From Eleftheria terrae (lineage in GTDB: Bacteria; Pseudomonadota; Gammaproteobacteria; Burkholderiales; Burkholderiaceae_C): DNA of 64,000 nucleotides. A model generated the notes under the pieces. That model did not search any database and was not told the DNA's origin. It saw only the letters and a list, made by a program, of their open reading frames with translations. Shown here one piece after another: positions 1 to 64,000 of the stretch (position 1 is the stretch's first letter; each line of letters begins with the position of its first letter). The DNA lies in the NCBI RefSeq assembly GCF_030419005.1, contig NZ_CP106953.1:434001-498000 (forward strand), in the 5' to 3' direction. The translations under genes were made by a program, and so were the position numbers.

Positions 1-42
1 GACTGAGCTGTCCCTTCGAATACTTCTTTGCCGACAATTCGC

Positions 43-3000
43 TCACAAGGACGCCCCCTCAATACTAACCAGATCAGCCTCTATTTGAGTCAAAACATAG
101 TCACACAGTCCTTCAACCGTTGGACTCTTGAACATCGCAAGCAGCGGAATTTCTATTCCCAGCTCGTAATTAAGCCAATTGACCACACGAGCTGCGGATA
201 GCGAGTCGCCCCCCAAGGAGAAGAAGTTATCGTGAATGCCCACGCGCTCCACTTTTAGTACGTCTGCCCAAATCTCCGCTAACGTGCGCTCTATCTCTGT
301 CCGTGGCGCAACGTACTCCGTTCCTAAATTAATCTGGCTGGCATCAGGCGGCGGTAAGCCTTTACGATCCACTTTGCCGCTCGGAATCAGTGGTAGCTCG
401 CTCAAATATACGAATGCACTAGGTATCATGTATTCAGGTAATACTTGCTGCAGATGGCGTCTCAGTTCGTTAACCGATGCTGACTTCGATTCGGGATCAC
501 CCACCAAATATGCCACCAGCCGCTTCTCCCCTGGAATATCTTCTCTGTCAACGACCACTGCTTCGCGGATCGCTTCATGACACACCAGCGCATGCTCAAT
601 TTCGCCAAGTTCTATGCGGAAACCGCGAAGTTTGACCTGATGATCGTTACGGCCAAGATATTCAATATTTCCATCCACACGCCACCGACCCAAATCTCCC
701 GTTCGGTACATGCGCGCTGCTGGCTCATCTCCAAAGGGGTCCGCCAGAAATCTCTCAGCTGTCAGCTCGGCTCGATTCAGATACCCACGTCCTACCCCAA
801 CTCCTCCTATATATAGCTCGCCAATCACGCCGATCGGTACAGCACGACGGTGGCCGTCCAATATGTATATTTGTGTGTTTAATATAGGGCGGCCAATGTG
901 CTCGATTTTCTCTGCCTGCCGTTCAATTCGAGTCGATGTAGAATAGGTAGTCGTCTCTGATGGGCCATAAAGATTACGCAACACCACATCCCCACATACC
1001 GAATAGATTTTCTCCATCAAGCTCGACCTTAGCGGTTCACCAGCTAAATTGATAGCTCGAACACCACTGAAAGTTTCCTGATAGCTATCTAACATTGTGT
1101 TAATAGCGGACGGAACCGTATTGATTAGCGAGATCGATTGCGATTTATTCGCGAATGCGAAAACATCGTTCACGAGATGCACTGTGGCGCCCCGCACCAG
1201 AGGAGCGAAACATTCATAGACTGATAAGTCAAAATTTATCGATGTTGAGAACAGTGTTTGCTCCATCTCTTGCGAAGCAAACTCCGAGCGAGACCAGTGC
1301 AATAGATTCACCGCACTACGATGCTCGATCATCACACCTTTGGGTTGACCCGTTGACCCAGAGGAATAGACCACATAAGCCAGATGATTAGGCTTTACGC
1401 CACTTTCAGCTGCCCCTATATTCTTTACTCCCTCACTGCCGCCCTCCGACCGAGTACCGCAGCCGATCTTTATCAACGACTCCACTCCCAGACTACCCAG
1501 CACCTCACTCCCAACGTCATCGCATAACACCACTTGCGGACGCGCATCGTTCAACATAAATCGCAACCGGTCTACTGGGTATTCAGGGTCCAACGGAAGA
1601 TACGCCCCACCTGCCTTCAGGATGCCCAGCAAACCCACCACCATTTCGACACTCCTGCCTACACAGATTCCTACCAGCGTGTCGGGCTCTACAGACAATC
1701 CCCGTAAATAGCGCGCTAGCCGGTTCGCACGTACATTAAGCTCTGTATAGGTCAGCCGATCTTGACCCTGAACAATTGCCACCGCATCGGGAGTTTTGAT
1801 TACTTGCTCCTCAAAAAGCTGATGCACGCAACGATCTCTTGGATACTCCCCTTTAGTTGCGTTCCATTCCTCTAATATTTGACGCCGCTCTCCTGCGGGC
1901 AGTATATCCAGCTCGCCAATTGATCTATCGGGGGATAGCTCCAATGCCCCCGCCAATTCACTTAGCGATTTTTCCATGAATCGGCAGATACGCGTGGCTT
2001 CAACACCAGGCACAGCCTGAACCGTCAACCCCATCGCTTCACCGCAATCATCCACCGATAACATCAGCGGGTAGTTAGTGCGCTCCTCAACATAAATCCA
2101 TTCCATTCCCTCCACCCGCTCAGCAATATCCTCTACCGTTGGTCGGTTGTGTCGGTAGTTCAGCAGCGCACTAAACAACGGAGCTGGCGCCGCTACACCA
2201 CTACACTGCTGCGCCAGCGACAACGACGCGTGTTCATGCCTTAACAACCTCGCTAACGAACGATGCGTCTGGTTCACGCATTCGAGTACGCTTCTCCCTT
2301 CGATCGATACGCGGATTGGCAGCGTATTAATGAACAACCCCATCGCCTCGTCCGCACCGGAACCTGCCTCCATCCTGCCAAGCAATACTGTTCCAAATAC
2401 CACTTGCTCGCGACCCGCCGTTCGGCCCACGACCAAGCCCCACGCCACGTGACACACACTCGCCACGCTAACGCCCATCCGCCTCGATAGTCTCTTTAAC
2501 CGCCCAACCAACTCATCAGACAGCGGTAAGTGCGCTTCCTCAACCCTCTGACCTACATCGCGGATTCCCAGCAGACCAAACGGTGCTGTCGGCTCGTCAA
2601 TGTCCTGCAACATCTCCCGGAAAAACTTCTCATGCTCTTCGCAACTTATCCCCAATCGCACTTGTCCAATCAAGTTCCGAAATGGTTTCGGCAGCGATAA
2701 TTCACTGCCGCGATTGTTCAATAGGAACCCGACTTCACGGCTCTGAATCTCCAGCGTCAGGTGATCCCCGATCAGGTGGTGCAATAACATGGTCAGCACC
2801 CATCGGCCATTCTCACCGTCAAACCCTACCGCCAGCTGCATTAAAGGCGCTTGAGTTAAATCAATCCGGTAATGGAACGGGTCAAAAAGCTTCCTCATCT
2901 GCTCCGCCGCAGGCCCTGCCCCGGCTGATAGCTCTAAATGCGTAACACGTAACCTTGCTTCCCGCCAAACAACCTGCACAGGTTCAGACAAGCCCTCCCA

Positions 3001-5259
3001 TTGAAAGGCCGTTCGTAAAACATCGTGCCGGTCCACGACTTGTTGCAGTGCACTCAGGTATCGATCCAACAGTTCCCGATTGGTAAATGTCATCTGACCG
3101 ATCAGCAAGTACGGATCACCCTTCACCGACAGCAAATTGTGAAATAAGATTCCCTCCTGCAACGGCGACAAACCATAGATATCCTGAATGTTGCTCACCC
3201 CACCAGGAGTACGTTCAATCACACGATCAATACTTGCTTGATCCAGTCGCGCGAGCGGCAGCAGCTCTGGTGTGATCTCCTTGGTAGCTGTGTCTATCAA
3301 GTTAGGCGGCACTACCATCCCACTCGATTCATCCAACGTACCAGCAAACGCCGACAAGGCCGGTGTCGCGAACAGCGCGCTCACGTTGGCGGCAAGTCCT
3401 AGGCGTCTCAACCGTTCGATGAATGTCACCGCCAACAGCGAGTGACCGCCCAACTCAAAAAAATTGTCCCAACGACCCACTCGCTCTATCTTCAGCAGCG
3501 CAGACCAAATATTGGCGATCGCTATTTCTATCTCCCCTTGTGGCGCCTCATAAACCCGGCGCACTACGACCGAGTTGTCTGGCGGCGGCAAAGCTTTACG
3601 ATCATGCTTGCCGTTGGGAGTCAGCGGTAGGTGCTCCAACACCATGAACGCCTTGGGAACCATGTGATCGGGGAGTGCTTTTAACAAATGGTCACGCAGG
3701 CTAGCAACGACATCCGTCTCCGGGTCCACCGTTTTTAACGTGACATACGCCACCAGCCGCTTCTCGCCAGGTTCATCCTCGCGCGCCACCACCACCGCTT
3801 CACGAATCGCTTCATGCCGCAACAGCGCAAGTTCAATCTCGCCTAGCTCTATCCGGAAACCACGAATCTTGACCTGATGATCATTGCGGCCTAGATACTC
3901 AATATTTCCATCAACACGCCACCGACCCATATCTCCAGTCCGGTACATCCGTGCCGTCGGATCGTCGCTAAACGCGTCCGGCTGAAATCTCTCCGTCGTC
4001 AGCTCCGGTTGGTTCAGATACCCCCTGGCCACTCCTTCTCCGCCGATGTAAATCTCTCCTGTAACCCCTACTGGCACAGAATGGAGGTGCTCATCCAGCA
4101 CGTAGATACGCCTATTGCCCATGGGGCGGCCGATGTGTGGCGGCGTTTCATCTCCCTTCAAACTAGCAATCGTTGCACTTACAGTGCATTCTGTTGGACC
4201 GTAGACGTTAAAGAATTCTATTCGCTCGTCCCTTGCCAAAGTCCGCCACAAATCCACGTCGATGACTTCGCCGCCCGCTAGGACTAGCCGTAGCTGTCGT
4301 GCGCGATCGAACAAACCTGCGAAAATCCATGATCTTAGTTGAGATATCGTGCAGTCAATACACTCGACCGCGTGTTGGGATAAATAGTCCCCGAGCATCG
4401 ATATATCATTTTGATACTCTTGCGGCACCACAATAATCGCTCTGCCGGACAACAATTGAATGGTCTGCTGAACAGACACATCAAAGTTGAAGGACGCATT
4501 TACCGCGACACGGCAACACTCTGCTGCGTTGTCGTAGACTTTCTCCAGGCCTTGCCACAGATTTATGACGTGCCGATGCTCGACCAACACTCCTTTGGGC
4601 TGCCCGGTAGATCCAGAGGTATAGATTACATAAGCCAGATTATCGGAATTTAACTCCCGCTCTTGCAAGTCTAGATTGCCTCTCGGCTCCAGCCCGATTT
4701 CATTCAAATCCCCCAAGCCAATAACTTGGGCATTTGTTGGTGGTACGCCTTTACGGTGTGTGCCTAAAGCTAGCAGAATGTCGGGTGCCGCATCTCTCAG
4801 CATGTACTCCAGCCGCTCCGCCGGATAATCGGGGTCCAGTGGTACATATGCTCCTCCGGCTTTAAGTATGCCAAAGATTGCCACAATCGTATCAATACTG
4901 CGTTCGATATATAATCCCACCAATCGATCCGGACCCACGCCCTTGCGAACCAAATAGTGCGCAAGTTGATTGGCTCTTGAATTGAGTTCGGTGTAGGTAA
5001 GCGTCACATCTTTGTACACGAGCGCCACCGCATTTGGCGTTCGTTCTACCTGTTGCTCAAAAAGCCGATGAATGAGGCTCTCATTTGGATACGGTATTTG
5101 CGTCGCATTAAAGAGCTCAATCTCGTGCTGTTGCTCGTTGTCCCTCGCATCTTGCCGCTCTACCCTTGAGATTGGCGCATGAGTGATCATTTCAGTTTTC
5201 ATGTGAAGTTCTAGGATTTCAAGCTCGGACACAGAGGCAGATGTTTCCCGACGGCTCAT
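43..5259 (-). CDS. Non-ribosomal peptide synthetase, two modules (A-T-C-A-T)
   Basis: Multimodular NRPS that activates two amino acids and joins them on carrier domains. From the chosen start, adenylation domain 1 is at about 50-560 (YTSGSTGQPKG, YGPTE, YRTGD, NGKHDRK), carrier 1 near 605 (ELGGHSLLA), a condensation domain at about 660-1090 with HHLIGDH near 826, adenylation domain 2 from about 1150 to 1640 (YSSGSTGQPKG, YGPSETT, SGKVDRK) and carrier 2 near 1684 (SLGGDSLSA). There is no N-terminal condensation domain, so this looks like a starter module. There is no thioesterase, so chain release must occur elsewhere, presumably on a gene left of the window. I chose the ATG at 5259 because it overlaps the upstream stop in an ATGA; an in-frame ATG at 5298 is the alternative. 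By-eye specificity residues are D-V-Q-D-V-A-V-V-S for A1 and D-L-Y-N-N-A-L-T-Y for A2. G+C is lower than in most of the window. Confidence 0.93.
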   Translation of the reverse strand: MSRRETSASVSELEILELHMKTEMITHAPISRVERQDARDNEQQHEIELFNATQIPYPNESLIHRLFEQQVERTPNAVALVYKDVTLTYTELNSRANQLAHYLVRKGVGPDRLVGLYIERSIDTIVAIFGILKAGGAYVPLDPDYPAERLEYMLRDAAPDILLALGTHRKGVPPTNAQVIGLGDLNEIGLEPRGNLDLQERELNSDNLAYVIYTSGSTGQPKGVLVEHRHVINLWQGLEKVYDNAAECCRVAVNASFNFDVSVQQTIQLLSGRAIIVVPQEYQNDISMLGDYLSQHAVECIDCTISQLRSWIFAGLFDRARQLRLVLAGGEVIDVDLWRTLARDERIEFFNVYGPTECTVSATIASLKGDETPPHIGRPMGNRRIYVLDEHLHSVPVGVTGEIYIGGEGVARGYLNQPELTTERFQPDAFSDDPTARMYRTGDMGRWRVDGNIEYLGRNDHQVKIRGFRIELGEIELALLRHEAIREAVVVAREDEPGEKRLVAYVTLKTVDPETDVVASLRDHLLKALPDHMVPKAFMVLEHLPLTPNGKHDRKALPPPDNSVVVRRVYEAPQGEIEIAIANIWSALLKIERVGRWDNFFELGGHSLLAVTFIERLRRLGLAANVSALFATPALSAFAGTLDESSGMVVPPNLIDTATKEITPELLPLARLDQASIDRVIERTPGGVSNIQDIYGLSPLQEGILFHNLLSVKGDPYLLIGQMTFTNRELLDRYLSALQQVVDRHDVLRTAFQWEGLSEPVQVVWREARLRVTHLELSAGAGPAAEQMRKLFDPFHYRIDLTQAPLMQLAVGFDGENGRWVLTMLLHHLIGDHLTLEIQSREVGFLLNNRGSELSLPKPFRNLIGQVRLGISCEEHEKFFREMLQDIDEPTAPFGLLGIRDVGQRVEEAHLPLSDELVGRLKRLSRRMGVSVASVCHVAWGLVVGRTAGREQVVFGTVLLGRMEAGSGADEAMGLFINTLPIRVSIEGRSVLECVNQTHRSLARLLRHEHASLSLAQQCSGVAAPAPLFSALLNYRHNRPTVEDIAERVEGMEWIYVEERTNYPLMLSVDDCGEAMGLTVQAVPGVEATRICRFMEKSLSELAGALELSPDRSIGELDILPAGERRQILEEWNATKGEYPRDRCVHQLFEEQVIKTPDAVAIVQGQDRLTYTELNVRANRLARYLRGLSVEPDTLVGICVGRSVEMVVGLLGILKAGGAYLPLDPEYPVDRLRFMLNDARPQVVLCDDVGSEVLGSLGVESLIKIGCGTRSEGGSEGVKNIGAAESGVKPNHLAYVVYSSGSTGQPKGVMIEHRSAVNLLHWSRSEFASQEMEQTLFSTSINFDLSVYECFAPLVRGATVHLVNDVFAFANKSQSISLINTVPSAINTMLDSYQETFSGVRAINLAGEPLRSSLMEKIYSVCGDVVLRNLYGPSETTTYSTSTRIERQAEKIEHIGRPILNTQIYILDGHRRAVPIGVIGELYIGGVGVGRGYLNRAELTAERFLADPFGDEPAARMYRTGDLGRWRVDGNIEYLGRNDHQVKLRGFRIELGEIEHALVCHEAIREAVVVDREDIPGEKRLVAYLVGDPESKSASVNELRRHLQQVLPEYMIPSAFVYLSELPLIPSGKVDRKGLPPPDASQINLGTEYVAPRTEIERTLAEIWADVLKVERVGIHDNFFSLGGDSLSAARVVNWLNYELGIEIPLLAMFKSPTVEGLCDYVLTQIEADLVSIEGASL

Positions 5260-6752
5260 GATCTTATTAGCTCTGGCCGCCGGGAAATATCGTGCCATTT
5301 GGCACTAGAATCATTGTTCGGGGCACTACCACAGGCGAGGACAGGGAGCTTTTCATGTATTAATCTGGCGGCAAGCGCGAAGTCCGTGATCCCTAGCCGG
5401 TGCTGCGCAGATTTGCTTTCTCCCAAGGTAAGCTCTGCCAAGATATCCTCTTGAATTTTTCCTCGTTGCTGTGCCTGTGCGTATGAGATCTCCGGATGAA
5501 ATGTCACCATGGAATACTGGGGAATGAATCGATCAGGAAACCGCCTCTCGAGCTCAAGTTCCAGAAACTTGCGGAGAACAAAATCTGGCTGAAGTACTGC
5601 GGCAGACAACTCCATATAGTTCTCAAGAGACATTTGAGCGATAGCATTCGTATCTGCGCGGCGTACTTTTTCGAAGTCCAGGAATAGAGGCGCCCACTGC
5701 TCGTGCTTGTCCAACAACGAGTCGAACACCACACAGTCCTCGAATGCTGCATTTACGCCCTGACCGTAGAAGGGCACGATAGCATGTGCCGCGTCTCCCA
5801 GAAGCAATACAGCGCCCAGGGTTTGCCACGGCTTCACAGACACAGTGCCCAGCCGACTCTGTGGATTCGAGCTAAATTGCTCGGTCAGGTTCTGGATGCG
5901 TGGCACAGCATCCGGAAATTCCCTATTAAAAAACTCGCTCACGCCCTGTGAGTCTTTTAATGCCGCGAAACTTACCGGCCCGGTGTTCTTCAGAAATAAA
6001 GTGGCGGTCATGTTGCAATTCAGATTCGGCATCGCCACAAGCATAAAGTCACCGCGCGGCCATAGGTGTAGTGCGTCAGAATTTAGCGCATAGCCGCCAG
6101 CAAATGAGGGGAGTGTGAGCTCTTTATAGCCATGGTCGAGCATGTCAAAACACGCAGCCAAATAGCCTCTTTCAACAAGACTCGCTCGAACGGCTGAATT
6201 TGCGCCGTCAGTGGCAATGGTGGGTGCCAACTCGACGCTGTATTCCTTTCCATGCGTTTTGTCGCGAAAGGTAAGTCGATTCTCTTTTGGGTCGGCAGCT
6301 ATGCATTGCTGATCGAATCGAATAGTGATATTAGGATAGCGCGCAGTTTCTTCGATCAGAATACGTTGAAGGACGACGCGCTGGATTGAGTAGATGACCT
6401 CGTGCTCTCGCTGTCCATAGAGTTGTAGGATTGAGCGTCGTGAAGTAGTGTGAACCATGCGGCCTCGCATCGGTATCAGTCGTGACGCAACGGTACTCAT
6501 GACGCCAGCTCGCTCCAACGCGTTGATTCCGCGCGCAGCCAACGTGAGATTGATAGAGCGGCCACGTTGCGTCCTCACTCGCCGTGGATCTGAGCGCTTC
6601 TCATACAGAACCACTGAAAATCCCCGACGGGCCAGCATCAAAGCAAGCAAGGGGCCGGCCAAACCTGCACCTACAATATTTATGGGTCTGCATGGATCGG
6701 GTCGCATCGTATTACTTTCTTGGCACACAGTCGCAAGGCTATGAGTTTCCAT
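5256..6752 (-). CDS. FAD-dependent kynurenine 3-monooxygenase-like hydroxylase
   Basis: Flavoprotein aromatic hydroxylase resembling kynurenine 3-monooxygenase, which converts kynurenine to 3-hydroxykynurenine with NADPH and O2. Seen in the sequence: N-terminal FAD-binding motif IVGAGLAGPLLALML, the second FAD motif GDAAHAIVPFYGQG, and a C-terminal block FIPQYSMVTFHPEISYAQA followed by QRGK that is very characteristic of this family. The length (498 residues, or 483 from the ATG at 6707) is slightly above the usual 450-480; the later start lies just before the FAD motif and may be the true one. The stop overlaps the NRPS start by 4 bases, implying translational coupling. Inside an NRPS operon its job is probably to supply a hydroxylated tryptophan-derived building block rather than NAD precursors; that is inference. 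Lower G+C than the genome at large. Confidence 0.88.
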   Translation of the reverse strand: METHSLATVCQESNTMRPDPCRPINIVGAGLAGPLLALMLARRGFSVVLYEKRSDPRRVRTQRGRSINLTLAARGINALERAGVMSTVASRLIPMRGRMVHTTSRRSILQLYGQREHEVIYSIQRVVLQRILIEETARYPNITIRFDQQCIAADPKENRLTFRDKTHGKEYSVELAPTIATDGANSAVRASLVERGYLAACFDMLDHGYKELTLPSFAGGYALNSDALHLWPRGDFMLVAMPNLNCNMTATLFLKNTGPVSFAALKDSQGVSEFFNREFPDAVPRIQNLTEQFSSNPQSRLGTVSVKPWQTLGAVLLLGDAAHAIVPFYGQGVNAAFEDCVVFDSLLDKHEQWAPLFLDFEKVRRADTNAIAQMSLENYMELSAAVLQPDFVLRKFLELELERRFPDRFIPQYSMVTFHPEISYAQAQQRGKIQEDILAELTLGESKSAQHRLGITDFALAARLIHEKLPVLACGSAPNNDSSAKWHDISRRPELIRS

Positions 6753-6910
6753 ACCTCAAAAGTTGTGCCATTTATAATTGAAGACTTACACGCCGCTAGC
6801 GTGCCTTGAACTCGCTGTGTGGCAAGTTCCTTCCTTGCTGTAGAACTCTCGTCACTGGGACCTAATGCGGGCTATTGCGCAAATGAATGACCTAGTGCCA
6901 GAAGACATGC

Positions 6911-7681
6911 CTACTTGATGGCGTAGACCAAGCACATCGTGGTGCCGTCCACGTATCTTTGGTTTTGCATTATTTCTTCCAGGATTTTGTAATCCCGCTT
7001 CTTTTCAAATTCCCTTTCCATTCTTTTGGCTTCGTGCCTATGTAATGACTTAACTGCAAACTCAGTGGTGTCCTCAACTCGAACATATTTGAAACCAGCT
7101 TTTAGCACGTCGTCTCTGTAAGCATCCAGAGTTGGCAGGTAATTCTCTTTAGGGAAGGCTGGGCCTACATCGGCGAGCAGACTCTCATCATAAAAGAAAT
7201 CCCATATTGCCAGCCTTCCACCGGGCCTTAAGATGCGATGAGCCTCCTGGAGGAATTTGTAGCGCGTTCGGAAATGATTTGCGCTCTCGATACAGAGTAC
7301 GTTATCAAACGATGACTCGCTGAAATTGAGGTTTGCTGCGTCCATTAGCTTAAAATCGCATTCCGGAGCAATTGCCCGGCAGATTTCCAACTGTCGTTCT
7401 GAAATGTTGATGCCAGTTATGTTCTTGGGCGCAAAATACTTTGTCAGAAATTTCGTAGAAGCGCCCTTCCCGCAGGCGACGTCCAAAACGTTCCCGTCTG
7501 TATTGGTGAAGAATGAGACCAACGTTTCGATCAGATTGATCTGAGCGATCTCTAGACTGTCCTCAACCCCCTTCCAATATCCGACATTAAAGAAACCTAA
7601 CTTGTGGATCGGTTCTGCCTGCTCGCCAAACATGAGTGTTTCGTAGTAGTTATTAACCGTGTCCAAGATGTTATCTTCCAT
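6911..7681 (-). CDS. SAM-dependent small-molecule methyltransferase
   Basis: Class I methyltransferase of 256 residues. The SAM-binding motif I reads VLDVACGKGAST at about residue 64; the post-I block GINISERQLEICRA and the LRPGGRLAIWDFF segment are typical of RebM/UbiE-like enzymes acting on natural products, sterols or quinones. The start at 7681 is supported by GGAG seven bases upstream; the longer open frame to 8044 only reads through IS DNA. It lies upstream of the monooxygenase (158 bases apart) on the same strand, so it is probably part of the same biosynthetic operon. It might methylate the hydroxylated aromatic unit or the peptide; the target cannot be read from sequence. An IS end lies only about 35 bases upstream, so the native promoter or preceding genes have been displaced. 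Confidence 0.85.
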   Translation of the reverse strand: MEDNILDTVNNYYETLMFGEQAEPIHKLGFFNVGYWKGVEDSLEIAQINLIETLVSFFTNTDGNVLDVACGKGASTKFLTKYFAPKNITGINISERQLEICRAIAPECDFKLMDAANLNFSESSFDNVLCIESANHFRTRYKFLQEAHRILRPGGRLAIWDFFYDESLLADVGPAFPKENYLPTLDAYRDDVLKAGFKYVRVEDTTEFAVKSLHRHEAKRMEREFEKKRDYKILEEIMQNQRYVDGTTMCLVYAIK

Positions 7682-7769
7682 CTGAATTCTCCATTTCGAT
7701 TTGAATAAGGGTGAGGTGACCTGCCCCCTTCCGCCGTGCCACTCATTCGGAAGGAGTCGGGGTTGAAGG

Positions 7770-8408
7770 TTACTTGATCTCTTTCGAAGCTGTTTGTTGT
7801 CGAGCAGCACCGCCAGCATGCTGGCGGTGCTGCTCGGCGAAGCGTGCCGGCGGGATGCGTCCGATGCTGCTGTGGGGACGTACCTTGTTGTAGTCGCGTC
7901 GCCAGTGCCCGATGGTCTCCCGGGCCTGCTGCAGGGTCTGGAACCAATGCTCATTGAGGCACTCGTCGCGGAACTTGCCGTTGAAGCTCTCGATGTAGCC
8001 GTTCTGCATGGGCTTGCCCGGCTGGATCCGCAGGTGCCGTACACGATGCTCGATGGTCCAGGCGATGAAGGCGCGGCTGGTGAATTCCGGCCCGTTGTCA
8101 GTCCTCACCGCGGCGGGATAACCTCGGAAGCGAGCCGCGCGGTCCAACAGCCTCGTGACGTACTCGCCGGAGATGCCGTAGTCGACGGTGATGTCGACGC
8201 ACTCGTGGCTGAAGTCGTCGGCGACCGTCAGGCACTTCAGTCGCCGGCCGCTGGCCAGGCGGTCGCTGACGAAGTCCATGCTCCATACCTCGTTGACCGC
8301 GGTGGCCGCCTGCAACGGCAGGCGCTCAGCCGCCGGCCTGCGGACCTTGCGGGAGAGCCCCACGAGACGACACGCGCGACGCTGCGACAGCTGGTGCTCT
8401 TGAACCAT
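7770..8408 (-). CDS. IS3-family transposase OrfB (DDE integrase core)
   Basis: DDE transposase catalytic subunit. Visible catalytic blocks: WSMDFVSDRL (first Asp), RTDNGPEFTS (second Asp) and NGYIESFNGKFRDECL (Glu). The frame is open upstream past the orfA stop at 8441, so translation probably comes from a -1 frameshift out of orfA near 8445, as is usual for this family; the ATG at 8408 is only a convenient start. The C-terminus is complete and ends about 50 bases inside the IS end. It may still be catalytically competent, but its orfA partner is truncated. Confidence 0.85.
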   Translation of the reverse strand: MVQEHQLSQRRACRLVGLSRKVRRPAAERLPLQAATAVNEVWSMDFVSDRLASGRRLKCLTVADDFSHECVDITVDYGISGEYVTRLLDRAARFRGYPAAVRTDNGPEFTSRAFIAWTIEHRVRHLRIQPGKPMQNGYIESFNGKFRDECLNEHWFQTLQQARETIGHWRRDYNKVRPHSSIGRIPPARFAEQHRQHAGGAARQQTASKEIK

Positions 8409-8440
8409 CCTGCAGGCCGCCTCGCGCTTGACCCCTGGGG

Positions 8441-8699
8441 CTAACGCTTTACCCCGAGCACGCTCTTGAGCGCATGCATGTCGAGATGGGCCTCAGCCAG
8501 CAGCTTCTTAAGCTTGGCGTTCTCCGCCTCCAACTCGCGCAGCCGCTGCGCGTCCAGCACGTCCATGCCACCGAACTTCGAGCGCCACTTGTAGAACGTC
8601 GCGTCGCTGAAGCCGCCCTTGCGGCAAATCTCGGCGATCGGGATACCGGCCTCGGCCTGCTTGAGGAACCCAATGATCTGGGTGCCCCCCGCGTCACAA
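8441..8699 (-). pseudogene. IS3-family OrfA, N-terminus missing
   Basis: Helix-turn-helix/leucine-zipper DNA-binding subunit of the same element. The recognisable part runs from IIGFLKQAEAGIPIAEICRK through ATFYKWRSKFGGMD to the C-terminal coil ending GVKR. The first roughly ten codons, including the usual start, are absent: homology stops at about 8686 and the second IS begins at 8700. No start codon with a ribosome site remains in frame. Confidence 0.7.
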
Positions 8700-8749
8700 T
8701 ACTTGTCGCCCCAATAGAACGATGACCGCGGGGGCGAGAAGAGAACGAG

Positions 8750-9232
8750 TTGGCTCGATACGGAAAAGCATTCAAGGATAGGGCGGTAGCGCGCATGTTG
8801 CCGCCGGAGAGCGCGCCAGCGGCAACAGTGTCGCGAGAGATAGGGGTGAGCGCGGACACGCTCGAACGCTGGCGAGTGGAGTCGCTGGCGCAGCCGGCGC
8901 GCGAGCGTGTATGGACAGCTGCGGCGCGGCTGGAAGCGGTGATCACGACAGCGGTGATGGACGAGGCCGCGCGCAGCGCCTGGTGCCGCGAGAATGGCGT
9001 GTACCCGCAGCAACTGCAGCAGTGGCGCGACAGTGCCACGCAAGCGCTGGCCGCGCCCGAGGAGTCGCGCGCGAGCCCGTCGCGAACCAAGCAGGACCGG
9101 CAGCGGATCAAGGAACTCGAGCGCGAAGTGCGGCGCAAGGACAAGGCACTGGCGGAGACGGCGGCGCTGCTGGTGCTGACAAAAAAAGCCGAGGCGATCT
9201 TCAACAAGTACCACAAAGGCGAGGACGAATGA
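8750..9232 (+). CDS. IS3-family transposase OrfA (HTH)
   Basis: 160-residue DNA-binding protein. The N-terminus MARYGKAFKDRAVARML is followed by a helix-turn-helix (VSREIGVSADTLERW), a second helix-turn-helix-like block (WCRENGVYPQQLQQW) and a charged coil. It starts at a TTG preceded by a GA-rich ribosome site. Its stop overlaps the orfB ATG in an ATGA, so orfB is translationally coupled here rather than fused by frameshifting. Confidence 0.75.
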   Translation: MARYGKAFKDRAVARMLPPESAPAATVSREIGVSADTLERWRVESLAQPARERVWTAAARLEAVITTAVMDEAARSAWCRENGVYPQQLQQWRDSATQALAAPEESRASPSRTKQDRQRIKELEREVRRKDKALAETAALLVLTKKAEAIFNKYHKGEDE

Positions 9233-10321
9233 TCGTCCTGGAAGATCGCCAGCAGATTGCCCGAGACATCGAACTGGCCCGAGCTGAAGGCGCTCGGCTG
9301 AAGCAAGCCTGCGATGCCGTGGGCATCACGGCACGCACGTTGGAGGGCTGGTCCAGGCTTGGTGGTCGGTGATGGCCGCCCCGGCGCGGTACGGCCAGTC
9401 CCCGGGCACGCGTTGACGCAGTCCGAGCGCGAGCAGATCGTACGCGTGGCCAACGAGCCGCGCTTCGCCGACCAGCCGCCGGCGCGCATCGTGCCCGCGC
9501 TGGCCGACGAAGGCGTGTACATCGCCAGCGAGTCCAGCTTCCAGCGCGTGCTGCGCACGCACGGGCAGACACGCCATCGCGGCCGGGCCAAGGCGCCGCG
9601 ACGCGGCCGCCCACCGACCACGCACGTGGCCACTGCGCCGCGCCAAGTGTGGTGCTGGGACATGACCTTCCTGCCGGCGCAGGTGGCGGGGCGCTGGTTC
9701 TACCTGTACCTGATCCTGGACGTCTACAGTCGCAAGATCGTCGGCTTCGAGGTGCACGACGCTGACGACTGCGATCATGCCGCGCGCCTGGTGCAACGCA
9801 CCGCGCTGGCTGAAGGCATCCATGCCGTGCCGCGCGAGCAGCGTCCCGTGCTCCACGGCGACAACGGGGCCACACTCAAGGCAACGACGGTACTGGCGAT
9901 GCTGTGCTGGTTGGGCGTGAGGCCCTCGTACTCGCGCCCACGCGTGAGCGACGACAACGCCTTCGTCGAGAGCCTGTTTCGCACGGCCAAGTACCGGCCC
10001 GAGTTCCCTGTGGAGGGCTTCGCGGACCTGCAGGCGTCGCGCGAATGGGCGCGGCACTTCGTGCACTGGTACAACCACGAGCACCGCCACAGCGGCATCC
10101 GCTACGTCAGCCCGGCGCAGCGCCATGCAGGACACGACCAGGCCGTCCTGGCGGCTCGTCATGACCTCTACACGCAAGCCCGGCAACGCCATCCTCGCCG
10201 CTGGTCAGGCCCAACGCGGGACTGGCAACCCATCGCCTCGGTCACGCTGAACCCGGAGCGTGACATCCTCGTCAACCCGACCGCAGGAGCGCACCACGAT
10301 ACTCAGCCGATAGCCGCTTGA
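9229..10321 (+). pseudogene. IS3-family transposase OrfB, frameshifted
   Basis: Integrase-core transposase. The first 48 codons read from the ATG at 9229 through an HTH (GITARTLEGW) to a stop at 9370; the rest continues in another frame from about 9355 (VVGDGRPGAV) through the DDE blocks WCWDMTFLPA, HGDNGATLKA and NAFVESLFRTAKYRP to a stop at 10321. The two frames overlap around 9355-9370, so one small indel there has split the gene. The downstream part alone (from 9314) lacks the N-terminal HTH. Probably inactive. Confidence 0.75.
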
Positions 10322-10366
10322 GTCAGGCGACAAGTAGCTTGACGCGCGCCGGGTGCGCGCGGTCAC

Positions 10367-10579
10367 GGCCGGTTCACCGTCCGCTGGATCGAGGCGAGTG
10401 CTCGCGTCTGCATGTACCGGCAAACGCGAGCGGACGGCACTCGGGACATCCTGACAGTGGCCGACTACGAGCCGCGCTGCGTGAGCGGCATGACCTTGCA
10501 CGAGGCCCGCGAAGAGGGCGGGGAGTTCGCCAGGATCGCCGCCGGCGGCAACAACCTGCGCGCAACCAATCTTCACTGA
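10367..10579 (+). pseudogene. Tyrosine-integrase arm-domain remnant
   Basis: A 70-codon open stretch without a proper start. It reads like the N-terminal arm-binding domain of phage-type integrases: a beta-strand segment (MYRQTRADGTRDILTVADY) followed by MTLHEAREEGGEFARIAAGG, which resembles the conserved 'slaEARexaxxxrxlvaxG' helix. It stops before any catalytic core. It lies directly beyond the IS end at 10336. Similarity is by eye only; the reading could be fortuitous. Confidence 0.35.
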
Positions 10580-10855
10580 GAAGGTTTAGGCCGAGGTTGA
10601 AGCACAGGAAATCGCGGCGGCAATCTGACGCAAGTGGCTCACTTTCGGGCGGCGGCAACAATGCACGACATCGGCCGCGTTATCAGTTATCACCGTGTGC
10701 GGCACCTTGCTTTGGCCGCTGACAGAAATCTGGTCGCTCGTGCAGTGCTAGGATCAGGACATCTTCCGTCTCGCGTAGAGGGCCTCGCCATGGGTCCAAG
10801 TTTTGTTGCAGAAAGGGAGATTTGTCATTACGGTACATAAATTGAAGGGTAAGCG

Positions 10856-12910
10856 ATGATTGATGCGGTCCGACTAATGATTCGACGCACTCATTATCCG
10901 TTGGGAGCGATGTTGACCATTGTCTGTAGGTATGCAGAGTACCAACGAAATATAGTTTTCTCTTGCTGCTTGATTGCTTTGGCTCTTGCCGCTCCACTTG
11001 TAGAAGCATCGAATGGTGCCGCGACAGCAGCACAAAAACGACACGAAAGAATCTTCTACATCAGTATGCAACCAGGCAATCTGGATATTTATTATTTTTC
11101 CAAGCTTGGAGCCCAACCTCGACGAATTACGGCAGACTTTGGCAATGATTACAACGCAACGATATCACACGACGGACGCTGGCTGGTTTTTACATCTGAA
11201 CGAAATGGGAATCCCCATCTTTATGTTCTCGACCTGAAAAACGGTGGCGATCCTAGGCCACTAATCCATAGCGAATTTATGGAGGATCAGGCTGTTATCA
11301 GCCCTGATGATAAGACAATCGCTTTTGTTAGCACGCGTGACGGCACTGCTGACATTTTCACTCTGCCATTCAATCCAAAACAAATTCAAGGCATCGAGCG
11401 GGCCAACAATCTAACTCATGATACTGGCGGAGAATTTCGGCCTGCCTTCTCGCCCGACGGACACATGATTGCGTTTTCCTCGGATGGAGATACTCCAGTT
11501 ACCGGACCACCGGATGCTCGAGTGCGAGAGGGCCACATTTACGTGATGGACTCCGACGGAAAAAATCGGCGCAGATTGACCAATTCGCGCGGCTGGGATG
11601 GATCACCGACCTGGTCGAAGGATGGGAAGAATATTTTCTTCTACTCTACCAGCTATTCCGCTAGTAACTTTACTACTTATCCCATAAATGGTAATCAGTC
11701 TCGTATCTGGGTAATGGATGTAAATGGAAGGTTTCCCAGACCGATATCTGCCCCTAACGAAGTCGCTTTTTCCCCGACTCTAACTCCAGAGGGACGGGTT
11801 GCATATGTTGTCCAAACAGGCGAAGGCGAAAACGCACGCTGGAAAGTGATGTCTGTTGAACAGGACGGCTCGAACCAACGCCAGGAAACCGATACATCGA
11901 CGGACTATTACAAACCCGTGTTCGATCCGGTTACAGGTGCAATGTTTTGCCATGGGATCGGGCCCATGAAACCTGGCATACCGGAAGGACCGCTCTTTCC
12001 GGGCATGCAATATCTCGGCCGAGGGCCTTTTCTCGTTAATGGTTCGCCTAGGCGAGTGTCTCTTCCAGACCGAGAAGTGGAGCTGTACGCGGTACGGGCA
12101 TTTTCTGTCCTTCCGCATCCACACCAGAGTCGTTTAGCGAGCACCATAACGTCATCAGGATCAACAACACTGATGCTAACTAACATAAGTGGTTCGGACA
12201 TTAGAAAGATTACTCGCTTGCCCTCCACGGACCTGCCTTGGCAGGAGATGTCTTGGTCGTCAGATGGTAAATGGATCGCTTTTACCCAGGGCAGCCTGTT
12301 TTCGCCGCCGAAGACGGAGGCTGACATTTGGAAGATACATCCGGACGGTACAGGAGCCGTGAATTTGACACCGAATTCGCCTGGGAATGACGGCTCTCCG
12401 AGTTTTTCAGGGGATGGCCGTCGAATCGCTTTCCGCAGCGGACGAACAGGGAATTATAATATATACGTCATGAATTCAGATGGGACCGGTGTAAAACGTT
12501 TGACGGATGGTCAGTCAAACGACAATTTCCCCGCATTCTCACCTCTCAACGATGAAATTGCGTTTTCCTCTGACCGCGATGGAGAATTGGACCCTAAGAC
12601 CGGGCGCAGGACATTCGAGATATATACTCTGAAAGTTTCACCTGATGGCACGCCGGGTGAATTGCGCCGAATCACCTACAGCCGCGGCCAAAATGCCCAT
12701 CCACAATACTCACCGGATGCGCAATGGCTGATATTCACTTCTGAGCGAGGTGGTCTGAACGATGAACAGCCGCTCCTGAACATACCCATATTCAATCCTC
12801 AGCCTTACGGGGATCTTTATGCCTATCGATTAAAAGACGGCGCTCTTTATCGCCTCACAAATAACAGATGGGAAGACGGCCTGGCTTACTGGGCTCCGCC
12901 AGTAGATTAA
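10856..12910 (+). CDS. Exported TolB-like beta-propeller (PD40 repeats) protein
   Basis: 684 residues. A long positive N-region and a hydrophobic stretch around residues 32-50 (IVFSCCLIALALAAPLVEA) indicate export. The remainder holds repeated PD40/TolB blades of the type ISHDGRWLVFTSERNGNPHLYVLD, FSPDGHMIAFSS, FSGDGRRIAFRSGRTGNYNIYVMN and YSPDAQWLIFTSERGG, which would fold as one or two beta-propellers. Ribosome site GAAGGG lies 6 bases before the ATG. The role is unknown; TolB-like propellers bind proteins or glycans in the periplasm. Its G+C is clearly lower than the flanking IS DNA and close to that of the NRPS operon, so it may have arrived with that cluster. No partner gene adjoins it. 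Confidence 0.85.
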   Translation: MIDAVRLMIRRTHYPLGAMLTIVCRYAEYQRNIVFSCCLIALALAAPLVEASNGAATAAQKRHERIFYISMQPGNLDIYYFSKLGAQPRRITADFGNDYNATISHDGRWLVFTSERNGNPHLYVLDLKNGGDPRPLIHSEFMEDQAVISPDDKTIAFVSTRDGTADIFTLPFNPKQIQGIERANNLTHDTGGEFRPAFSPDGHMIAFSSDGDTPVTGPPDARVREGHIYVMDSDGKNRRRLTNSRGWDGSPTWSKDGKNIFFYSTSYSASNFTTYPINGNQSRIWVMDVNGRFPRPISAPNEVAFSPTLTPEGRVAYVVQTGEGENARWKVMSVEQDGSNQRQETDTSTDYYKPVFDPVTGAMFCHGIGPMKPGIPEGPLFPGMQYLGRGPFLVNGSPRRVSLPDREVELYAVRAFSVLPHPHQSRLASTITSSGSTTLMLTNISGSDIRKITRLPSTDLPWQEMSWSSDGKWIAFTQGSLFSPPKTEADIWKIHPDGTGAVNLTPNSPGNDGSPSFSGDGRRIAFRSGRTGNYNIYVMNSDGTGVKRLTDGQSNDNFPAFSPLNDEIAFSSDRDGELDPKTGRRTFEIYTLKVSPDGTPGELRRITYSRGQNAHPQYSPDAQWLIFTSERGGLNDEQPLLNIPIFNPQPYGDLYAYRLKDGALYRLTNNRWEDGLAYWAPPVD

Positions 12911-13301
12911 GGGGGCAAGGGTTATTGAACAGTTTCGTCACTGCCGGACGCAAATCTTGCAAGCCTATCTGGGGATAAACTGAATTGGTAACCGGCGGGG
13001 CTTGCGCGATCCGCGCCCCCGCACATTCAGTAGCAATTGCGCCTAGAGTCACCATTACCGTGACTGAATTTTGATTCAATTGCTTTGCGTATTGAACCGG
13101 TGTAAGTCCTTTGAGGTGCTTCTTGGGTCATTCCTCGTTGTACTGTCGCCGCCATGCTTCGATAAGCGTGCATGCGTACCCCCACATTTAAGAACCATGC
13201 GTAAGCGCCCGGCTATCCCATCCAGCGTAAGCGTGCAGGCAACCTCGACTGCAGGGGTGGACTCACTGGGATTCCAGGCGCTACAAGGCGCGAACCTCTA
13301 C
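12911..13301. other. Intergenic stretch without intact gene
   Basis: About 390 bases between the propeller gene and an IS3 element. The only recognisable item is a short transposase remnant at 13072-13161; no promoter, terminator or RNA gene was recognised. Confidence 0.5.
13072..13161 (-). pseudogene. IS3-family transposase C-terminal remnant
   Basis: Reading the minus strand gives IEAWRRQYNEE, a stop, then PKKHLKGLTPVQYAKQLNQ. This matches the end of IS3-family OrfB proteins (WRxxYNxxRPKxxLxGLTPxxYA), with the conserved Arg replaced by a stop. Nothing else of this element is recognisable nearby. Confidence 0.5.
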
Positions 13302-13351
13302 TGAATCGCCCCGGGATTTGTGGAGGCTCCAACTCTTGAGAAGATGGAGCC

Positions 13352-14577
<1,226 letters not shown>

Positions 14578-14759
14578 CCACTTAAACCAACCAGCCTCCA
14601 CGAAACCCGGGGCGATTCAATCTCCTGGTGTGGGTGGCGGGGCGAGTCGGCTTGTGCTTGGTGGCCGCTGGCAGAGGATGGTTGGTGCAGGCGCATGCGA
14701 AGAAGATCACGAGTAAACCGATCCGATGCTAGGACCAAGATCCGGTAGACGTAACTCCT

Positions 14760-15263
14760 TTGCGCTCCCTCGCCGGGCTGACAGGACTGCGGCAGATCGA
14801 GGGCAGCAAGACTGCCAACAAGCTGCCCGGCGTGATCGACGAGGTCGTGACGCTCGTCGAGATCAAGTCCGAAGACGGCAGCTCTTTCCACCCGCAGGAC
14901 ATGAGCCCGCAGGCCGCGGCAGCGCGCCACATCGCCTCCTTCGGCGACTTGGACGGCATCGAGTTCCTGGCCCTCATTGACGTTGAGGTCGGCGGTCGTG
15001 GCAACCCAAAGAACGTGGTCAAGGTGGCGGTGGAGCCGGATCACCCGGATCACGCCCGCCTGATGGGCGTGGCATCGCGCCCGAGCCAGGCGCCTGCGAC
15101 GCAGGGCACTGCCGCGCCCGCAGCATCGCCGGCGCCGGCCACAGTGACGCGGGCGGCGCCAGCATCGAGGACCGCGCCGGCTACCGCAGCTCGCCCCGTC
15201 TCGGTACCGCAACCGGCCGCCACCCGCACGCCGGTGACGGCCAAGCCGTCCTGCGCAGCCTGA
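14760..15263 (+). pseudogene. C-terminal part of phage-type AAA_24-like ATPase
   Basis: 167-codon frame opening with TTG. The segment GSKTANKLPGVIDEVVTLVEI resembles the part of phage AAA_24 ATPases downstream of the Walker motifs; the rest is an Ala/Pro/Thr-rich tail. No Walker A or B is present and an IS3 end lies 140 bases upstream, so the N-terminal two-thirds has been lost. It is followed after 11 bases by a phage-type P63C gene, consistent with a prophage or integrative-element recombination module. Assignment is by eye. Confidence 0.5.
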
Positions 15264-15274
15264 GGGAGCCAGCG

Positions 15275-16057
15275 ATGAATTCATCCGTTGTGGCGGCCAG
15301 CCACTATGGCGTTGTGCGCTTCGGCGACCTGGAATGCGAAGCCGTTGTGCTAAACAGCGGCGAGCGGGGCTACGCGCGTCGCCAGCTCGCAAAGTTGCTC
15401 GGTTTTCACGAAACGCACAAGGGTGGCCGATTTGCTCGTTTTTCTGCCGATTTCCCGCCTAAGTCATTGCCATGTCTAGAAAAATCACCCTGGCCGATTC
15501 TGCTGCCGACAGGGCAACAGGCGCAGTTCTTTCCGGCGGGCATCATCGCCGATGCAGCAGCGGCGGTGGTGAACGCTGCCCTCGGCGGTACGCTGCACAA
15601 GTCGCGTCGAGCGGTCCTGCCGAACTGCATGACGATCTCGCAAGCGCTCGCCACCACGGGCGAGGTTGCGCTGATCAATGAAGCCACGGGCTTCCAGTAC
15701 CGCCGCGGGCCGGACGCACTGCAGCAGCTGATCGCCCGGCTGCTGCGCCAGTCCTGTGCCTCCTGGGAGCGGCGTTTCCACCCGGAGTACTACCGCGCCA
15801 TCTACCGGCTGTTCGGCTGGAGGCGCCCGATGCTTGACTTCAACGGCCCTGGTATCGCTCCTCAATGCGTGGCGTGCGATGTTGCGTCTGGCGCTTGGAA
15901 GTTCAGTTCTTTGAATACGTCGTCGTACAGCTTGCCGTTGCCGCAGACGAAGAAGATGCAATCGCGTGCGGTAGCCCGAAGAAAGGCACCCCGCACCTTC
16001 TCGCGAAGCTTGTTCTTGCCCGCGACTTCGACGACGTGCACGGTTTTGGACGATTGA
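15275..16057 (+). pseudogene. P63C-domain phage protein, 3' end replaced
   Basis: Starts at an ATG with AGGGAG 7 bases upstream. The N-terminal part (GYARRQLAKLLGFHETHK) and the segment WERRFHPEYYRAIYRLFGWRRP around residue 185 match P63C proteins found in phages and integrative elements, but the remaining roughly 60 residues of the domain after that block are missing. From about 15835 the frame continues as unrelated sequence antisense to a better-looking minus-strand gene (15862-16239). A deletion or recombination junction therefore lies near 15835-15860. Confidence 0.6.
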
Positions 16058-16239
16058 TCGGCGATCTCGGCGATCCGGTTCAGGCATGCCTGCCCCACGG
16101 GAGTCACCAAGGCTTCGCCGCCGCTAACTTTGCCGACTGCCAGCCCGACAAGAAACGAGCCCATGTTGGTCGTTGTGTTCAACACAATGTAGGCTTGTTC
16201 CTGGCCGGTCTGATCTGCAAGGAAGCTTCGAAGGTTCAT
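15862..16239 (-). CDS. Hypothetical protein, 125 aa
   Basis: No family recognised. The protein MNLRSFLADQTGQEQAYIV has ordinary globular composition, a Gly/Val-rich segment (MGSFLVGLAVGKVSGGEALV) and a basic C-terminal half with FFVCGNGKLYDDVFKELNF. It runs convergent to the broken P63C gene. An in-frame ATG at 16299 would add 20 residues; no strong ribosome site supports either start. The coherent composition favours it over the overlapping plus-strand frame, but it may be a remnant. Confidence 0.45.
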   Translation of the reverse strand: MNLRSFLADQTGQEQAYIVLNTTTNMGSFLVGLAVGKVSGGEALVTPVGQACLNRIAEIADQSSKTVHVVEVAGKNKLREKVRGAFLRATARDCIFFVCGNGKLYDDVFKELNFQAPDATSHATH

Positions 16240-16447
16240 AGAGAGCAGGGATAGGCATCGGGATGCCGTGATTTTGACTGCCGCGCGTCTCGGCGGCAAC
16301 TTGGCCGCAGCAAGAATCGACCGACGCGTCCGCGTTGCTCCCCTTCACACAGCCCCCTGCCGCGGCGGCGTCCTGGTTTTTCTGACGGGTATATCGCTGC
16401 TTTGGCTCAGTAGCCTCGGCGGCTTCAACAGCCGCCGAGCATCGCCC

Positions 16448-17065
16448 ATGCGCCACCCCTCCAACTGCCTGCGCTACTGGGATCTGTCCAGCCAGATCCG
16501 ACTCGACGACGCCATCGCGCTGTGGTGCAACGTCGATCCCGTCGAACTCGGCGGCCTGGGGTTCGACACCCACTGTATGAGTGCCAAGCGCGCTGCGCTG
16601 GTGACTGCATTGCGTGAAGGCCGCTTGGAGTATGAAGACCTGGGCATCGTCGGCAGCCACGGCCAACGGATCAAGGATGCGCCGCTGGACGAGTTGCTGC
16701 AGAGGGACCGCTTGCTGATCCACAAGGACAGCCTGCGCCGCTGGTTTGAGCAGCTGCCCTTCGAGGACCGGCCCGCTTTCCTGTTCGACGAGATGCGCCA
16801 GCCGGTCCTGCCCGATGGCAGTGAGGCGACCGAGTTGAACAGTCTCAAGGCCCTCGCCATCATGGGCCACCTCCTGGCCAGATCCTCCAACGTCTATCGC
16901 ACGGGGGACCGTCCCAACGCAGCCCAGATCGGCCAAGCGGTCGCCGAGGCCGCGCAGCAGCTGTTCGGCGACGACGTGCGCGGCTTCAAGTCCTTCCACA
17001 AGAAGATGAGCGAGGCCTTGAAGGTCTTCGACCGCGAGCTTCCCAAACGACGTTGGGAAAACTGA
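16448..17065 (+). CDS. Hypothetical protein of prophage/integrative element
   Basis: 205 residues from the ATG at 16448 (frame open from 16268). It begins MRHPSNCLRYWDLSSQIRLD, has a central acidic helical region, and ends with NAAQIGQAVAEAAQQLFGDD and a basic helix. No catalytic motif is visible. Its place just upstream of an AlpA-like regulator and a primase suggests an early gene of the element; the function is unknown. Confidence 0.65.
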   Translation: MRHPSNCLRYWDLSSQIRLDDAIALWCNVDPVELGGLGFDTHCMSAKRAALVTALREGRLEYEDLGIVGSHGQRIKDAPLDELLQRDRLLIHKDSLRRWFEQLPFEDRPAFLFDEMRQPVLPDGSEATELNSLKALAIMGHLLARSSNVYRTGDRPNAAQIGQAVAEAAQQLFGDDVRGFKSFHKKMSEALKVFDRELPKRRWEN

Positions 17066-17154
17066 AGTTCGGAAAATCTTCCTGAATTTCAGCGGGTTCC
17101 GAGCCCGTCCAAATCAACACTCGGCATTCCGAACCAACCTCAAGGAATGCCGAG

Positions 17155-17442
17155 ATGCCCAAACGGGTCCACCCTCCGCAGCAGCAGGCCTCCACTGCTG
17201 ATCTTCGCGCCGAATTCTGGCGCGCTCCCTCCGAAGCCCTGCTAGACCGCAAGACCACGGCGGCAGGCCTGGGCTATTCCACCGGCTGGCTGGAATGGAC
17301 CGCGACGCACGGTGGCGGCCCGCTGCTCACCAAGATCGGCCGCAGCGTGCGCTACCGCAAGGCCGATGTGCTGGCTTGGCTCGAAGCCAACAGACGCCGT
17401 GTCCGCAGCACTGCCGAGCTGACCTGTCGCGGCGAGGCTTGA
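17155..17442 (+). CDS. AlpA/excisionase-like helix-turn-helix protein
   Basis: 95 residues. The core RKTTAAGLGYSTGWLEW, then GPLLTKIGRSVRYRKADV and LAWLEANRRR, is the winged-helix 'MerR-like' fold of AlpA/Xis regulators: helix-turn-helix, wing, then the RYRxxDVxxWLE signature. Such proteins switch on the integrase or early genes of prophages and genomic islands. It lies about 140 bases ahead of the primase-helicase gene in the same direction. Confidence 0.8.
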   Translation: MPKRVHPPQQQASTADLRAEFWRAPSEALLDRKTTAAGLGYSTGWLEWTATHGGGPLLTKIGRSVRYRKADVLAWLEANRRRVRSTAELTCRGEA

Positions 17443-17585
17443 GCGTGTCCCAGCCGCCCCCTTGTCCTGCCGACTCCATCGCCACCTTGCAATCCGGTGG
17501 GCGAAGAGGCTGAGCTTCACGTCACCCCCGACCCAATAGAACGCCGGCCTTGCACTGCAGGGCCAAAGACGCCCAAAGAACCTTC

Positions 17586-19841
17586 ATGACGAACCACATC
17601 GACACCCCGCTCCCTCCGCAGGCCGTCCTGGAAGGGGCCGCCGCGAGCGATGCGCCCGTGCGCTTTCTGGACTTCAATGACGCGGCCCCGCAAGAGCCGC
17701 CCCGCCGCAAGCCGGACGCCGAACGCGACGAGATCAGGGCAGCGCTGCTGGCACGGCTTGAAACCGTGCTGTGCACGATGTTCCCGGCCGGCAAGACACG
17801 CCATGGCAAGTTCTTCATCGGCGACATCACCGGCAGCCCCGGCGACAGCCTCGAGGTGGTGCTCGACGGCGAGAAGGCCGGGCTGTGGACCGACCGGGCC
17901 GACGGCAGCGGCGGCGACGTCTTCGCGCTGATCGGCGGTCGCTACGGCATCGACGCCCGCACCCGCTTCACGGAAGTGCTGAAGACCTCCACTGAGTTGC
18001 TGGGCCGAACGTCCGCCGCACCGGCCACACCGGCGAAGCGGCAGCCACCCATCGACACGCTGGGCATGTACACGGCGAAGTGGAACTACCTCGATGCCGG
18101 CGGCCACCTGATCGCCGCCGTCTACCGCTATGACCGGCCGGACGGCCGAAAAGAGTTCAGGCCCTTGGATGTGAAGAGCGGCAAGTGGGCTGCACCCACT
18201 CCCCGGCCGCTGTACAACCTGCCGGGCATCGCCAAAGCCGACGAGGTGGTGCTGGCCGAGGGGGAGAAGTCCGCTGACGCCCTCATCACGGTAGAGTGCT
18301 GCGGCACGACCGCGATGCACGGCGCGAGCGCACCCGTGGACAAGACCGACTGGACACCGTTGGTGGGCAAACACGCGCTGATCTGGCCCGACAACGACGA
18401 GCCAGGCCGGGAGTACGCAGAGCGCGCCGCGCAGGCGATCCTGGCGGCCGGCGCGCTCTCCTGCGCCATCCTGCAGCCCCCGCAGGGCAAGCCCGAAGGC
18501 TGGGACGCGGCCGATGCGGTCAAGGAAGGTTTCGATGTGCGCGGCTTCATCGCGAGCGCCAAGCGCGAGCGCGCCGCCGCGCAGCCCCTGCTGCCGGCCT
18601 TCACGTTGCGGACATTGCTCGAGGACGATTCGCCGGTGCCGCCGGACCTCATCTCGCCACGTGTGCTCACACCGGGCGGCCTGCTCGTGTTCGGCGGCGC
18701 CTCCAAAGTGGGCAAGAGCGACTTCCTGTTGAACTGGCTCGCCCACACGGCCGCCGGTGCGCCCTTCCTTGGCATGCGACCGCCTCGCCCGCTGCGTGTG
18801 TTCTACCTCCAAGCCGAGGTGCAGTACCACTACCTGCGCGAGCGGGTGAAGGAGATCCGCCTGCCGGCCAGCCGGCTGCTCATGGCGCGCGACAACTTGG
18901 TCGTCACCTCCCAGTTGCGCCTGCTCCTCAACGAGGACGGCTTGCGCCTGGTCATCCCGGCCGTCAAGCAGGCCTTCGGCTGCGAGCGGCCCGACATCCT
19001 CGTGATCGATCCGATCCGCAACGTCTTCGACGGCGGGGAGGCCGGCGGCGAGAACGACAACGAGGCCATGATGACCTTCCTGCGGGACCGGGTGGAGCGG
19101 CTGCGCCACGAAGTGAATCCCGAGGCAGGCGTCATCCTCGCCCACCACACCCGCAAGCTCGGCAAGAAGCAGTTCGAAGAAGATCCGTTCCAGGCGTTGG
19201 CCGGCGCCGGCAGCCTGCGCGGCTACTACACCACCGGCATGCTGCTGTTCCGCCCGGACGAGGCGACCTCAGCGCGCGAGGTGATCTTCGAGCTGCGCAA
19301 CGGCGCGGCCATCGCGGCGAAGAGTGTCGACAAGGTCAAAGGCGAGTGGCGCGAGATCGCACCCAGCCGGCGCTTGGTGATGCAGGACCACGGGGCGCGG
19401 CTGGACGCGGAGCGCCGCCGCAAGCACGACGTCATCCTGCAGATGATCTACGACGAAGCCGGCGCCGGCCGCTGCTACACCGCCAACCAATTCGCCGAGA
19501 CCTTCGAAGGCAAGGCCGGGCTCGGCGGCGAGCGGACCATCCGCGAGCGCATCTCGGTGCTGGCCACCCAGGGCTACATCAAGTTCTTCCGCAACGCGGC
19601 GGACTACGGACTGCCGCCTGCAGGCCGCACCAAGTTCGGCTACCTCTGCGTCGAAGCGATGGTGTTGCGCACACCGCTCGGCGAGCCCGACCTGGTGGCC
19701 GGTGAGCTGCCCGTGACGGAACTGATGGTGGTGCCCACCCACTACAAGTGGGGTCCCAACGGAGCAGTGCTGCCCGTCGAAAACGCCGGGGTGTGGGTCT
19801 ACCAAGATGACGAGAACGACCCGGAGGCCGGCGATGAATGA
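17586..19841 (+). CDS. Primase-helicase (Toprim plus RepA-like AAA ATPase)
   Basis: Replication protein of about 751 residues. The N-terminal primase-like part has FFIGDITGSPGDSLEVVLDG and LWTDRADGSGGDVF, a Toprim domain (VVLAEGEKSADAL near 220 and ALIWPDNDEPGREYAE near 264), then a RepA/AAA_25-type helicase with Walker A GGASKVGKS near 370, Walker B DILVIDPI near 468 and ILAHHTRK near 516. A winged-helix-like tail (TIRERISVLATQGYIKF) ends the protein. It would prime and unwind DNA for the element's replication. The ATG at 17586 is preferred over a TTG at 17550; neither has a strong ribosome site. It appears intact. Confidence 0.85.
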   Translation: MTNHIDTPLPPQAVLEGAAASDAPVRFLDFNDAAPQEPPRRKPDAERDEIRAALLARLETVLCTMFPAGKTRHGKFFIGDITGSPGDSLEVVLDGEKAGLWTDRADGSGGDVFALIGGRYGIDARTRFTEVLKTSTELLGRTSAAPATPAKRQPPIDTLGMYTAKWNYLDAGGHLIAAVYRYDRPDGRKEFRPLDVKSGKWAAPTPRPLYNLPGIAKADEVVLAEGEKSADALITVECCGTTAMHGASAPVDKTDWTPLVGKHALIWPDNDEPGREYAERAAQAILAAGALSCAILQPPQGKPEGWDAADAVKEGFDVRGFIASAKRERAAAQPLLPAFTLRTLLEDDSPVPPDLISPRVLTPGGLLVFGGASKVGKSDFLLNWLAHTAAGAPFLGMRPPRPLRVFYLQAEVQYHYLRERVKEIRLPASRLLMARDNLVVTSQLRLLLNEDGLRLVIPAVKQAFGCERPDILVIDPIRNVFDGGEAGGENDNEAMMTFLRDRVERLRHEVNPEAGVILAHHTRKLGKKQFEEDPFQALAGAGSLRGYYTTGMLLFRPDEATSAREVIFELRNGAAIAAKSVDKVKGEWREIAPSRRLVMQDHGARLDAERRRKHDVILQMIYDEAGAGRCYTANQFAETFEGKAGLGGERTIRERISVLATQGYIKFFRNAADYGLPPAGRTKFGYLCVEAMVLRTPLGEPDLVAGELPVTELMVVPTHYKWGPNGAVLPVENAGVWVYQDDENDPEAGDE

Positions 19842-20053
19842 GCAAAGAAGTCTTGGCGAAAAATCAGCCAACTGGGCCTCGGCGCTCACCGAGTGCCATC
19901 AGCCGATGCCGGCCTGCGATCCGAAAATCCAGGCGCGACAAGGACTTGACGGCGAACCGCCTGCAACCGGCAGTTGGCTTTCATGCCAACTAGCCAACTG
20001 TCCTAAGTGCGCGCCCGCGCTCATTTTTTCTCCCTCATTCAGTTGTCGGAGAC

Positions 20054-20110
20054 CCCCTCCCTACTACGTAGGGGAGGGAGTAGTAACTCCCTCCCCCGTA
20101 CGTAAGGAGG
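20054..20110 (+). promoter_or_regulatory. Competing hairpins over a strong ribosome-binding site
   Basis: Hairpin B at 20065-20104: TACGTAGGGGAGGGAG pairs with CTCCCTCCCC plus TACGTA, loop TAGTAA, one 2-base bulge. Its 3' arm runs directly into AAGGAGG at 20104-20110. An alternative hairpin A (about 20056-20079) uses CCTCCCTAC against GTAGGGGAGG and shares the middle arm, so A and B exclude each other. CTCCC runs could also pair with the ribosome site. Possible translational switch for the RuvC-like gene; inference. Confidence 0.45.
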
Positions 20111-20124
20111 TAGACCCGGGTTCT

Positions 20125-20607
20125 GTGCACCACCACCCCAAAAGCAAAGCCGCAGTGCTCGCGCTGGACCTGGGGACCAGCACGGGCTGGGCAGTGCGGC
20201 AACGCGACGGCACCATCACGAGCGGCACGCAGCACTTCAAGCCCCAGCGCTTCGAGGGCGGCGGGATGCGCTTTCTGCGGTTCAAGCGCTGGCTATCCGA
20301 GCTGTACACCGCCAGCGGCGAACTGGGCACGGTGTACTTCGAGGAGGTGCGCCGGCACACCGGCGTCGATGCGGCCCACTTGTACGGCGGCCTCATGGCT
20401 CACCTGACGGCCTGGTGCGAACAGCACCAAGTCCCGTACCAGGGCGCGCCCGTGCGGACCATTAAACGGCACGTAGCGGGCCGCGGCAACGCGGGCAAGG
20501 GGGAGGTGGCTGCCGCGGTGAAAAAACGCGGCTACGGGCCTTTGGACGATAACGAGGCCGACGCACTTGCGCTCTTGCTGTGGGCCATCGAAACGCAGGA
20601 GGGTTGA
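20125..20607 (+). CDS. RuvC-like Holliday-junction resolvase
   Basis: 160-residue protein with the RNase-H-like resolvase core: first acidic residue in VLALDLGTSTGWAV (about residue 15), Glu in GTVYFEEVRRHTG (about 72), and the final acidic cluster LDDNEADALALL (about 142-146). Such phage/element RuvC proteins cut branched recombination or replication intermediates. I chose the GTG at 20125 because the conserved domain starts right after it and a perfect AAGGAGG ends at 20110; the spacing of 14 is long. The frame is open from an ATG at 19834 that overlaps the primase gene, but those extra 97 codons run through hairpin DNA and look non-coding. Confidence 0.75.
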   Translation: MHHHPKSKAAVLALDLGTSTGWAVRQRDGTITSGTQHFKPQRFEGGGMRFLRFKRWLSELYTASGELGTVYFEEVRRHTGVDAAHLYGGLMAHLTAWCEQHQVPYQGAPVRTIKRHVAGRGNAGKGEVAAAVKKRGYGPLDDNEADALALLLWAIETQEG

Positions 20608-20609
20608 AC

Positions 20610-20819
20610 ATGATGACACCCCATCACCGCTATCGCTGCCCGTTGGGCAAGCTGCAGCCGCAGACCACCGACCTGGATGCGGTGAAGGAACACGGCTGGC
20701 GAGACCAACGCATCCTCGTGGTGAGCGAAGCCGACGAACGCTTGGACTTCGTCGAACGCGAGATCGTCCGCCGCATCGGCGAGCGGCTCTACGGCAAGGG
20801 AGGCAAGCGCCATGGCTGA
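20610..20819 (+). CDS. Small hypothetical protein of the element
   Basis: 69 residues, beginning MMTPHHRYRCPLGKLQPQT and ending with a basic helix. It is preceded by GGAGGG 7 bases before the ATG, starts 2 bases after the RuvC-like stop and overlaps the next gene by 8 bases, so it belongs to the same operon. The central acidic helix (EADERLDFVEREIVRRIGER) is all that can be described; no family recognised. Confidence 0.65.
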   Translation: MMTPHHRYRCPLGKLQPQTTDLDAVKEHGWRDQRILVVSEADERLDFVEREIVRRIGERLYGKGGKRHG

Positions 20820-21216
20820 GCAGTGGACCGTTGAGGCTGTGGCGATGCGATTCGCCGATGCTGCGGAGACGTCCCGGCGGCTGCCCGCTGTCCGAGTGCA
20901 GGGCTACCTCAGCACCTGGCCGCGGGTCGTTCGGGAGCAGTGGGAGGCACTGGGACGCAGGGAGGAGACGCCGATGCGCTTCCCGCCCAGCCCCCAGGAC
21001 ATCGACCGCCTGCTGCAGGCCATGCAGTGGGTGCAGTGGCTGCAGGTGGAGCAGCGGCACTTGGTGTGGATGCGGGCGCAGCGCTACGGCTGGCAGGAGA
21101 TCGGCAAGCGCCTGGGCTGCGACCGCACGACCGCGTGGCGGCGCCGGCAGAGGGCGTTAGGTCGGGTAGCGGAGCAGCTGAACTGCTGCGGCACTTCCCT
21201 AGCATTCATTGAGTAG
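20812..21216 (+). CDS. DUF6362-family protein
   Basis: 134 residues. The N-terminus WTVEAVAMRFADAAETSRRL and the C-terminal helix-turn-helix-like end WMRAQRYGWQEIGKRLGCDR then TTAWRRRQRAL match the DUF6362 proteins common in proteobacterial prophages, thought to bind DNA. It is the last gene of the primase-RuvC operon. Degenerate copies of its 3' end occur at about 23313-23391 and 25251-25390, each beside a small cargo gene (see findings). Confidence 0.8.
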   Translation: MAEQWTVEAVAMRFADAAETSRRLPAVRVQGYLSTWPRVVREQWEALGRREETPMRFPPSPQDIDRLLQAMQWVQWLQVEQRHLVWMRAQRYGWQEIGKRLGCDRTTAWRRRQRALGRVAEQLNCCGTSLAFIE

Positions 21217-21316
21217 CAGGGAGTGCTTGGCGAGAAGCAAGATGAACGCCTCCACGTACTCCGCGGACGCCGTGCAAAAATGCGAAGTGGTGTGACGGTG
21301 TCCTCCGGGAGGATGA

Positions 21317-21572
21317 ATGCGGATCCGTGATGAGATCGAGAATGTCTTCAACGGCAAGACGTTCCTGCGGCCATTGTTCTATCGGTACCCCGGAGGCCTC
21401 CGATTCGAGCTTTCAGAGGGCGGGAGTGCCATTGACCAGTTCTTGACGGCGTTGCGTAAGGGTCAGCAGATTTGCGAGAGCGTGTTCGAAGGCCAGCAAG
21501 TGCTGACGGTGTGCCTGCGGGTACGCGGGCCAAGTCAGCCCTTTGCCTATCGTCATCTGCTTCGCGAACTAG
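21317..21572 (+). pseudogene. DUF3885 protein, N-terminal half (split by IS5)
   Basis: The first 85 codons start MRIRDEIENVFNGKTFLRPL and contain the family block FYRYPGGLRFELSEGG. The reading enters the IS5 copy at the CTAG site 21569-21572 and stops. Joining the two flanks at one CTAG restores an uninterrupted frame with the fragment at 22928-23296. DUF3885 proteins are uncharacterised and are often found near toxin or immunity genes. Confidence 0.8.
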
Positions 21573-22927
21573 CAGGCTGCTGAAATACTGCGCTGAAGCA
21601 CCTACCTCGACCCGCGAGCTGATGGAGTTTCGGTAGCTGCCGTCGCGAGGAGTGTCAGAAGGGCCATTTCCGGGCCGGTTCGCCCCTGTGGAGGGCCGAG
21701 TTGCGCACCTGCGCTGCTCATCTGGCGCCTTGCAGACGGACCTGTCCCAGCGAGCGCATGCGCACCAAGTTGTAGGCCGCCATGTTCAGCACGAACAACT
21801 GGTCCACCTTCTTGAGTCCGCGCACCATCACCTGCCGGATCGAGCCGATGGTCTTGGCCCACCCGAAGGCCTGCTCGATGCGCTTGCGGCATTGCATCGA
21901 CAACGCGTACCCGTCGGTCTGGGCGATCTCATCGGGCACCGCCGAGCGACGCCCCGACTTGTTCTGCGCCACATGAGGCTCGACCTTGAGCTGCTGCAAC
22001 TCGGCGATGAACTGCGCCGCGTCGTAGCCCTTGTCTGCACCCAGCGTGATCTCTGCCTCAGGGTTGACCTGCCGGGCATCGTTGATCATGGCCCGGGCCG
22101 CCGCGCGCTCGGCATAGCCGTCTGCCTGAGTGACCACGGCATTGACGATCAGGCCGTGCCGGTTGTCCATCAGTGTGTGGCCCATGAAGCGCATCTCGCT
22201 GGCAGTCTTGCCCTTGCAATACAGGCGGCTGTCTGGATCGGTCTTCGATTCGTGCGTGTCGTTGCTGCGCGGCTGGCCCCGGAAGTCGCTGCCATCGTTG
22301 CTGCTGCCACCGCCCGCGTCGTCGTCGTCACCGGCCTTCTTGGGCACAAAGCTCTTGTGGCTGGCCCACGCCTGGATCAGCGTGCCGTCCACACTGAAGT
22401 GTTCCTTGGACAGCCAGTTCTTGCGCTCGGCTTGCGCCAGCACTTCGTTGAAGAACGCGACCACCGCATCGTGCTCGATCAAGCGCTGTCGGTTCTTGCT
22501 GAATACCGTGGGCACCCACACGTTGTCGTCCATCGATAGGCCGATGAACCAGCGAAACAGCAAGTTGTATTGCACTTGCTCCATCAGCAGTCGCTCCGAG
22601 CGCACCGAGTACAGCACCTGCAGCAACATCGCCCGTAGCAGCTTCTGCGGGGCGATGCTCGGACGCCCGCCCTTGGCGGCGTCCTCATACATGTCGGCGA
22701 ACATGTCTTCAAGCTCGATCAACGCGTCGTTGACCATCGCGCGTATCGCTCGCAGCGGATGCGTGGCCGGCACGAAGTCGTCCAGCTTCTTGACGCTGAA
22801 CAGGCTCTCGGTGAAGGTGTCGGGACCGCGCATAGGTGACAACAAGATTCAGGTTCGGGTGCTGGGTGACACTGTGCCGCATCTCCGCCAGGATGCGCTG
22901 CCGACGGCGAGGTATTTCAGCAGCCTG
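21573..22927 (-). mobile_element. 1355-bp IS5-family element, copy 1
   Basis: Terminal inverted repeats CAGGCTGCTGAAATAC; flanked by CTAG duplications at 21569-21572 and 22928-22931. It carries one transposase gene on the minus strand. By shared residue changes (YCKGK, GDNKI in the opposite frame) it is closest to copy 6 at 58342-59696. Confidence 0.93.
21718..22845 (-). CDS. IS5-family transposase (copy 1)
   Basis: 375 residues. N-terminal InsH/DUF772 dimerisation region (ATHPLRAIRAMVNDAL, then YSVRSERLLMEQVQYNLLFR), then the DDE domain: Asp in FSVDGTLIQAWASHKS, Asp in TLGADKGYDAAQF, Glu in RIEQAFGWAKTIG. A long antisense frame (21652-22539) is only a shadow. Full length and probably active. 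Confidence 0.92.
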   Translation of the reverse strand: MLSPMRGPDTFTESLFSVKKLDDFVPATHPLRAIRAMVNDALIELEDMFADMYEDAAKGGRPSIAPQKLLRAMLLQVLYSVRSERLLMEQVQYNLLFRWFIGLSMDDNVWVPTVFSKNRQRLIEHDAVVAFFNEVLAQAERKNWLSKEHFSVDGTLIQAWASHKSFVPKKAGDDDDAGGGSSNDGSDFRGQPRSNDTHESKTDPDSRLYCKGKTASEMRFMGHTLMDNRHGLIVNAVVTQADGYAERAAARAMINDARQVNPEAEITLGADKGYDAAQFIAELQQLKVEPHVAQNKSGRRSAVPDEIAQTDGYALSMQCRKRIEQAFGWAKTIGSIRQVMVRGLKKVDQLFVLNMAAYNLVRMRSLGQVRLQGAR

Positions 22928-23296
22928 CTAGGGAATACAGGTATCAAGGCGCCCAGGGAGCGGTCCTTGTGGACAGAGCCGGTGCCTCTCGACGATCGTT
23001 TCGATGAGGATGCGGAGGAGTGGTACGTGAGCCTTGCATTTGAAGCACCCACGTCCTATCTGCACCGCTTTTTGTGGTGCGCCTTCTCTCGCGATTTCGG
23101 ATCCGTCCGACCCCGCCCCGCGTGCGACTGCTACCTTTTCAACTTGGCCGACGGGGTGATGGTGTGGCCGTACGACGACAGAGGGATGGACGTTGTCGGC
23201 CCAAACCATGCGCTTCTGGCGAAGCTCTATGCGCGCTATATGGCGTACCTCCTGCGCTATGACTTGGATGCCATGAGAGCTACCTTCGAGTCATAG
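22928..23296 (+). pseudogene. DUF3885 protein, C-terminal half
   Basis: Continuation of the gene starting at 21317. From the right CTAG it reads LGNTGIKAPRERSLWTEPV and ends with the strongly conserved DUF3885 end FNLADGVMVWPYDDRGMDVV, then GPNHALLAKLYARY. Both halves are intact, so precise loss of the IS plus one CTAG would restore a protein of about 207 residues. Confidence 0.8.
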
Positions 23297-23312
23297 GGCT
23301 GCCCGAGCTACT

Positions 23313-23391
23313 GAGCGGAGATCGCCAAGCACCTCGGCTGAGACCATACCATCCCCTGGTACAGATGGACAGCGGCACTGCGTGAGACGAC
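23313..23391 (+). pseudogene. DUF6362 3'-end remnant (copy 2)
   Basis: Reads EIAKHLG, a stop, DHTIPWYRWTAALRETT, matching the end of the DUF6362 protein (EIGKRLGCDRTTAWRRRQRAL) at 21100-21180 with substitutions. It lies between the DUF3885 gene and the next small gene. Confidence 0.5.
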
Positions 23392-23520
23392 ATGACACTT
23401 CCAGAAATCGAGATTGGGATATGGCTGGTACCTCACCGACCCTCTGTCTCTGGTTATCTCATTGAGATCGGCGCTTCTGGCTTCGAGGAGGACGTGGCGA
23501 CTGGAGTGGTGCAGTCCTAG
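23392..23520 (+). pseudogene. Small hypothetical gene, 5' part (interrupted by IS5)
   Basis: ATG at 23392; 42 codons beginning MTLPEIEIGIWLVPHRPSVS and ending at an amber codon inside the CTAG target of the adjacent IS5 copy. Beyond the IS the same frame continues for 100 codons (24876-25182), so this looks like one gene of about 143 codons. The amber codon would remain even after excision. No family recognised. Confidence 0.5.
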
Positions 23521-24875
23521 CAGGCTGCTGAAATACTGCGCTGAAGCACCTACCTTGACCCGCGAGCTGATGGAGCTTCGGTAGCTGCCGTCGCGAGGAG
23601 TGTCAGAAGGGCCATTTCCAGGCCGGTTCGCCCCTGTGGAGGGCCGAGTTGCGCACCTGCGCTGCTCATCTGGCGCCTTGCAGACGGACCTGTCCCAGCG
23701 AGCGCATGCGCACCAAGTTGTAGGCCGCCATGTTCAGCACGAACAACTGGTCCACCTTCTTGAGTCCGCGCACCATCACCTGCCGGATCGAGCCGATGGT
23801 CTTGGCCCACCCGAAGGCCTGCTCGATGCGCTTGCGGCATTGCATCGACAACGCGTACCCGTCGGTCTGGGCGATCTCATCGGGCACCGCCGAGCGACGC
23901 CCCGACTTGTTCTGCGCCACATGAGGCTCGACCTTGAGCTGCTGCAACTCGGCGATGAACTGCGCCGCGTCGTAGCCCTTGTCTGCACCCAGCGTGATCT
24001 CTGCCTCAGGGCTGACCTGCCGGGCATCGTTGATCATGGCCCGGGCCGTCGCGCGCTCGGCATAGCCGTCTGCCTGAGTGACCACGGCATTGACGATCAG
24101 GCCGTGCCGGTTGTCCATCAGCGTGTGGCCCATGAAGCGCATCTCGCTGGCAGTCTTGCCCTTGCGATACAGGCGGCTGTCTGGATCGGTCTTCGATTCG
24201 TGCGTGTCGTTGCTACGCAGCTGGCCCCGGAAGTCGCTGCCATCGTTGCTGCTGCCACCGCCCGCGTCGTCGTCGTCACCGGCCTTCTTGGGCACAAAGC
24301 TCTTGTGGCTGGCCCACGCCTGGATCAGCGTGCCGTCCACACTGAAGTGTTCCTTGGACAGCCAGTTCTTGCGCTCGGCTTGCGCCAGCACTTCGTTGAA
24401 GAACGCGACCACCGCATCGTGCTCGATCAAGCGCTGTCGGTTCTTGCTGAATACCGTGGGCACCCACACGTTGTCGTCCATCGATAGGCCGATGAACCAG
24501 CGAAACAGCAAGTTGTATTGCACTTGCTCCATCAGCAGTCGCTCCGAGCGCACCGAGTACAGCACCTGCAGCAACATCGCCCGTAGCAGCTTCTGCGGGG
24601 CGATGCTCGGACGCCCGCCCTTGGCGGCGTCCTCATACATGTCGGCGAACATGTCTTCAAGCTCGCTCAGCGCGTCGTTGACCATCGCGCGTATCGCCCG
24701 CAGCGGATGCGTGGCCGGCACGAAGTCGTCCAGCTTCTTGACGCTGAACAGGCTCTCGGTGAAGGTGTCGGGACCGCGCATAGGTGGCAACAAGATTCAG
24801 GTTCGGGTGCTGGGTGACACTGTGCCGCATCTCCGCCAGGATGCGCTGCCGACGGCGAGGTATTTCAGCAGCCTG
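23521..24875 (-). mobile_element. 1355-bp IS5-family element, copy 2
   Basis: Same terminal repeats as copy 1; CTAG duplications at 23517-23520 and 24876-24879. Same orientation as copy 1, about 590 bases away, so the two could form a composite unit around the DUF3885 3' half. Confidence 0.93.
23666..24793 (-). CDS. IS5-family transposase (copy 2)
   Basis: 375 residues, full length with all three DDE blocks. It differs from copy 1 at a few residues (MLPPMRGPD start, NDALSELEDMF, GQLRSNDT, AERATARAM), showing it is a diverged copy rather than a fresh duplicate. Confidence 0.92.
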   Translation of the reverse strand: MLPPMRGPDTFTESLFSVKKLDDFVPATHPLRAIRAMVNDALSELEDMFADMYEDAAKGGRPSIAPQKLLRAMLLQVLYSVRSERLLMEQVQYNLLFRWFIGLSMDDNVWVPTVFSKNRQRLIEHDAVVAFFNEVLAQAERKNWLSKEHFSVDGTLIQAWASHKSFVPKKAGDDDDAGGGSSNDGSDFRGQLRSNDTHESKTDPDSRLYRKGKTASEMRFMGHTLMDNRHGLIVNAVVTQADGYAERATARAMINDARQVSPEAEITLGADKGYDAAQFIAELQQLKVEPHVAQNKSGRRSAVPDEIAQTDGYALSMQCRKRIEQAFGWAKTIGSIRQVMVRGLKKVDQLFVLNMAAYNLVRMRSLGQVRLQGAR

Positions 24876-25182
24876 CTAGAAGGACGTTCCGAGGCGCGGC
24901 CGTGACCCGGAGTTCCAGCCCGATTTCCCGCATACCGACTTCAAGGTGGAACCCGAGCAAATGTGGCGGCTCGTTGAGCTGACGGACATGATCACGTGCT
25001 CGTTTCGGGAGCACCCGTTTAATCCAATGCTAGGCGGTGCGCGTTTCGGACTTTATGTAGCGAGAGGCCACCAGAGAGCTTCGGTGATCTGGCAGGGGCG
25101 ATTCGACGACCAGGGCGAGCCGATTCGGGCGCTCTACGACGCTGTGCTGAAACTCGGCAAGATGGCGCGCGGTGAGCTTTAA
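24876..25182 (+). pseudogene. Small hypothetical gene, 3' part
   Basis: Continuation after the IS: KDVPRRGRDPEFQPDFPHT, then WRLVELTDMITCSFREHPF and a C-terminal helix ending GKMARGEL. It sits in the same frame as 23392-23520. An internal ATG at 24946 could give a 78-residue product. Function unknown; it resembles a small cargo or immunity-type protein only in size and position. Confidence 0.5.
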
Positions 25183-25250
25183 GTGCCGTCAAAGCCGTCA
25201 GAATGAGCGCCTCGCCGAAGGTGATGAGAGGGGTGCGACGGCCGGAGGTC

Positions 25251-25390
25251 GAGCCGCGGCATTAGGTGTGGATGCGTGCGCAGCGCTATGGCTGGCAGGA
25301 GATCGCCAACACGGCCTGGCGCCGGTGGCTGGTGGCTCTGCAGGTCGTCGTGGATCGACTCAACCAGCAGGCCGTTGATGCCAGCGCTCC
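25251..25390 (+). pseudogene. DUF6362 3'-end remnant (copy 3)
   Basis: Nucleotide-level match to 21052-21180: both read GTGTGGATGCG then GCGCAGCGCTA and GGCTGGCAGGAGATCG. In protein terms VWMRAQRYGWQEIAN then TAWRRW, with the nine-residue turn KRLGCDRTT reduced. It shows the end of this gene was duplicated. Confidence 0.6.
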
Positions 25391-25437
25391 TTTGCGCACC
25401 CAGGTGCACCTGAAATGCGGCTATAGCTCCCATGCGC

Positions 25438-25499
25438 GCCCTCAAGCGCTACTTGAGGGCTGCAACACTTTGGCCGTTTTTGGGTACATTTTTGGGTAC
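25438..25499. repeat. Hairpin followed by two phased 11-bp direct repeats
   Basis: Perfect 9-bp inverted repeat GCCCTCAAG/CTTGAGGGC (25438-25446 and 25452-25460) with a 5-base spacer, then TTTTTGGGTAC twice (25477-25487 and 25489-25499), 12 bp apart, about one helical turn. This could be a recombinase or regulator site at the edge of the element; no integrase gene adjoins it. Confidence 0.45.
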
Positions 25500-25924
25500 G
25501 GTGGCGCAGGGACCAGCAGTAGGGAGTAATCTCCCGGAGCGTAAAGCAGACCTTGGTAGCCAGAGTTACTTTGCGCTCCCGTCCGCGGCGATAGGAGGGC
25601 TGGCGCTCCCACCCGCGGTGTAGCCGGCGCGTCGGAGCACAAGACGGCCGGCGTCGTTCTCGGTACAGTTCGAACTGCGACTGCACAAGGACCTTCTGTA
25701 GAGCGACGCGATCCACCTCGGATCGCTGTTGGCGCCCTCATCGCCAGCCCACGGGAGAGTTTGTGGGTCCTTCCTTTTGGTACCCAATGCGGGCGGAAAA
25801 CCCGCGACGCTCATCTACCGGTTGATGCAAACCAAGGTTTGCGGAGTTCGCGGGCGGTAGTGCCTGGTCGACGTCGTTCTTCAGCCGGACTTCGCCATGG
25901 ATCTCGCATCCAACCAAGTCGGCT
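25500..25924. other. Intergenic stretch with no recognisable gene
   Basis: About 425 bases. Short open frames on both strands lack family resemblance and ribosome sites. It may be the decayed outer edge of the integrative element. Confidence 0.4.
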
Positions 25925-26290
25925 TTAGCAAAGGCCTAAGGTGCGCAACGCTCGCTCGAAGAAGCCGTTGCCCATCCAAGGCATGAGGTGCGCCCCGACC
26001 GTCAGCGCGAGAACCATGAAAAGTGCCAACTTGTGACCTCTAGGGTAGACTCGAAAGGCCTCGGTTGCCCGCGCGAATACAGCGAATACCGCGTATAGAG
26101 AGAGCGGAAAGGCGACAAACCCTCCGAGAAAAAAAACGGCTCCCACGCCTTCATGGAAGTTGCACTGAGGACCCATTACCAGCCTCGCAACGGCTTGCAG
26201 GGCGATAGCGGGGGATAGCCCCAATAGGAGACCGGTAGCGAGTGGCCGGACTGCTGCCCAGTGCCACTTCGAGAGCCGAACGCCTTGCAT
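25925..26290 (-). CDS. Small integral membrane protein
   Basis: 121 residues from the ATG at 26290, which has GGAGG 9 bases upstream. Three or four hydrophobic segments: LATGLLLGLSPAIALQAVA, VGAVFFLGGFVAFPLSLYA, then ALFMVLALTVGAHLMPW. No conserved motif recognised. An ATG at 26335 would add 15 residues without a good ribosome site. It runs opposite to its neighbours and is probably not part of the phage module. Confidence 0.65.
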   Translation of the reverse strand: MQGVRLSKWHWAAVRPLATGLLLGLSPAIALQAVARLVMGPQCNFHEGVGAVFFLGGFVAFPLSLYAVFAVFARATEAFRVYPRGHKLALFMVLALTVGAHLMPWMGNGFFERALRTLGLC

Positions 26291-26567
26291 CGCCAAGTTC
26301 CTCCAATTGCTTCTGCCGGGGCAGGAGTGAATCACGTTCTCCCGGTTTAGCCCGCTTCTACTTGCTGCGTATCAATGGCGAATACCGTCGGCCTCATCAG
26401 ACGAGGCACAGCAGCGCAGGCGTGACCGTTCCTTCGTGTTGCCTGCAGGTTCTAACCAAACTTTTGACCGGGCCTCGACCAGTCATTACAGATGCTCCTG
26501 CGGTCGTGTGCCCGTCTTCCTGGTGCCGGCCTCAGCTCAGGAGCCAGACCTCCTCCTGAAAAATCAA

Positions 26568-27083
26568 ATGCTCCCTCCCAAGTCGCCCGCCGTGAACTGG
26601 CTGGCCGCCAAGATCGAGCAGTGGCCGATCGAGCGGCTGCTGCCCTATGCAAATAATGCCCGCACTCACTCGGAGCAGCAGGTCGCGCAGATTGCAGCGA
26701 GCATCGTGGCCTACGGCTTCGTCAACCCGTGCCTGGTTGGCTCCGACGGCGTACTGGTAGCCGGCCACGGCCGGCTGCTCGCCGCTCGCAAGCTCGGCCT
26801 GAAGACGGTGCCGGTGATCGAACTCGCGCACCTGACCGAGGTGCAGAAGCGGGCCTACGTGATCAACGACAACCGCACGGCGGAGCTTGCGGGCTGGGAC
26901 GACGGGCTGCTCCGGCTTGAGCTGAAGGCGTTGGACGCCGAAGGCTTCGATCTGGACCTGACCGGCTTCGACCCAGACGCGCTGGCCGAGCTGCTGCAGG
27001 GCGAGGAGCCAGATCACGATGGCGCGACTAACGACGATGCAGTTCCGGAGCCGGGGGGCGCGTCCAATCCCCCAGGTGGGTGA
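26568..27083 (+). CDS. ParB/sulfiredoxin-like N-domain of a DNA methyltransferase (frameshifted)
   Basis: 171 residues. The N-terminal ParB-like domain has AKIEQWPIERLLPYANNART, VAYGFVNPCLVGSDG and GHGRLLAARKLG near residue 70, then the linker region IELAHLTEVQKRAYVINDN. In the usual architecture of phage and integrative-element methyltransferases this domain is fused to an N6/N4 methyltransferase of about 430 residues total. Here the frame ends in GGASNPPGG after a run of six G at 27053-27058, and the methyltransferase follows in another frame. One G fewer would fuse them. Confidence 0.75.
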   Translation: MLPPKSPAVNWLAAKIEQWPIERLLPYANNARTHSEQQVAQIAASIVAYGFVNPCLVGSDGVLVAGHGRLLAARKLGLKTVPVIELAHLTEVQKRAYVINDNRTAELAGWDDGLLRLELKALDAEGFDLDLTGFDPDALAELLQGEEPDHDGATNDDAVPEPGGASNPPGG

Positions 27084-27843
27084 TGTGTGGCTGATGGGGA
27101 AGCACCGCCTGGTCTGCGGCGACGCAACAAACGCCGAGGCCTATCAGCTGCTGCTGGGCGATGGACAGGTCGACATGGTGTTCACCGACCCGCCCTATAA
27201 CGTCGCGTACACCGGAAACCCGATGCACCAGAAGCGCGGCACGGCCCGTCCCATCCTGAACGACGCTCTGGGTGCCGGCTTCCAGCGGTTCCTCGCTGAT
27301 GCCCTATCGCTGATGGTCCCGCGCTGCCGAGGAGCGATGTACATCGCCATGTCCTCCAGCGAGCTGGACAGGCTCCAGACAGCATTCCGAGAGGCAGGCG
27401 GTCACTGGTCTACCTTCATCATCTGGGCGAAGAATCGCTTCTCGCTGGGAACCGCGGACTACCAGCGCCAGTTCGAGCCGATCCTCTACGGCTGGCCGAA
27501 GGGCGCCAAGCGTCACTGGTGCGGGGACCGCGACCAGAGCGACCTCTGGCAGATCGATCGACGAGCAAAGAACGACCTGCACCCCACGATGAAGCCGGTC
27601 GAGCTGGTGGAACGAGCGATCCGCAACTCGAGCAGGCCGGGTGACGTTGTCCTCGACCCATTTGCTGGCTCGGGAACGACCCTGATCGCCGCTGAGAAAA
27701 GTGGCAGGGTTGCGCGGGTGATGGAGCTGGATGCCAAGTACGCCGACGTGGTTATCCGCCGCTGGCAGGAGTGGACAGAGCAAAGTGCTGTTCGTGAGTC
27801 AGATCAGCAGCCATTTGACGCACTGGCCGCCGTCTCTGTTTGA
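27019..27843 (+). CDS. Site-specific DNA methyltransferase, catalytic domain (frameshifted from ParB part)
   Basis: Catalytic half of the fusion described above. From the overlapping frame it reads QVGDVWLMGKHRLVCGDATN, then catalytic motif IV TDPPYNVAY (about residue 57) and the SAM-binding motif I DPFAGSGTTLIAAEKSGR (about residue 213). This order is the beta class of N6-adenine or N4-cytosine methyltransferases. The substrate site cannot be predicted. No restriction endonuclease gene lies beside it, so it is an orphan enzyme as often found in phages. The first roughly 15 codons of the frame overlap the ParB part and are not homologous; the true protein is probably the fusion. Confidence 0.8.
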   Translation: MARLTTMQFRSRGARPIPQVGDVWLMGKHRLVCGDATNAEAYQLLLGDGQVDMVFTDPPYNVAYTGNPMHQKRGTARPILNDALGAGFQRFLADALSLMVPRCRGAMYIAMSSSELDRLQTAFREAGGHWSTFIIWAKNRFSLGTADYQRQFEPILYGWPKGAKRHWCGDRDQSDLWQIDRRAKNDLHPTMKPVELVERAIRNSSRPGDVVLDPFAGSGTTLIAAEKSGRVARVMELDAKYADVVIRRWQEWTEQSAVRESDQQPFDALAAVSV

Positions 27844-27900
27844 GCGCGGGCGCTTCATGTGGTTGGATCGCAGCGATCGCAATACGAAGAAGGAATGATC

Positions 27901-28122
27901 GTGACGGACCGTGCACAGCAGTTCGACCATCTTGAGAGCATCGATCGGAACATCGAGAAGGTGAACGCGCGACTCGCGGAGCTGGAGGAAACAGCGAAGG
28001 CCATTCCACAGGGGCACTTCGAGGAGGCGAACAGCAAGACGCTTATGGCCGCCTTGCGAGCAGCGCTGATTGTTCTCGAAGACCAACGCCGATCCATTCC
28101 TACGTCCGGCGGTGTCGTATAG
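27901..28122 (+). CDS. Small coiled hypothetical protein
   Basis: 73 residues from a GTG preceded by AGAAGGA. Amphipathic helix RAQQFDHLESIDRNIEKVNA continues into a heptad-like stretch, so a coiled-coil dimer is likely. An ATG at 27895 is the alternative start. It lies 57 bases after the methyltransferase and may be co-transcribed. No family recognised. Confidence 0.55.
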   Translation: MTDRAQQFDHLESIDRNIEKVNARLAELEETAKAIPQGHFEEANSKTLMAALRAALIVLEDQRRSIPTSGGVV

Positions 28123-28233
28123 ACCGACGGGCACTGTTACGGCCGGCAGTGCGCGAATGCTCGGGCGCACAACCGATGGTGCGCACTCTGGTACGGCATC
28201 GGCACGGTTCAGCGTTTATGGAAGGGACTTGTC

Positions 28234-28246
28234 ATGGCAACCCTAG
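28234..28246 (+). pseudogene. First four codons of a toxin-like gene cut by IS5
   Basis: ATG GCA ACC CTA with GAAGGG 8 bases upstream, then the IS5 copy inserted at CTAG. The frame continues from 29602 (see that entry). Confidence 0.55.
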
Positions 28247-29601
28247 CAGGCTGCTGAAATACCTCGCCGTCGGCAGCGCATCCTGGCGGAGATGCGGCAC
28301 AGTGTCACCCAGCACCCGAACCTGAATCTTGTTGCCACCTATGCGCGGTCCCGACACCTTCACCGAGAGCCTGTTCAGCGTCAAGAAGCTGGACGACTTC
28401 GTGCCGGCCACGCATCCGCTGCGGGCGATACGCGCGATGGTCAACGACGCGTTGATCGAGCTTGAAGACATGTTCGCCGACATGTATGGGGACGCCGCCA
28501 AGGGCGGGCGTCCGAGCATCGCCCCGCAGAAGCTGCTACGGGCGATGTTGCTGCAGGTGCTGTACTCGGTGCGCTCGGAGCGACTGCTGATGGAGCAAGT
28601 GCAATACAACTTGCTGTTTCGCTGGTTCATCGGCCTATCGATGGACGACAACGTGTGGGTGCCCACGGTATTCAGCAAGAACCGACAGCGCTTGATCGAG
28701 CACGATGCGGTGGTCGCGTTCTTCAACGAAGTGCTGGCGCAAGCCGAGCGCAAGAACTGGCTGTCCAAGGAACACTTCAGTGTGGACGGCACGCTGATCC
28801 AGGCGTGGGCCAGCCACAAGAGCATTGTGCCCAAGAAGGCCGGCGACGACGACGACGCGGGCGGTGGCAGCAGCAACGATGGCAGCGACTTCCGGGGCCA
28901 GCCGCGCAGCAACGACACGCACGAATCGAAGACCGATCCAGACAGCCGCCTGTATCGCAAGGGCAAGACTGCCAGCGAGATGCGCTTCATGGGCCACACG
29001 CTGATGGACAACCGGCACGGCCTGATCGTCAATGCCGTGGTCACTCAGGCAGACGGCTATGCCGAGCGGGCGGCGGCCCGGGCCATGATCAACGATGCCC
29101 GGCAGGTCAACCCCGAGGCAGAGATCACGCTGGGTGCAGACAAGGGCTACGACGCGGCGCAGTTCATCGCCGAGTTGCAGCAGCTCAAGGTCGAGCCTCA
29201 TGTGGCGCAGAACAAGTCGGGGCGTCGCTCGGCGGTGCCCGATGAGATCGCCCAGACCGACGGGTACGCGTTGTCGATGCAATGCCGCAAGCGCATCGAG
29301 CAGGCCTTCGGGTGGGCCAAGACCATCGGCTCGATCCGGCAGGTGATGGTGCGCGGACTCAAGAAGGTGGACCAGTTGTTCGTGCTGAACATGGCGGCCT
29401 ACAACTTGGTGCGCATGCGCTCGCTGGGACAGGTCCGTCTGCAAGGCGCCAGATGAGCAGCGCAGGCGCGCAACTCGGCCCTCCACAGGGGCGAACCGGC
29501 CTGGAAATGCCCCTTCTGACACTCCTCGCGACGGCAGCTACCGAAACTCCATCAGCTCGCGGGTCGAGGTAGGTGCTTCAGCGCAGTATTTCAGCAGCCT
29601 G
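28247..29601 (+). mobile_element. 1355-bp IS5-family element, copy 3
   Basis: CTAG duplications at 28243-28246 and 29602-29605. It shares with copy 5 (55419-56773) the changes SIVPKK in the transposase and AGLLGHNAL in the opposite frame, so these two form a subfamily. Confidence 0.93.
28329..29456 (+). CDS. IS5-family transposase (copy 3)
   Basis: 375 residues, full length, all DDE blocks present; one private change (FADMYGDAAKG instead of FADMYEDAAKG). Confidence 0.92.
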   Translation: MLPPMRGPDTFTESLFSVKKLDDFVPATHPLRAIRAMVNDALIELEDMFADMYGDAAKGGRPSIAPQKLLRAMLLQVLYSVRSERLLMEQVQYNLLFRWFIGLSMDDNVWVPTVFSKNRQRLIEHDAVVAFFNEVLAQAERKNWLSKEHFSVDGTLIQAWASHKSIVPKKAGDDDDAGGGSSNDGSDFRGQPRSNDTHESKTDPDSRLYRKGKTASEMRFMGHTLMDNRHGLIVNAVVTQADGYAERAAARAMINDARQVNPEAEITLGADKGYDAAQFIAELQQLKVEPHVAQNKSGRRSAVPDEIAQTDGYALSMQCRKRIEQAFGWAKTIGSIRQVMVRGLKKVDQLFVLNMAAYNLVRMRSLGQVRLQGAR

Positions 29602-30547
29602 CTAGGAGGCCAGAGGACCGCTCTCGACGCACCCTCAGATTCACCCGTGGCAGAGGCACTTGGTCGGGGGCTTCGCAACTTCACGTGGGTACCAGTTGTT
29701 GAGACGTACGACATGCTGCGCGATGGCGTTGCTTTCAGCTGGAACGGTGCTAGGGCTGGCCTTGGTCTGTCCTATGACCAGAACCTGCGGGCGTCGAGCG
29801 GTGCCGGGCGATATTTCCAAGATGGCGGCTCGTTGCTTGGCTACTATGGCGAGGCGATAAGAGAAGGGGTTAACTCCACCTTAGACTTGGCACGAGCGGT
29901 AGGGGCAGGAGATCCGGAAAGAGCCGCGGAATCGACCTTTAGTTTGGCAGGGCTGATGCTAGGGAGAATGCGCGGTAGTCCGACAGCTGCAACGTCGCGG
30001 GGGAACTTCACTCTAGGCAATGTTGAAGTCGGCGCAGCTTTCCCCCAAAGAAGCGTTGCCTTTGGTCCGAGCGCCAAGGGCTTGGACATTCTGACCCCCG
30101 ACCAACTGGCGCTTCATGAGCGCCTTTCAGCAGCATCGTTCCAAGGCACTCGGGCCGTAAAGGCGCCTTGGGGAACCTTGTATTCGGTGACGTGTCGGCT
30201 CTTTCGAATGCGACTGGCGGGAGCACGCCGTTGTACGACTGGGCAATGGGTCGCGTATGTTGGTTCGTGGAGCTGCAGACAATGTTTCGGATGTACTGAA
30301 GCTTGATGTAGACCGTCTTATCGTGCACTCTCATCCGAGAGATACGCTCTACCATTTGGCACCGTCCGGAGAATTCGGCGATGTTGGTTATCTGTGGCGC
30401 CTGAAGCAAAATCGGAGCTATATCGTGACCACTGGAACCAGGGCGCCTGGAACTGACTACTGGCTGGGAACTTTTGACAATCAAGGTTATTGGCGCGCCC
30501 TAAACAGCCCACCCATGATGCCTGCGGGTGGAAACGTATTGCGATAA
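29602..30547 (+). pseudogene. Polymorphic-toxin-like gene, disrupted by IS5 and frameshifts
   Basis: After the IS the frame gives GGQRTALDAPSDSPVAEAL, then a Gly/Ala-rich helical region (GGSLLGYYGEAIREGVNS) and KGLDILTPDQLALHERLSA. Around 30165 the coherent reading moves to another frame (NLVFGDVSALSNATGGSTPL) and again near 30257 (MLVRGAADNVSDVLKLDVDR, then LIVHSHPRDTLYHLAPSGEF) to a stop at 30547. The HSHP motif in a compact C-terminal domain, followed immediately by an intact small gene, is the layout of a polymorphic toxin with its immunity gene. The toxin is presumably dead: one IS and at least two indels. The toxin activity is not identified. Confidence 0.55.
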
Positions 30548-30575
30548 TCATCTGCTGCCATCCGAGGAAAATTCA

Positions 30576-31160
30576 ATGAATGAAGGTTTCAAGGCAACTC
30601 GTTGCCGCATATGTGGCGGTGAGATATTGACATTGGGTGAGCTAAACCGTGTGCCAATCATTGACCCGTACGCTTCCGCCCACAGCAATGAATTGCTTCC
30701 ACTGGTCGGCGCATCTGTGCACATTGACTGTTGGGCACAACATCCCTTGTGGCGAGAAGTGGCTCGCCTCGCGATAGCGGACTCCCGTCTAATGTTTCGA
30801 GATGGGCGGGCTTTGCTAGATTCTGAATATGCGGGGGCGTGGGTTAAAATTCCAAACGGCTCTCCTTCCGGAACTGGGGCGTTGTTCCTAGCTCGGTCTG
30901 CTTACGTGTACTCCAATCTACTGGGCGCCGATGTGAAGGGCGGCTTCGCAAGCGGCAGCGCAGACGACGTTTCGACGATGGTTAACTTCCTTCGTCTTGT
31001 CAAAAGCGGTGGAAGCATTGAGGCTGCCAACCGAGCCGTTCCTGAGATATCCATTGAATCACCTCGCCCCGGGAGTAGTGTCGTCTTGGGCTTTGGCGAC
31101 TCAGAGCGCTTGCGCATAAATTTATACCTCGACGATGTTGAATTCATTGCCGAAAATTAG
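30576..31160 (+). CDS. Probable immunity protein of the broken toxin
   Basis: 194 residues; GAGGA 7 bases upstream of the ATG. The N-terminus carries a zinc-knuckle-like CRICGGEILTLGEL and later HIDCWAQHP, so Cys and His are positioned like a small metal site. The rest is globular and acidic. It starts 28 bases after the toxin-like remnant on the same strand and is followed by a strong terminator, so the two formed one transcription unit. No named family recognised; the immunity role is inferred from position. Confidence 0.6.
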   Translation: MNEGFKATRCRICGGEILTLGELNRVPIIDPYASAHSNELLPLVGASVHIDCWAQHPLWREVARLAIADSRLMFRDGRALLDSEYAGAWVKIPNGSPSGTGALFLARSAYVYSNLLGADVKGGFASGSADDVSTMVNFLRLVKSGGSIEAANRAVPEISIESPRPGSSVVLGFGDSERLRINLYLDDVEFIAEN

Positions 31161-31188
31161 ACGCATCCCGTTGCGCTTTGCGCATGGC

Positions 31189-31221
31189 GAAAGTCCGCTT
31201 CGAGCGGACTTTCTACTTTTG
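31189..31221 (+). terminator. Rho-independent terminator
   Basis: Perfect 11-bp stem GAAAGTCCGCT/AGCGGACTTTC with a TCG loop, followed by TACTTTT. It lies 28 bases after the stop of the 30576-31160 gene. The A-rich 5' side makes it partly bidirectional. Confidence 0.8.
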
Positions 31222-31706
31222 GCAATACCGGAAGTGCTAGCAGCCTGGCTATTGGGGAGACGCCGCCGCTACTGACGCTTTCGCGACAACCTGGAACGGT
31301 CACAAGGAACGCTCTTAGCGATGCCGAGTTTGCTCAAGCGCAGGACCTTGCTTCGTTCCGTGGTGGTAAGTTCGTCGGGGCGCCGACGGATAGCTTCCCC
31401 GGCATTGACGGATGGCTCGACGGTGTGCCGACCCAGTTGAAAATTGTGACGGGCAATGGCGAACAGGCGGTTCTTCGCAACATCGTCAAGGGCGCCCGGA
31501 ACATATCCGCTCAGGGTTACGTCGGCGACATCGCTGTGGACGCGACCCGAACAGGAGTCAGCATCGACGGCTTTGCCAAGTTCGTGACTCCTAACACGCC
31601 GGTCGGACGCATCCTGAATGAAGGCTCAGTAAACAACGTTTACGTCAAGTTCGGCGACGGCTGGCTCAACATCACGCAAGGCACGCTCGTTGTGCCAGGG
31701 AGGTAA
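31222..31706 (+). pseudogene. Orphan toxin C-terminal module without start
   Basis: The frame is open from the terminator to 31706 without an ATG until late. It reads LPGTV-type linker sequence, then ASFRGGKFVGAPTDSFPGID, WLDGVPTQLKI and VLRNIVKGARNISAQGY, ending NNVYVKFGDGWLNI and VVPGR. The pattern 'FPGIDGxLDGxPxxLK' followed by a helical half recurs at the ends of Rhs/CdiA-type polymorphic toxins and may be a nuclease-like fold. The upstream delivery part is absent, so it is a displaced C-terminal tip. The next gene begins 1 base after its stop. Confidence 0.55.
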
Positions 31707-31707
31707 T

Positions 31708-32151
31708 GTGTCCAACAGCGTCTTCGTTCCGGTTCATCGACTACCCGCATCCCTGGGCGAGGTTCAACAGGCGGTCGGTCGTGCATTCGAAGGGTTTGGT
31801 CTCGCGCCACCTGAAGTGCAACTGCATGAGCCCACCAGTCCGCCAAAGGCTCTGGCAGATTCAATCGTGACGGTTCGTGGCAACGGCGTTCATGAGCATT
31901 GCTGGGTCTCCTTCGGCGAATACCCAACCGAGCTCACGGGCGATGACGCCGCGACCCACATGGGCGACGTAACAACGCGAGGAAGTTGGTTGTTTGCGGC
32001 AGTTGTGGTTATGGCACTGTTCGAGTTTGGTGGGTCAACAGCCTTCAACGATTCGGGTGAACTCGATGGCCGGCCGGAGTACGACGCGGAGGCCCTTCGG
32101 CGAGTGATTGATGCAGGGCTAATCGCAGGCAATCAGTACTTGGCACGCTGA
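31708..32151 (+). CDS. Probable immunity protein for the orphan toxin tip
   Basis: 147 residues from a GTG with AGGGAGG 4 bases upstream (an earlier in-frame ATG at 31690 lies inside the toxin tip). It has a mixed globular composition with one hydrophobic segment (WLFAAVVVMALFEFGG) and an acidic C-terminal helix (YDAEALRRVIDAGLIAG). Tight coupling to the toxin frame supports an immunity role. Family not recognised. Confidence 0.6.
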   Translation: MSNSVFVPVHRLPASLGEVQQAVGRAFEGFGLAPPEVQLHEPTSPPKALADSIVTVRGNGVHEHCWVSFGEYPTELTGDDAATHMGDVTTRGSWLFAAVVVMALFEFGGSTAFNDSGELDGRPEYDAEALRRVIDAGLIAGNQYLAR

Positions 32152-32290
32152 AGCGCAGCATCCGAGTCCAGGCCGGCCACCGGCCGCCCGTGAGGGCTTG
32201 CCCTTGACGCGGTGGTGCGCCCACCGATGCTCGCCGTGTGCAGTGCCTGGCCGTTGAAGGCCTGGCACCGCACATGGCAGAGGGCGACTC

Positions 32291-32317
32291 GCCCCCTTCC
32301 CTGGGAAGGGCGGGGGG
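32291..32317. terminator. Possible bidirectional terminator between convergent genes
   Basis: Near-perfect inverted repeat GCCCCCTTCCC/GGGAAGGGCGGGGG between the plus-strand gene ending at 32151 and the minus-strand gene ending at 32357. No T-run follows, so this is tentative. Confidence 0.35.
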
Positions 32318-32356
32318 ATGGGTTGGAGCCGCTGCCGAGAGGACGTAAGCGTCTAG

Positions 32357-33517
32357 CTAGTTCCGCTTTGCCACAAACGCCCCGGCAACTGCCTCGTCGG
32401 GTCCCCCATGGAACACGCCGCGAAAGTTGAACGTGCCACCAATCTCGCTGCCGTTCGGCCCAAAAAACTTGCCTTGCACGAATCCCTGATCATCTGCAAA
32501 AGCACATGTGAAGATGTTGGCGTTCACCGGGACCGTCCCCGTGCAGCTCAACGACGTGATGAGTGTCGAACTTGCATCCGATGGGTCCCATGTGGCCCAG
32601 GGTGTGGAGTAGAGGGACGTGAGCCATACCTGGAAGTCGAGCAGCGTCACGGTCACGCTGCGCGTTGTCGCGTCGTAGGTAATGTTCGCTTTTGCTGTCG
32701 ACTGGTCGTACCGGTCGAACCATGACATGTCAAACGAATAGAGCTGTGCGGTGCCGTGACTGTGGCCCGCGTAGCTGCCGCTCTTCACCGCGTCGACTTG
32801 CGCTACCGGCGTCGGCGTGCCGAACACGAAGCTGCCAACCACTTGCCTTTCACCCGAAAAGTAGCCGCTCTGGTAGTCGCCGTAGTATTTCCAGTTGCCC
32901 ATGCCCACGTGGACGATCCCGCTGTCCACCAGTGTTTGGACCGACGCCAAGTAACGCCGGGCAGTGTCAGCCGGAGGAGCGCCTTTGCTTTCAGAGCCCT
33001 TCACTTTGAAGCCGTTCAGCTCGACGTCGTACGACGCGGAGGCCTTGAGACGTGCAGGCAGAACCACGAGCGGGCTGAGGTAGTAGCCACCCCTGAGAGA
33101 GCCGCTGACAAACTCCAACTCATACCCTGAACTCATGCCGTGAAGTGCGAAGTCCAGTTCGACCTGATTGCCCGTGATGGACCGGCCCGGGTAGCGGTTC
33201 TGCATCACGACGAAGGACTGCACGTCCGTGGCGATGACATTGGCGGGAGCTGGAGGCGCTTCAGGGGGGGGCGTAGGGGCCGGCGCGGGGGCGGGTGGGG
33301 GCGGTGCTACCGGTGGCGCCTCGGGCGCGGGGGACGGAGAGGGCGCTTGGTTGCGAGGTGGGAGCGAAGGTGCAGGCTCTGCCGCGGGCGGGGGGGCCGG
33401 CGTCGACGGCACCTGCTCCTGAGAGCTGGAGCTGGAGCCGCCCCCGCCGCATGCAGCCAAGAACAGGGGCGTCAACAGGGCGAGGCGGTGCGCGAGTTGA
33501 GTAAACGTCGTTTTCAT
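32357..33517 (-). CDS. Surface lipoprotein with TbpB-like C-terminal barrel
   Basis: 386 residues. The ATG at 33517 has AGGA 6 bases upstream and opens a lipoprotein signal MKTTFTQLAHRLALL ending in LAAC (Cys 23). A Gly/Ser then roughly 60-residue Pro/Ala-rich linker leads to a beta-rich domain. The end, GKFFGPNGSEIGGTF, then EAVAGAFVAKR, is the hallmark of the transferrin-binding-protein B barrel seen in many 'TbpB-like solute-binding' surface lipoproteins. It is probably displayed on the outer membrane to bind a ligand. The linker suggests surface projection. It runs divergently from the transporter gene to its right and no TonB receptor is beside it. Confidence 0.8.
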   Translation of the reverse strand: MKTTFTQLAHRLALLTPLFLAACGGGGSSSSSQEQVPSTPAPPPAAEPAPSLPPRNQAPSPSPAPEAPPVAPPPPAPAPAPTPPPEAPPAPANVIATDVQSFVVMQNRYPGRSITGNQVELDFALHGMSSGYELEFVSGSLRGGYYLSPLVVLPARLKASASYDVELNGFKVKGSESKGAPPADTARRYLASVQTLVDSGIVHVGMGNWKYYGDYQSGYFSGERQVVGSFVFGTPTPVAQVDAVKSGSYAGHSHGTAQLYSFDMSWFDRYDQSTAKANITYDATTRSVTVTLLDFQVWLTSLYSTPWATWDPSDASSTLITSLSCTGTVPVNANIFTCAFADDQGFVQGKFFGPNGSEIGGTFNFRGVFHGGPDEAVAGAFVAKRN

Positions 33518-34797
33518 TCTTTTCCTACAAAGTGTCCACGTCATCATCGAGGCGCGATCACGCCATTGCATTGGCCCAAACGCCAAGAAGCCGAACCGCT
33601 CGGCGGCGAAAGAGACATGAATAAGCTTTGCGGTCCTGCGCTGTACTGTCAGCTGGGGGAGGCGACCCGGGAGACTGGTTGATTTGGGCTACGCCCCGGC
33701 CCTCGCTCACTCTGTGCGGGCATAGGCCTGTAGCCTGGACCATCTGAGTGTTTGTCGCTGGCCGCCTAGCGTCGCTTGGACGAGTTCCTGGCGCCGTTGC
33801 GCGCGAGCGCCGGCGAGTGTAGCGGTTCTTCGGTCACCGGCCACAGTCGTTGGAGTTGGAGTCGACCCGGTTTCACGGACACCGCATCGTTGAGTCCGAG
33901 GCCACAGGGCGGGTTCGGGTTGAGGTATAGGGGCGGTCAAATGGCGATACCAGGACGCGCGCTATGGCTCCTAGCGATCGGCAGACCGGCGCCTGCTCAA
34001 CGCTCGGGCCTACCGACGACTGTCGATGTCGTCACCCGACGGCTCGGCACGCTCCGAAGCTGTGGTGGCGAGGGTACGCATGGGTCAGTGGACCTCACCG
34101 CGGGCTTCCTTCAAGCTGGCTTGATGCACTTCCCGTTAGCAGTGCACGCCATACACCGGCAGGCCCAGCTCGATGTGGCGCCCCGCGCCAGAAGCCCCGC
34201 CTGTCCCTGTCCCACAGGTCCTTGGCGCACAGACGACGCTGTCGGTTATGGAGCGATCCCCAGCTGCCGCTCCGCCACACCTCTCCATGACGTCCGATCC
34301 AGCGCATCACCGTGTTGCCTCTCAGTGGCGCGATGGCCCGCGCCCGAGGGCATCGTGGAAGGCAAGAACCGCCAGAGCCTTGGACACGGGGCCAGCCACC
34401 CGGCGTGGACGAGGCGCCGGGAATCGTGGGAAGCGCGCCGTGCAGCGAAGGCCGCTTCGCCCGTCGGGTCGGGCTGGCCCTTGCGGCTTGATCGTGGGTC
34501 CGCAGCAGTCGCCATGGCTGCCTGGCGCAATACATGGATCCGCCTTCCCCAAGACGAGGGGTTGTACCAGGAAGGCACCCTCGAAATGCCAACTAGTTCC
34601 TCATTGGTTGGCTTTCGACTCGATAGACTCGTCACTATTTGACACATTCACGCTCGACGTTCGGACTTGTCGCCGTCCTCCGCTCAGCTTTGCTGTGGGC
34701 GCGTGGCATGTGCGGCGCACTGGCACTGCACCGGCTAACGGCCGGTATGGGTCAGCCCGACGCCGGCGTCGTTCGAAGGCGCGAAGCAAGAACAACG
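33518..34797. other. 1.3-kb degenerate region
   Basis: No intact gene. On the minus strand around 34100-34600 broken frames carry GNTVMRWIGRHGEVWR and RQRRLCAKDLWDRDRRG, vaguely like an eroded transposase (IS1-like at best). Open plus-strand frames such as 33776-34642 lack any protein character. The promoter for the divergent lipoprotein must lie near its right edge, and that of the secretion operon near 34640-34797. Confidence 0.4.
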
Positions 34798-36582
34798 ATG
34801 AGAGTTTCGAACACGCGGCGCGCGCATTCCGGCATGCGCCACTGCCGCACATCCCGCGTGGGAGGGCATATGGCCGGCACAGCGGCGGCGGTCCTGGTCG
34901 CCATGAGTGCCGCCTCCTCTTCCTGGGCGCAGACATCGACCCTTGAACCCGGCGCCCGCGAGCAACAACTGCGAGAAGAGCGCGAGCGAGAACTGCGCAG
35001 GCAGCAGGAGACGCGGCCAGACGTGCGCCTGCCCCGCCCTGCCACCGTCGAGCCGGACTGGACGCAGCCCGAGACGCCGTGCTTTCGCATCGAGCGCGTT
35101 CGCCTGGTCGGCCAATCGGCGGATCGCTTCGGCTTTGCATTGGCCTCGGTCATCGGCGGCGCGGATCGCGCGGTGGGTCGCTGCCTCGGTGCCCGCGGCA
35201 TCGCGGCGGTCATGGCGCAGGTGCAGAACGCCATCGTCGAGCGCGGCTTCGTCACCACCCGGGTGCTGGCCGCGCCGCAAGACCTCAAAAGCGCAGAGCT
35301 GGTGCTGACGGTCGTCCCCGGCCGGGTGCGGCAAGTGCGCTTCGATGCCGAAGCCGGTGGGCGGGCCACCGCCTGGAACGCCGTGCCGGTCTCCCGGGGC
35401 GACGTCCTCAACCTGCGCGACATCGAGCAGGCGCTGGAGAACTTCAAGCGAGTGCCGACGGCCGAGGCCGACATCGAGATCCAGCCCTCGACCGCCGCCG
35501 ATGCGGGCCCCGGCGACAGCGACCTGGTGATTCGCTGGCGCCAGGCGCTGCCGCTGCGGCTGGCGCTGTCGGTGGACGACGGCGGCTCCCGGGCCACCGG
35601 CCCCTACCAGGGGGGCGTCACGCTGTCCTATGACCACTGGTGGACCCTCAACGACCTGTTCTACCTCAGCCTGAACCACGACCTGGGTGGCGGCGAGACG
35701 GGTGAGCGCGGCACCCGGGGCTACACCGCCCATTACTCCCTGCCGTTCGGCTACTGGTTGCTCGGGGCCACGCTGAGCGAGAACCACTACCGGCAGGCGG
35801 TGGCCGGCCCCTACGAGACCTACCTCTACAGTGGCCAGAGCCGCAATGCCGAGCTGCAGCTCTCGCACGTGGTGTACCGCGACGCGGTGCGCAAGACCAC
35901 CGCGGCACTGCGGGGCTGGCTGCGCGCCTCGCGCAACCACATCGACGACACCGAGGTCGAGAACCAGCGCCGCCGCACGGCGGGCTGGGAGGTGGCGGCC
36001 AGCCACCGCGAGTTCATCGGCACCGCGACGCTGGACGCCCGCCTGGCGTACCGGCGCGGCACCGGCGCCTTCGGTGCGATGGCCGCCCCGGAGCAGTCCT
36101 TCGGCGAAGGCAGCGCGCGCATGAAGATCATGAGCGCCGAGCTGGGCCTGTCCGGCGGTGCCAAGGTCACCACACCCTGGGGCCCACAACAGCTGCGCTA
36201 CAGCAGCAGCTGGCGCGCGCAGTGGAACCGCACTCCGCTGGTGCCGCAGGACCGCTTCTCCATCGGCGGGCGCTACACGGTGCGTGGCTTCGATGGCGAG
36301 ACGGTGCTGTCGGCCGACCGCGGCTGGTTGCTGCGCAACGAGATCGGCCTGGCGCTCGGTTCGAGCGGCCAGGAGGCCTACCTCGGCCTGGACCACGGCG
36401 AAGTGAGCGGGCCGTCCGCCGCCTGGCTGGTCGGCCGACGGCTGACCGGGGCGGTGCTCGGCCTGCGGGGCGGGTGGCGTGGCTTCAGCTACGACGCCTT
36501 CGCCGGCACCCCGGTCGCCCGACCGGCCGGCTTCCAGGCGGCCCACACCGTCACCGGCTTCAGCCTGAACTGGTCGCTCTGA
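34798..36582 (+). CDS. Two-partner secretion outer-membrane transporter (TpsB/CdiB/FhaC family)
   Basis: 594 residues. Signal peptide ending SSSWA (about residue 44), then a charged Arg/Glu/Gln linker typical of the TpsB plug helix region, a POTRA domain starting FRIERVRLVGQSADR (about 95-170) and VLTVVPGRVRQVRF, and the ShlB/FhaC beta-barrel with the signature GGRYTVRGFDGET (about residue 492) and a C-terminal strand ending FSLNWSL. It forms the pore that exports the large exoprotein encoded next. The ATG at 34798 gives the family's usual length; an ATG at 34639 would add 53 unlikely residues. A 75-base gap separates it from the TpsA start, so the two are one operon. Confidence 0.92.
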   Translation: MRVSNTRRAHSGMRHCRTSRVGGHMAGTAAAVLVAMSAASSSWAQTSTLEPGAREQQLREERERELRRQQETRPDVRLPRPATVEPDWTQPETPCFRIERVRLVGQSADRFGFALASVIGGADRAVGRCLGARGIAAVMAQVQNAIVERGFVTTRVLAAPQDLKSAELVLTVVPGRVRQVRFDAEAGGRATAWNAVPVSRGDVLNLRDIEQALENFKRVPTAEADIEIQPSTAADAGPGDSDLVIRWRQALPLRLALSVDDGGSRATGPYQGGVTLSYDHWWTLNDLFYLSLNHDLGGGETGERGTRGYTAHYSLPFGYWLLGATLSENHYRQAVAGPYETYLYSGQSRNAELQLSHVVYRDAVRKTTAALRGWLRASRNHIDDTEVENQRRRTAGWEVAASHREFIGTATLDARLAYRRGTGAFGAMAAPEQSFGEGSARMKIMSAELGLSGGAKVTTPWGPQQLRYSSSWRAQWNRTPLVPQDRFSIGGRYTVRGFDGETVLSADRGWLLRNEIGLALGSSGQEAYLGLDHGEVSGPSAAWLVGRRLTGAVLGLRGGWRGFSYDAFAGTPVARPAGFQAAHTVTGFSLNWSL

Positions 36583-36657
36583 GCGACCGTCGGCAGCCAC
36601 CCGCCGCTGTGCGGCGTGCGGCGGCTTGCCCTTGTCCCTGACACGAACAACAAGCGC

Positions 36658-39600
36658 ATGAACAAGCAGCTCTATCGCATCGTCTACAACGCAGCCCGCG
36701 GGCTGTTGATGGCCGTCGCCGAGACCGCCAGCGCCCATGGCAAGGCGGACGGGCCCGGCGGCTCCACGCGCACGCTCGGCGCCACGTTGAGCCCGGTGGC
36801 CTTTGCGGCGATGGTGGTGATCGGCAGCTTGGGCCTGCTGCTGGATCCCGCGCAGGCCCAGATCATCGGCGACCCCAACGCACCGCGCCAGCAGCGGCCC
36901 ACCGTGCTCAACGCGGCCAATGGCGTGCCCCTGGTCAACATCCAGGCGCCCAGCGCGGCCGGCGTGTCCCGCAACACCTACAGCCGCTTCGACGTGCAGC
37001 GGCAGGGCGCCATTCTGAACAACTCGCGCACCCACGTGCAGACCCAGCTCGGCGGCTGGGTGCAGGGCAATCCCTGGCTCGCCAAGGGCCCGGCGCGGAT
37101 CATCCTCAATGAAGTGAACGCGGCCGACCCGAGCCAGCTGCGCGGCTGGCTTGAAGTGGCCGGCCAGCGGGCGCAGGTGGTGATCGCCAACCCGGCCGGC
37201 ATCACCTGCGACGGCTGCGGCTTCATCAATGCCAGCCGCGCGACCCTGACCACCGGCACGCCGGTGCTCACCGATGGCCGGCTGGACGGCTACCTGGTGG
37301 GCCGGGGCACGCTGCGCGTGGAAGGCGCCGGCCTGGATGCGACACAGGCCGACTACACCGAGCTGATCGCCCGCGCCGTGCAGGTCAACGCGGGACTGTG
37401 GGCCAACACCCTGCAGGTCACGACCGGGGCCAACCGGGTGGCGGCCGACGGCGCGACTGCAACACCGGCCGCCGGCGACGGCACCAAGCCGGCCTTCGCC
37501 ATCGACGTGGCCCAGCTGGGCGGCATGTATGCCGGCAAGATCCGGCTGGTGGGCACCGAGGCCGGCGTGGGTGTGCGCAATGCCGGCACGCTGGGGGCGA
37601 GCTCAGGGCAGCTGGTGGTGACGGCCGATGGCCGGTTGGAGAACGCGGGCGACCTCAGGAGCAGCGAGGCCATGCAGGTCTCGGCCAGCGCGGTCAGCAA
37701 CACCGGGCGGCTGCATGCCGGTGGCGAGCTGACGGTGGCCTCCCACGGTGAACTGGTCAACGACGGCGTGATGGCCTCGGCAGGCAGCGTGTCCCTCGAT
37801 AGCGGGCAGGACGTGCGCAACAACGCAGGCGGCCTGCTGGTCGCGGGCCTGCAGGCCGACGGCCGCCTGGGGGCCAGCGGCCACCTCGCCGTGCGGGCCG
37901 CGCAAGCGCTGGTGGCGCAGGGCCGCAACGTGGCGGCGCAGGCGTTGTCGGCCCGAGGCCAGCGGCTCGACCTGTCGGGCAGCGAGACGGTTGCCAAGAC
38001 GATTGCGCTCACCGCCCGGCAAGGCGACATCGACCTGGGGCGCGCCAGCGTGCAGGCGGAGCGCGTGACACTGCAGGCGGCCCAGACGGTGCGCACCGAC
38101 GCCGGCACGCTGCAGGCCGATGAGCTGCGGCTGCAGGCACAGGCGCTGTCCAACCGGGGTGGCACCTTGCTGCAGACCGGCGCCACCGCCCTGCAGATCG
38201 AGCTGGCCGACACGTTGGACAACAGCGGCGGGCGCATCGCCACTCAGGCCGAATCGCTGCGGCTGCAGGCGGGCGCGCTGCACAACACCAAGGGCCGCAT
38301 CGAGCACGCCGGCGCCGGCACACTGAGCGTGCGGGCCAACGTCATCGAAGGCGCCCAGGGCACCCTGCTGAGCGGCGGCACCCTGGCGCTGAGCGGCGGC
38401 CAGGTGACGCTCGACGGCGCGACCACGGAGGCACGCCAGGTCGGCATCCAGGCCGAGGCGCTGAGCCACCGGCAGGGGCGCCTGTTGCACACCGGCGGCG
38501 GGCCCGCCACCGTCGAGGTGGCGCAGACGCTGGACAGCACCGGCGGCCGCATGGCAAGCAACGGCCGGCTCGCTGTCCGTGCCGGGCAGCTGGACAACCG
38601 CGGTGGTGAGCTGCAGTCGGCGCATGCCGAGGGGCTGCGGCTCGATGTGCAAGGCCGGCTCGACAATGCCGCCGGCCGCATCGAAAGCGCCGGCAGTGCC
38701 ACGCTGCATGCGGCCACGCTGAACAACGCCGAGCACGGCCGCGTCACGGCGGCTGCCGCCCTTGACGTGCAGGCCGGTCAGCACTTGGACAACAGCGGCG
38801 GCACGCTGGCTGCCGGCGGGCCGGTGACGCTGGCCACGACGGGGGCACAAGCGCGCATCGACAACGCCGGTGGTCGGGTGCAGTCGGTGCAAGCTGCCGT
38901 GTCGCTGACAACGGCTGGCCGGCTCGACAACAGCGGCGGCCTGGTCGTTGCAGAGGCGACCGGCGCCTCGCTGGAGATCGCGGCGTCGCAGCTGGCCAAC
39001 CGGGGTGGCACCGTGCAGGCTGCTCAGGGCGCCGTCAAGCTCGACGTGCTGGGCCGCTTGGACAACAGCCAAGCGGGTGCGGTGCAGGCGGGCACCACCG
39101 CCACGGTCTCGGCCGGCACACTGGACAACCAGGCAGGCCGCTTGACGGCACAGCAGACGCTTCACCTGCAGGCACAGGGCGCGGTGGACAACCGCGGCGG
39201 GCTGCTGGCGGCTGGGCAGTCACTGGCGGTGCAGGCAGGCGACCTGCAGAACGCGGACGGCCGATTGCAGGCCCTGGCCGGCGATGCCGAACTGGCCCTC
39301 ACTGGCCACCTCGACAACACCGCCCGCGGGCAAGTGCAGGCCGGCCGCAACTTGAAGGTGGAGGCTGCCGGACTGAACAATGGCGGCAGCCTGTACGCCG
39401 TCGGCCGCTTGCAGGCCGCCGTTGCCGCACGGCTCGACAACACCGGCATCCTCGCTGCTGGCGGCGACACCCGCCTGACGGCGGGCGAGATGGTCAACCA
39501 GGGAACAGCAGTGCTGGCTGCCGGCCTGGGGGCCGATGGCCGATTGACCGGTCAGGGTACGCTGGAAGCGACGACCACAGGGCTCCTCGCCAGCAAGGGC

Positions 39601-42600
39601 CAGCACCTCGCCACCGGCGATCTCAAACTCGAAGGCACCCACCTCGACCTCACCGGCAGCCAGACAGCGGCTCACCACATCACGCTCACCGCCACCACCG
39701 GTGAGGTGGGGACCCAGGCGGCCCGGGTGACGGCGGGCGGCACGCTCGCCGTGTCCGCCCACGCCAGCCCCACCGCGGGCTGGAACAACGCGGGTGGCCG
39801 GGCCTCGGCCCAGCAGCTGCAGCTGCAACTCGGCCACCTCGACAACACCCGGGGCGACCTGGCGCAAACCGGCCAGGGCCCGGCGCAACTCGTCGTGACC
39901 GGCACGCTGGACAACACCGGCGGCCGCATCGCGGGCAATGCGGCGTCGCTGCACCTGGCGGCGGATCGACTCATCAACACCGAAGGGCGCATCGAGCACG
40001 CCGGCGAGGGCCGGCTGCAGATCGAGGCGCGCCAGCTCGATGGCCAACGTGGCCAGATGGCGAGCAACGGCGAACTGGCGGTGGCTGCCGGCGCCCTGGT
40101 GCACGACGGTGCCCGCATGAACGCCGAGCGCCTGAGCCTGGCGGCCGCCAGCCTGAGCAATGTGGACGGCCACGTGGTGGCCACCGGAAACGCGGCGGCC
40201 AGCATCGACGTGCAAGCCCGGCTGGACAACCGGCGCGGCCTCATCGCCACCAATGGCGCGGCGGCGCTGCACGCCGGTGAGCTGGACAACCGCGGCGGCA
40301 CCGTGCAGGCCGCGGGCGACGCCGGCCTGTCGCTGCACGCCAGCGGGACGGTGGACAACTCGGCGCAAGGCCGGATCCTGAGCGCGGGCCACGCGAAGCT
40401 CGACGCCCAGGCGCTGCTGAACGCAAACGGCCAGCTCACGGCCGGCGGCGCACTGACCGTCACCTCGGCCGGCACCATCGACAACGCCGGCGGCACACTG
40501 GCGGCCCAAGCCGCCGTGACATTGCAGGCGGCCCGCCTCGACAACCGCGCAGGCACGGTCGCCTCGGTGGGCGACCAGCTGGACATCGGCACCGAGGGCC
40601 GTACCGACAACACCGGCGGCCGCCTGCAAAGCCGGGAGCGCACCGTGCTGAAGACCGGTGGCCTGCTCAACGCGCAAGGCACCGTCACCGCCGGGCAGGT
40701 GGAGATCGACACACGCGGCCAGTCGCTGGACAACGCCGGCGGCACCCTGGCCGCCCAGGGCGCGCTCACGGTGCGCAGCGGTGAGCTGAACAACCACGCC
40801 GGTCGCCTGCAGGCCGGCGGGGACCTGCAGGTCACCACCCAGGGCGAGCGCCTCGTGAACACCGGCACGGGCGCTACGGGCGGCATCAGCAGCCAGGGAC
40901 GGACCACGCTGGACACCGGCCTGCTGGACAACCAGGGCGGCTTCATCGGCAGCCGTGGCGCGATGGCCGTCACGGCTGCCGCTGTCGACAACCGCCTGGC
41001 CGGCGTCATCAGCAGCGAGCAGGCGCTGAACGTGCAAGCCACCGGCGCGGTGGACAACCGCGCCGGGCAGATGCAGGCGCTGCAGGACCTGGGCGTGCAG
41101 GGCACTGCCCTGGTCAACACGGCCGGCCTGCTGCGGTCGGGCGCGACGCTGGCAGTCCACGCGAAGACGATCGACAACCGCGAGACGGGCAGCGGTGCTG
41201 ACAAGGGCCTGGAAGGCCGGTCGGTGACCCTGACCACCGAGACCCTGGACAACCGGGGCGGCGCCATCCGGGCCGACGAGCAGCTTCAAGTGGTGAGCCG
41301 CGGCCGCATTGACAACTCGCAAGGCCGGATGTCTTCGGGCGGATCGCTCAGGCTGGCAGAACGTGCTGAGACAGCGCCCGCCGACGTGAGTGCGTCGCCA
41401 CCCACCCTGGCGATCAAGAACACGGGCGGCACGCTGCTGGCGGGCCAGTCGCTGAGCGTGAATGCGGCGCAGCTGAGCGGCGACGGGCGGCTGCTGTCGC
41501 AAGGCGACCTGTCGCTGGACCTCGCCGGTGACTTCGACAACAGCGGTGAAGTGCGCGCCACGCGCGACGGCCGCGTGGCCATCGGCGGCCGGCTGCTCAA
41601 CAGCGGCAGCCTGACCGCCGGGGGCCGCCTCGACATCGCGGCGCAGCACCTGGACAACCAGGCCGCTGGCGAGATCTCAGCGGGCACCACCCACCTTCAA
41701 GTGGCTGGCACGCTCACCAACCGCGGCCTGATCGACGGAGAACGTGTCCGTATCGATGCGACGCAGCTCGACAACCTGGGCACCGGCCGCCTCTACGGCA
41801 GCCAGCTGGCGATCGAGGCCCAATCACTGCGCAACGATGCCGAGGGCGAGCGTGCCGCGACGATCGCTGCCCGCGAGCGCCTGGACCTCGGCGTGCAGAC
41901 AGGCGTGAACCGCGAGCACGGACTCATCTTCAGCGGCGGCGATCTGGCGCTGGGCGGTTCGCTCGACAGCCAGGACCGCGCCACCGGCCAGGCCGGCAGC
42001 TTCGGCAACCACAGCGCCAGCATCGAGGTGCTGGGCAGCGCCCGGCTCGACGTCGGCGAACTGCGCAACAGCAACGAGCACTTCAGCACCGCCACGCGGG
42101 TGGAAGACGGTGGCCGGCGCATCGTGCACCTCGTCAACGGCCGCGAGTACAGCAACGCCGAGGTCATCTTCTCCAAGAAGCGCAGCACCCGCGAGAGCGA
42201 GGAGCTGTGGACGCTGGACGACAGCACCTTCTTCAACGACGGCACCCCGCTCGGCGAGGTCGACGACAAGTACCTGCTGCTGCCGTCGGAGCGCTACCCG
42301 TTCTCCCGCTTCGGCCCGGCTGGCGGCCTGCACCGGGTGCCGGAGGCGGCCTTCTCGCCCGACCGGTACATCCGCGGTGAACTGCAGTCGCCCGAGACCT
42401 ACCGCTACGGCCCCTCCAGCCCGCTGTGGGACCTGTTCCGCGTGCAGAAGCCGGACGCGGAACCGCCCGCCTATGCGCCGCCCTGCAATTCGGACTGCTC
42501 GGCCGACCAGCAGGCGTATGCGGCGTGGAAGCAGCGCAACCATGCGCGCTATGTCGCGCTCAACGCCGAGATCGAGGCCTTCGCGGCCGACGTGCACTCG

Positions 42601-45600
42601 CGCCGCGTGGCGGTGTGGGACTACCTGGACGTGAGCGAATCGCGCCACACCCCGGTGGTGCAGCAGTCGAGCCCCGCGCGCCTCTCGGTGGGGGGCGACC
42701 TGGTGCTGCACGGCAGCCTGGTGAACGACAAGAGCCAGGTGGTGGTGGGTGGCGCCCTCAGTGGTGACGTTGGCCGCGTGCAGAACGTCGGTGCGCAAGC
42801 CGAGGGCCGGGCCGTGCGGGACGGCGGACGGGTGCACACCTATTTTGCGAGCGATGATCGCAAGTACAGCTGGGCGCCGCACCACACGGAGCAGTCCTTT
42901 AGCGTGGAGCTCGGCGTGGCCCAGGTGCAGACGCACACCACGCCCGGCTACGGCGGACAGGCGCCAGTGGCGACGCCGGTGCAGCCGGTGGGCGCGACCA
43001 TCGACAAGGCCGGCAGCGCGAATGCTAGTGCCAGGATCGGCCAGATCGTCGAAGTGCCGGCGCACATCGGCACCGTCGTCGCCTCCTCCGGCCAAACGGT
43101 GAACGCCGGTCCGGCCGGCTCGCTGCCGGCATCCGCCAGCCAGGCACCGGGAAGCGCTGGCGCACCCCTGCCCCCGGCGGCGGCCACGCCGGCCGTGGCG
43201 GTGTCGGGCCCGGCGAGTGCCGGCACGCCCACACCGTTGGTGGTGCGCACCGTTGCGCCACCGCTGGTGCTGCCCAACAGCAGCCTGTTCCTCACCCGAC
43301 CGGAGCCAGGAGCGCGTTACCTCGTCGAGACCGATCCCCGCTTCACCCAGCAGAAGCAATGGCTGGGATCGGACTACCTGCTGCAGCAGTTGGCCGCCGA
43401 CCCGTCCGCGGTGCAAAAACGCCTGGGCGACGGCTTCTATGAACAACGCCTGCTGCGCGAGCAGGTGGCCCAGCTGACCGGGCGGCGCTTCCTGGACGGC
43501 TATGCCGACGACGAGGCGCAGTACCGGGCGCTGATGAACAACGGCGCCACGGTGGCCCGGCAATGGGGCTTGCGGCCTGGGGTGGCGCTGAGCGCCGAGC
43601 AGATGGCGCAACTCACGAGCGACATCGTCTGGCTGGTGGAGCGCGAGGTGGCGCTGGCCGATGGCGGCTCCGCCCGGGTGCTGGTGCCGCAGGTCTATGT
43701 GCGAGTGCAGCCGGGCGACGTGACGGGCGACGGCAGCCTGATCGCCGCGCGCGACATCGACCTGCGCCTGCAGGGCGACCTCGACAACAGCGGCACCATT
43801 GCCGGCCGGCGGGTGGTGCAGATCAACGCCGGGAACATCGCCAACCTGGGCGGCCGCATCAGCGGCGGCGAGGTGGCCTTGCAGGCGAGCGAAGACCTGC
43901 GCAACCTGGGCGGGGTTATCGATGCCGGCAAGCGTCTGGAGGTGACAGCGGGGCGCGACCTCACCGTGCAGAGCACCACGGCGAGCAACGAGTACGCACA
44001 AGGCGGCCGGGTCAGCCTGGACCGGGTGGCGGGGCTCTACGTGAGCCAGCCGGCGGCGCTGCTGCTGGCTTCCGCCGGGCGAGACCTGAACCTGCAGGCC
44101 GCCCAGGTGAACAACGCCGGCGAAGCCGGCCAGACGCTGCTGGCCGCGGGCCGGAACCTGACCCTTGGCACGGTGGCCACCCACCAGCAGCACAGCACGA
44201 ACTGGAACGCGAAGAACTGGCATCGCGAAGCCAGCAGCCAGGAGGTCGGCTCGGTCGTGCAGGCGGCGGGCGACATCCGCCTGCAGGCCGGCCAGGACCT
44301 GGCGGCACGCGGCGCGAGCGTGAGCAGCTCGGCCGGCGCCATCGCAGCGGCGGCGGGCCGGGATGTGGCGCTGGAGGCGGCGCAGACGAGCCAGTCGATG
44401 GAGCAGGCGCACTACTACGTGAGCAAGAGCCTGACGAGCAAGACCCGCACGACCACGCATGATGCGGTGGCACAGACCACGTCGCAAGGCAGCACGCTCA
44501 GCGGCGAGACCGTGAGCGTGCAGGCCGGGCGTGACCTGGCGGTGCGCGGCTCGGGTGTTGCGTCCACCCATGGCACCACCTTGCAGGCCGGGCGCGACGT
44601 GGTGGTCGAGGCGGTGCAGGAACTCACTGACGAGAGCCACCTGAAGGACAAGCGCAAGAGCGGCGTCTTCAGCAGCGGCGGCAGCCTGACGCTGGGCAAG
44701 CAGCAGAAGAGCACGGCGACCGACACCAGCGTCACCACGGCCGCCCGCTCCACGGTGGGCTCCACCAACGGCTCGGTGACGATCAAGGCGGGTGGCGCTT
44801 ATCGCCAAGCGGGCAGCGACGTGGTGACCCCGCAAGGTGACGTGGACATCGCGGCGCAGCGGGTGGACATCGTCGAAGCACGCGAGGCTGTGCGCAGCGA
44901 GACCGAGCAGCGCTTCAAGCAAAGCGGCCTGAGCGTCTCGGTGAGCAGCCCCGTCATTGCGGCGCTGCAGAGCACCGCCCAGGCGGCCGAGGCCACCAGC
45001 AAGGTGCAGGACAGCCGCATGAAGGCGCTCGGCACAGCGACCACGCTGATGGCGGCCAAGGACGCCGCGCAGGCGGCCAGCCAGGCGGCAAGCGGCGAGG
45101 CGCTGAACGTCAGCCTCACGGTGGGCTCCAGCCGCAGCGAGAACCGGCGCACGGATGAGCAGTCCACGGCGGCCGGCTCTCGGTTGCTGGCGGGGGGTGA
45201 CGTGCGCATCAGTGCCCGCGGGGACGGGGCGCGCAGCGATCTCACCGTGCAAGGCAGCCAGGTGCAGGCCGGCGGGGACGTGAAGCTGCAGGCCGAGGAC
45301 GAGCTGCGGCTGCTGGCGGCACGCAATACGGTGACGCAGCGCAGCAGCGAGAAGAGCTCCAGCGCCGCGGTGGGCGTGGCCATCAGCGTGGGGCAGCAAG
45401 GCGGCGCGGCCTTCGGCGTGACGGCCAGTGCCAGTGCGGCGCGCGGCAAGGCCGATGGGCAGGACGTGGTGCACACCCACACCCGCATCGAAGCGGGCAA
45501 GACGGCCAGCCTCGCTTCGGGCACCGACACCACGGTGCGAGGGGCGGTGGTGAGCGGAGATCGGGTGCAGGCGCAGGTGGGTGGCGACCTGAAGATCGAG

Positions 45601-47532
45601 AGCCTGCAGGACACGAGCAGCTTCAAGAGCCGCAACGAGAACGCCGGTGGCAGCGTCACGGCCGGCATGGGCTTCAGCGCCAGCGGCAGCTACGGCCGGG
45701 CCAAGGTCGAGGCGGACTACGCCAGCGTGCAGGAGCAGTCGGGGATCCAGGCCCGCGATGGCGGCTTCGACGTGGCGGTGAAGGGCAACACCGACTTGAA
45801 GGGCGGCGTGATCGCCAGCAGCGGCAAGGCGGTGGAGGCCGAGCGCAACCGGTTGAGCACGGGCACTTTGACGACCTCGGACATCGTCAACCGGGACTCG
45901 TACCGCGCTGACGCGGTGAGCCTGAGCGGCGGTGGCAGCGTGAGTTCGTCGGACAGCGGCAAGGCAATGGCAAAGCCGGTGGGCGACGGTGTGGCGGTGC
46001 AGGGGTTCGACACGAAGTCCAACGGGACGGCCGCCGGTATTGCGAGCGAGAGCGGCTCGCAGCGGAGCGTCACGACGGCTGGCATCAGCCAGGGGCAGGT
46101 GGTCATCGGCGATGAAGCGAAGCAGAAGGCGCTGACCGGTGGATCGGCTGAGCAAGCGGTGGCGGCGGTGGATCGGAAGGTCCTCAGTGGCATCGATGCT
46201 GGCAATGGCCTGAAGAAGGAGTGGGATGGTGAGCTGCTCAAGGACCAGGTGCAGCTGGGTGTGCAGATCACCGCAGAGGCCAGTCGCCGAATGCCAAAGG
46301 CCTTGGGGGAGTATGCCGACAACAAGCAACGTGAGCTGCTGGTGGAGGCAGCACAGGTCACTGATCCTGTGAAACGGCAGGCTCTGGTCGATGAAGCCGG
46401 CAAGTGGGGAGAAGGCGGCGTCTATCGCGTTGCAGCGCACGCATTGGTCGGTCGCCTTGTCACGGGAAGCGGCGCCGGCGCAGCAGGTGCGGCCGCGAGT
46501 GCCGCCACTGTTCCGGTCATCGGTGACCAGATTGCCGCACTCGATGCGCCGGAGCCCATCAAGCACGCCTTGGTCATGGTCGCTGGAGCGGCCGTCGGTG
46601 CGGCCGCCGGCAACGCAGCTGGCGCGGCGGCCGGCTTGGCCCAGACGAGCAACAACTACCTGCAGCACCACAGCAAGATCCTGGACCCGAAGGTGCAGCA
46701 GGCGATCCTGCGGGCCGGCGAAGACTGCAAGGGGCCCGCCAGCTGCTCGAATGCCGTGGCGATGCTGGATGCGCAAGCGAAGCTGCTGAGCGACGACAAG
46801 ATTGCTGCAATGTGCGGCGGCGATCCCAACTGCGTGGCCGATCGGCGGATTGAGCGCTCCTTCTATGTACAGGCACGGGATGCGGCCACGGGGCGCTTGA
46901 CTCCGGACGTGGCGGCGGCGAGTTTCCTGCGAACACTCTCTGACGCACCGTTCTCGGAACAGCAACTTGGAGCCGCGATATCACGGATCCAAGAAGGGAA
47001 AGGGTCAGAGCAGCCCGTCGATAAGTATGTACGCCATGAGCTCGCCTCGAACCCGGTGATGTTCGGAGCGGTACTTGGCTTGTCCCTCATCGATACCGAC
47101 GGGGGAAAAGGCACGGCAAAAGCGCCGTCGCAGCCTCTACCCGGAATGCAGCGACCGCCCCGTTCTCCGAATCAAACATTCCCTCCAGACGTAGCCGTGG
47201 TCGAGGCGATGCGGACTCCCCATATCACCAAGCTGGTGAACGAGCTCGACTGTGTCGACTGCTCAGAAATCGCCGAACGCTTATACAGGGCCTCCGGCGG
47301 TAAGGGTCAGATCCTAGAGGTGACCCCGAAGCGGAAGAACAACCTGAATGTATACGAAAACGGTCAACTTTCGATCCAACAGAGGTATCACCAGATTTAT
47401 ACGGACGGACGCTACGTATATGATCCTCGCTTGTCCCCAGAGCCGATCCCAAAGGGAGACTGGGAGCAGCATATGAGGGCGACGAACCCCGAGGGCATCA
47501 CAATCTCCGACAAGCTGAAAGGTCTGCGGTGA
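36658..47532 (+). CDS. FhaB/CdiA-type TpsA exoprotein with C-terminal papain-fold-like toxin
   Basis: 3624 residues. Extended signal region MNKQLYRIVYNAARGLLMAV, second hydrophobic part ending PAQAQ; the TPS haemagglutination domain (about 65-310) has NPAGITCDGCGFIN near 178. A long beta-helix of FHA repeats (LDNSGGRI-type) runs to about 1800. A non-repeat region (about 1850-2340) with an Ala/Pro stretch and YLVETDPRFTQQKQWLGSDY may be the receptor-binding part, followed by FHA-2-like repeats (GRDLTVQS-type) to about 3080 and an Ala/Gly-rich pretoxin region. The last 110 residues hold DCVDCSEIAERLY (Cys near 3535), RYHQIYTDGRYVYDPRL (His near 3577, Asp near 3588): a papain-fold toxin triad. 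The immunity gene follows 4 bases after the stop. The ATG at 36658 is chosen over 36616 because it opens the signal region. Confidence 0.93.
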   Translation: MNKQLYRIVYNAARGLLMAVAETASAHGKADGPGGSTRTLGATLSPVAFAAMVVIGSLGLLLDPAQAQIIGDPNAPRQQRPTVLNAANGVPLVNIQAPSAAGVSRNTYSRFDVQRQGAILNNSRTHVQTQLGGWVQGNPWLAKGPARIILNEVNAADPSQLRGWLEVAGQRAQVVIANPAGITCDGCGFINASRATLTTGTPVLTDGRLDGYLVGRGTLRVEGAGLDATQADYTELIARAVQVNAGLWANTLQVTTGANRVAADGATATPAAGDGTKPAFAIDVAQLGGMYAGKIRLVGTEAGVGVRNAGTLGASSGQLVVTADGRLENAGDLRSSEAMQVSASAVSNTGRLHAGGELTVASHGELVNDGVMASAGSVSLDSGQDVRNNAGGLLVAGLQADGRLGASGHLAVRAAQALVAQGRNVAAQALSARGQRLDLSGSETVAKTIALTARQGDIDLGRASVQAERVTLQAAQTVRTDAGTLQADELRLQAQALSNRGGTLLQTGATALQIELADTLDNSGGRIATQAESLRLQAGALHNTKGRIEHAGAGTLSVRANVIEGAQGTLLSGGTLALSGGQVTLDGATTEARQVGIQAEALSHRQGRLLHTGGGPATVEVAQTLDSTGGRMASNGRLAVRAGQLDNRGGELQSAHAEGLRLDVQGRLDNAAGRIESAGSATLHAATLNNAEHGRVTAAAALDVQAGQHLDNSGGTLAAGGPVTLATTGAQARIDNAGGRVQSVQAAVSLTTAGRLDNSGGLVVAEATGASLEIAASQLANRGGTVQAAQGAVKLDVLGRLDNSQAGAVQAGTTATVSAGTLDNQAGRLTAQQTLHLQAQGAVDNRGGLLAAGQSLAVQAGDLQNADGRLQALAGDAELALTGHLDNTARGQVQAGRNLKVEAAGLNNGGSLYAVGRLQAAVAARLDNTGILAAGGDTRLTAGEMVNQGTAVLAAGLGADGRLTGQGTLEATTTGLLASKGQHLATGDLKLEGTHLDLTGSQTAAHHITLTATTGEVGTQAARVTAGGTLAVSAHASPTAGWNNAGGRASAQQLQLQLGHLDNTRGDLAQTGQGPAQLVVTGTLDNTGGRIAGNAASLHLAADRLINTEGRIEHAGEGRLQIEARQLDGQRGQMASNGELAVAAGALVHDGARMNAERLSLAAASLSNVDGHVVATGNAAASIDVQARLDNRRGLIATNGAAALHAGELDNRGGTVQAAGDAGLSLHASGTVDNSAQGRILSAGHAKLDAQALLNANGQLTAGGALTVTSAGTIDNAGGTLAAQAAVTLQAARLDNRAGTVASVGDQLDIGTEGRTDNTGGRLQSRERTVLKTGGLLNAQGTVTAGQVEIDTRGQSLDNAGGTLAAQGALTVRSGELNNHAGRLQAGGDLQVTTQGERLVNTGTGATGGISSQGRTTLDTGLLDNQGGFIGSRGAMAVTAAAVDNRLAGVISSEQALNVQATGAVDNRAGQMQALQDLGVQGTALVNTAGLLRSGATLAVHAKTIDNRETGSGADKGLEGRSVTLTTETLDNRGGAIRADEQLQVVSRGRIDNSQGRMSSGGSLRLAERAETAPADVSASPPTLAIKNTGGTLLAGQSLSVNAAQLSGDGRLLSQGDLSLDLAGDFDNSGEVRATRDGRVAIGGRLLNSGSLTAGGRLDIAAQHLDNQAAGEISAGTTHLQVAGTLTNRGLIDGERVRIDATQLDNLGTGRLYGSQLAIEAQSLRNDAEGERAATIAARERLDLGVQTGVNREHGLIFSGGDLALGGSLDSQDRATGQAGSFGNHSASIEVLGSARLDVGELRNSNEHFSTATRVEDGGRRIVHLVNGREYSNAEVIFSKKRSTRESEELWTLDDSTFFNDGTPLGEVDDKYLLLPSERYPFSRFGPAGGLHRVPEAAFSPDRYIRGELQSPETYRYGPSSPLWDLFRVQKPDAEPPAYAPPCNSDCSADQQAYAAWKQRNHARYVALNAEIEAFAADVHSRRVAVWDYLDVSESRHTPVVQQSSPARLSVGGDLVLHGSLVNDKSQVVVGGALSGDVGRVQNVGAQAEGRAVRDGGRVHTYFASDDRKYSWAPHHTEQSFSVELGVAQVQTHTTPGYGGQAPVATPVQPVGATIDKAGSANASARIGQIVEVPAHIGTVVASSGQTVNAGPAGSLPASASQAPGSAGAPLPPAAATPAVAVSGPASAGTPTPLVVRTVAPPLVLPNSSLFLTRPEPGARYLVETDPRFTQQKQWLGSDYLLQQLAADPSAVQKRLGDGFYEQRLLREQVAQLTGRRFLDGYADDEAQYRALMNNGATVARQWGLRPGVALSAEQMAQLTSDIVWLVEREVALADGGSARVLVPQVYVRVQPGDVTGDGSLIAARDIDLRLQGDLDNSGTIAGRRVVQINAGNIANLGGRISGGEVALQASEDLRNLGGVIDAGKRLEVTAGRDLTVQSTTASNEYAQGGRVSLDRVAGLYVSQPAALLLASAGRDLNLQAAQVNNAGEAGQTLLAAGRNLTLGTVATHQQHSTNWNAKNWHREASSQEVGSVVQAAGDIRLQAGQDLAARGASVSSSAGAIAAAAGRDVALEAAQTSQSMEQAHYYVSKSLTSKTRTTTHDAVAQTTSQGSTLSGETVSVQAGRDLAVRGSGVASTHGTTLQAGRDVVVEAVQELTDESHLKDKRKSGVFSSGGSLTLGKQQKSTATDTSVTTAARSTVGSTNGSVTIKAGGAYRQAGSDVVTPQGDVDIAAQRVDIVEAREAVRSETEQRFKQSGLSVSVSSPVIAALQSTAQAAEATSKVQDSRMKALGTATTLMAAKDAAQAASQAASGEALNVSLTVGSSRSENRRTDEQSTAAGSRLLAGGDVRISARGDGARSDLTVQGSQVQAGGDVKLQAEDELRLLAARNTVTQRSSEKSSSAAVGVAISVGQQGGAAFGVTASASAARGKADGQDVVHTHTRIEAGKTASLASGTDTTVRGAVVSGDRVQAQVGGDLKIESLQDTSSFKSRNENAGGSVTAGMGFSASGSYGRAKVEADYASVQEQSGIQARDGGFDVAVKGNTDLKGGVIASSGKAVEAERNRLSTGTLTTSDIVNRDSYRADAVSLSGGGSVSSSDSGKAMAKPVGDGVAVQGFDTKSNGTAAGIASESGSQRSVTTAGISQGQVVIGDEAKQKALTGGSAEQAVAAVDRKVLSGIDAGNGLKKEWDGELLKDQVQLGVQITAEASRRMPKALGEYADNKQRELLVEAAQVTDPVKRQALVDEAGKWGEGGVYRVAAHALVGRLVTGSGAGAAGAAASAATVPVIGDQIAALDAPEPIKHALVMVAGAAVGAAAGNAAGAAAGLAQTSNNYLQHHSKILDPKVQQAILRAGEDCKGPASCSNAVAMLDAQAKLLSDDKIAAMCGGDPNCVADRRIERSFYVQARDAATGRLTPDVAAASFLRTLSDAPFSEQQLGAAISRIQEGKGSEQPVDKYVRHELASNPVMFGAVLGLSLIDTDGGKGTAKAPSQPLPGMQRPPRSPNQTFPPDVAVVEAMRTPHITKLVNELDCVDCSEIAERLYRASGGKGQILEVTPKRKNNLNVYENGQLSIQQRYHQIYTDGRYVYDPRLSPEPIPKGDWEQHMRATNPEGITISDKLKGLR

Positions 47533-47536
47533 CAGT

Positions 47537-47986
47537 ATGAATACGACCGAGCCGATAGATATTCTTGATGTGATTGAAAGTATCTCGTCTACTGAGTGGA
47601 GAAAAAGAACCGGAAGGATCGTTAGCTATCTTGAGGGCCCGCAGTTCATCACGGTCGATCAGTCCCATATTCCTCCCACAGTGCACTTCCGTTTTGAGAT
47701 TGAAGATCCACGCGTAGTTGCTTTGCTGCAGGAAGCAGTGCAAAGCTATGAAGGGTTAATTCCTTGGGCGATGGTAGGAAGGCAAAGGGAATTGCTGAGC
47801 GGGACAAATTGGGTTATTTGCCCGAAGCGAATGATTGAAGTAAAAGCACTCGCCGAGCAGTCCCGAATCACGGCAGCACAGTATCTTGCCGCAACAGACC
47901 CATCGTTCGGGCCTGTCGCACACGACGATCTAATTGGGCTCACAGCTCATATTGAGCGCTTGATTGATGCCAGGAGAAGCGAGTAA
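47537..47986 (+). CDS. Contact-inhibition immunity protein for the papain-fold toxin
   Basis: 149 residues, beginning MNTTEPIDILDVIESI, 4 bases after the exoprotein stop. Small, mildly acidic, soluble, with a helical C-terminus (DLIGLTAHIERLIDARRSE). Its immediate coupling to the toxin end is the standard cdiA-cdiI arrangement. G+C falls noticeably in the toxin tip and this gene compared with the repeat region, as expected if tip and immunity gene were exchanged together by transfer. No named immunity family recognised. Confidence 0.75.
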   Translation: MNTTEPIDILDVIESISSTEWRKRTGRIVSYLEGPQFITVDQSHIPPTVHFRFEIEDPRVVALLQEAVQSYEGLIPWAMVGRQRELLSGTNWVICPKRMIEVKALAEQSRITAAQYLAATDPSFGPVAHDDLIGLTAHIERLIDARRSE

Positions 47987-48099
47987 GGCAACGGAAATTC
48001 CGGCTTGTTGGAGAAACGGGAAGGCAGTGCGACCGTATGCCATGCGTTTACATTCGAGTGCGACCGTTTTCTTGATAACGCCGAGACGTTCCGTCTAGC

Positions 48100-48251
48100 A
48101 GGCTGCTGAAATGCTGCGCTGAAGCACCTACCTCGACCCGCGAGCTGATGGAGTTTCGGTAGCTGCCGTCGCGAGGAGTGTCAGAAGGGGCGTTTCCAGG
48201 CCGGTTCGCCCCTGTGGAGGGCCGAGTTGCGCGCCTGCGCTGCTCATCTGT
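48100..48251 (-). mobile_element. IS5 copy 4, left-end remnant
   Basis: About 150 bases match the first bases of IS5 copy 1 (terminal repeat CAGGCTGCTGAAATGC onward), preceded by CTAG at 48096-48099. The match stops at 48251 shortly before an IS3 end. The remaining part of the same element is at 51330-52471 in the same orientation. Confidence 0.85.
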
Positions 48252-48264
48252 GGGATTCGCAGAC

Positions 48265-49047
48265 TGAATCGCCCGAGATTTGTGGAGGCTCCAACTCTTG
48301 AGAAGATGGAGCCATGAAGAAGTCGAACAAGTTCTCACCTGAGGTTCGCGAGCGCGCAGTGCGGATGGTGCAGGAAGCGCGCGGGGAGTACCCGTCGCTA
48401 TGGGGCGCAGTCGAATCGATCGCGCCGAAGATTGGCTGCGTGCCGCAGACGCTGCTGGTTTGGGTCAAGCAGTCAGAGGTGGAGGCCGGTACGCGCGCGG
48501 GCACAACGACCGCGGAGGCGCAGCGCGTGAGGGAGCTCGAGCGCGAGGTCAAGGAGCTGCGCCGGGCCAACGAGATCCTGAAGCTGGCCAGCGCGTTTTT
48601 CGCCCAGGCGGAGCTCGACCGCCGTACGAAGTCTTGAAGGCGTTCGTCGACGCGCATCGGAGTGACTTCGGGGTCGAGCCGATCTGCCGGGTGCTGCAGA
48701 TCGCCCCGTCGGGATACCGACGCCATGCGATGCGCCGGCGCGAGCCGGGCCGCTGCTGCGCACGCACGCAGCGCGGTGCGCAGTTGATGTCGGAGATCGA
48801 TCGGGTCTGGCAAGCCAACCGGCAGGTCTACGGTGCCGACAAGGTCTGGCGCCAGCTCGGGCGTGAAGGCATGAAGGTGGCGCGCTGCACCGTCGAGCGC
48901 CTGATGCGCAGGCTGGGTCTTCGCGGCGTGATTCGAGGCAAGCGCGTTCGCACCACGGCGGCCGATGCCAAGGCGCCGTGCCCGTTCGACAAGGTCAACA
49001 GGGTGTTCCGGGCGGACCGGCCCAACCAGCTGTGGGTGAGCGACTTC
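48265..49047 (+). mobile_element. 1318-bp IS3-family element, truncated copy
   Basis: Left end TGAATCGCCCGAGATTTG at 48265; sequence follows the complete copies until the orfB block WVSDF at 49047, where another IS3-type element begins. The right 40 percent is missing. Confidence 0.88.
48314..48637 (+). CDS. IS3-family transposase OrfA (truncated element)
   Basis: 107 residues, complete, nearly identical to the copy at 13352 (LLVWVKQSE instead of [15 protein letters not shown] instead of AQRLRE). Not functional alone. Confidence 0.88.
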
Positions 49048-49068
49048 GTAAGCTCCCCCTGTGAGTAG
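48634..49068 (+). pseudogene. IS3-family transposase OrfB, 3' truncated
   Basis: Follows the intact copies to [10 protein letters not shown], the first catalytic Asp, then enters foreign IS sequence and stops after VSSPCE. It lacks the second Asp and the Glu. Confidence 0.85.
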
Positions 49069-49955
49069 ACAACCGATTTCTGGAGAATGCGGCCTCATAG
49101 GAAGGAAGAGGCCGAATGAGGAAGAGCAAGTTCAGCGAGAGCCAGATCGTGGCGATCTTGAAGGAAGGGGAAGCCGGAATGCTGGTGGCCGAGGTGTGCC
49201 GCAAGCACGGCATCAGCGCGGCGACGTACTACGCGTGGAAGAGCAAGTACGCTGGGGCCACGGTATCGGACCTGACGCGCATGCGCGAACTCGAAGCCGA
49301 GAACGCGCGGCTGAAGCGCATGTACGCGGACCTGGCGTTGGAGAACGCGGCCATCAAGGACGTGCTGTCAAAAAAGTTCTGACGCCGTCCGCGAAGCGGC
49401 AGGTGGTGCAGGTCATGGTGACCGAGCATCGCTTGTCGATTGCGCGAGCCTGCACGGCTGCAGGCTTGTCGCGGGCGGCGTACTACAAGACGCCGGTACT
49501 ACCCCAGGAGAAGGATGCCGAGGTCATCGACGCGCTCAACGGCGTGGTGGAGAAGAACGGCCGCTGGGGGTTCTGGAAGTGCTTCGACCGGCTGCGCCTG
49601 GATGGCCGGCCATGGAACCACAAGCGGGTCTGGCGCGTGTACTGCGAGCTGGGGCTGAACATCCCGCGGCGCACGAGAAAACGCATCCCCAAACGAGTTC
49701 CGGTCCCGCTGGCGGCCACCGGCTTTGTCAACGACGGCTGGGCGCTGGACTTCATGCACGACGTGCTGTACGACGGACGGCGGTTCCGCACGCTCAACGT
49801 GATCGACGAGGCCAACCGCGAAGCGCTGGCCATCGAGGTGTCGCAGTCCATCCCTTCGACGCTGCTGATCAGGACGCTGGATCGGTTGATCGAGTGGTAC
49901 GGACCGCCGAAGTCAATCCGCATGGACAACGGCCCGGAGATGACCAGCCATGACG
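49048..49955 (+). mobile_element. Different IS3-family element, 3' truncated
   Basis: Starts inside the previous IS3 orfB with GTAAGCTCCCCCTGTGAGTA; carries a complete orfA and an orfB that ends at an IS256 terminus. The right end is missing. Confidence 0.8.
49116..49382 (+). CDS. IS3-family transposase OrfA
   Basis: 88 residues beginning MRKSKFSESQIVAILKEGEA with the HTH VCRKHGISAATYYAWKSKY and a short coil. The end carries the slippery run AAAAAAG at 49370-49376, the classical signal for the -1 frameshift that makes the OrfAB transposase. Confidence 0.88.
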   Translation: MRKSKFSESQIVAILKEGEAGMLVAEVCRKHGISAATYYAWKSKYAGATVSDLTRMRELEAENARLKRMYADLALENAAIKDVLSKKF

Positions 49956-49987
49956 AGCCTGTCAGGATTTTTGTGTTTGAGGCATAG
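49367..49987 (+). pseudogene. IS3-family transposase OrfB, 3' truncated
   Basis: Begins after the frameshift with VKKVLTPSAKRQVVQVMV; has the HTH_21-like region, first Asp in WALDFMHDVLYDGRRF and second Asp in RMDNGPEMTS at about 49950. It then runs into IS256 DNA (HDEPVRIFVFEA) and stops, so the catalytic Glu is lost. Confidence 0.85.
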
Positions 49988-51329
49988 CATGTCGAAGAGG
50001 AACATCTATGCCAAGCAAGAAGAAGCCGCCGGCGGCGGCGCTGCCGACGATCCCGAAGGAGCTCGTGGACCAGTTCGTCAAGGGCCCGATGAGTGCCGAG
50101 GCGGTTCAGGCCGCCTCAATGGCGTTCAAGAAGGCTTTGATCGAGCGCGCGCTGGGCGCGGAGCTGTCGCACCACTTGGGCTACCCGCCTGGGGCTGCGA
50201 AGCCCGAAGACGCCGGCAACCAGCGCAACGGCGCCAGCGCCAAGACCGTGCAGACCGAGGATGGGCCGCTGCGCATCGAGGTGCCGCGCGACCGCGAAGG
50301 CAGCTTCGAGCCGGTTCTGATCCCCAAGCACGAGCGCCGCTTCACCGGCTTTGACGACAAGATCGTCGCAATGTACGCCCGTGGCATGACGGTGCGTGAG
50401 ATCCAGGGGTTCCTTGCTGAGCAATACGGCACCGAGGTGTCACCGGAGTTCATCAGCTCGGTCACCGACGCCGTCATGTCAGAGGTCACCGCTTGGCAGA
50501 GCCCGCCGCTGGAGCCGATGTACCCGGTGGTGTTTTTCGACGCCCTACGGGTCAAGATCCGAGAGGATGCGGTGGTGCGCAACAAGGCCATCTACCTCGC
50601 GCTTGGGGTGCTGCCCGACGGCAGCCGCGACATCCTGGGGTTATGGATCGAGGGAACCGAGGGCGCCAAGTTCTGGCTCAAGGTCTTCAACGATCTGAAG
50701 ACCCGCGGGGTGGGCGACATCCTGATCGCCGTCACTGACGCGCTCAAGGGCATTGGCGAGGCCTTGGGGGCGGTGTTCCCCGCGACCACGCTGCAGACCT
50801 GCATCGTGCACCTGATCCGCAACAGCCTGGACTTCGCCAGCTGGAAGGACCGCAAACAGCTGGCCGCTGCGCTCAAGCCCATCTACACCGCCGTCAGTGC
50901 TGAAGCGGCGGCGCACGAACTGGATGCCTTTGAAGCTGGGCCGTGGGGCACGAAGTTCCCGACGGTGGTCGCCGCCTGGCGTCGCAACTGGGACCGAGTG
51001 ATTCCCTTCTTTGCCTTTGCACCAGCGGTGCGCCGGGTTATCTACACCACCAACGCCATAGAGAGCGTTCACGCCCGACTGCGCAAGATCATCAAGACGC
51101 GCGGGCATTTCCCCAGCGACGATGCCGCCACCAAACTGATCTGGCTGGCGCTGCGCAACATCACTGCCGATTGGGGACGCGCTGCCAAGGAATGGCGCGA
51201 GGCCATGAACCAGTTCGCGATCGCCTACGGCGACCGCTTCATCAAGACCGCCGCTTAAGATGCGGCTCGGGTTCGCTCACTTTGCTGAGCAGCCTTCAGC
51301 GCCTCACACACAAAAAATCGGACAGGCCC
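49956..51329 (+). mobile_element. IS256-family element, complete
   Basis: Inverted ends: GCCTGTCAGGATTTTTGTGT on the left and, on the opposite strand of the right, GGCCTGTCCGATTTTTTGTG. One intact transposase gene. No 8-9 bp target duplication: the left flank is an IS3 orfB and the right flank is IS5 DNA, pointing to adjacent deletion or recombination after insertion. Confidence 0.85.
50008..51258 (+). CDS. IS256-family (mutator-type) transposase
   Basis: 416 residues, full length. DDE blocks: Asp in PVVFFDALRVKIRED, Asp in ILIAVTDALKGIGEAL, Glu in YTTNAIESVHARLRK; the C/H-containing LQTCIVHLIRNSLDF helix typical of the family lies between. Probably active. Confidence 0.93.
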   Translation: MPSKKKPPAAALPTIPKELVDQFVKGPMSAEAVQAASMAFKKALIERALGAELSHHLGYPPGAAKPEDAGNQRNGASAKTVQTEDGPLRIEVPRDREGSFEPVLIPKHERRFTGFDDKIVAMYARGMTVREIQGFLAEQYGTEVSPEFISSVTDAVMSEVTAWQSPPLEPMYPVVFFDALRVKIREDAVVRNKAIYLALGVLPDGSRDILGLWIEGTEGAKFWLKVFNDLKTRGVGDILIAVTDALKGIGEALGAVFPATTLQTCIVHLIRNSLDFASWKDRKQLAAALKPIYTAVSAEAAAHELDAFEAGPWGTKFPTVVAAWRRNWDRVIPFFAFAPAVRRVIYTTNAIESVHARLRKIIKTRGHFPSDDAATKLIWLALRNITADWGRAAKEWREAMNQFAIAYGDRFIKTAA

Positions 51330-52389
51330 TGTTCAGCACGAACAACTGGTCCACCTTCTTGAGTCCGCGCACCATCAGCTGCCGGATCGAGCCGATGGTC
51401 TTGGCCCACCCGAAGGCCTGCTCGATGCGCTTGCGGCATTGCATCGACAACGCGTACCCGTCGGTCTGGGCGATCTCATCGGGCACCGCCGAGCGACGCC
51501 CAGACTTGTTCTGCGCCACATGAGGCTCGACCTTGAGCTGCTGCAACTCGGCGATGAACTGCGCCGCGTCGTAGCCCTTGTCTGCACCCAGCGTGATCTC
51601 CGCCTCGGGGTTGACCTGCCGGGCATCGTTGATCATGGCCCGGGCCGCCGCCCGCTCGGCATAGCCGTCTGCCTGAGTGACCACGGCATTGACGATCAGG
51701 CCGTGCCGGTTGTCCATCAGCGTGTGGCCCATGAAGCGCATCTCGCTGGCAGTCTTGCCCTTGCGATACAGGCGGCTGTCTGGATCGGTCTTCGATTCGT
51801 GCGTGTCGTTGCTGCGCGGCTGGCCCCGGAAGTCGCTGCCATCGTTGCTGCTGCCACCGCCCGCGTCGTCGTCACCGGCCTTCTTGGGCACAAAGCTCTT
51901 GTGGCTGGCCCACGCCTGGATCAGCGTGCCGTCCACACTGAAGTGTTCCTTGGACAGCCAGTTCTTGCGCTCGGCTTGCGCCAGCACTTCGTTGAAGAAC
52001 GCGACCACCGCATCGTGCTCGATCAAGCGCTGTCGGTTCTTGCTGAATACCGTGGGCACCCACACGTTGTCGTCCATCGATAGGCCGATGAACCAGCGAA
52101 ACAGCAAGTTGTATTGCACTTGCTCCATCAGCAGTCGCTCCGAGCGCACCGAGTACAGCACCTGCAGCAACATCGCCCGTAGCAGCTTCTGCGGGGCGAT
52201 GCTCGGACGCCCGCCCTTGGCGGCGTCCTCATACATGTCGGCGAACATGTCCTCAAGCTCGCTCAGCGCGTCGTTGACCATCGCGCGTATCGCCCGCAGC
52301 GGATGCGTGGCCGGCACGAAGTCGTCCAGCTTCTTGACGCTGAACAGGCTCTCGGTGAAGGTGTCGGGACCGCGCATAGGTGGCAACAA
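51304..52389 (-). pseudogene. IS5-family transposase, 3' end replaced
   Basis: Matches the intact copies through VDQLFVLN, then continues for six codons into the IS256 terminus (RACPIFCV) and stops. The last roughly 20 residues are missing but all DDE residues remain; one Asp in the DDDD run is deleted (KKAGDDDAGGG). Activity uncertain. Confidence 0.85.
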
Positions 52390-52471
52390 GATTCAGGTTC
52401 GGGTGCTGGGTGACACTGTGCCGCATCTCCGCCAGGATGCGCTGCCGACGGCGAGGTATTTCAGCAGCCTG
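51330..52471 (-). mobile_element. IS5 copy 4, main part (right side)
   Basis: Begins 210 bases into the element, at GTTCAGCACGAACAAC, and runs to the intact right end; CTAG at 52472-52475 matches the CTAG at 48096-48099. Together with 48100-48251 it is one IS5 copy split by about 3 kb of other IS DNA, with some 60 bases lost. Confidence 0.85.
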
Positions 52472-52569
52472 CTAGACGCCACGTCACGCGCAAGCTCATC
52501 GACCTCGTACCACTCAACATGGCAATAGTCCCGCAGCACGCGGCCAGATTGAAGTTCCAGTAGGTTCAC
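52472..52569 (-). pseudogene. 5' fragment of an unknown gene cut by the IS nest
   Basis: Starts at GTG 52569 with GGAGG 6 bases upstream and reads VNLLELQSGRVLRDYCHVEW, then YEVDELARDVAS before meeting CTAG. Across the IS nest the frame would continue into 48095 and below, but that part does not look coding. Family not recognised. Confidence 0.4.
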
Positions 52570-52643
52570 TTGTTTCCTCCAGCGTGTCCCCGATCTTGGA
52601 GCAGATCAGCGTCAGGCTGGAAGCGGTCCTTTTTGGACTGTCG

Positions 52644-53000
52644 TTACGCCGTCCGATAGCTGAAGACGGGAAGACCAATCAAAAGCTCCAACTCTTCCAG
52701 TTCCTTTTTACCTACTCTCCGAGGCGGCTGTCCGCATTCAACATCACCCAGTTCCGCCCGCTCGATGAGCTGCAGGATAAGCTGTCGTAGCTCTTCTGAG
52801 CTTCGAGCCTTCGGCGTAAGGGTGTTCTGCGATACATCGATGACTCCACCTTCGTCGTCGAGCGTCATCATCCTTACGGCGTACGAGTGCTCGGGCGCAT
52901 CACTCTCCGATCTGCACACCGCAGGTATGACATTGCTGCGCGCCCGCAGCATCTTCAGAAGGGCGTCTTGCCGCAACTGTCTTTCCGTCTTGGGTCGCAT
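52644..53000 (-). CDS. Hypothetical protein, about 118 aa
   Basis: From the ATG at 53000 (frame open to 53132): MRPKTERQLRQDALLKMLRA, then a beta-rich middle (HSYAVRMMTLDDEGGVIDVS) and a helical acidic C-terminus with KKELEELELLIGLPVF. It looks like a compact soluble protein; no family recognised and no partner gene adjacent. The ribosome site is weak. Confidence 0.5.
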   Translation of the reverse strand: MRPKTERQLRQDALLKMLRARSNVIPAVCRSESDAPEHSYAVRMMTLDDEGGVIDVSQNTLTPKARSSEELRQLILQLIERAELGDVECGQPPRRVGKKELEELELLIGLPVFSYRTA

Positions 53001-53345
53001 GCCCGCAAGGCTACAAGAAGATATCAAAGGCATCCAGTAGCGCATTTCCGAGGTCCGCTCACGCTGCAAAGCCGACGTCGCCCTGGGACGGAAAGCAGTC
53101 ATTGTGCCGGCGTGGAGGGTAGGTCCGGTCAAGGCGCCCCGGCCGTACGCTCACCTTAAGAGGAAGGTTCGCCATAGCCCTCTTCTCCTCCACCAGAACA
53201 TCACGCCCAACCGCTCTCGGTTGGGCGTTTTCGTTTGGGCGTTTCCCGCGCCGGTGCGGGGTTCCGGCCGGTTTGCGAAGGTCGATGCCCTGTCCTTCGC
53301 CGCCCGTTAGAGGCCGAGTTCGACTCTCTTTTGCCCCTCTTTCTC
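53001..53345. other. Intergenic stretch with tRNA-like remnant and terminator
   Basis: No protein gene. 53114-53195 resembles a decayed class II tRNA (GGTCAAGGCGCC D-arm, GGTTCG, CCACCA end) followed by the terminator at 53204. Confidence 0.4.
53204..53236 (+). terminator. Rho-independent terminator
   Basis: CGCCCAACCG/CGGTTGGGCG 10-bp stem, CTCT loop, then TTTTCGTTT. It lies 8 bases after a CCACCA, as terminators often do behind tRNA genes; there is no protein gene directly upstream on this strand. Confidence 0.75.
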
Positions 53346-53590
53346 TAAAAATCTTAAGCTACTTTCTCGATTCGACCTTCGCAGAAGTCGTTCCGGATCA
53401 AGCACTTACGCGTGTGTCGAAGAGAGCGGTTGCGCAACGCGCTGGTGGAGCAGAGACAGAACACTGGAGAGCCCGCTATCACCAATCGCCTGGCTGCCAG
53501 TCGCGACTGTCGCATCTCGACCCGTTGCGGCCTTTCGATGAACTTCGGCCGATACCCGCTGAGCAGCGAAAGCGGACCTTCCGGTCCATA
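53346..53590. repeat. Dispersed 250-bp non-coding repeat, copy 1
   Basis: Shares with 59811-60060 an identical block running TCTTAAGCTACTTTCTCGAT into TCGACCTTCGCAGAAGTCGT, then GTGTCGAAGAGA, and later CCCGTTGCGGCC, TTCGATGAACTTCGGCCGAT and TGAGCAGCG. The middle differs in length. No reading frame is conserved, so it is a non-coding repeat or an eroded element. Confidence 0.7.
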
Positions 53591-53592
53591 CG

Positions 53593-53736
53593 ATGCCGCG
53601 TACATTTATCCTCGCAATGGACGCGATGATTGCCCGCCACGCCATCGCGGCAGGCGCAGTCTTCATCACCAATAACTGTCGCCACTTCGGCCGTGTGGCA
53701 GCACTGGACATCGAGAACTGGACGCACAGCCACTGA
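53593..53736 (+). pseudogene. VapC-type PIN toxin, C-terminal fragment
   Basis: 48 codons: MDAMIARHAIAAGAVFITNN, then CRHFGRVAALDIENWTHSH. This is the end of a VapC PIN nuclease (the usual D-xxIAAHAxxxGaxxvTNnxxhFxrvxgLxxeNW). The N-terminal catalytic half and the VapB antitoxin are absent; repeat copy 1 lies where they would be. Confidence 0.7.
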
Positions 53737-53837
53737 GGTGTGCGCAGAGGCCTTCAAGACGGTATCTGACCTCCAAGGGCGCCCGCGATTCGGCTACAGT
53801 CTCCCCCCTTACAACACAGCATTGCAAGGGAGTGTAG

Positions 53838-55376
53838 ATGGGAAAAAGGTGCTCAGCCCTTGTCGTGGCTGCGACCGTGGTGGTCAGCGCTTGTGGCGGA
53901 GGCGGAGGCGAAGGTGATGAGTCAGACCGGTTGCGTGATGGCCTGGGCCAATACGGACACGCTCCCGGCACGGTGGTGATCGGCACGGACAGTCCGCCCA
54001 ACGTCGATGGCAAGTTCTCCTTCTCTTTCTCCGACGTGACCCTCATGGACGACGGCCGGGCGCTGGCAGTCTGGAGGAAAAAGCTCGACACGCAGGCCCA
54101 TGCCATCACGGTGTGGAATATGTCGGATGCCCCTGGCCGATGGGGTACCGAGCGGCCGCTGCCGCAAGCGGACAGCCCGAGCACCGCCTATGGCTACAAG
54201 CTGCAAGTGAACGCCGCCGGCAACGCGCTGCTCACCTGGGCAACGGATAACGGCCCTGATCCCCGGCCACCCCACCTCAAGCCCGGTCCGAAATCCGTTC
54301 GCTTTCTTTCCTCTGGCGCGTGGGAGCCGACCGTCTACGAGCTAGGCACGGGCGAGATCAAGGGCGTTTGGGAGACATCAGTCAGCGCTGACGTCACCCT
54401 GCTGGAGAACCAGTCCTTCGTATTCAGTGCATATACCGAGAGGACCCCGACGCAGCCCCAGCACTTCGTCGTGGTGCAACAGCCGCATGCCGGTGCCCAG
54501 GAAGTCACCTTCGATACCCGGCCGGACGACGCGGCGCGCTTCGCCTACTTCGCTGCCAATCGCGACGGGACGGGACGATTCTTCTGGATTACAGGGGCAA
54601 AGCAAGAGCCTCAAGGCGTGGATCTTCGCGCAGCCGTCGTCTCTCCCGTCAGTGGGCAGGCCACACCCGTCACGCTGGCCACCTATCACGGCAACCTGTG
54701 CATGCTCGGTTCTTCCTGGAATACCTCGCCCTTGCTTGCCGCGACCTCACCGACGAACTACGCGGTGGCAACGATGGTGGCCGGTGACGACGAGCGGGGT
54801 GGTTGCGATCAGCACAGCCTGGAGCTCTTCATTCTGGACACCACCGGCAACGGGATGCGCAGCAATCGCGTGCGGGTCAACGCCCCAGGTACGCAGGTCG
54901 GCATACCTGCCCTCGCGATGGACTCTCAAGGCAACGCCCTGGCGATGTGGGTGGAGCAACCGATCATGGCCGCGCACTGGCAACTGAAATGGTCGGCCTC
55001 CCGCAAGGGCACTCCTTGGTCCACGCCGCAGGCGGCGATTGGCAACCTGGCCGATCTGGGCGGCATGGGGGTCGGATACCGGATCCGCATGGCCATGAAC
55101 GACCAAGGTCAAGCCGTGGCAACGGCGCAAATCAACAAAAGAATGGACGGCCCGTACGACCCGCACAAACCGATCCTGGCCTACGCACGGTTCGACTTCG
55201 TGAACGGTTGGACTCCCTGGAAGCTGGTCGCAGACAAGCCCCGGCTGATGTCGGAGCATGTGGCGATCAATCGTCGCGGCGAGGCCATCCTCGTCTACAG
55301 TGCCCAGGTATTCCCGCGCTGGGGGCCGGCTCCGCCATCGGACCCCACCAACAAGATCTATGCCTATCGGTTCTGA
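53838..55376 (+). CDS. Hypothetical exported lipoprotein
   Basis: 512 residues. AGGGAG lies 6 bases before the ATG. Lipoprotein signal MGKRCSALVVAATVVVSAC (Cys 19) followed by a Gly/Glu linker. The body consists of beta-rich repeating units with DGRALAVWRKK, AAGNALLTWATDN, DSQGNALAMWVEQ, NDQGQAVATAQINK and NRRGEAILVYSAQ: a degenerate blade-like repeat (G-x-A-x-x-x-W), suggesting a beta-propeller. Function unknown. It ends 38 bases before an IS5 insertion, so its 3' end is intact. Confidence 0.82.
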   Translation: MGKRCSALVVAATVVVSACGGGGGEGDESDRLRDGLGQYGHAPGTVVIGTDSPPNVDGKFSFSFSDVTLMDDGRALAVWRKKLDTQAHAITVWNMSDAPGRWGTERPLPQADSPSTAYGYKLQVNAAGNALLTWATDNGPDPRPPHLKPGPKSVRFLSSGAWEPTVYELGTGEIKGVWETSVSADVTLLENQSFVFSAYTERTPTQPQHFVVVQQPHAGAQEVTFDTRPDDAARFAYFAANRDGTGRFFWITGAKQEPQGVDLRAAVVSPVSGQATPVTLATYHGNLCMLGSSWNTSPLLAATSPTNYAVATMVAGDDERGGCDQHSLELFILDTTGNGMRSNRVRVNAPGTQVGIPALAMDSQGNALAMWVEQPIMAAHWQLKWSASRKGTPWSTPQAAIGNLADLGGMGVGYRIRMAMNDQGQAVATAQINKRMDGPYDPHKPILAYARFDFVNGWTPWKLVADKPRLMSEHVAINRRGEAILVYSAQVFPRWGPAPPSDPTNKIYAYRF

Positions 55377-55418
55377 AGCAGGTCTTCTCGGCCCACAAGG
55401 CGCTCGGCCTCCCACTAG

Positions 55419-56773
55419 CAGGCTGCTGAAATACCTCGCCGTCGGCAGCGCATCCTGGCGGAGATGCGGCACAGTGTCACCCAGCACCCGAACCTGAATC
55501 TTGTTGTCACCTATGCGCGGTCCCGACACCTTCACCGAGAGCCTGTTCAGCGTCAAGAAGCTGGACGACTTCGTGCCGGCCACGCATCCGCTGCGAGCGA
55601 TACGCGCGATGGTCAACGACGCGTTGATCGAGCTTGAAGACATGTTCGCCGACATGTATGAGGACGCCGCCAAGGGCGGGCGTCCGAGCATCGCCCCGCA
55701 GAAGCTGCTACGGGCGATGTTGCTGCAGGTGCTGTACTCGGTGCGCTCGGAGCGACTGCTGATGGAGCAAGTGCAATACAACTTGCTGTTTCGCTGGTTC
55801 ATCGGCCTATCGATGGACGACAACGTGTGGGTGCCCACGGTATTCAGCAAGAACCGACAGCGCTTGATCGAGCACGATGCGGTGGTCGCGTTCTTCAACG
55901 AAGTGCTGGCGCAAGCCGAGCGCAAGAACTGGCTGTCCAAGGAACACTTCAGTGTGGACGGCACGCTGATCCAGGCGTGGGCCAGCCACAAGAGCATTGT
56001 GCCCAAGAAGGCCGGCGACGACGACGACGCGGGCGGTGGCAGCAGCAACGATGGCAGCGACTTCCGGGGCCAGCCGCGCAGCAACGACACGCACGAATCG
56101 AAGACCGATCCAGACAGCCGCCTGTATCGCAAGGGCAAGACTGCCAGCGAGATGCGCTTCATGGGCCACACGCTGATGGACAACCGGCACGGCCTGATCG
56201 TCAATGCCGTGGTCACTCAGGCAGACGGCTATGCCGAGCGGGCGGCGGCCCGGGCCATGATCAACGATGCCCGGCAGGTCAACCCCGAGGCAGAGATCAC
56301 GCTGGGTGCAGACAAGGGCTACGACGCGGCGCAGTTCATCGCCGAGTTGCAGCAGCTCAAGGTCGAGCCTCATGTGGCGCAGAACAAGTCGGGGCGTCGC
56401 TCGGCGGTGCCCGATGAGATCGCCCAGACCGACGGGTACGCGTTGTCGATGCAATGCCGCAAGCGCATCGAGCAGGCCTTCGGGTGGGCCAAGACCATCG
56501 GCTCGATCCGGCAGGTGATGGTGCGCGGACTCAAGAAGGTGGACCAGTTGTTCGTGCTGAACATGGCGGCCTACAACTTGGTGCGCATGCGCTCGCTGGG
56601 ACAGGTCCGTCTGCAAGGCGCCAGATGAGCAGCGCAGGTGCGCAACTCGGCCCTCCACAGGGGCGAACCGGCCTGGAAATGGCCCTTCTGACACTCCTTG
56701 CGACGGCAGCTACCGAAACTCCATCAGCTCGCGGGTCGAGGTAGGTGCTTCAGCGCAGAATTTCAGCAGCCTG
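55419..56773 (+). mobile_element. 1355-bp IS5-family element, copy 5
   Basis: CTAG duplications at 55415-55418 and 56774-56777. The right terminal repeat has one mismatch (GAATTTCAGCAG instead of GTATTTCAGCAG). Same subfamily as copy 3. Confidence 0.93.
55501..56628 (+). CDS. IS5-family transposase (copy 5)
   Basis: 375 residues, full length with all DDE blocks, SIVPKK subfamily. Confidence 0.92.
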   Translation: MLSPMRGPDTFTESLFSVKKLDDFVPATHPLRAIRAMVNDALIELEDMFADMYEDAAKGGRPSIAPQKLLRAMLLQVLYSVRSERLLMEQVQYNLLFRWFIGLSMDDNVWVPTVFSKNRQRLIEHDAVVAFFNEVLAQAERKNWLSKEHFSVDGTLIQAWASHKSIVPKKAGDDDDAGGGSSNDGSDFRGQPRSNDTHESKTDPDSRLYRKGKTASEMRFMGHTLMDNRHGLIVNAVVTQADGYAERAAARAMINDARQVNPEAEITLGADKGYDAAQFIAELQQLKVEPHVAQNKSGRRSAVPDEIAQTDGYALSMQCRKRIEQAFGWAKTIGSIRQVMVRGLKKVDQLFVLNMAAYNLVRMRSLGQVRLQGAR

Positions 56774-56777
56774 CTAG

Positions 56778-57108
56778 GGGCGCAAGCGTCCCGGCGCGGC
56801 CGTGAACACCTTGCGGGTCAGCCGGTACAGCCCTGAGGGGTCGGTATAGCTCGACTCTCTTTTGCCGCCGTTTCTCTAAAAACGTCTCTCGCAGTCTCGC
56901 CGCGGCCCGATGAAAAGAAACACGGGGAACGCCTACACTGAGCAGTGCCGGACCGTGGCCGATCTCTATTTGGAGGCGATCGTCCCCGTCTAAAAACCTG
57001 GCCCAGGGGGAATTTGCGGACCCAGCTGTGGTGGCGCTTCGTGCGACCCCGTTTAGGAAACTGACCCGTTCCGATCCCCCGTCTGGCGTACTACCGAGTG
57101 GAGGTGAT
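56778..57108. other. Leader of the IS110 element, no gene
   Basis: About 330 bases. It includes CTCGACTCTCTTTTGCC and TTTCTCTAAAAA, partly matching the start of the dispersed repeat (53318-53350), and presumably the left end of the IS110 element; IS110 ends lack clear inverted repeats, so the boundary cannot be fixed. Confidence 0.4.
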
Positions 57109-58341
57109 ATGTCCAAGCAGGGCAAGGCAATGGGGTTACCGGTCATCAACGCGTACGCGGCCGGCGTTGACATTGGCGCGCGCATACAGGTCGCCGCAGT
57201 ACCTCCCGAGCTGTGCGACGCTCCGGTGCAGATGTTCCAGTGCTTCACGGCCGATATCGAACGCATGGCCGACTGGCTCGTGTCGTTGGGGATCAAGACC
57301 GTGGCGATGGAGTCGACCGGCGTGTACTGGATTCCTGTGTACGAGATCTTGGAGGATCGAGGCTTGGAAGTTGTGCTGGCCAATGCACGAGAGTGCAAGG
57401 CCGTTCCAGGCCGCAAGAGCGATGTCAACGACGCTCAATGGCTGCAACGCTTGCACGCCTGCGGCTTGCTGCGCGCCAGCTTCCGCCCGGCACGCGACAT
57501 CGCCGCGCTGCGTGCGTACATGCGAGTCCGGGATCGCCACATGGAGTACGCGGCAGCGCACATCCAGCACATGCAGAAGGCGCTGACCCACATGAACCTT
57601 CAGCTACACCATGTCGTCAGCGATGTCACCGGTGTGACTGGCATGAAGATCATTCGCGCGATCGTTGCAGGTGAACGTGACCCCGGCGTCCTGGCGTCCA
57701 TGCGAGATGGGCGCTGCCGCGAGAGCATCGAGACGATTCGTGCCGCCTTGGTCGGCAACTACCAGCCGGCGCATGTCTTCGCACTGGCGCAGGCTCTGGC
57801 GCTGTACGACTCGTACCAAGCTCGTATCGCTGAATGCGATGCGCAGATCGAGCAAACGCTGGAGATGCTGATCGCCGACAAAGCTCAACCTCAAGAGCCG
57901 TTGGGCGCACCACGAAGTCTCACGCGGCAAAGCAACTCGCTGAACTTCGACGTCCGCCCGTTGCTGTACCAACTCACAGACATCGATCTGGCGCAAATCC
58001 ACGGGGTTGGCCCCAGCGTGGCGCTGGCGCTCATTGCCGAGTGCGGCACCGACCTCAGCCGATGGCCAACCGAAAAGCACTTCACCTCCTGGCTGACGCT
58101 GTCGCCTGGCTGCAAAATCAGCGGCGGCAAGGTGCTCTCGTCACATACACGCAAGAGTAACAACCGCATCGCCGCGCGCCTACGATTAGTTGCCACGGCC
58201 GTCGGCCGGACCGAGACCGCACTGGGCGCGTTCTACCGGCGACTGGCCGCGCGTATCGGCAAGGCCAAGGCTCTAACCGCCACGGCTCGAAAGATCGCCA
58301 TCCTCTTCTACAGGGCGATGCGCTTCGGCATGCGCTACTAG
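57109..58341 (+). CDS. IS110-family transposase, C-terminus cut by IS5
   Basis: 410 residues from the ATG at 57109 (GGAGGTG upstream). N-terminal DEDD RuvC-like domain: GVDIGARIQVAAV, VAMESTGVYWIPVYE and GRKSDVNDAQWLQ; C-terminal Transposase_20 domain: IHGVGPSVALALIAECGTD and SPGCKISGGKVLSS with the catalytic Ser region. It stops at the amber codon of the CTAG where IS5 copy 6 sits (GMRY). Beyond that IS, 59701-59736 reads GPGADQYERRY and a stop, the normal end of IS110 proteins. The core is complete; activity without the last dozen residues is uncertain. Confidence 0.85.
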   Translation: MSKQGKAMGLPVINAYAAGVDIGARIQVAAVPPELCDAPVQMFQCFTADIERMADWLVSLGIKTVAMESTGVYWIPVYEILEDRGLEVVLANARECKAVPGRKSDVNDAQWLQRLHACGLLRASFRPARDIAALRAYMRVRDRHMEYAAAHIQHMQKALTHMNLQLHHVVSDVTGVTGMKIIRAIVAGERDPGVLASMRDGRCRESIETIRAALVGNYQPAHVFALAQALALYDSYQARIAECDAQIEQTLEMLIADKAQPQEPLGAPRSLTRQSNSLNFDVRPLLYQLTDIDLAQIHGVGPSVALALIAECGTDLSRWPTEKHFTSWLTLSPGCKISGGKVLSSHTRKSNNRIAARLRLVATAVGRTETALGAFYRRLAARIGKAKALTATARKIAILFYRAMRFGMRY

Positions 58342-59696
58342 CAGGCTGCTGAAATACCTCGCCGTCGGCAGCGCATCCTGGCGGAGATGCGGCACAGTGT
58401 CACCCAGCACCCGAACCTGAATCTTGTTGTCACCTATGCGCGGTCCCGACACCTTCACCGAGAGCCTGTTCAGCGTCAAGAAGCTGGACGACTTCGTGCC
58501 GGCCACGCATCCGCTGCGAGCGATACGCGCGATGGTCAACGACGCGTTGATCGAGCTTGAAGACATGTTCGCCGACATGTATGAGGACGCCGCCAAGGGC
58601 GGGCGTCCGAGCATCGCCCCGCAGAAGCTGCTACGGGCGATGTTGCTGCAGGTGCTGTACTCGGTGCGCTCGGAGCGACTGCTGATGGAGCAAGTGCAAT
58701 ACAACTTGCTGTTTCGCTGGTTCATCGGCCTATCGATGGACGACAACGTGTGGGTGCCCACGGTATTCAGCAAGAACCGACAGCGCTTGATCGAGCACGA
58801 TGCGGTGGTCGCGTTCTTCAACGAAGTGCTGGCGCAAGCCGAGCGCAAGAACTGGCTGTCCAAGGAACACTTCAGTGTGGACGGCACGCTGATCCAGGCG
58901 TGGGCCAGCCACAAGAGCTTTGTGCCCAAGAAGGCCGGTGACGACGACGACGCGGGCGGTGGCAGCAGCAACGATGGCAGCGACTTCCGGGGCCAGCCGC
59001 GCAGCAACGACACGCACGAATCGAAGACCGATCCAGACAGCCGCCTGTATTGCAAGGGCAAGACTGCCAGCGAGATGCGCTTCATGGGCCACACACTGAT
59101 GGACAACCGGCACGGCCTGATCGTCAATGCCGTGGTCACTCAGGCAGACGGCTATGCCGAGCGCGCGGCGGCCCGGGCCATGATCAACGATGCCCGGCAG
59201 GTCAACCCTGAGGCAGAGATCACGCTGGGTGCAGACAAGGGCTACGACGCGGCGCAGTTCATCGCCGAGTTGCAGCAGCTCAAGGTCGAGCCTCATGTGG
59301 CGCAGAACAAGTCGGGGCGTCGCTCGGCGGTGCCCGATGAGATCGCCCAGACCGACGGGTACGCGTTGTCGATGCAATGCCGCAAGCGCATCGAGCAGGC
59401 CTTCGGGTGGGCCAAGACCATCGGCTCGATCCGGCAGGTGATGGTGCGCGGACTCAAGAAGGTGGACCAGTTGTTCGTGCTGAACATGGCGGCCTACAAC
59501 TTGGTGCGCATGCGCTCGCTGGGACAGGTCCGTCTGCAAGGCGCCAGATGAGCAGCGCAGGTGCGCAACTCGGCCCTCCACAGGGGCGAACCGGCCCGGA
59601 AATGGCCCTTCTGACACTCCTCGCGACGGCAGCTACCGAAACTCCATCAGCTCGCGGGTCGAGGTAGGTGCTTCAGCGCAGTATTTCAGCAGCCTG
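58342..59696 (+). mobile_element. 1355-bp IS5-family element, copy 6
   Basis: CTAG duplications at 58338-58341 and 59697-59700, inserted in the 3' end of the IS110 transposase. Nearly identical to copy 1. Confidence 0.93.
58424..59551 (+). CDS. IS5-family transposase (copy 6)
   Basis: 375 residues, full length; shares YCKGK with copy 1. All DDE blocks present. Confidence 0.92.
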   Translation: MLSPMRGPDTFTESLFSVKKLDDFVPATHPLRAIRAMVNDALIELEDMFADMYEDAAKGGRPSIAPQKLLRAMLLQVLYSVRSERLLMEQVQYNLLFRWFIGLSMDDNVWVPTVFSKNRQRLIEHDAVVAFFNEVLAQAERKNWLSKEHFSVDGTLIQAWASHKSFVPKKAGDDDDAGGGSSNDGSDFRGQPRSNDTHESKTDPDSRLYCKGKTASEMRFMGHTLMDNRHGLIVNAVVTQADGYAERAAARAMINDARQVNPEAEITLGADKGYDAAQFIAELQQLKVEPHVAQNKSGRRSAVPDEIAQTDGYALSMQCRKRIEQAFGWAKTIGSIRQVMVRGLKKVDQLFVLNMAAYNLVRMRSLGQVRLQGAR

Positions 59697-59810
59697 CTAG
59701 GGCCCGGGCGCCGATCAGTACGAGCGCCGATACTGAGAGCGTGTCGTCAAGCAACTTCATCGCCGTGCGGCGCACTTCGGCTTCTCCCTCCAGCCAATAG
59801 CGCCTGGTGT

Positions 59811-60060
59811 TTCTTAGGAATCTTAAGCTACTTTCTCGATTCGACCTTCGCAGAAGTCGTTTCGGGACAAGCACTTATGTGCGTGTCGAAGAGAACGGTT
59901 GCGCATCGTCTTGGAGGAGCAAACTGGAGAAAAACCCAAACCTGCCCAGCTGTGACCCCTCCTGCGGAAAAGGACGACGGTCGTATCCCGACCCGTTGCG
60001 GCCCTTCGATGAACTTCGGCCGATGGCCACTGAGCAGCGGCAGCGGACGTTGACGCGAGC
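59811..60060. repeat. Dispersed 250-bp non-coding repeat, copy 2
   Basis: Partner of the repeat at 53346-53590, same orientation. The first 40 bases and the last 60 are most alike; the centre is rearranged. Bases 59737-60108 otherwise contain no gene. Confidence 0.7.
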
Positions 60061-60108
60061 TACCATGTGGGTCTCCAGGCTCGTTGCCCTTCGCTGCTAA
60101 GCGCTTCC

Positions 60109-60246
60109 ATGGATCTGCAGAACTACTCGCGCCTTTGGGACGCCTCGGAGCCAGGGTGGACCGTCGTGCGCCACATCGAAGACCGAGAGCGGATCACGGT
60201 CGTCTTTTCGCAGGAAGGCGCCACCGCTTCTGAAATAAAGGCATTG
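60109..60246 (+). pseudogene. 5' fragment of an unknown gene cut by IS3
   Basis: 46 codons: MDLQNYSRLWDASEPGWTVV, then DRERITVVFSQEGATASEIK, ending at the IS3 terminus (TGAATCG at 60247). The composition is clearly protein-like. The 3' part was not recognised beyond 61564. Family unknown. Confidence 0.55.
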
Positions 60247-60288
60247 TGAATCGCCCCGGGTTTCGTGGAGGCTGGTTGGTTTAAGTGG

Positions 60289-61514
<1,226 letters not shown>

Positions 61515-61594
61515 GGCTCCATCTTCTCAAGAGTTGGAGCCTCCACAAATCCCGGGGCGATTCAAGCAGCACGCTGCAGTCGATCATGGACGGT

Positions 61595-61964
61595 GGGTCA
61601 TAGGTGCTGTCCCCCCTGCGGTGGCAACGCGTCGTCGTCCTGCTCAGCGGAGTTGTCGAGCATTGCTCGCAGGCTGGAGCGGCGCACCGCTTGTACAGCA
61701 CGGCCACACGGCCAGAAACCGCTATCGCGGCCTCACTGCTCAGCCCAGCGAGCAGGACGATGCGTGTGCCGGCGGCAAGGTGCTTGGCCAGCCGCTCCTC
61801 GCCGGGTCGCGCAGCCAGACCGGGAGCGCCGCGTCCACCAAGAGGAGCCGCTCTGGAGGAGCACCAGGCCTCGGCAACTGCTCCGCCGTGTTCGGGGTGA
61901 ACCGAAGATCCCGAAACAGGGCCAGCAAGCGACGGCGCAGGCCGTCGCTTTGAGTGGATGCCAT
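61595..61964 (-). pseudogene. Decayed response-regulator receiver-like gene
   Basis: Coherent segments in three frames: RRRLLALFRDLRFTPNTAEQ and ERLLLVDAALPVWLRD, then AAGTRIVLLAGLSSEAAIAV with AVLYKRCAAP, then LDNSAEQDDDALPPQGGQHL. The order hydrophobic strand, LLLVDxxLP (phosphoacceptor-like), RIVLLAG and YKRCAAP resembles a receiver domain. Two indels separate them. It may belong with the kinase remnant to its right. Confidence 0.4.
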
Positions 61965-62362
61965 CCTGCCTCTGGTGGCGGTGATCGGCCCGTAAGCGCA
62001 ACTGACAGCAGTCCGTCAAGCGCCTCGATGCCGCACCTCTCACCGATATGGCAGAAAGTTCGGGACCGGCGCGGTACGCATCGATGCCGCCATCAGGGGA
62101 CTGCCTTATCTCAGGGGCCGGGATGCAGTTTCCGGCTAGCGGGTACGTACGTTGCCTAACCGGGAAGAATGCGGTCGCTCCTTGCGCCGGCCTGCCGTCT
62201 GGGGTCATTCGTACTCGGCCGTTTGGAGCGCGTTCCGGGAGATGAGCACGACCTGAGGAAAATCAACCAGTCCCGGGCGCATGTCCGGAGGGCGGCGGAT
62301 CCCGCCAACCACGTTGTCCTCACCTGAAATCGGCACATCGCCTCCGGCCCTCGCGCCCGCTG
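61965..62362. other. Intergenic stretch, no recognisable gene
   Basis: About 400 bases between the two two-component remnants; open frames here show no protein character. Confidence 0.4.
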
Positions 62363-62866
62363 TTGAAAGACGCAGCATGGCTGGCAGCGTTCATCCTGTC
62401 TCGGCTTCGCGACGTTGTGTGCGTGCGCCTGCCGGACGGCCGATACCCCTACGTCGGTCCTTCGTTAACCGACGCGCTTGGGTGCCTGCCGCACGCACTG
62501 GACAGCACCCTGCCGTTGGACCACATCCACCCGGACGACCGAGTCGCAGTCGCCAGGCGCATCTCGGCGCTGACAGAGTGTCGCGACTTGTCCACGCTTA
62601 CGCCAAGTCCTGGCCAATCTGCTCAGCAACGCCATCAAATACAACCGCATAGGTGGAGCAGTGAGCGTCTCGATGGACGTGAGGGGGGCCGATGTGGCGG
62701 CGACACCAGCGATACCGGACGCGAACATTCTCCCAAACGGCTGCAACGACCATATGAGCCCTTCAATCGCTTGGCTGCTGACCGGTCCATCGAAGGGACT
62801 GCAATCGGGCTGGTCGTTACGCGCCATCTCGTTGATGTAATGCAGGGCAACTTAAATATGTCCGCC
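62363..62866 (+). pseudogene. Decayed PAS histidine kinase
   Basis: Frame 1 gives part of a PAS domain (VVCVRLPDGRYPYVGPSLTD, LDHIHPDDRVAVARRI). At about 62605 another frame continues with QVLANLLSNAIKYNRIGGAV, the N-box of a kinase ATPase domain, so the dimerisation/phosphoacceptor region has been deleted. After a further shift, YEPFNRLAADRSIEGTAIGL and VVTRHLVDVMQGN give the F/G2 boxes. Non-functional. Confidence 0.65.
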
Positions 62867-63074
62867 CTGGCCTGGCCCAAGGACACCAGGGACACCGATG
62901 CCGGCGCGCACCCAGCTGACGCGATGATGCTCGGCCTGCTGGCCTGGCTGCGGAACGTAGAACCCGGTGTGGTGGCTCGGCCGCCGCCCCGCAGGGCCGC
63001 TTCTTGGGTGGAGCCGCAGTGCGCCATGGGCGTGAACCTTGCTGCGCAAGTGGCAGGAGCGCACGAGGTCGCAT

Positions 63075-63503
63075 ATGCAATCCCTCCACCGCCTTTTCTA
63101 CATCAGCCGTTGCAAGGTCGACCCCTGTGGGCCCGAACTGCGCCGCATCCTCGAAGTCGCCACTTCCCGAAATGCAGCGCTGGATGTGACCGGCTTGCTC
63201 TGCTGCTCGGGCGATCATTTTGCGCAGCTGCTCGAAGGGCAGCCCGGGGCGCTCGAGGCCTTGATGCACTCGATTCGCGCAGACGCCCGCCACTGCGTAC
63301 TTGTAGAGTGGCCGATATGCGCCACCTCGGCTGCGCGATGGTTTCCGGGATGGGCGATGGGCTATACCTTCGACACACGCTTGGAGGACGCGCTGGGCCG
63401 GCTGACGGCCGCGCCAGGGGATCTGCCGGCGATTGATTCCCTGGCCCCTGAGCTGCTCGGCGGCTTCGATCTGTACCGCGCGGCACCGATTTCCGTGGTC
63501 TAG
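63075..63503 (+). CDS. BLUF-domain blue-light sensor protein
   Basis: 142 residues. The BLUF fold binds FAD and senses blue light. Key positions are all present: Tyr 9 (LFYIS), Asn 33 (SRNAALDVTGLL), Gln 51 (FAQLLEGQPGALEAL), Trp 93 and Met 95 (PGWAMG), plus the family RADARHCVL segment. It is a stand-alone short BLUF protein with about 45 residues of C-terminal extension. The ATG at 63075 is chosen because the domain starts there; an in-frame ATG at 63039 is possible. It lies between a kinase remnant and an intact sensor gene that starts 10-13 bases downstream, so it may signal through that partner. Confidence 0.88.
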   Translation: MQSLHRLFYISRCKVDPCGPELRRILEVATSRNAALDVTGLLCCSGDHFAQLLEGQPGALEALMHSIRADARHCVLVEWPICATSAARWFPGWAMGYTFDTRLEDALGRLTAAPGDLPAIDSLAPELLGGFDLYRAAPISVV

Positions 63504-63512
63504 GCCGTTCCA

Positions 63513-64000
63513 GTGGTGCATGCCCGCGAACATCCGCCCGGCTTCCTCGGCCATGAAGCGGCGCCAGCCCTGCAAAGGCGGGTAGTCAGGAGGAATCGCC
63601 GCCTGCTCTCGCCCCTGTGCGTCAGTCTGGTCTACGCGGCAGTAAGCGCCGCATGGATTTTCGTCATCGACGGTGCACTACCCGTCCGCTGGGAAGGCTA
63701 TACGGCCGGCCATTGGCACACCGCGGAGAGCATTGGCTTCCTGTGCATCACGACCTTGTTGCTGTATGCCGTCCTGCGCAGCCTGCAAGGGAGGTTGGAC
63801 GCGATGTCGCGGGAAGCGGCGGCCTCCGCGGCCGCCGTGCGGCGCAGCGCGCAGGAACTGGAGCGGCTCCTGACGCTGCTGCCCGAAGCGGTGCTGATTA
63901 CGCATGGGCAGCAAATTGTCTACGCGAACCAGGTGGCGCAGGACCTGCTGGCGCCGGGCGCCGGGGAGCGCCTGCGCGGCTCGCCCCTGCTGGAGCGATT
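63513..64000 (+). CDS. Membrane PAS sensor protein (runs off the window)
   Basis: Frame open from GTG 63513/63516 to the window end. Two hydrophobic segments (LCVSLVYAAVSAAWIFVI near residues 35-55 and IGFLCITTLLLYAVL near 80-95) enclose a short periplasmic loop (WEGYTAGHWHTAES), followed by a coiled linker (REAAASAAAVRRSAQELERL) and the start of a PAS domain (LLPEAVLITHGQQIVYAN). It is probably the input part of a histidine kinase or GGDEF protein; the output domain lies outside. It starts about 10 bases after the BLUF stop, so the two are likely co-transcribed. Confidence 0.65.
   Translation, partial: MVHAREHPPGFLGHEAAPALQRRVVRRNRRLLSPLCVSLVYAAVSAAWIFVIDGALPVRWEGYTAGHWHTAESIGFLCITTLLLYAVLRSLQGRLDAMSREAAASAAAVRRSAQELERLLTLLPEAVLITHGQQIVYANQVAQDLLAPGAGERLRGSPLLER

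Follow-up and report, generated by a model that had tools for sequence, protein, structure and literature searches.

An IS-framed NRPS gene block with its own kynurenine 3-monooxygenase-like gene and the peptide it may encode

The stretch of DNA analyzed here, called the window below, covers 64,000 nucleotides (C4:434001-498000) of the 737-kb contig C4, in a genome of 7.03 Mb assembled in four contigs. At its left end lies a block of genes read on the reverse strand, the features of which are the following (positions are those of the window).

6911..7681, minus strand: SAM-dependent methyltransferase of 256 aa, which opens the block (ORF reading)
5256..6752, minus strand: kynurenine 3-monooxygenase (KMO) by sequence, 498 aa (ORF reading, PDB matches)
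43..5298, minus strand: NRPS1, A1-T1-C2-A2-T2 (ORF reading, Pfam, motifs)
5256..5259, minus strand: ATGA overlap of the KMO stop and the NRPS1 start (sequence: ATG 5259-5257, TGA 5258-5256)
1..46, minus strand: first codons of NRPS2, with a GTGA overlap with the NRPS1 stop (sequence: NRPS1 stop 45-43, GTG start 46-44)
7717..8705, minus strand: IS3-family element or remnant, orfB at 7770-8408, right limit approximate

The original prediction had placed here a methyltransferase, a kynurenine-hydroxylase-like enzyme and an NRPS joined to the latter by an ATGA overlap; the three genes and their coupling were confirmed by ORF reading and by the sequence at 5256-5259. NRPS1 probably starts at 5259 (1738 aa) rather than at the listed ORF start 5298 (1751 aa), the longer start being open as well. 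The methyltransferase runs from the ATG at 7681, with a GGAG read by eye 7 nt on its 5' side, to 6911; the mechanical ORF list stretches this ORF to 8044 through an IS. NRPS2 crosses the left edge of the window and was followed over C4:415417-434046 (L014:217-18846, minus strand) as 6209 aa without internal stop. The reading frames of the methyltransferase, KMO, NRPS1 and NRPS2 are all intact.

Pfam analysis of NRPS1 gave two A, two T and one C domain, in the motif order A-T-C-A-T. As had been stated for the visible NRPS, neither a loading C domain nor a release domain is present in this protein. The description of a two-module NRPS held for the part visible in the window but not for the whole line: motifs and Pfam gave the order C3-A3-T3-C4-A4(MT)-T4-C5-A5-T5-C6-A6-T6-C7-A7-T7-Cterm for NRPS2, and the two proteins together make up seven modules. 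A two-module line lacking a release domain as the complete assembly line was rejected, since NRPS2 continues NRPS1. The closest NCBIfam model to NRPS1 was SolG (solanimycin), of which it is not a member (1760.7 bits versus a cut-off of 2200).

The A-domain codes were read by alignment on a GrsA fragment. For NRPS1, they are DVQDLGVVSK (A1) and DLYNNALTYK (A2); for NRPS2, DMENLGAVNK (A3), DAFWLGGTFK (A4, which we take to be Val-like), DAEEVGTVYK (A5) and DFWNIGMVHK (A6 and A7). All seven domains keep Asp at code position 1, which anchors the alpha-amino group of the substrate. The pattern of an aryl-activating starter was not found, and the anthranilate-type unit first proposed for this operon is disfavoured by these seven Asp residues. 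In the consulted part of PMC12283262, DFWNIGMVHK stands among the Thr codes, with a mention of N-methylated Thr, and DAQDLGVVDK is reported for Glu and Gln. The A1 code is identical to the latter at 8 of 10 positions and looks most like Gln/Glu. This likeness favours a different reading of the operon, in which residue 1 is Gln or Glu and the KMO product enters elsewhere (at A2, A3 or A5) or has a role outside the peptide. No match for the A1, A2, A3 and A5 codes was found in the papers searched, which yielded only Thr and Glu/Gln codes; this also leaves room for such a reading. Against it stands the direct coupling of KMO to NRPS1, which opens with the starter module, although position is no sure guide to substrate. 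A Gln/Glu start with the KMO product used in another way is considered rather unlikely.

Among the condensation domains, C2 fell in a 5-row clade (support 100/100) with C domains that have the motif FHHM, FHH being a mark of dual C/E domains. C2 itself carries FHN instead of the FHH of the other clade members, which makes it uncertain whether residue 1 is epimerised. C3 fell outside both the C/E-like and the DHC clade. A6 and A7 share 91% identity in the part that was aligned, and C5, C6 and C7 are nearly identical, pointing to a recent duplication of modules.

The top PDB matches of the terminal condensation domain, Cterm, were McyA (116 bits) and AmbE (109 bits), the next being surfactin (67). 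Cterm shares 28-29% identity with McyA and forms a long branch. It grouped with McyA and AmbE, the only two DHC references, picked as its best matches, with supports of 100/98 (25 rows) and 100/99 (14 rows). From its place in McyA, the McyA domain used (8jbr) would be the CmodAA domain of microcystin synthesis. The HHxxxDG motif of Cterm is intact (HHAIEDG), the code of A7 upstream belongs to the Thr family and the T7 motif is GGDSI. As described in the part of PMC10880069 consulted, AmbE-C2 is a dehydrating domain, AlbB-C3 both converts L-Thr into E-Dhb by dehydration and cleaves off the chain by hydrolysis, and GGDSI, as against GGHSL, is found in the T domains that serve as donors to E-type and related C domains. 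The T-motif rule is not clean in this line, where T2 has GGDSL before the ordinary C3 and T1 has GGHSL before C2. The AmbE residues shown by mutation were left out as a test because, according to the same part of that source, other dehydrating domains do not share them. From its clade, Cterm probably dehydrates Thr7; given this grouping and the Thr code of module 7, the peptide may end in dehydrobutyrine. Release of the chain by hydrolysis is conceivable by analogy with AlbB-C3, and is put forward more hesitantly.

Alternatively, Cterm could capture a free amine, for instance putrescine, and release an amide, as for the glidonins of S. brevitalea. In that species, the C domain of the terminal module captures an amine, and the same has been proposed for terminal C domains of other lines (PMC10587159, seen in part); the intact HHxxxDG of Cterm would suit such a role. 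However, a grouping of Cterm with the putative glidonin C13 was rejected (p-AU 8.5e-45), Cterm going instead with AmbE and McyA, and a putrescine-type reading was ranked lower on that ground. The weight of this rejection is tempered by the long branch of Cterm, the few references and the single amine-capturing reference among them. We regard amine capture as improbable and retain dehydration as the preferred function of Cterm.

The best PDB matches of the monooxygenase are KMOs (4e-94), and the FAD-binding domain PF01494 is present. When aligned with the bacterial KMO 5fn0, 179 of 420 residues were identical (43%), as were 17 of the 22 printed positions, the changes being 215 I/L, 224 I/V, 226 L/M, 320 H/Y and 386 R/K. 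Nine positions (R84, Y98, F238, P318, F319, H320, N369, E372 and Y404) were chosen as those of the kynurenine-binding site; eight of them are identical, H320 alone being replaced by Tyr. In a 21-row comparison, this Tyr also occurred in 3 other rows; of the 20 rows beside the query, the reference among them, 18 retained the eight kept positions. A row with 34% identity (L017) retains all eight, whereas in L021 and L036, two distant paralogues, most of them are lost. The enzyme very probably hydroxylates L-kynurenine, and the kynurenine-3-monooxygenase-like identity given to it at the outset was borne out: its sequence is that of a KMO, encoded in an NRPS operon of a betaproteobacterium.

KMO-like matches, counted with the query itself, were obtained in 2 of 9 genomes of its own genus at E<=1e-10 (the other one with 29% identity), 2/399 in the family at 1e-20 and 2/399 in the order at 1e-25. 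At 1e-25, 16 of 369 genomes matched in the class and 13 of 398 in the phylum; the five samples overlap in part. From these, 24 short KMO loci were assembled (12 phylum-level, 1 order-level and 11 new class-level matches). Sixteen of them had a kynureninase match, and none had an NRPS A domain beside KMO within flanks of about 1.5 kb or less. Among four longer loci of other origin, two (L018 and L019) matched an adenylate-forming enzyme at 24-26%.

A first KMO tree including the long rows was unresolved, and it was rebuilt without L017, L021 and L036 but with the new class-level loci, ten of eleven, L056 being left out. In the resulting 29-row tree, the query sits on a long branch within a proteobacterial set of 24 rows (96/93), without closer supported partner, and this set includes KMOs adjoining kynureninase. 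The original prediction had counted a grouping with KMOs of primary metabolism as evidence against itself. The tree goes half way towards such a grouping, but the genomic context is not that of primary metabolism. No 3-hydroxyanthranilate dioxygenase (3-HAO, PF06052) match was obtained in the genome, in a search where the built-in control genomes also gave no signal. In six of the twelve KMO carriers of the phylum-level sample, taken as comparison genomes, 3-HAO was present each time, 1.4-3.2 kb from KMO. A KMO of the primary NAD-synthesis pathway was rejected on the lack of a 3-HAO match in the genome and on the NRPS-operon setting, apart from the kyn genes. As far as tested, the enzyme thus appears to stand outside NAD synthesis.

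Genes for a formamidase-like protein (PF04199), kynureninase and tryptophan dioxygenase lie side by side on contig C2, in a kynB-kynU-kynA-like arrangement, and could in principle be enough to supply kynurenine. A search for the last two to the left of position 1 had been suggested; the whole-genome search gave a single match for each, both on C2, and the cluster does not contain the kynureninase and dioxygenase of an actinomycin- or PBD-type pathway. This organisation bears on a further possibility, in which KMO feeds an aryl unit that starts the chain: 3-hydroxyanthranilate through the chromosomal kynureninase, or xanthurenate through transamination. The xanthurenate route follows the logic of quinolobactin, and the kynureninase gene on C2 counts in favour of an aryl unit. 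Furthermore, actinomycin biosynthesis, in the part of PMC6521150 consulted, uses a KMO, a methylation and a hydroxykynureninase. Nevertheless, only four genes fit between the two IS ends described below, so that the aryl ligase or kynureninase once suggested near the operon has no place there, and the Asp of all seven A domains argues the same way.

The methyltransferase (METHYLTRANSFERASE, 256 aa) may also speak against an aryl unit of this kind. It is of the Methyltransf_11 type (6e-22), with no PF00891 among its Pfam matches up to E=1. Its best PDB match was MitM (1.3e-15), followed by many weaker ones including the aromatic C-methyltransferases 5mgz (7e-4) and 5m58 (CouO, 8e-4). It could methylate at C, N or O. 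The actinomycin enzyme AcmL presumably belongs to the PF00891 family. Its counterpart AcnM has 346 aa (PMC6521150, in the part seen). By size and Pfam family, the parallel with the actinomycin enzyme appears weakened, and an aryl starter is judged quite improbable. Entry of the KMO product into the peptide is held to be somewhat probable.

The block is framed by insertion sequences. A 50-bp stretch at 7717-7766 recurs inverted, with 92% identity, at C4:415194-415243, and both stretches are termini of IS3-family elements with inward-facing transposase genes. One IS end is found 35 bp before the start codon of the methyltransferase, the other 173 bp past the last stop, that of NRPS2; between them there are only the four genes, with gaps of 35, 158 and 173 nt. 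The GC contents of NRPS1 (52.1), KMO (52.0), the methyltransferase (45.9) and NRPS2 (56.5) are below those of the surroundings (64.4 at 7.7-64 kb of the window, 59.3 left of the cluster). Because of this lower GC content and the inward-facing IS3-family ends, the block was probably acquired. The two framing elements match each other only in pieces and IS-related stretches at 76-78% occur elsewhere on C4, which indicates that the block is no newly formed, perfect composite transposon. No close cluster came up in plasmid DNA and protein searches.

Such a position raises the question of expression. The block may be without a native promoter, and an IS end could have taken the promoter, a transporter or further genes. 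A remnant that lies silent or decays between insertion sequences and makes no product now would fit the distances of the IS ends from the first start codon and the last stop. It would also fit a promoter scan of 6600-8000, uninformative as such, in which the sole sigma-70-like site found lay on the other strand. On the other hand, the four intact frames, that of 6209 aa included, count against decay, and IS elements can supply promoters. A remnant is considered rather unlikely, and we lean towards a cluster that is active in the present strain.

Taken together, the data suggest the following pathway. The tryptophan dioxygenase and formamidase-like genes of C2 would supply L-kynurenine, which KMO would convert into 3-hydroxy-L-kynurenine; the adjacent methyltransferase would possibly methylate this compound before loading. 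3-Hydroxy-L-kynurenine would then enter the line in its alpha-amino acid form, its most likely point of loading being A1-T1, the starter without a condensation domain. NRPS1 and NRPS2 would extend the chain over six more modules, among them module 4, with its MT domain and Val-like code, and modules 6 and 7, with Thr codes. Finally, Cterm would dehydrate the last Thr to dehydrobutyrine and perhaps release the chain, as AlbB-C3 does for albopeptide. We tentatively propose, with a confidence just short of even, that this probably acquired NRPS cluster makes an undescribed linear peptide of about 7 residues, derived from 3-hydroxykynurenine and with a terminal dehydrobutyrine. The confidence is held at this level because the starter code favours Gln/Glu as strongly as position favours kynurenine.

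A fuller version, which we offer as a doubtful one, is that of a mobile IS-framed cluster combining a recruited KMO, a (methylated) 3-hydroxykynurenine head, a condensation-free start, a dehydrobutyrine tail and hydrolytic release; such a heptapeptide would join a redox- and metal-active head to an electrophilic tail. If the proposal is true, it would reveal a non-actinomycete NRPS line equipped with a kynurenine hydroxylase of its own, and a genetic route to peptides with 3-hydroxykynurenine as amino acid, not anthranilate. It would also provide a further test case, beside albopeptide, of release by a terminal dehydrating condensation domain.

No Gram-negative cluster of the same build was found in the open-access literature, surveyed mostly at listing level, and the cluster was compared part by part with known systems. 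The monooxygenase resembles the bacterial KMO 5x6p/5fn0, which we take to be that of Pseudomonas fluorescens and presumably QbsG of the quinolobactin cluster, in its 43% identity (179/420), its eight substrate-site positions and PF01494. It differs in length (498 aa versus 461 aa), in the Tyr in place of His320 and in its tie to an NRPS operon. Sibiromycin-type pathways share a KMO step and a methyltransferase feeding an NRPS.

The actinomycin 4-MHA pathway (acn/acm) has the same pair of steps feeding an NRPS (PMC6521150, in part). In contrast, the present cluster contains no dioxygenase, formamidase or kynureninase, its methyltransferase is smaller, its A domains are of the alpha-amino type, and it has seven modules and a dehydrating-type Cterm. 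KMO is the gene present here, whereas it is the one missing from the acn cluster in the part of that source consulted.

The C domains of the glidonin synthetase (S. brevitalea DSM 7029) group with C2 and C3-C7 of this cluster, whereas its terminal C13, followed by A*-T-TE, captures putrescine (PMC10587159, in part). The genome used for this comparison (G006) gave no KMO match at E<=1e-10. In its NRPS, the last C motif and two GxSxG serines are spaced by 670 and 233 residues, as are H9721, S10391 and S10624 of GdnB in the same part of PMC10587159. From this one protein, we infer that G006 is S. brevitalea DSM 7029, in which case its NRPS would be the glidonin synthetase and the window strain a Schlegelella congener.

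Lastly, the albopeptide synthetase AlbA/AlbB, likened here by description, makes a tripeptide in Streptomyces, with no KMO mentioned in the part of PMC10880069 consulted; as proposed for Cterm, the last step there falls to a dehydrating C domain that works on Thr and frees the chain by hydrolysis.

Four transposase ORFs of 375 aa, near-identical in appearance and all listed with TTG starts, were found at the following positions, the last of them in locus L013.

Window 21718-22845, 375-aa transposase ORF
Window 23666-24793, 375-aa transposase ORF
Window 28329-29456, 375-aa transposase ORF
L013:12255-13382, 375-aa transposase ORF

The contig bearing these copies is IS-rich. Surrounded by IS elements, a WD40-like propeller protein of 684 aa with a PD40 match is encoded at window 10856-12910; a PHROGs search with this protein returned 0 matches. 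Further along (window 34639-47532) lies a pair of proteins of 647 aa and 3638 aa, the larger being filamentous-haemagglutinin-like, and the pair, as judged from the translations, reads like a putative two-partner CdiB/CdiA system.

Elsewhere in the same genome, very large NRPS frames (2859-6519 aa) occupy about 472-720 kb of contig C3. Their longest matches to parts of NRPS1, the NRPS beside the window's kynurenine 3-monooxygenase-like gene (KMO), showed 49-53% identity.

Relatives of this KMO occur in other loci. In Nonomuraea gerenzanensis (L019, 21 kb), a relative with 40% identity to the query is accompanied by a putative adenylate-forming enzyme that matched A1, the first A domain of NRPS1, at 24% identity (E 2.5e-25). 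On a Serratia entomophila plasmid (L020:6959-12931), a relative with 40% identity stands near methylmalonyl-CoA-mutase-like and ketoacyl synthase III-like genes; neither a kynureninase nor a dioxygenase was matched in that locus. On the second replicon of Burkholderia multivorans (L018:9020-12186), a tryptophan dioxygenase, a KMO (41% identity) and an alpha/beta hydrolase adjoin one another, and a kynureninase sought throughout the 21-kb locus gave no match. This gene set may yield 3-hydroxykynurenine that serves another purpose.
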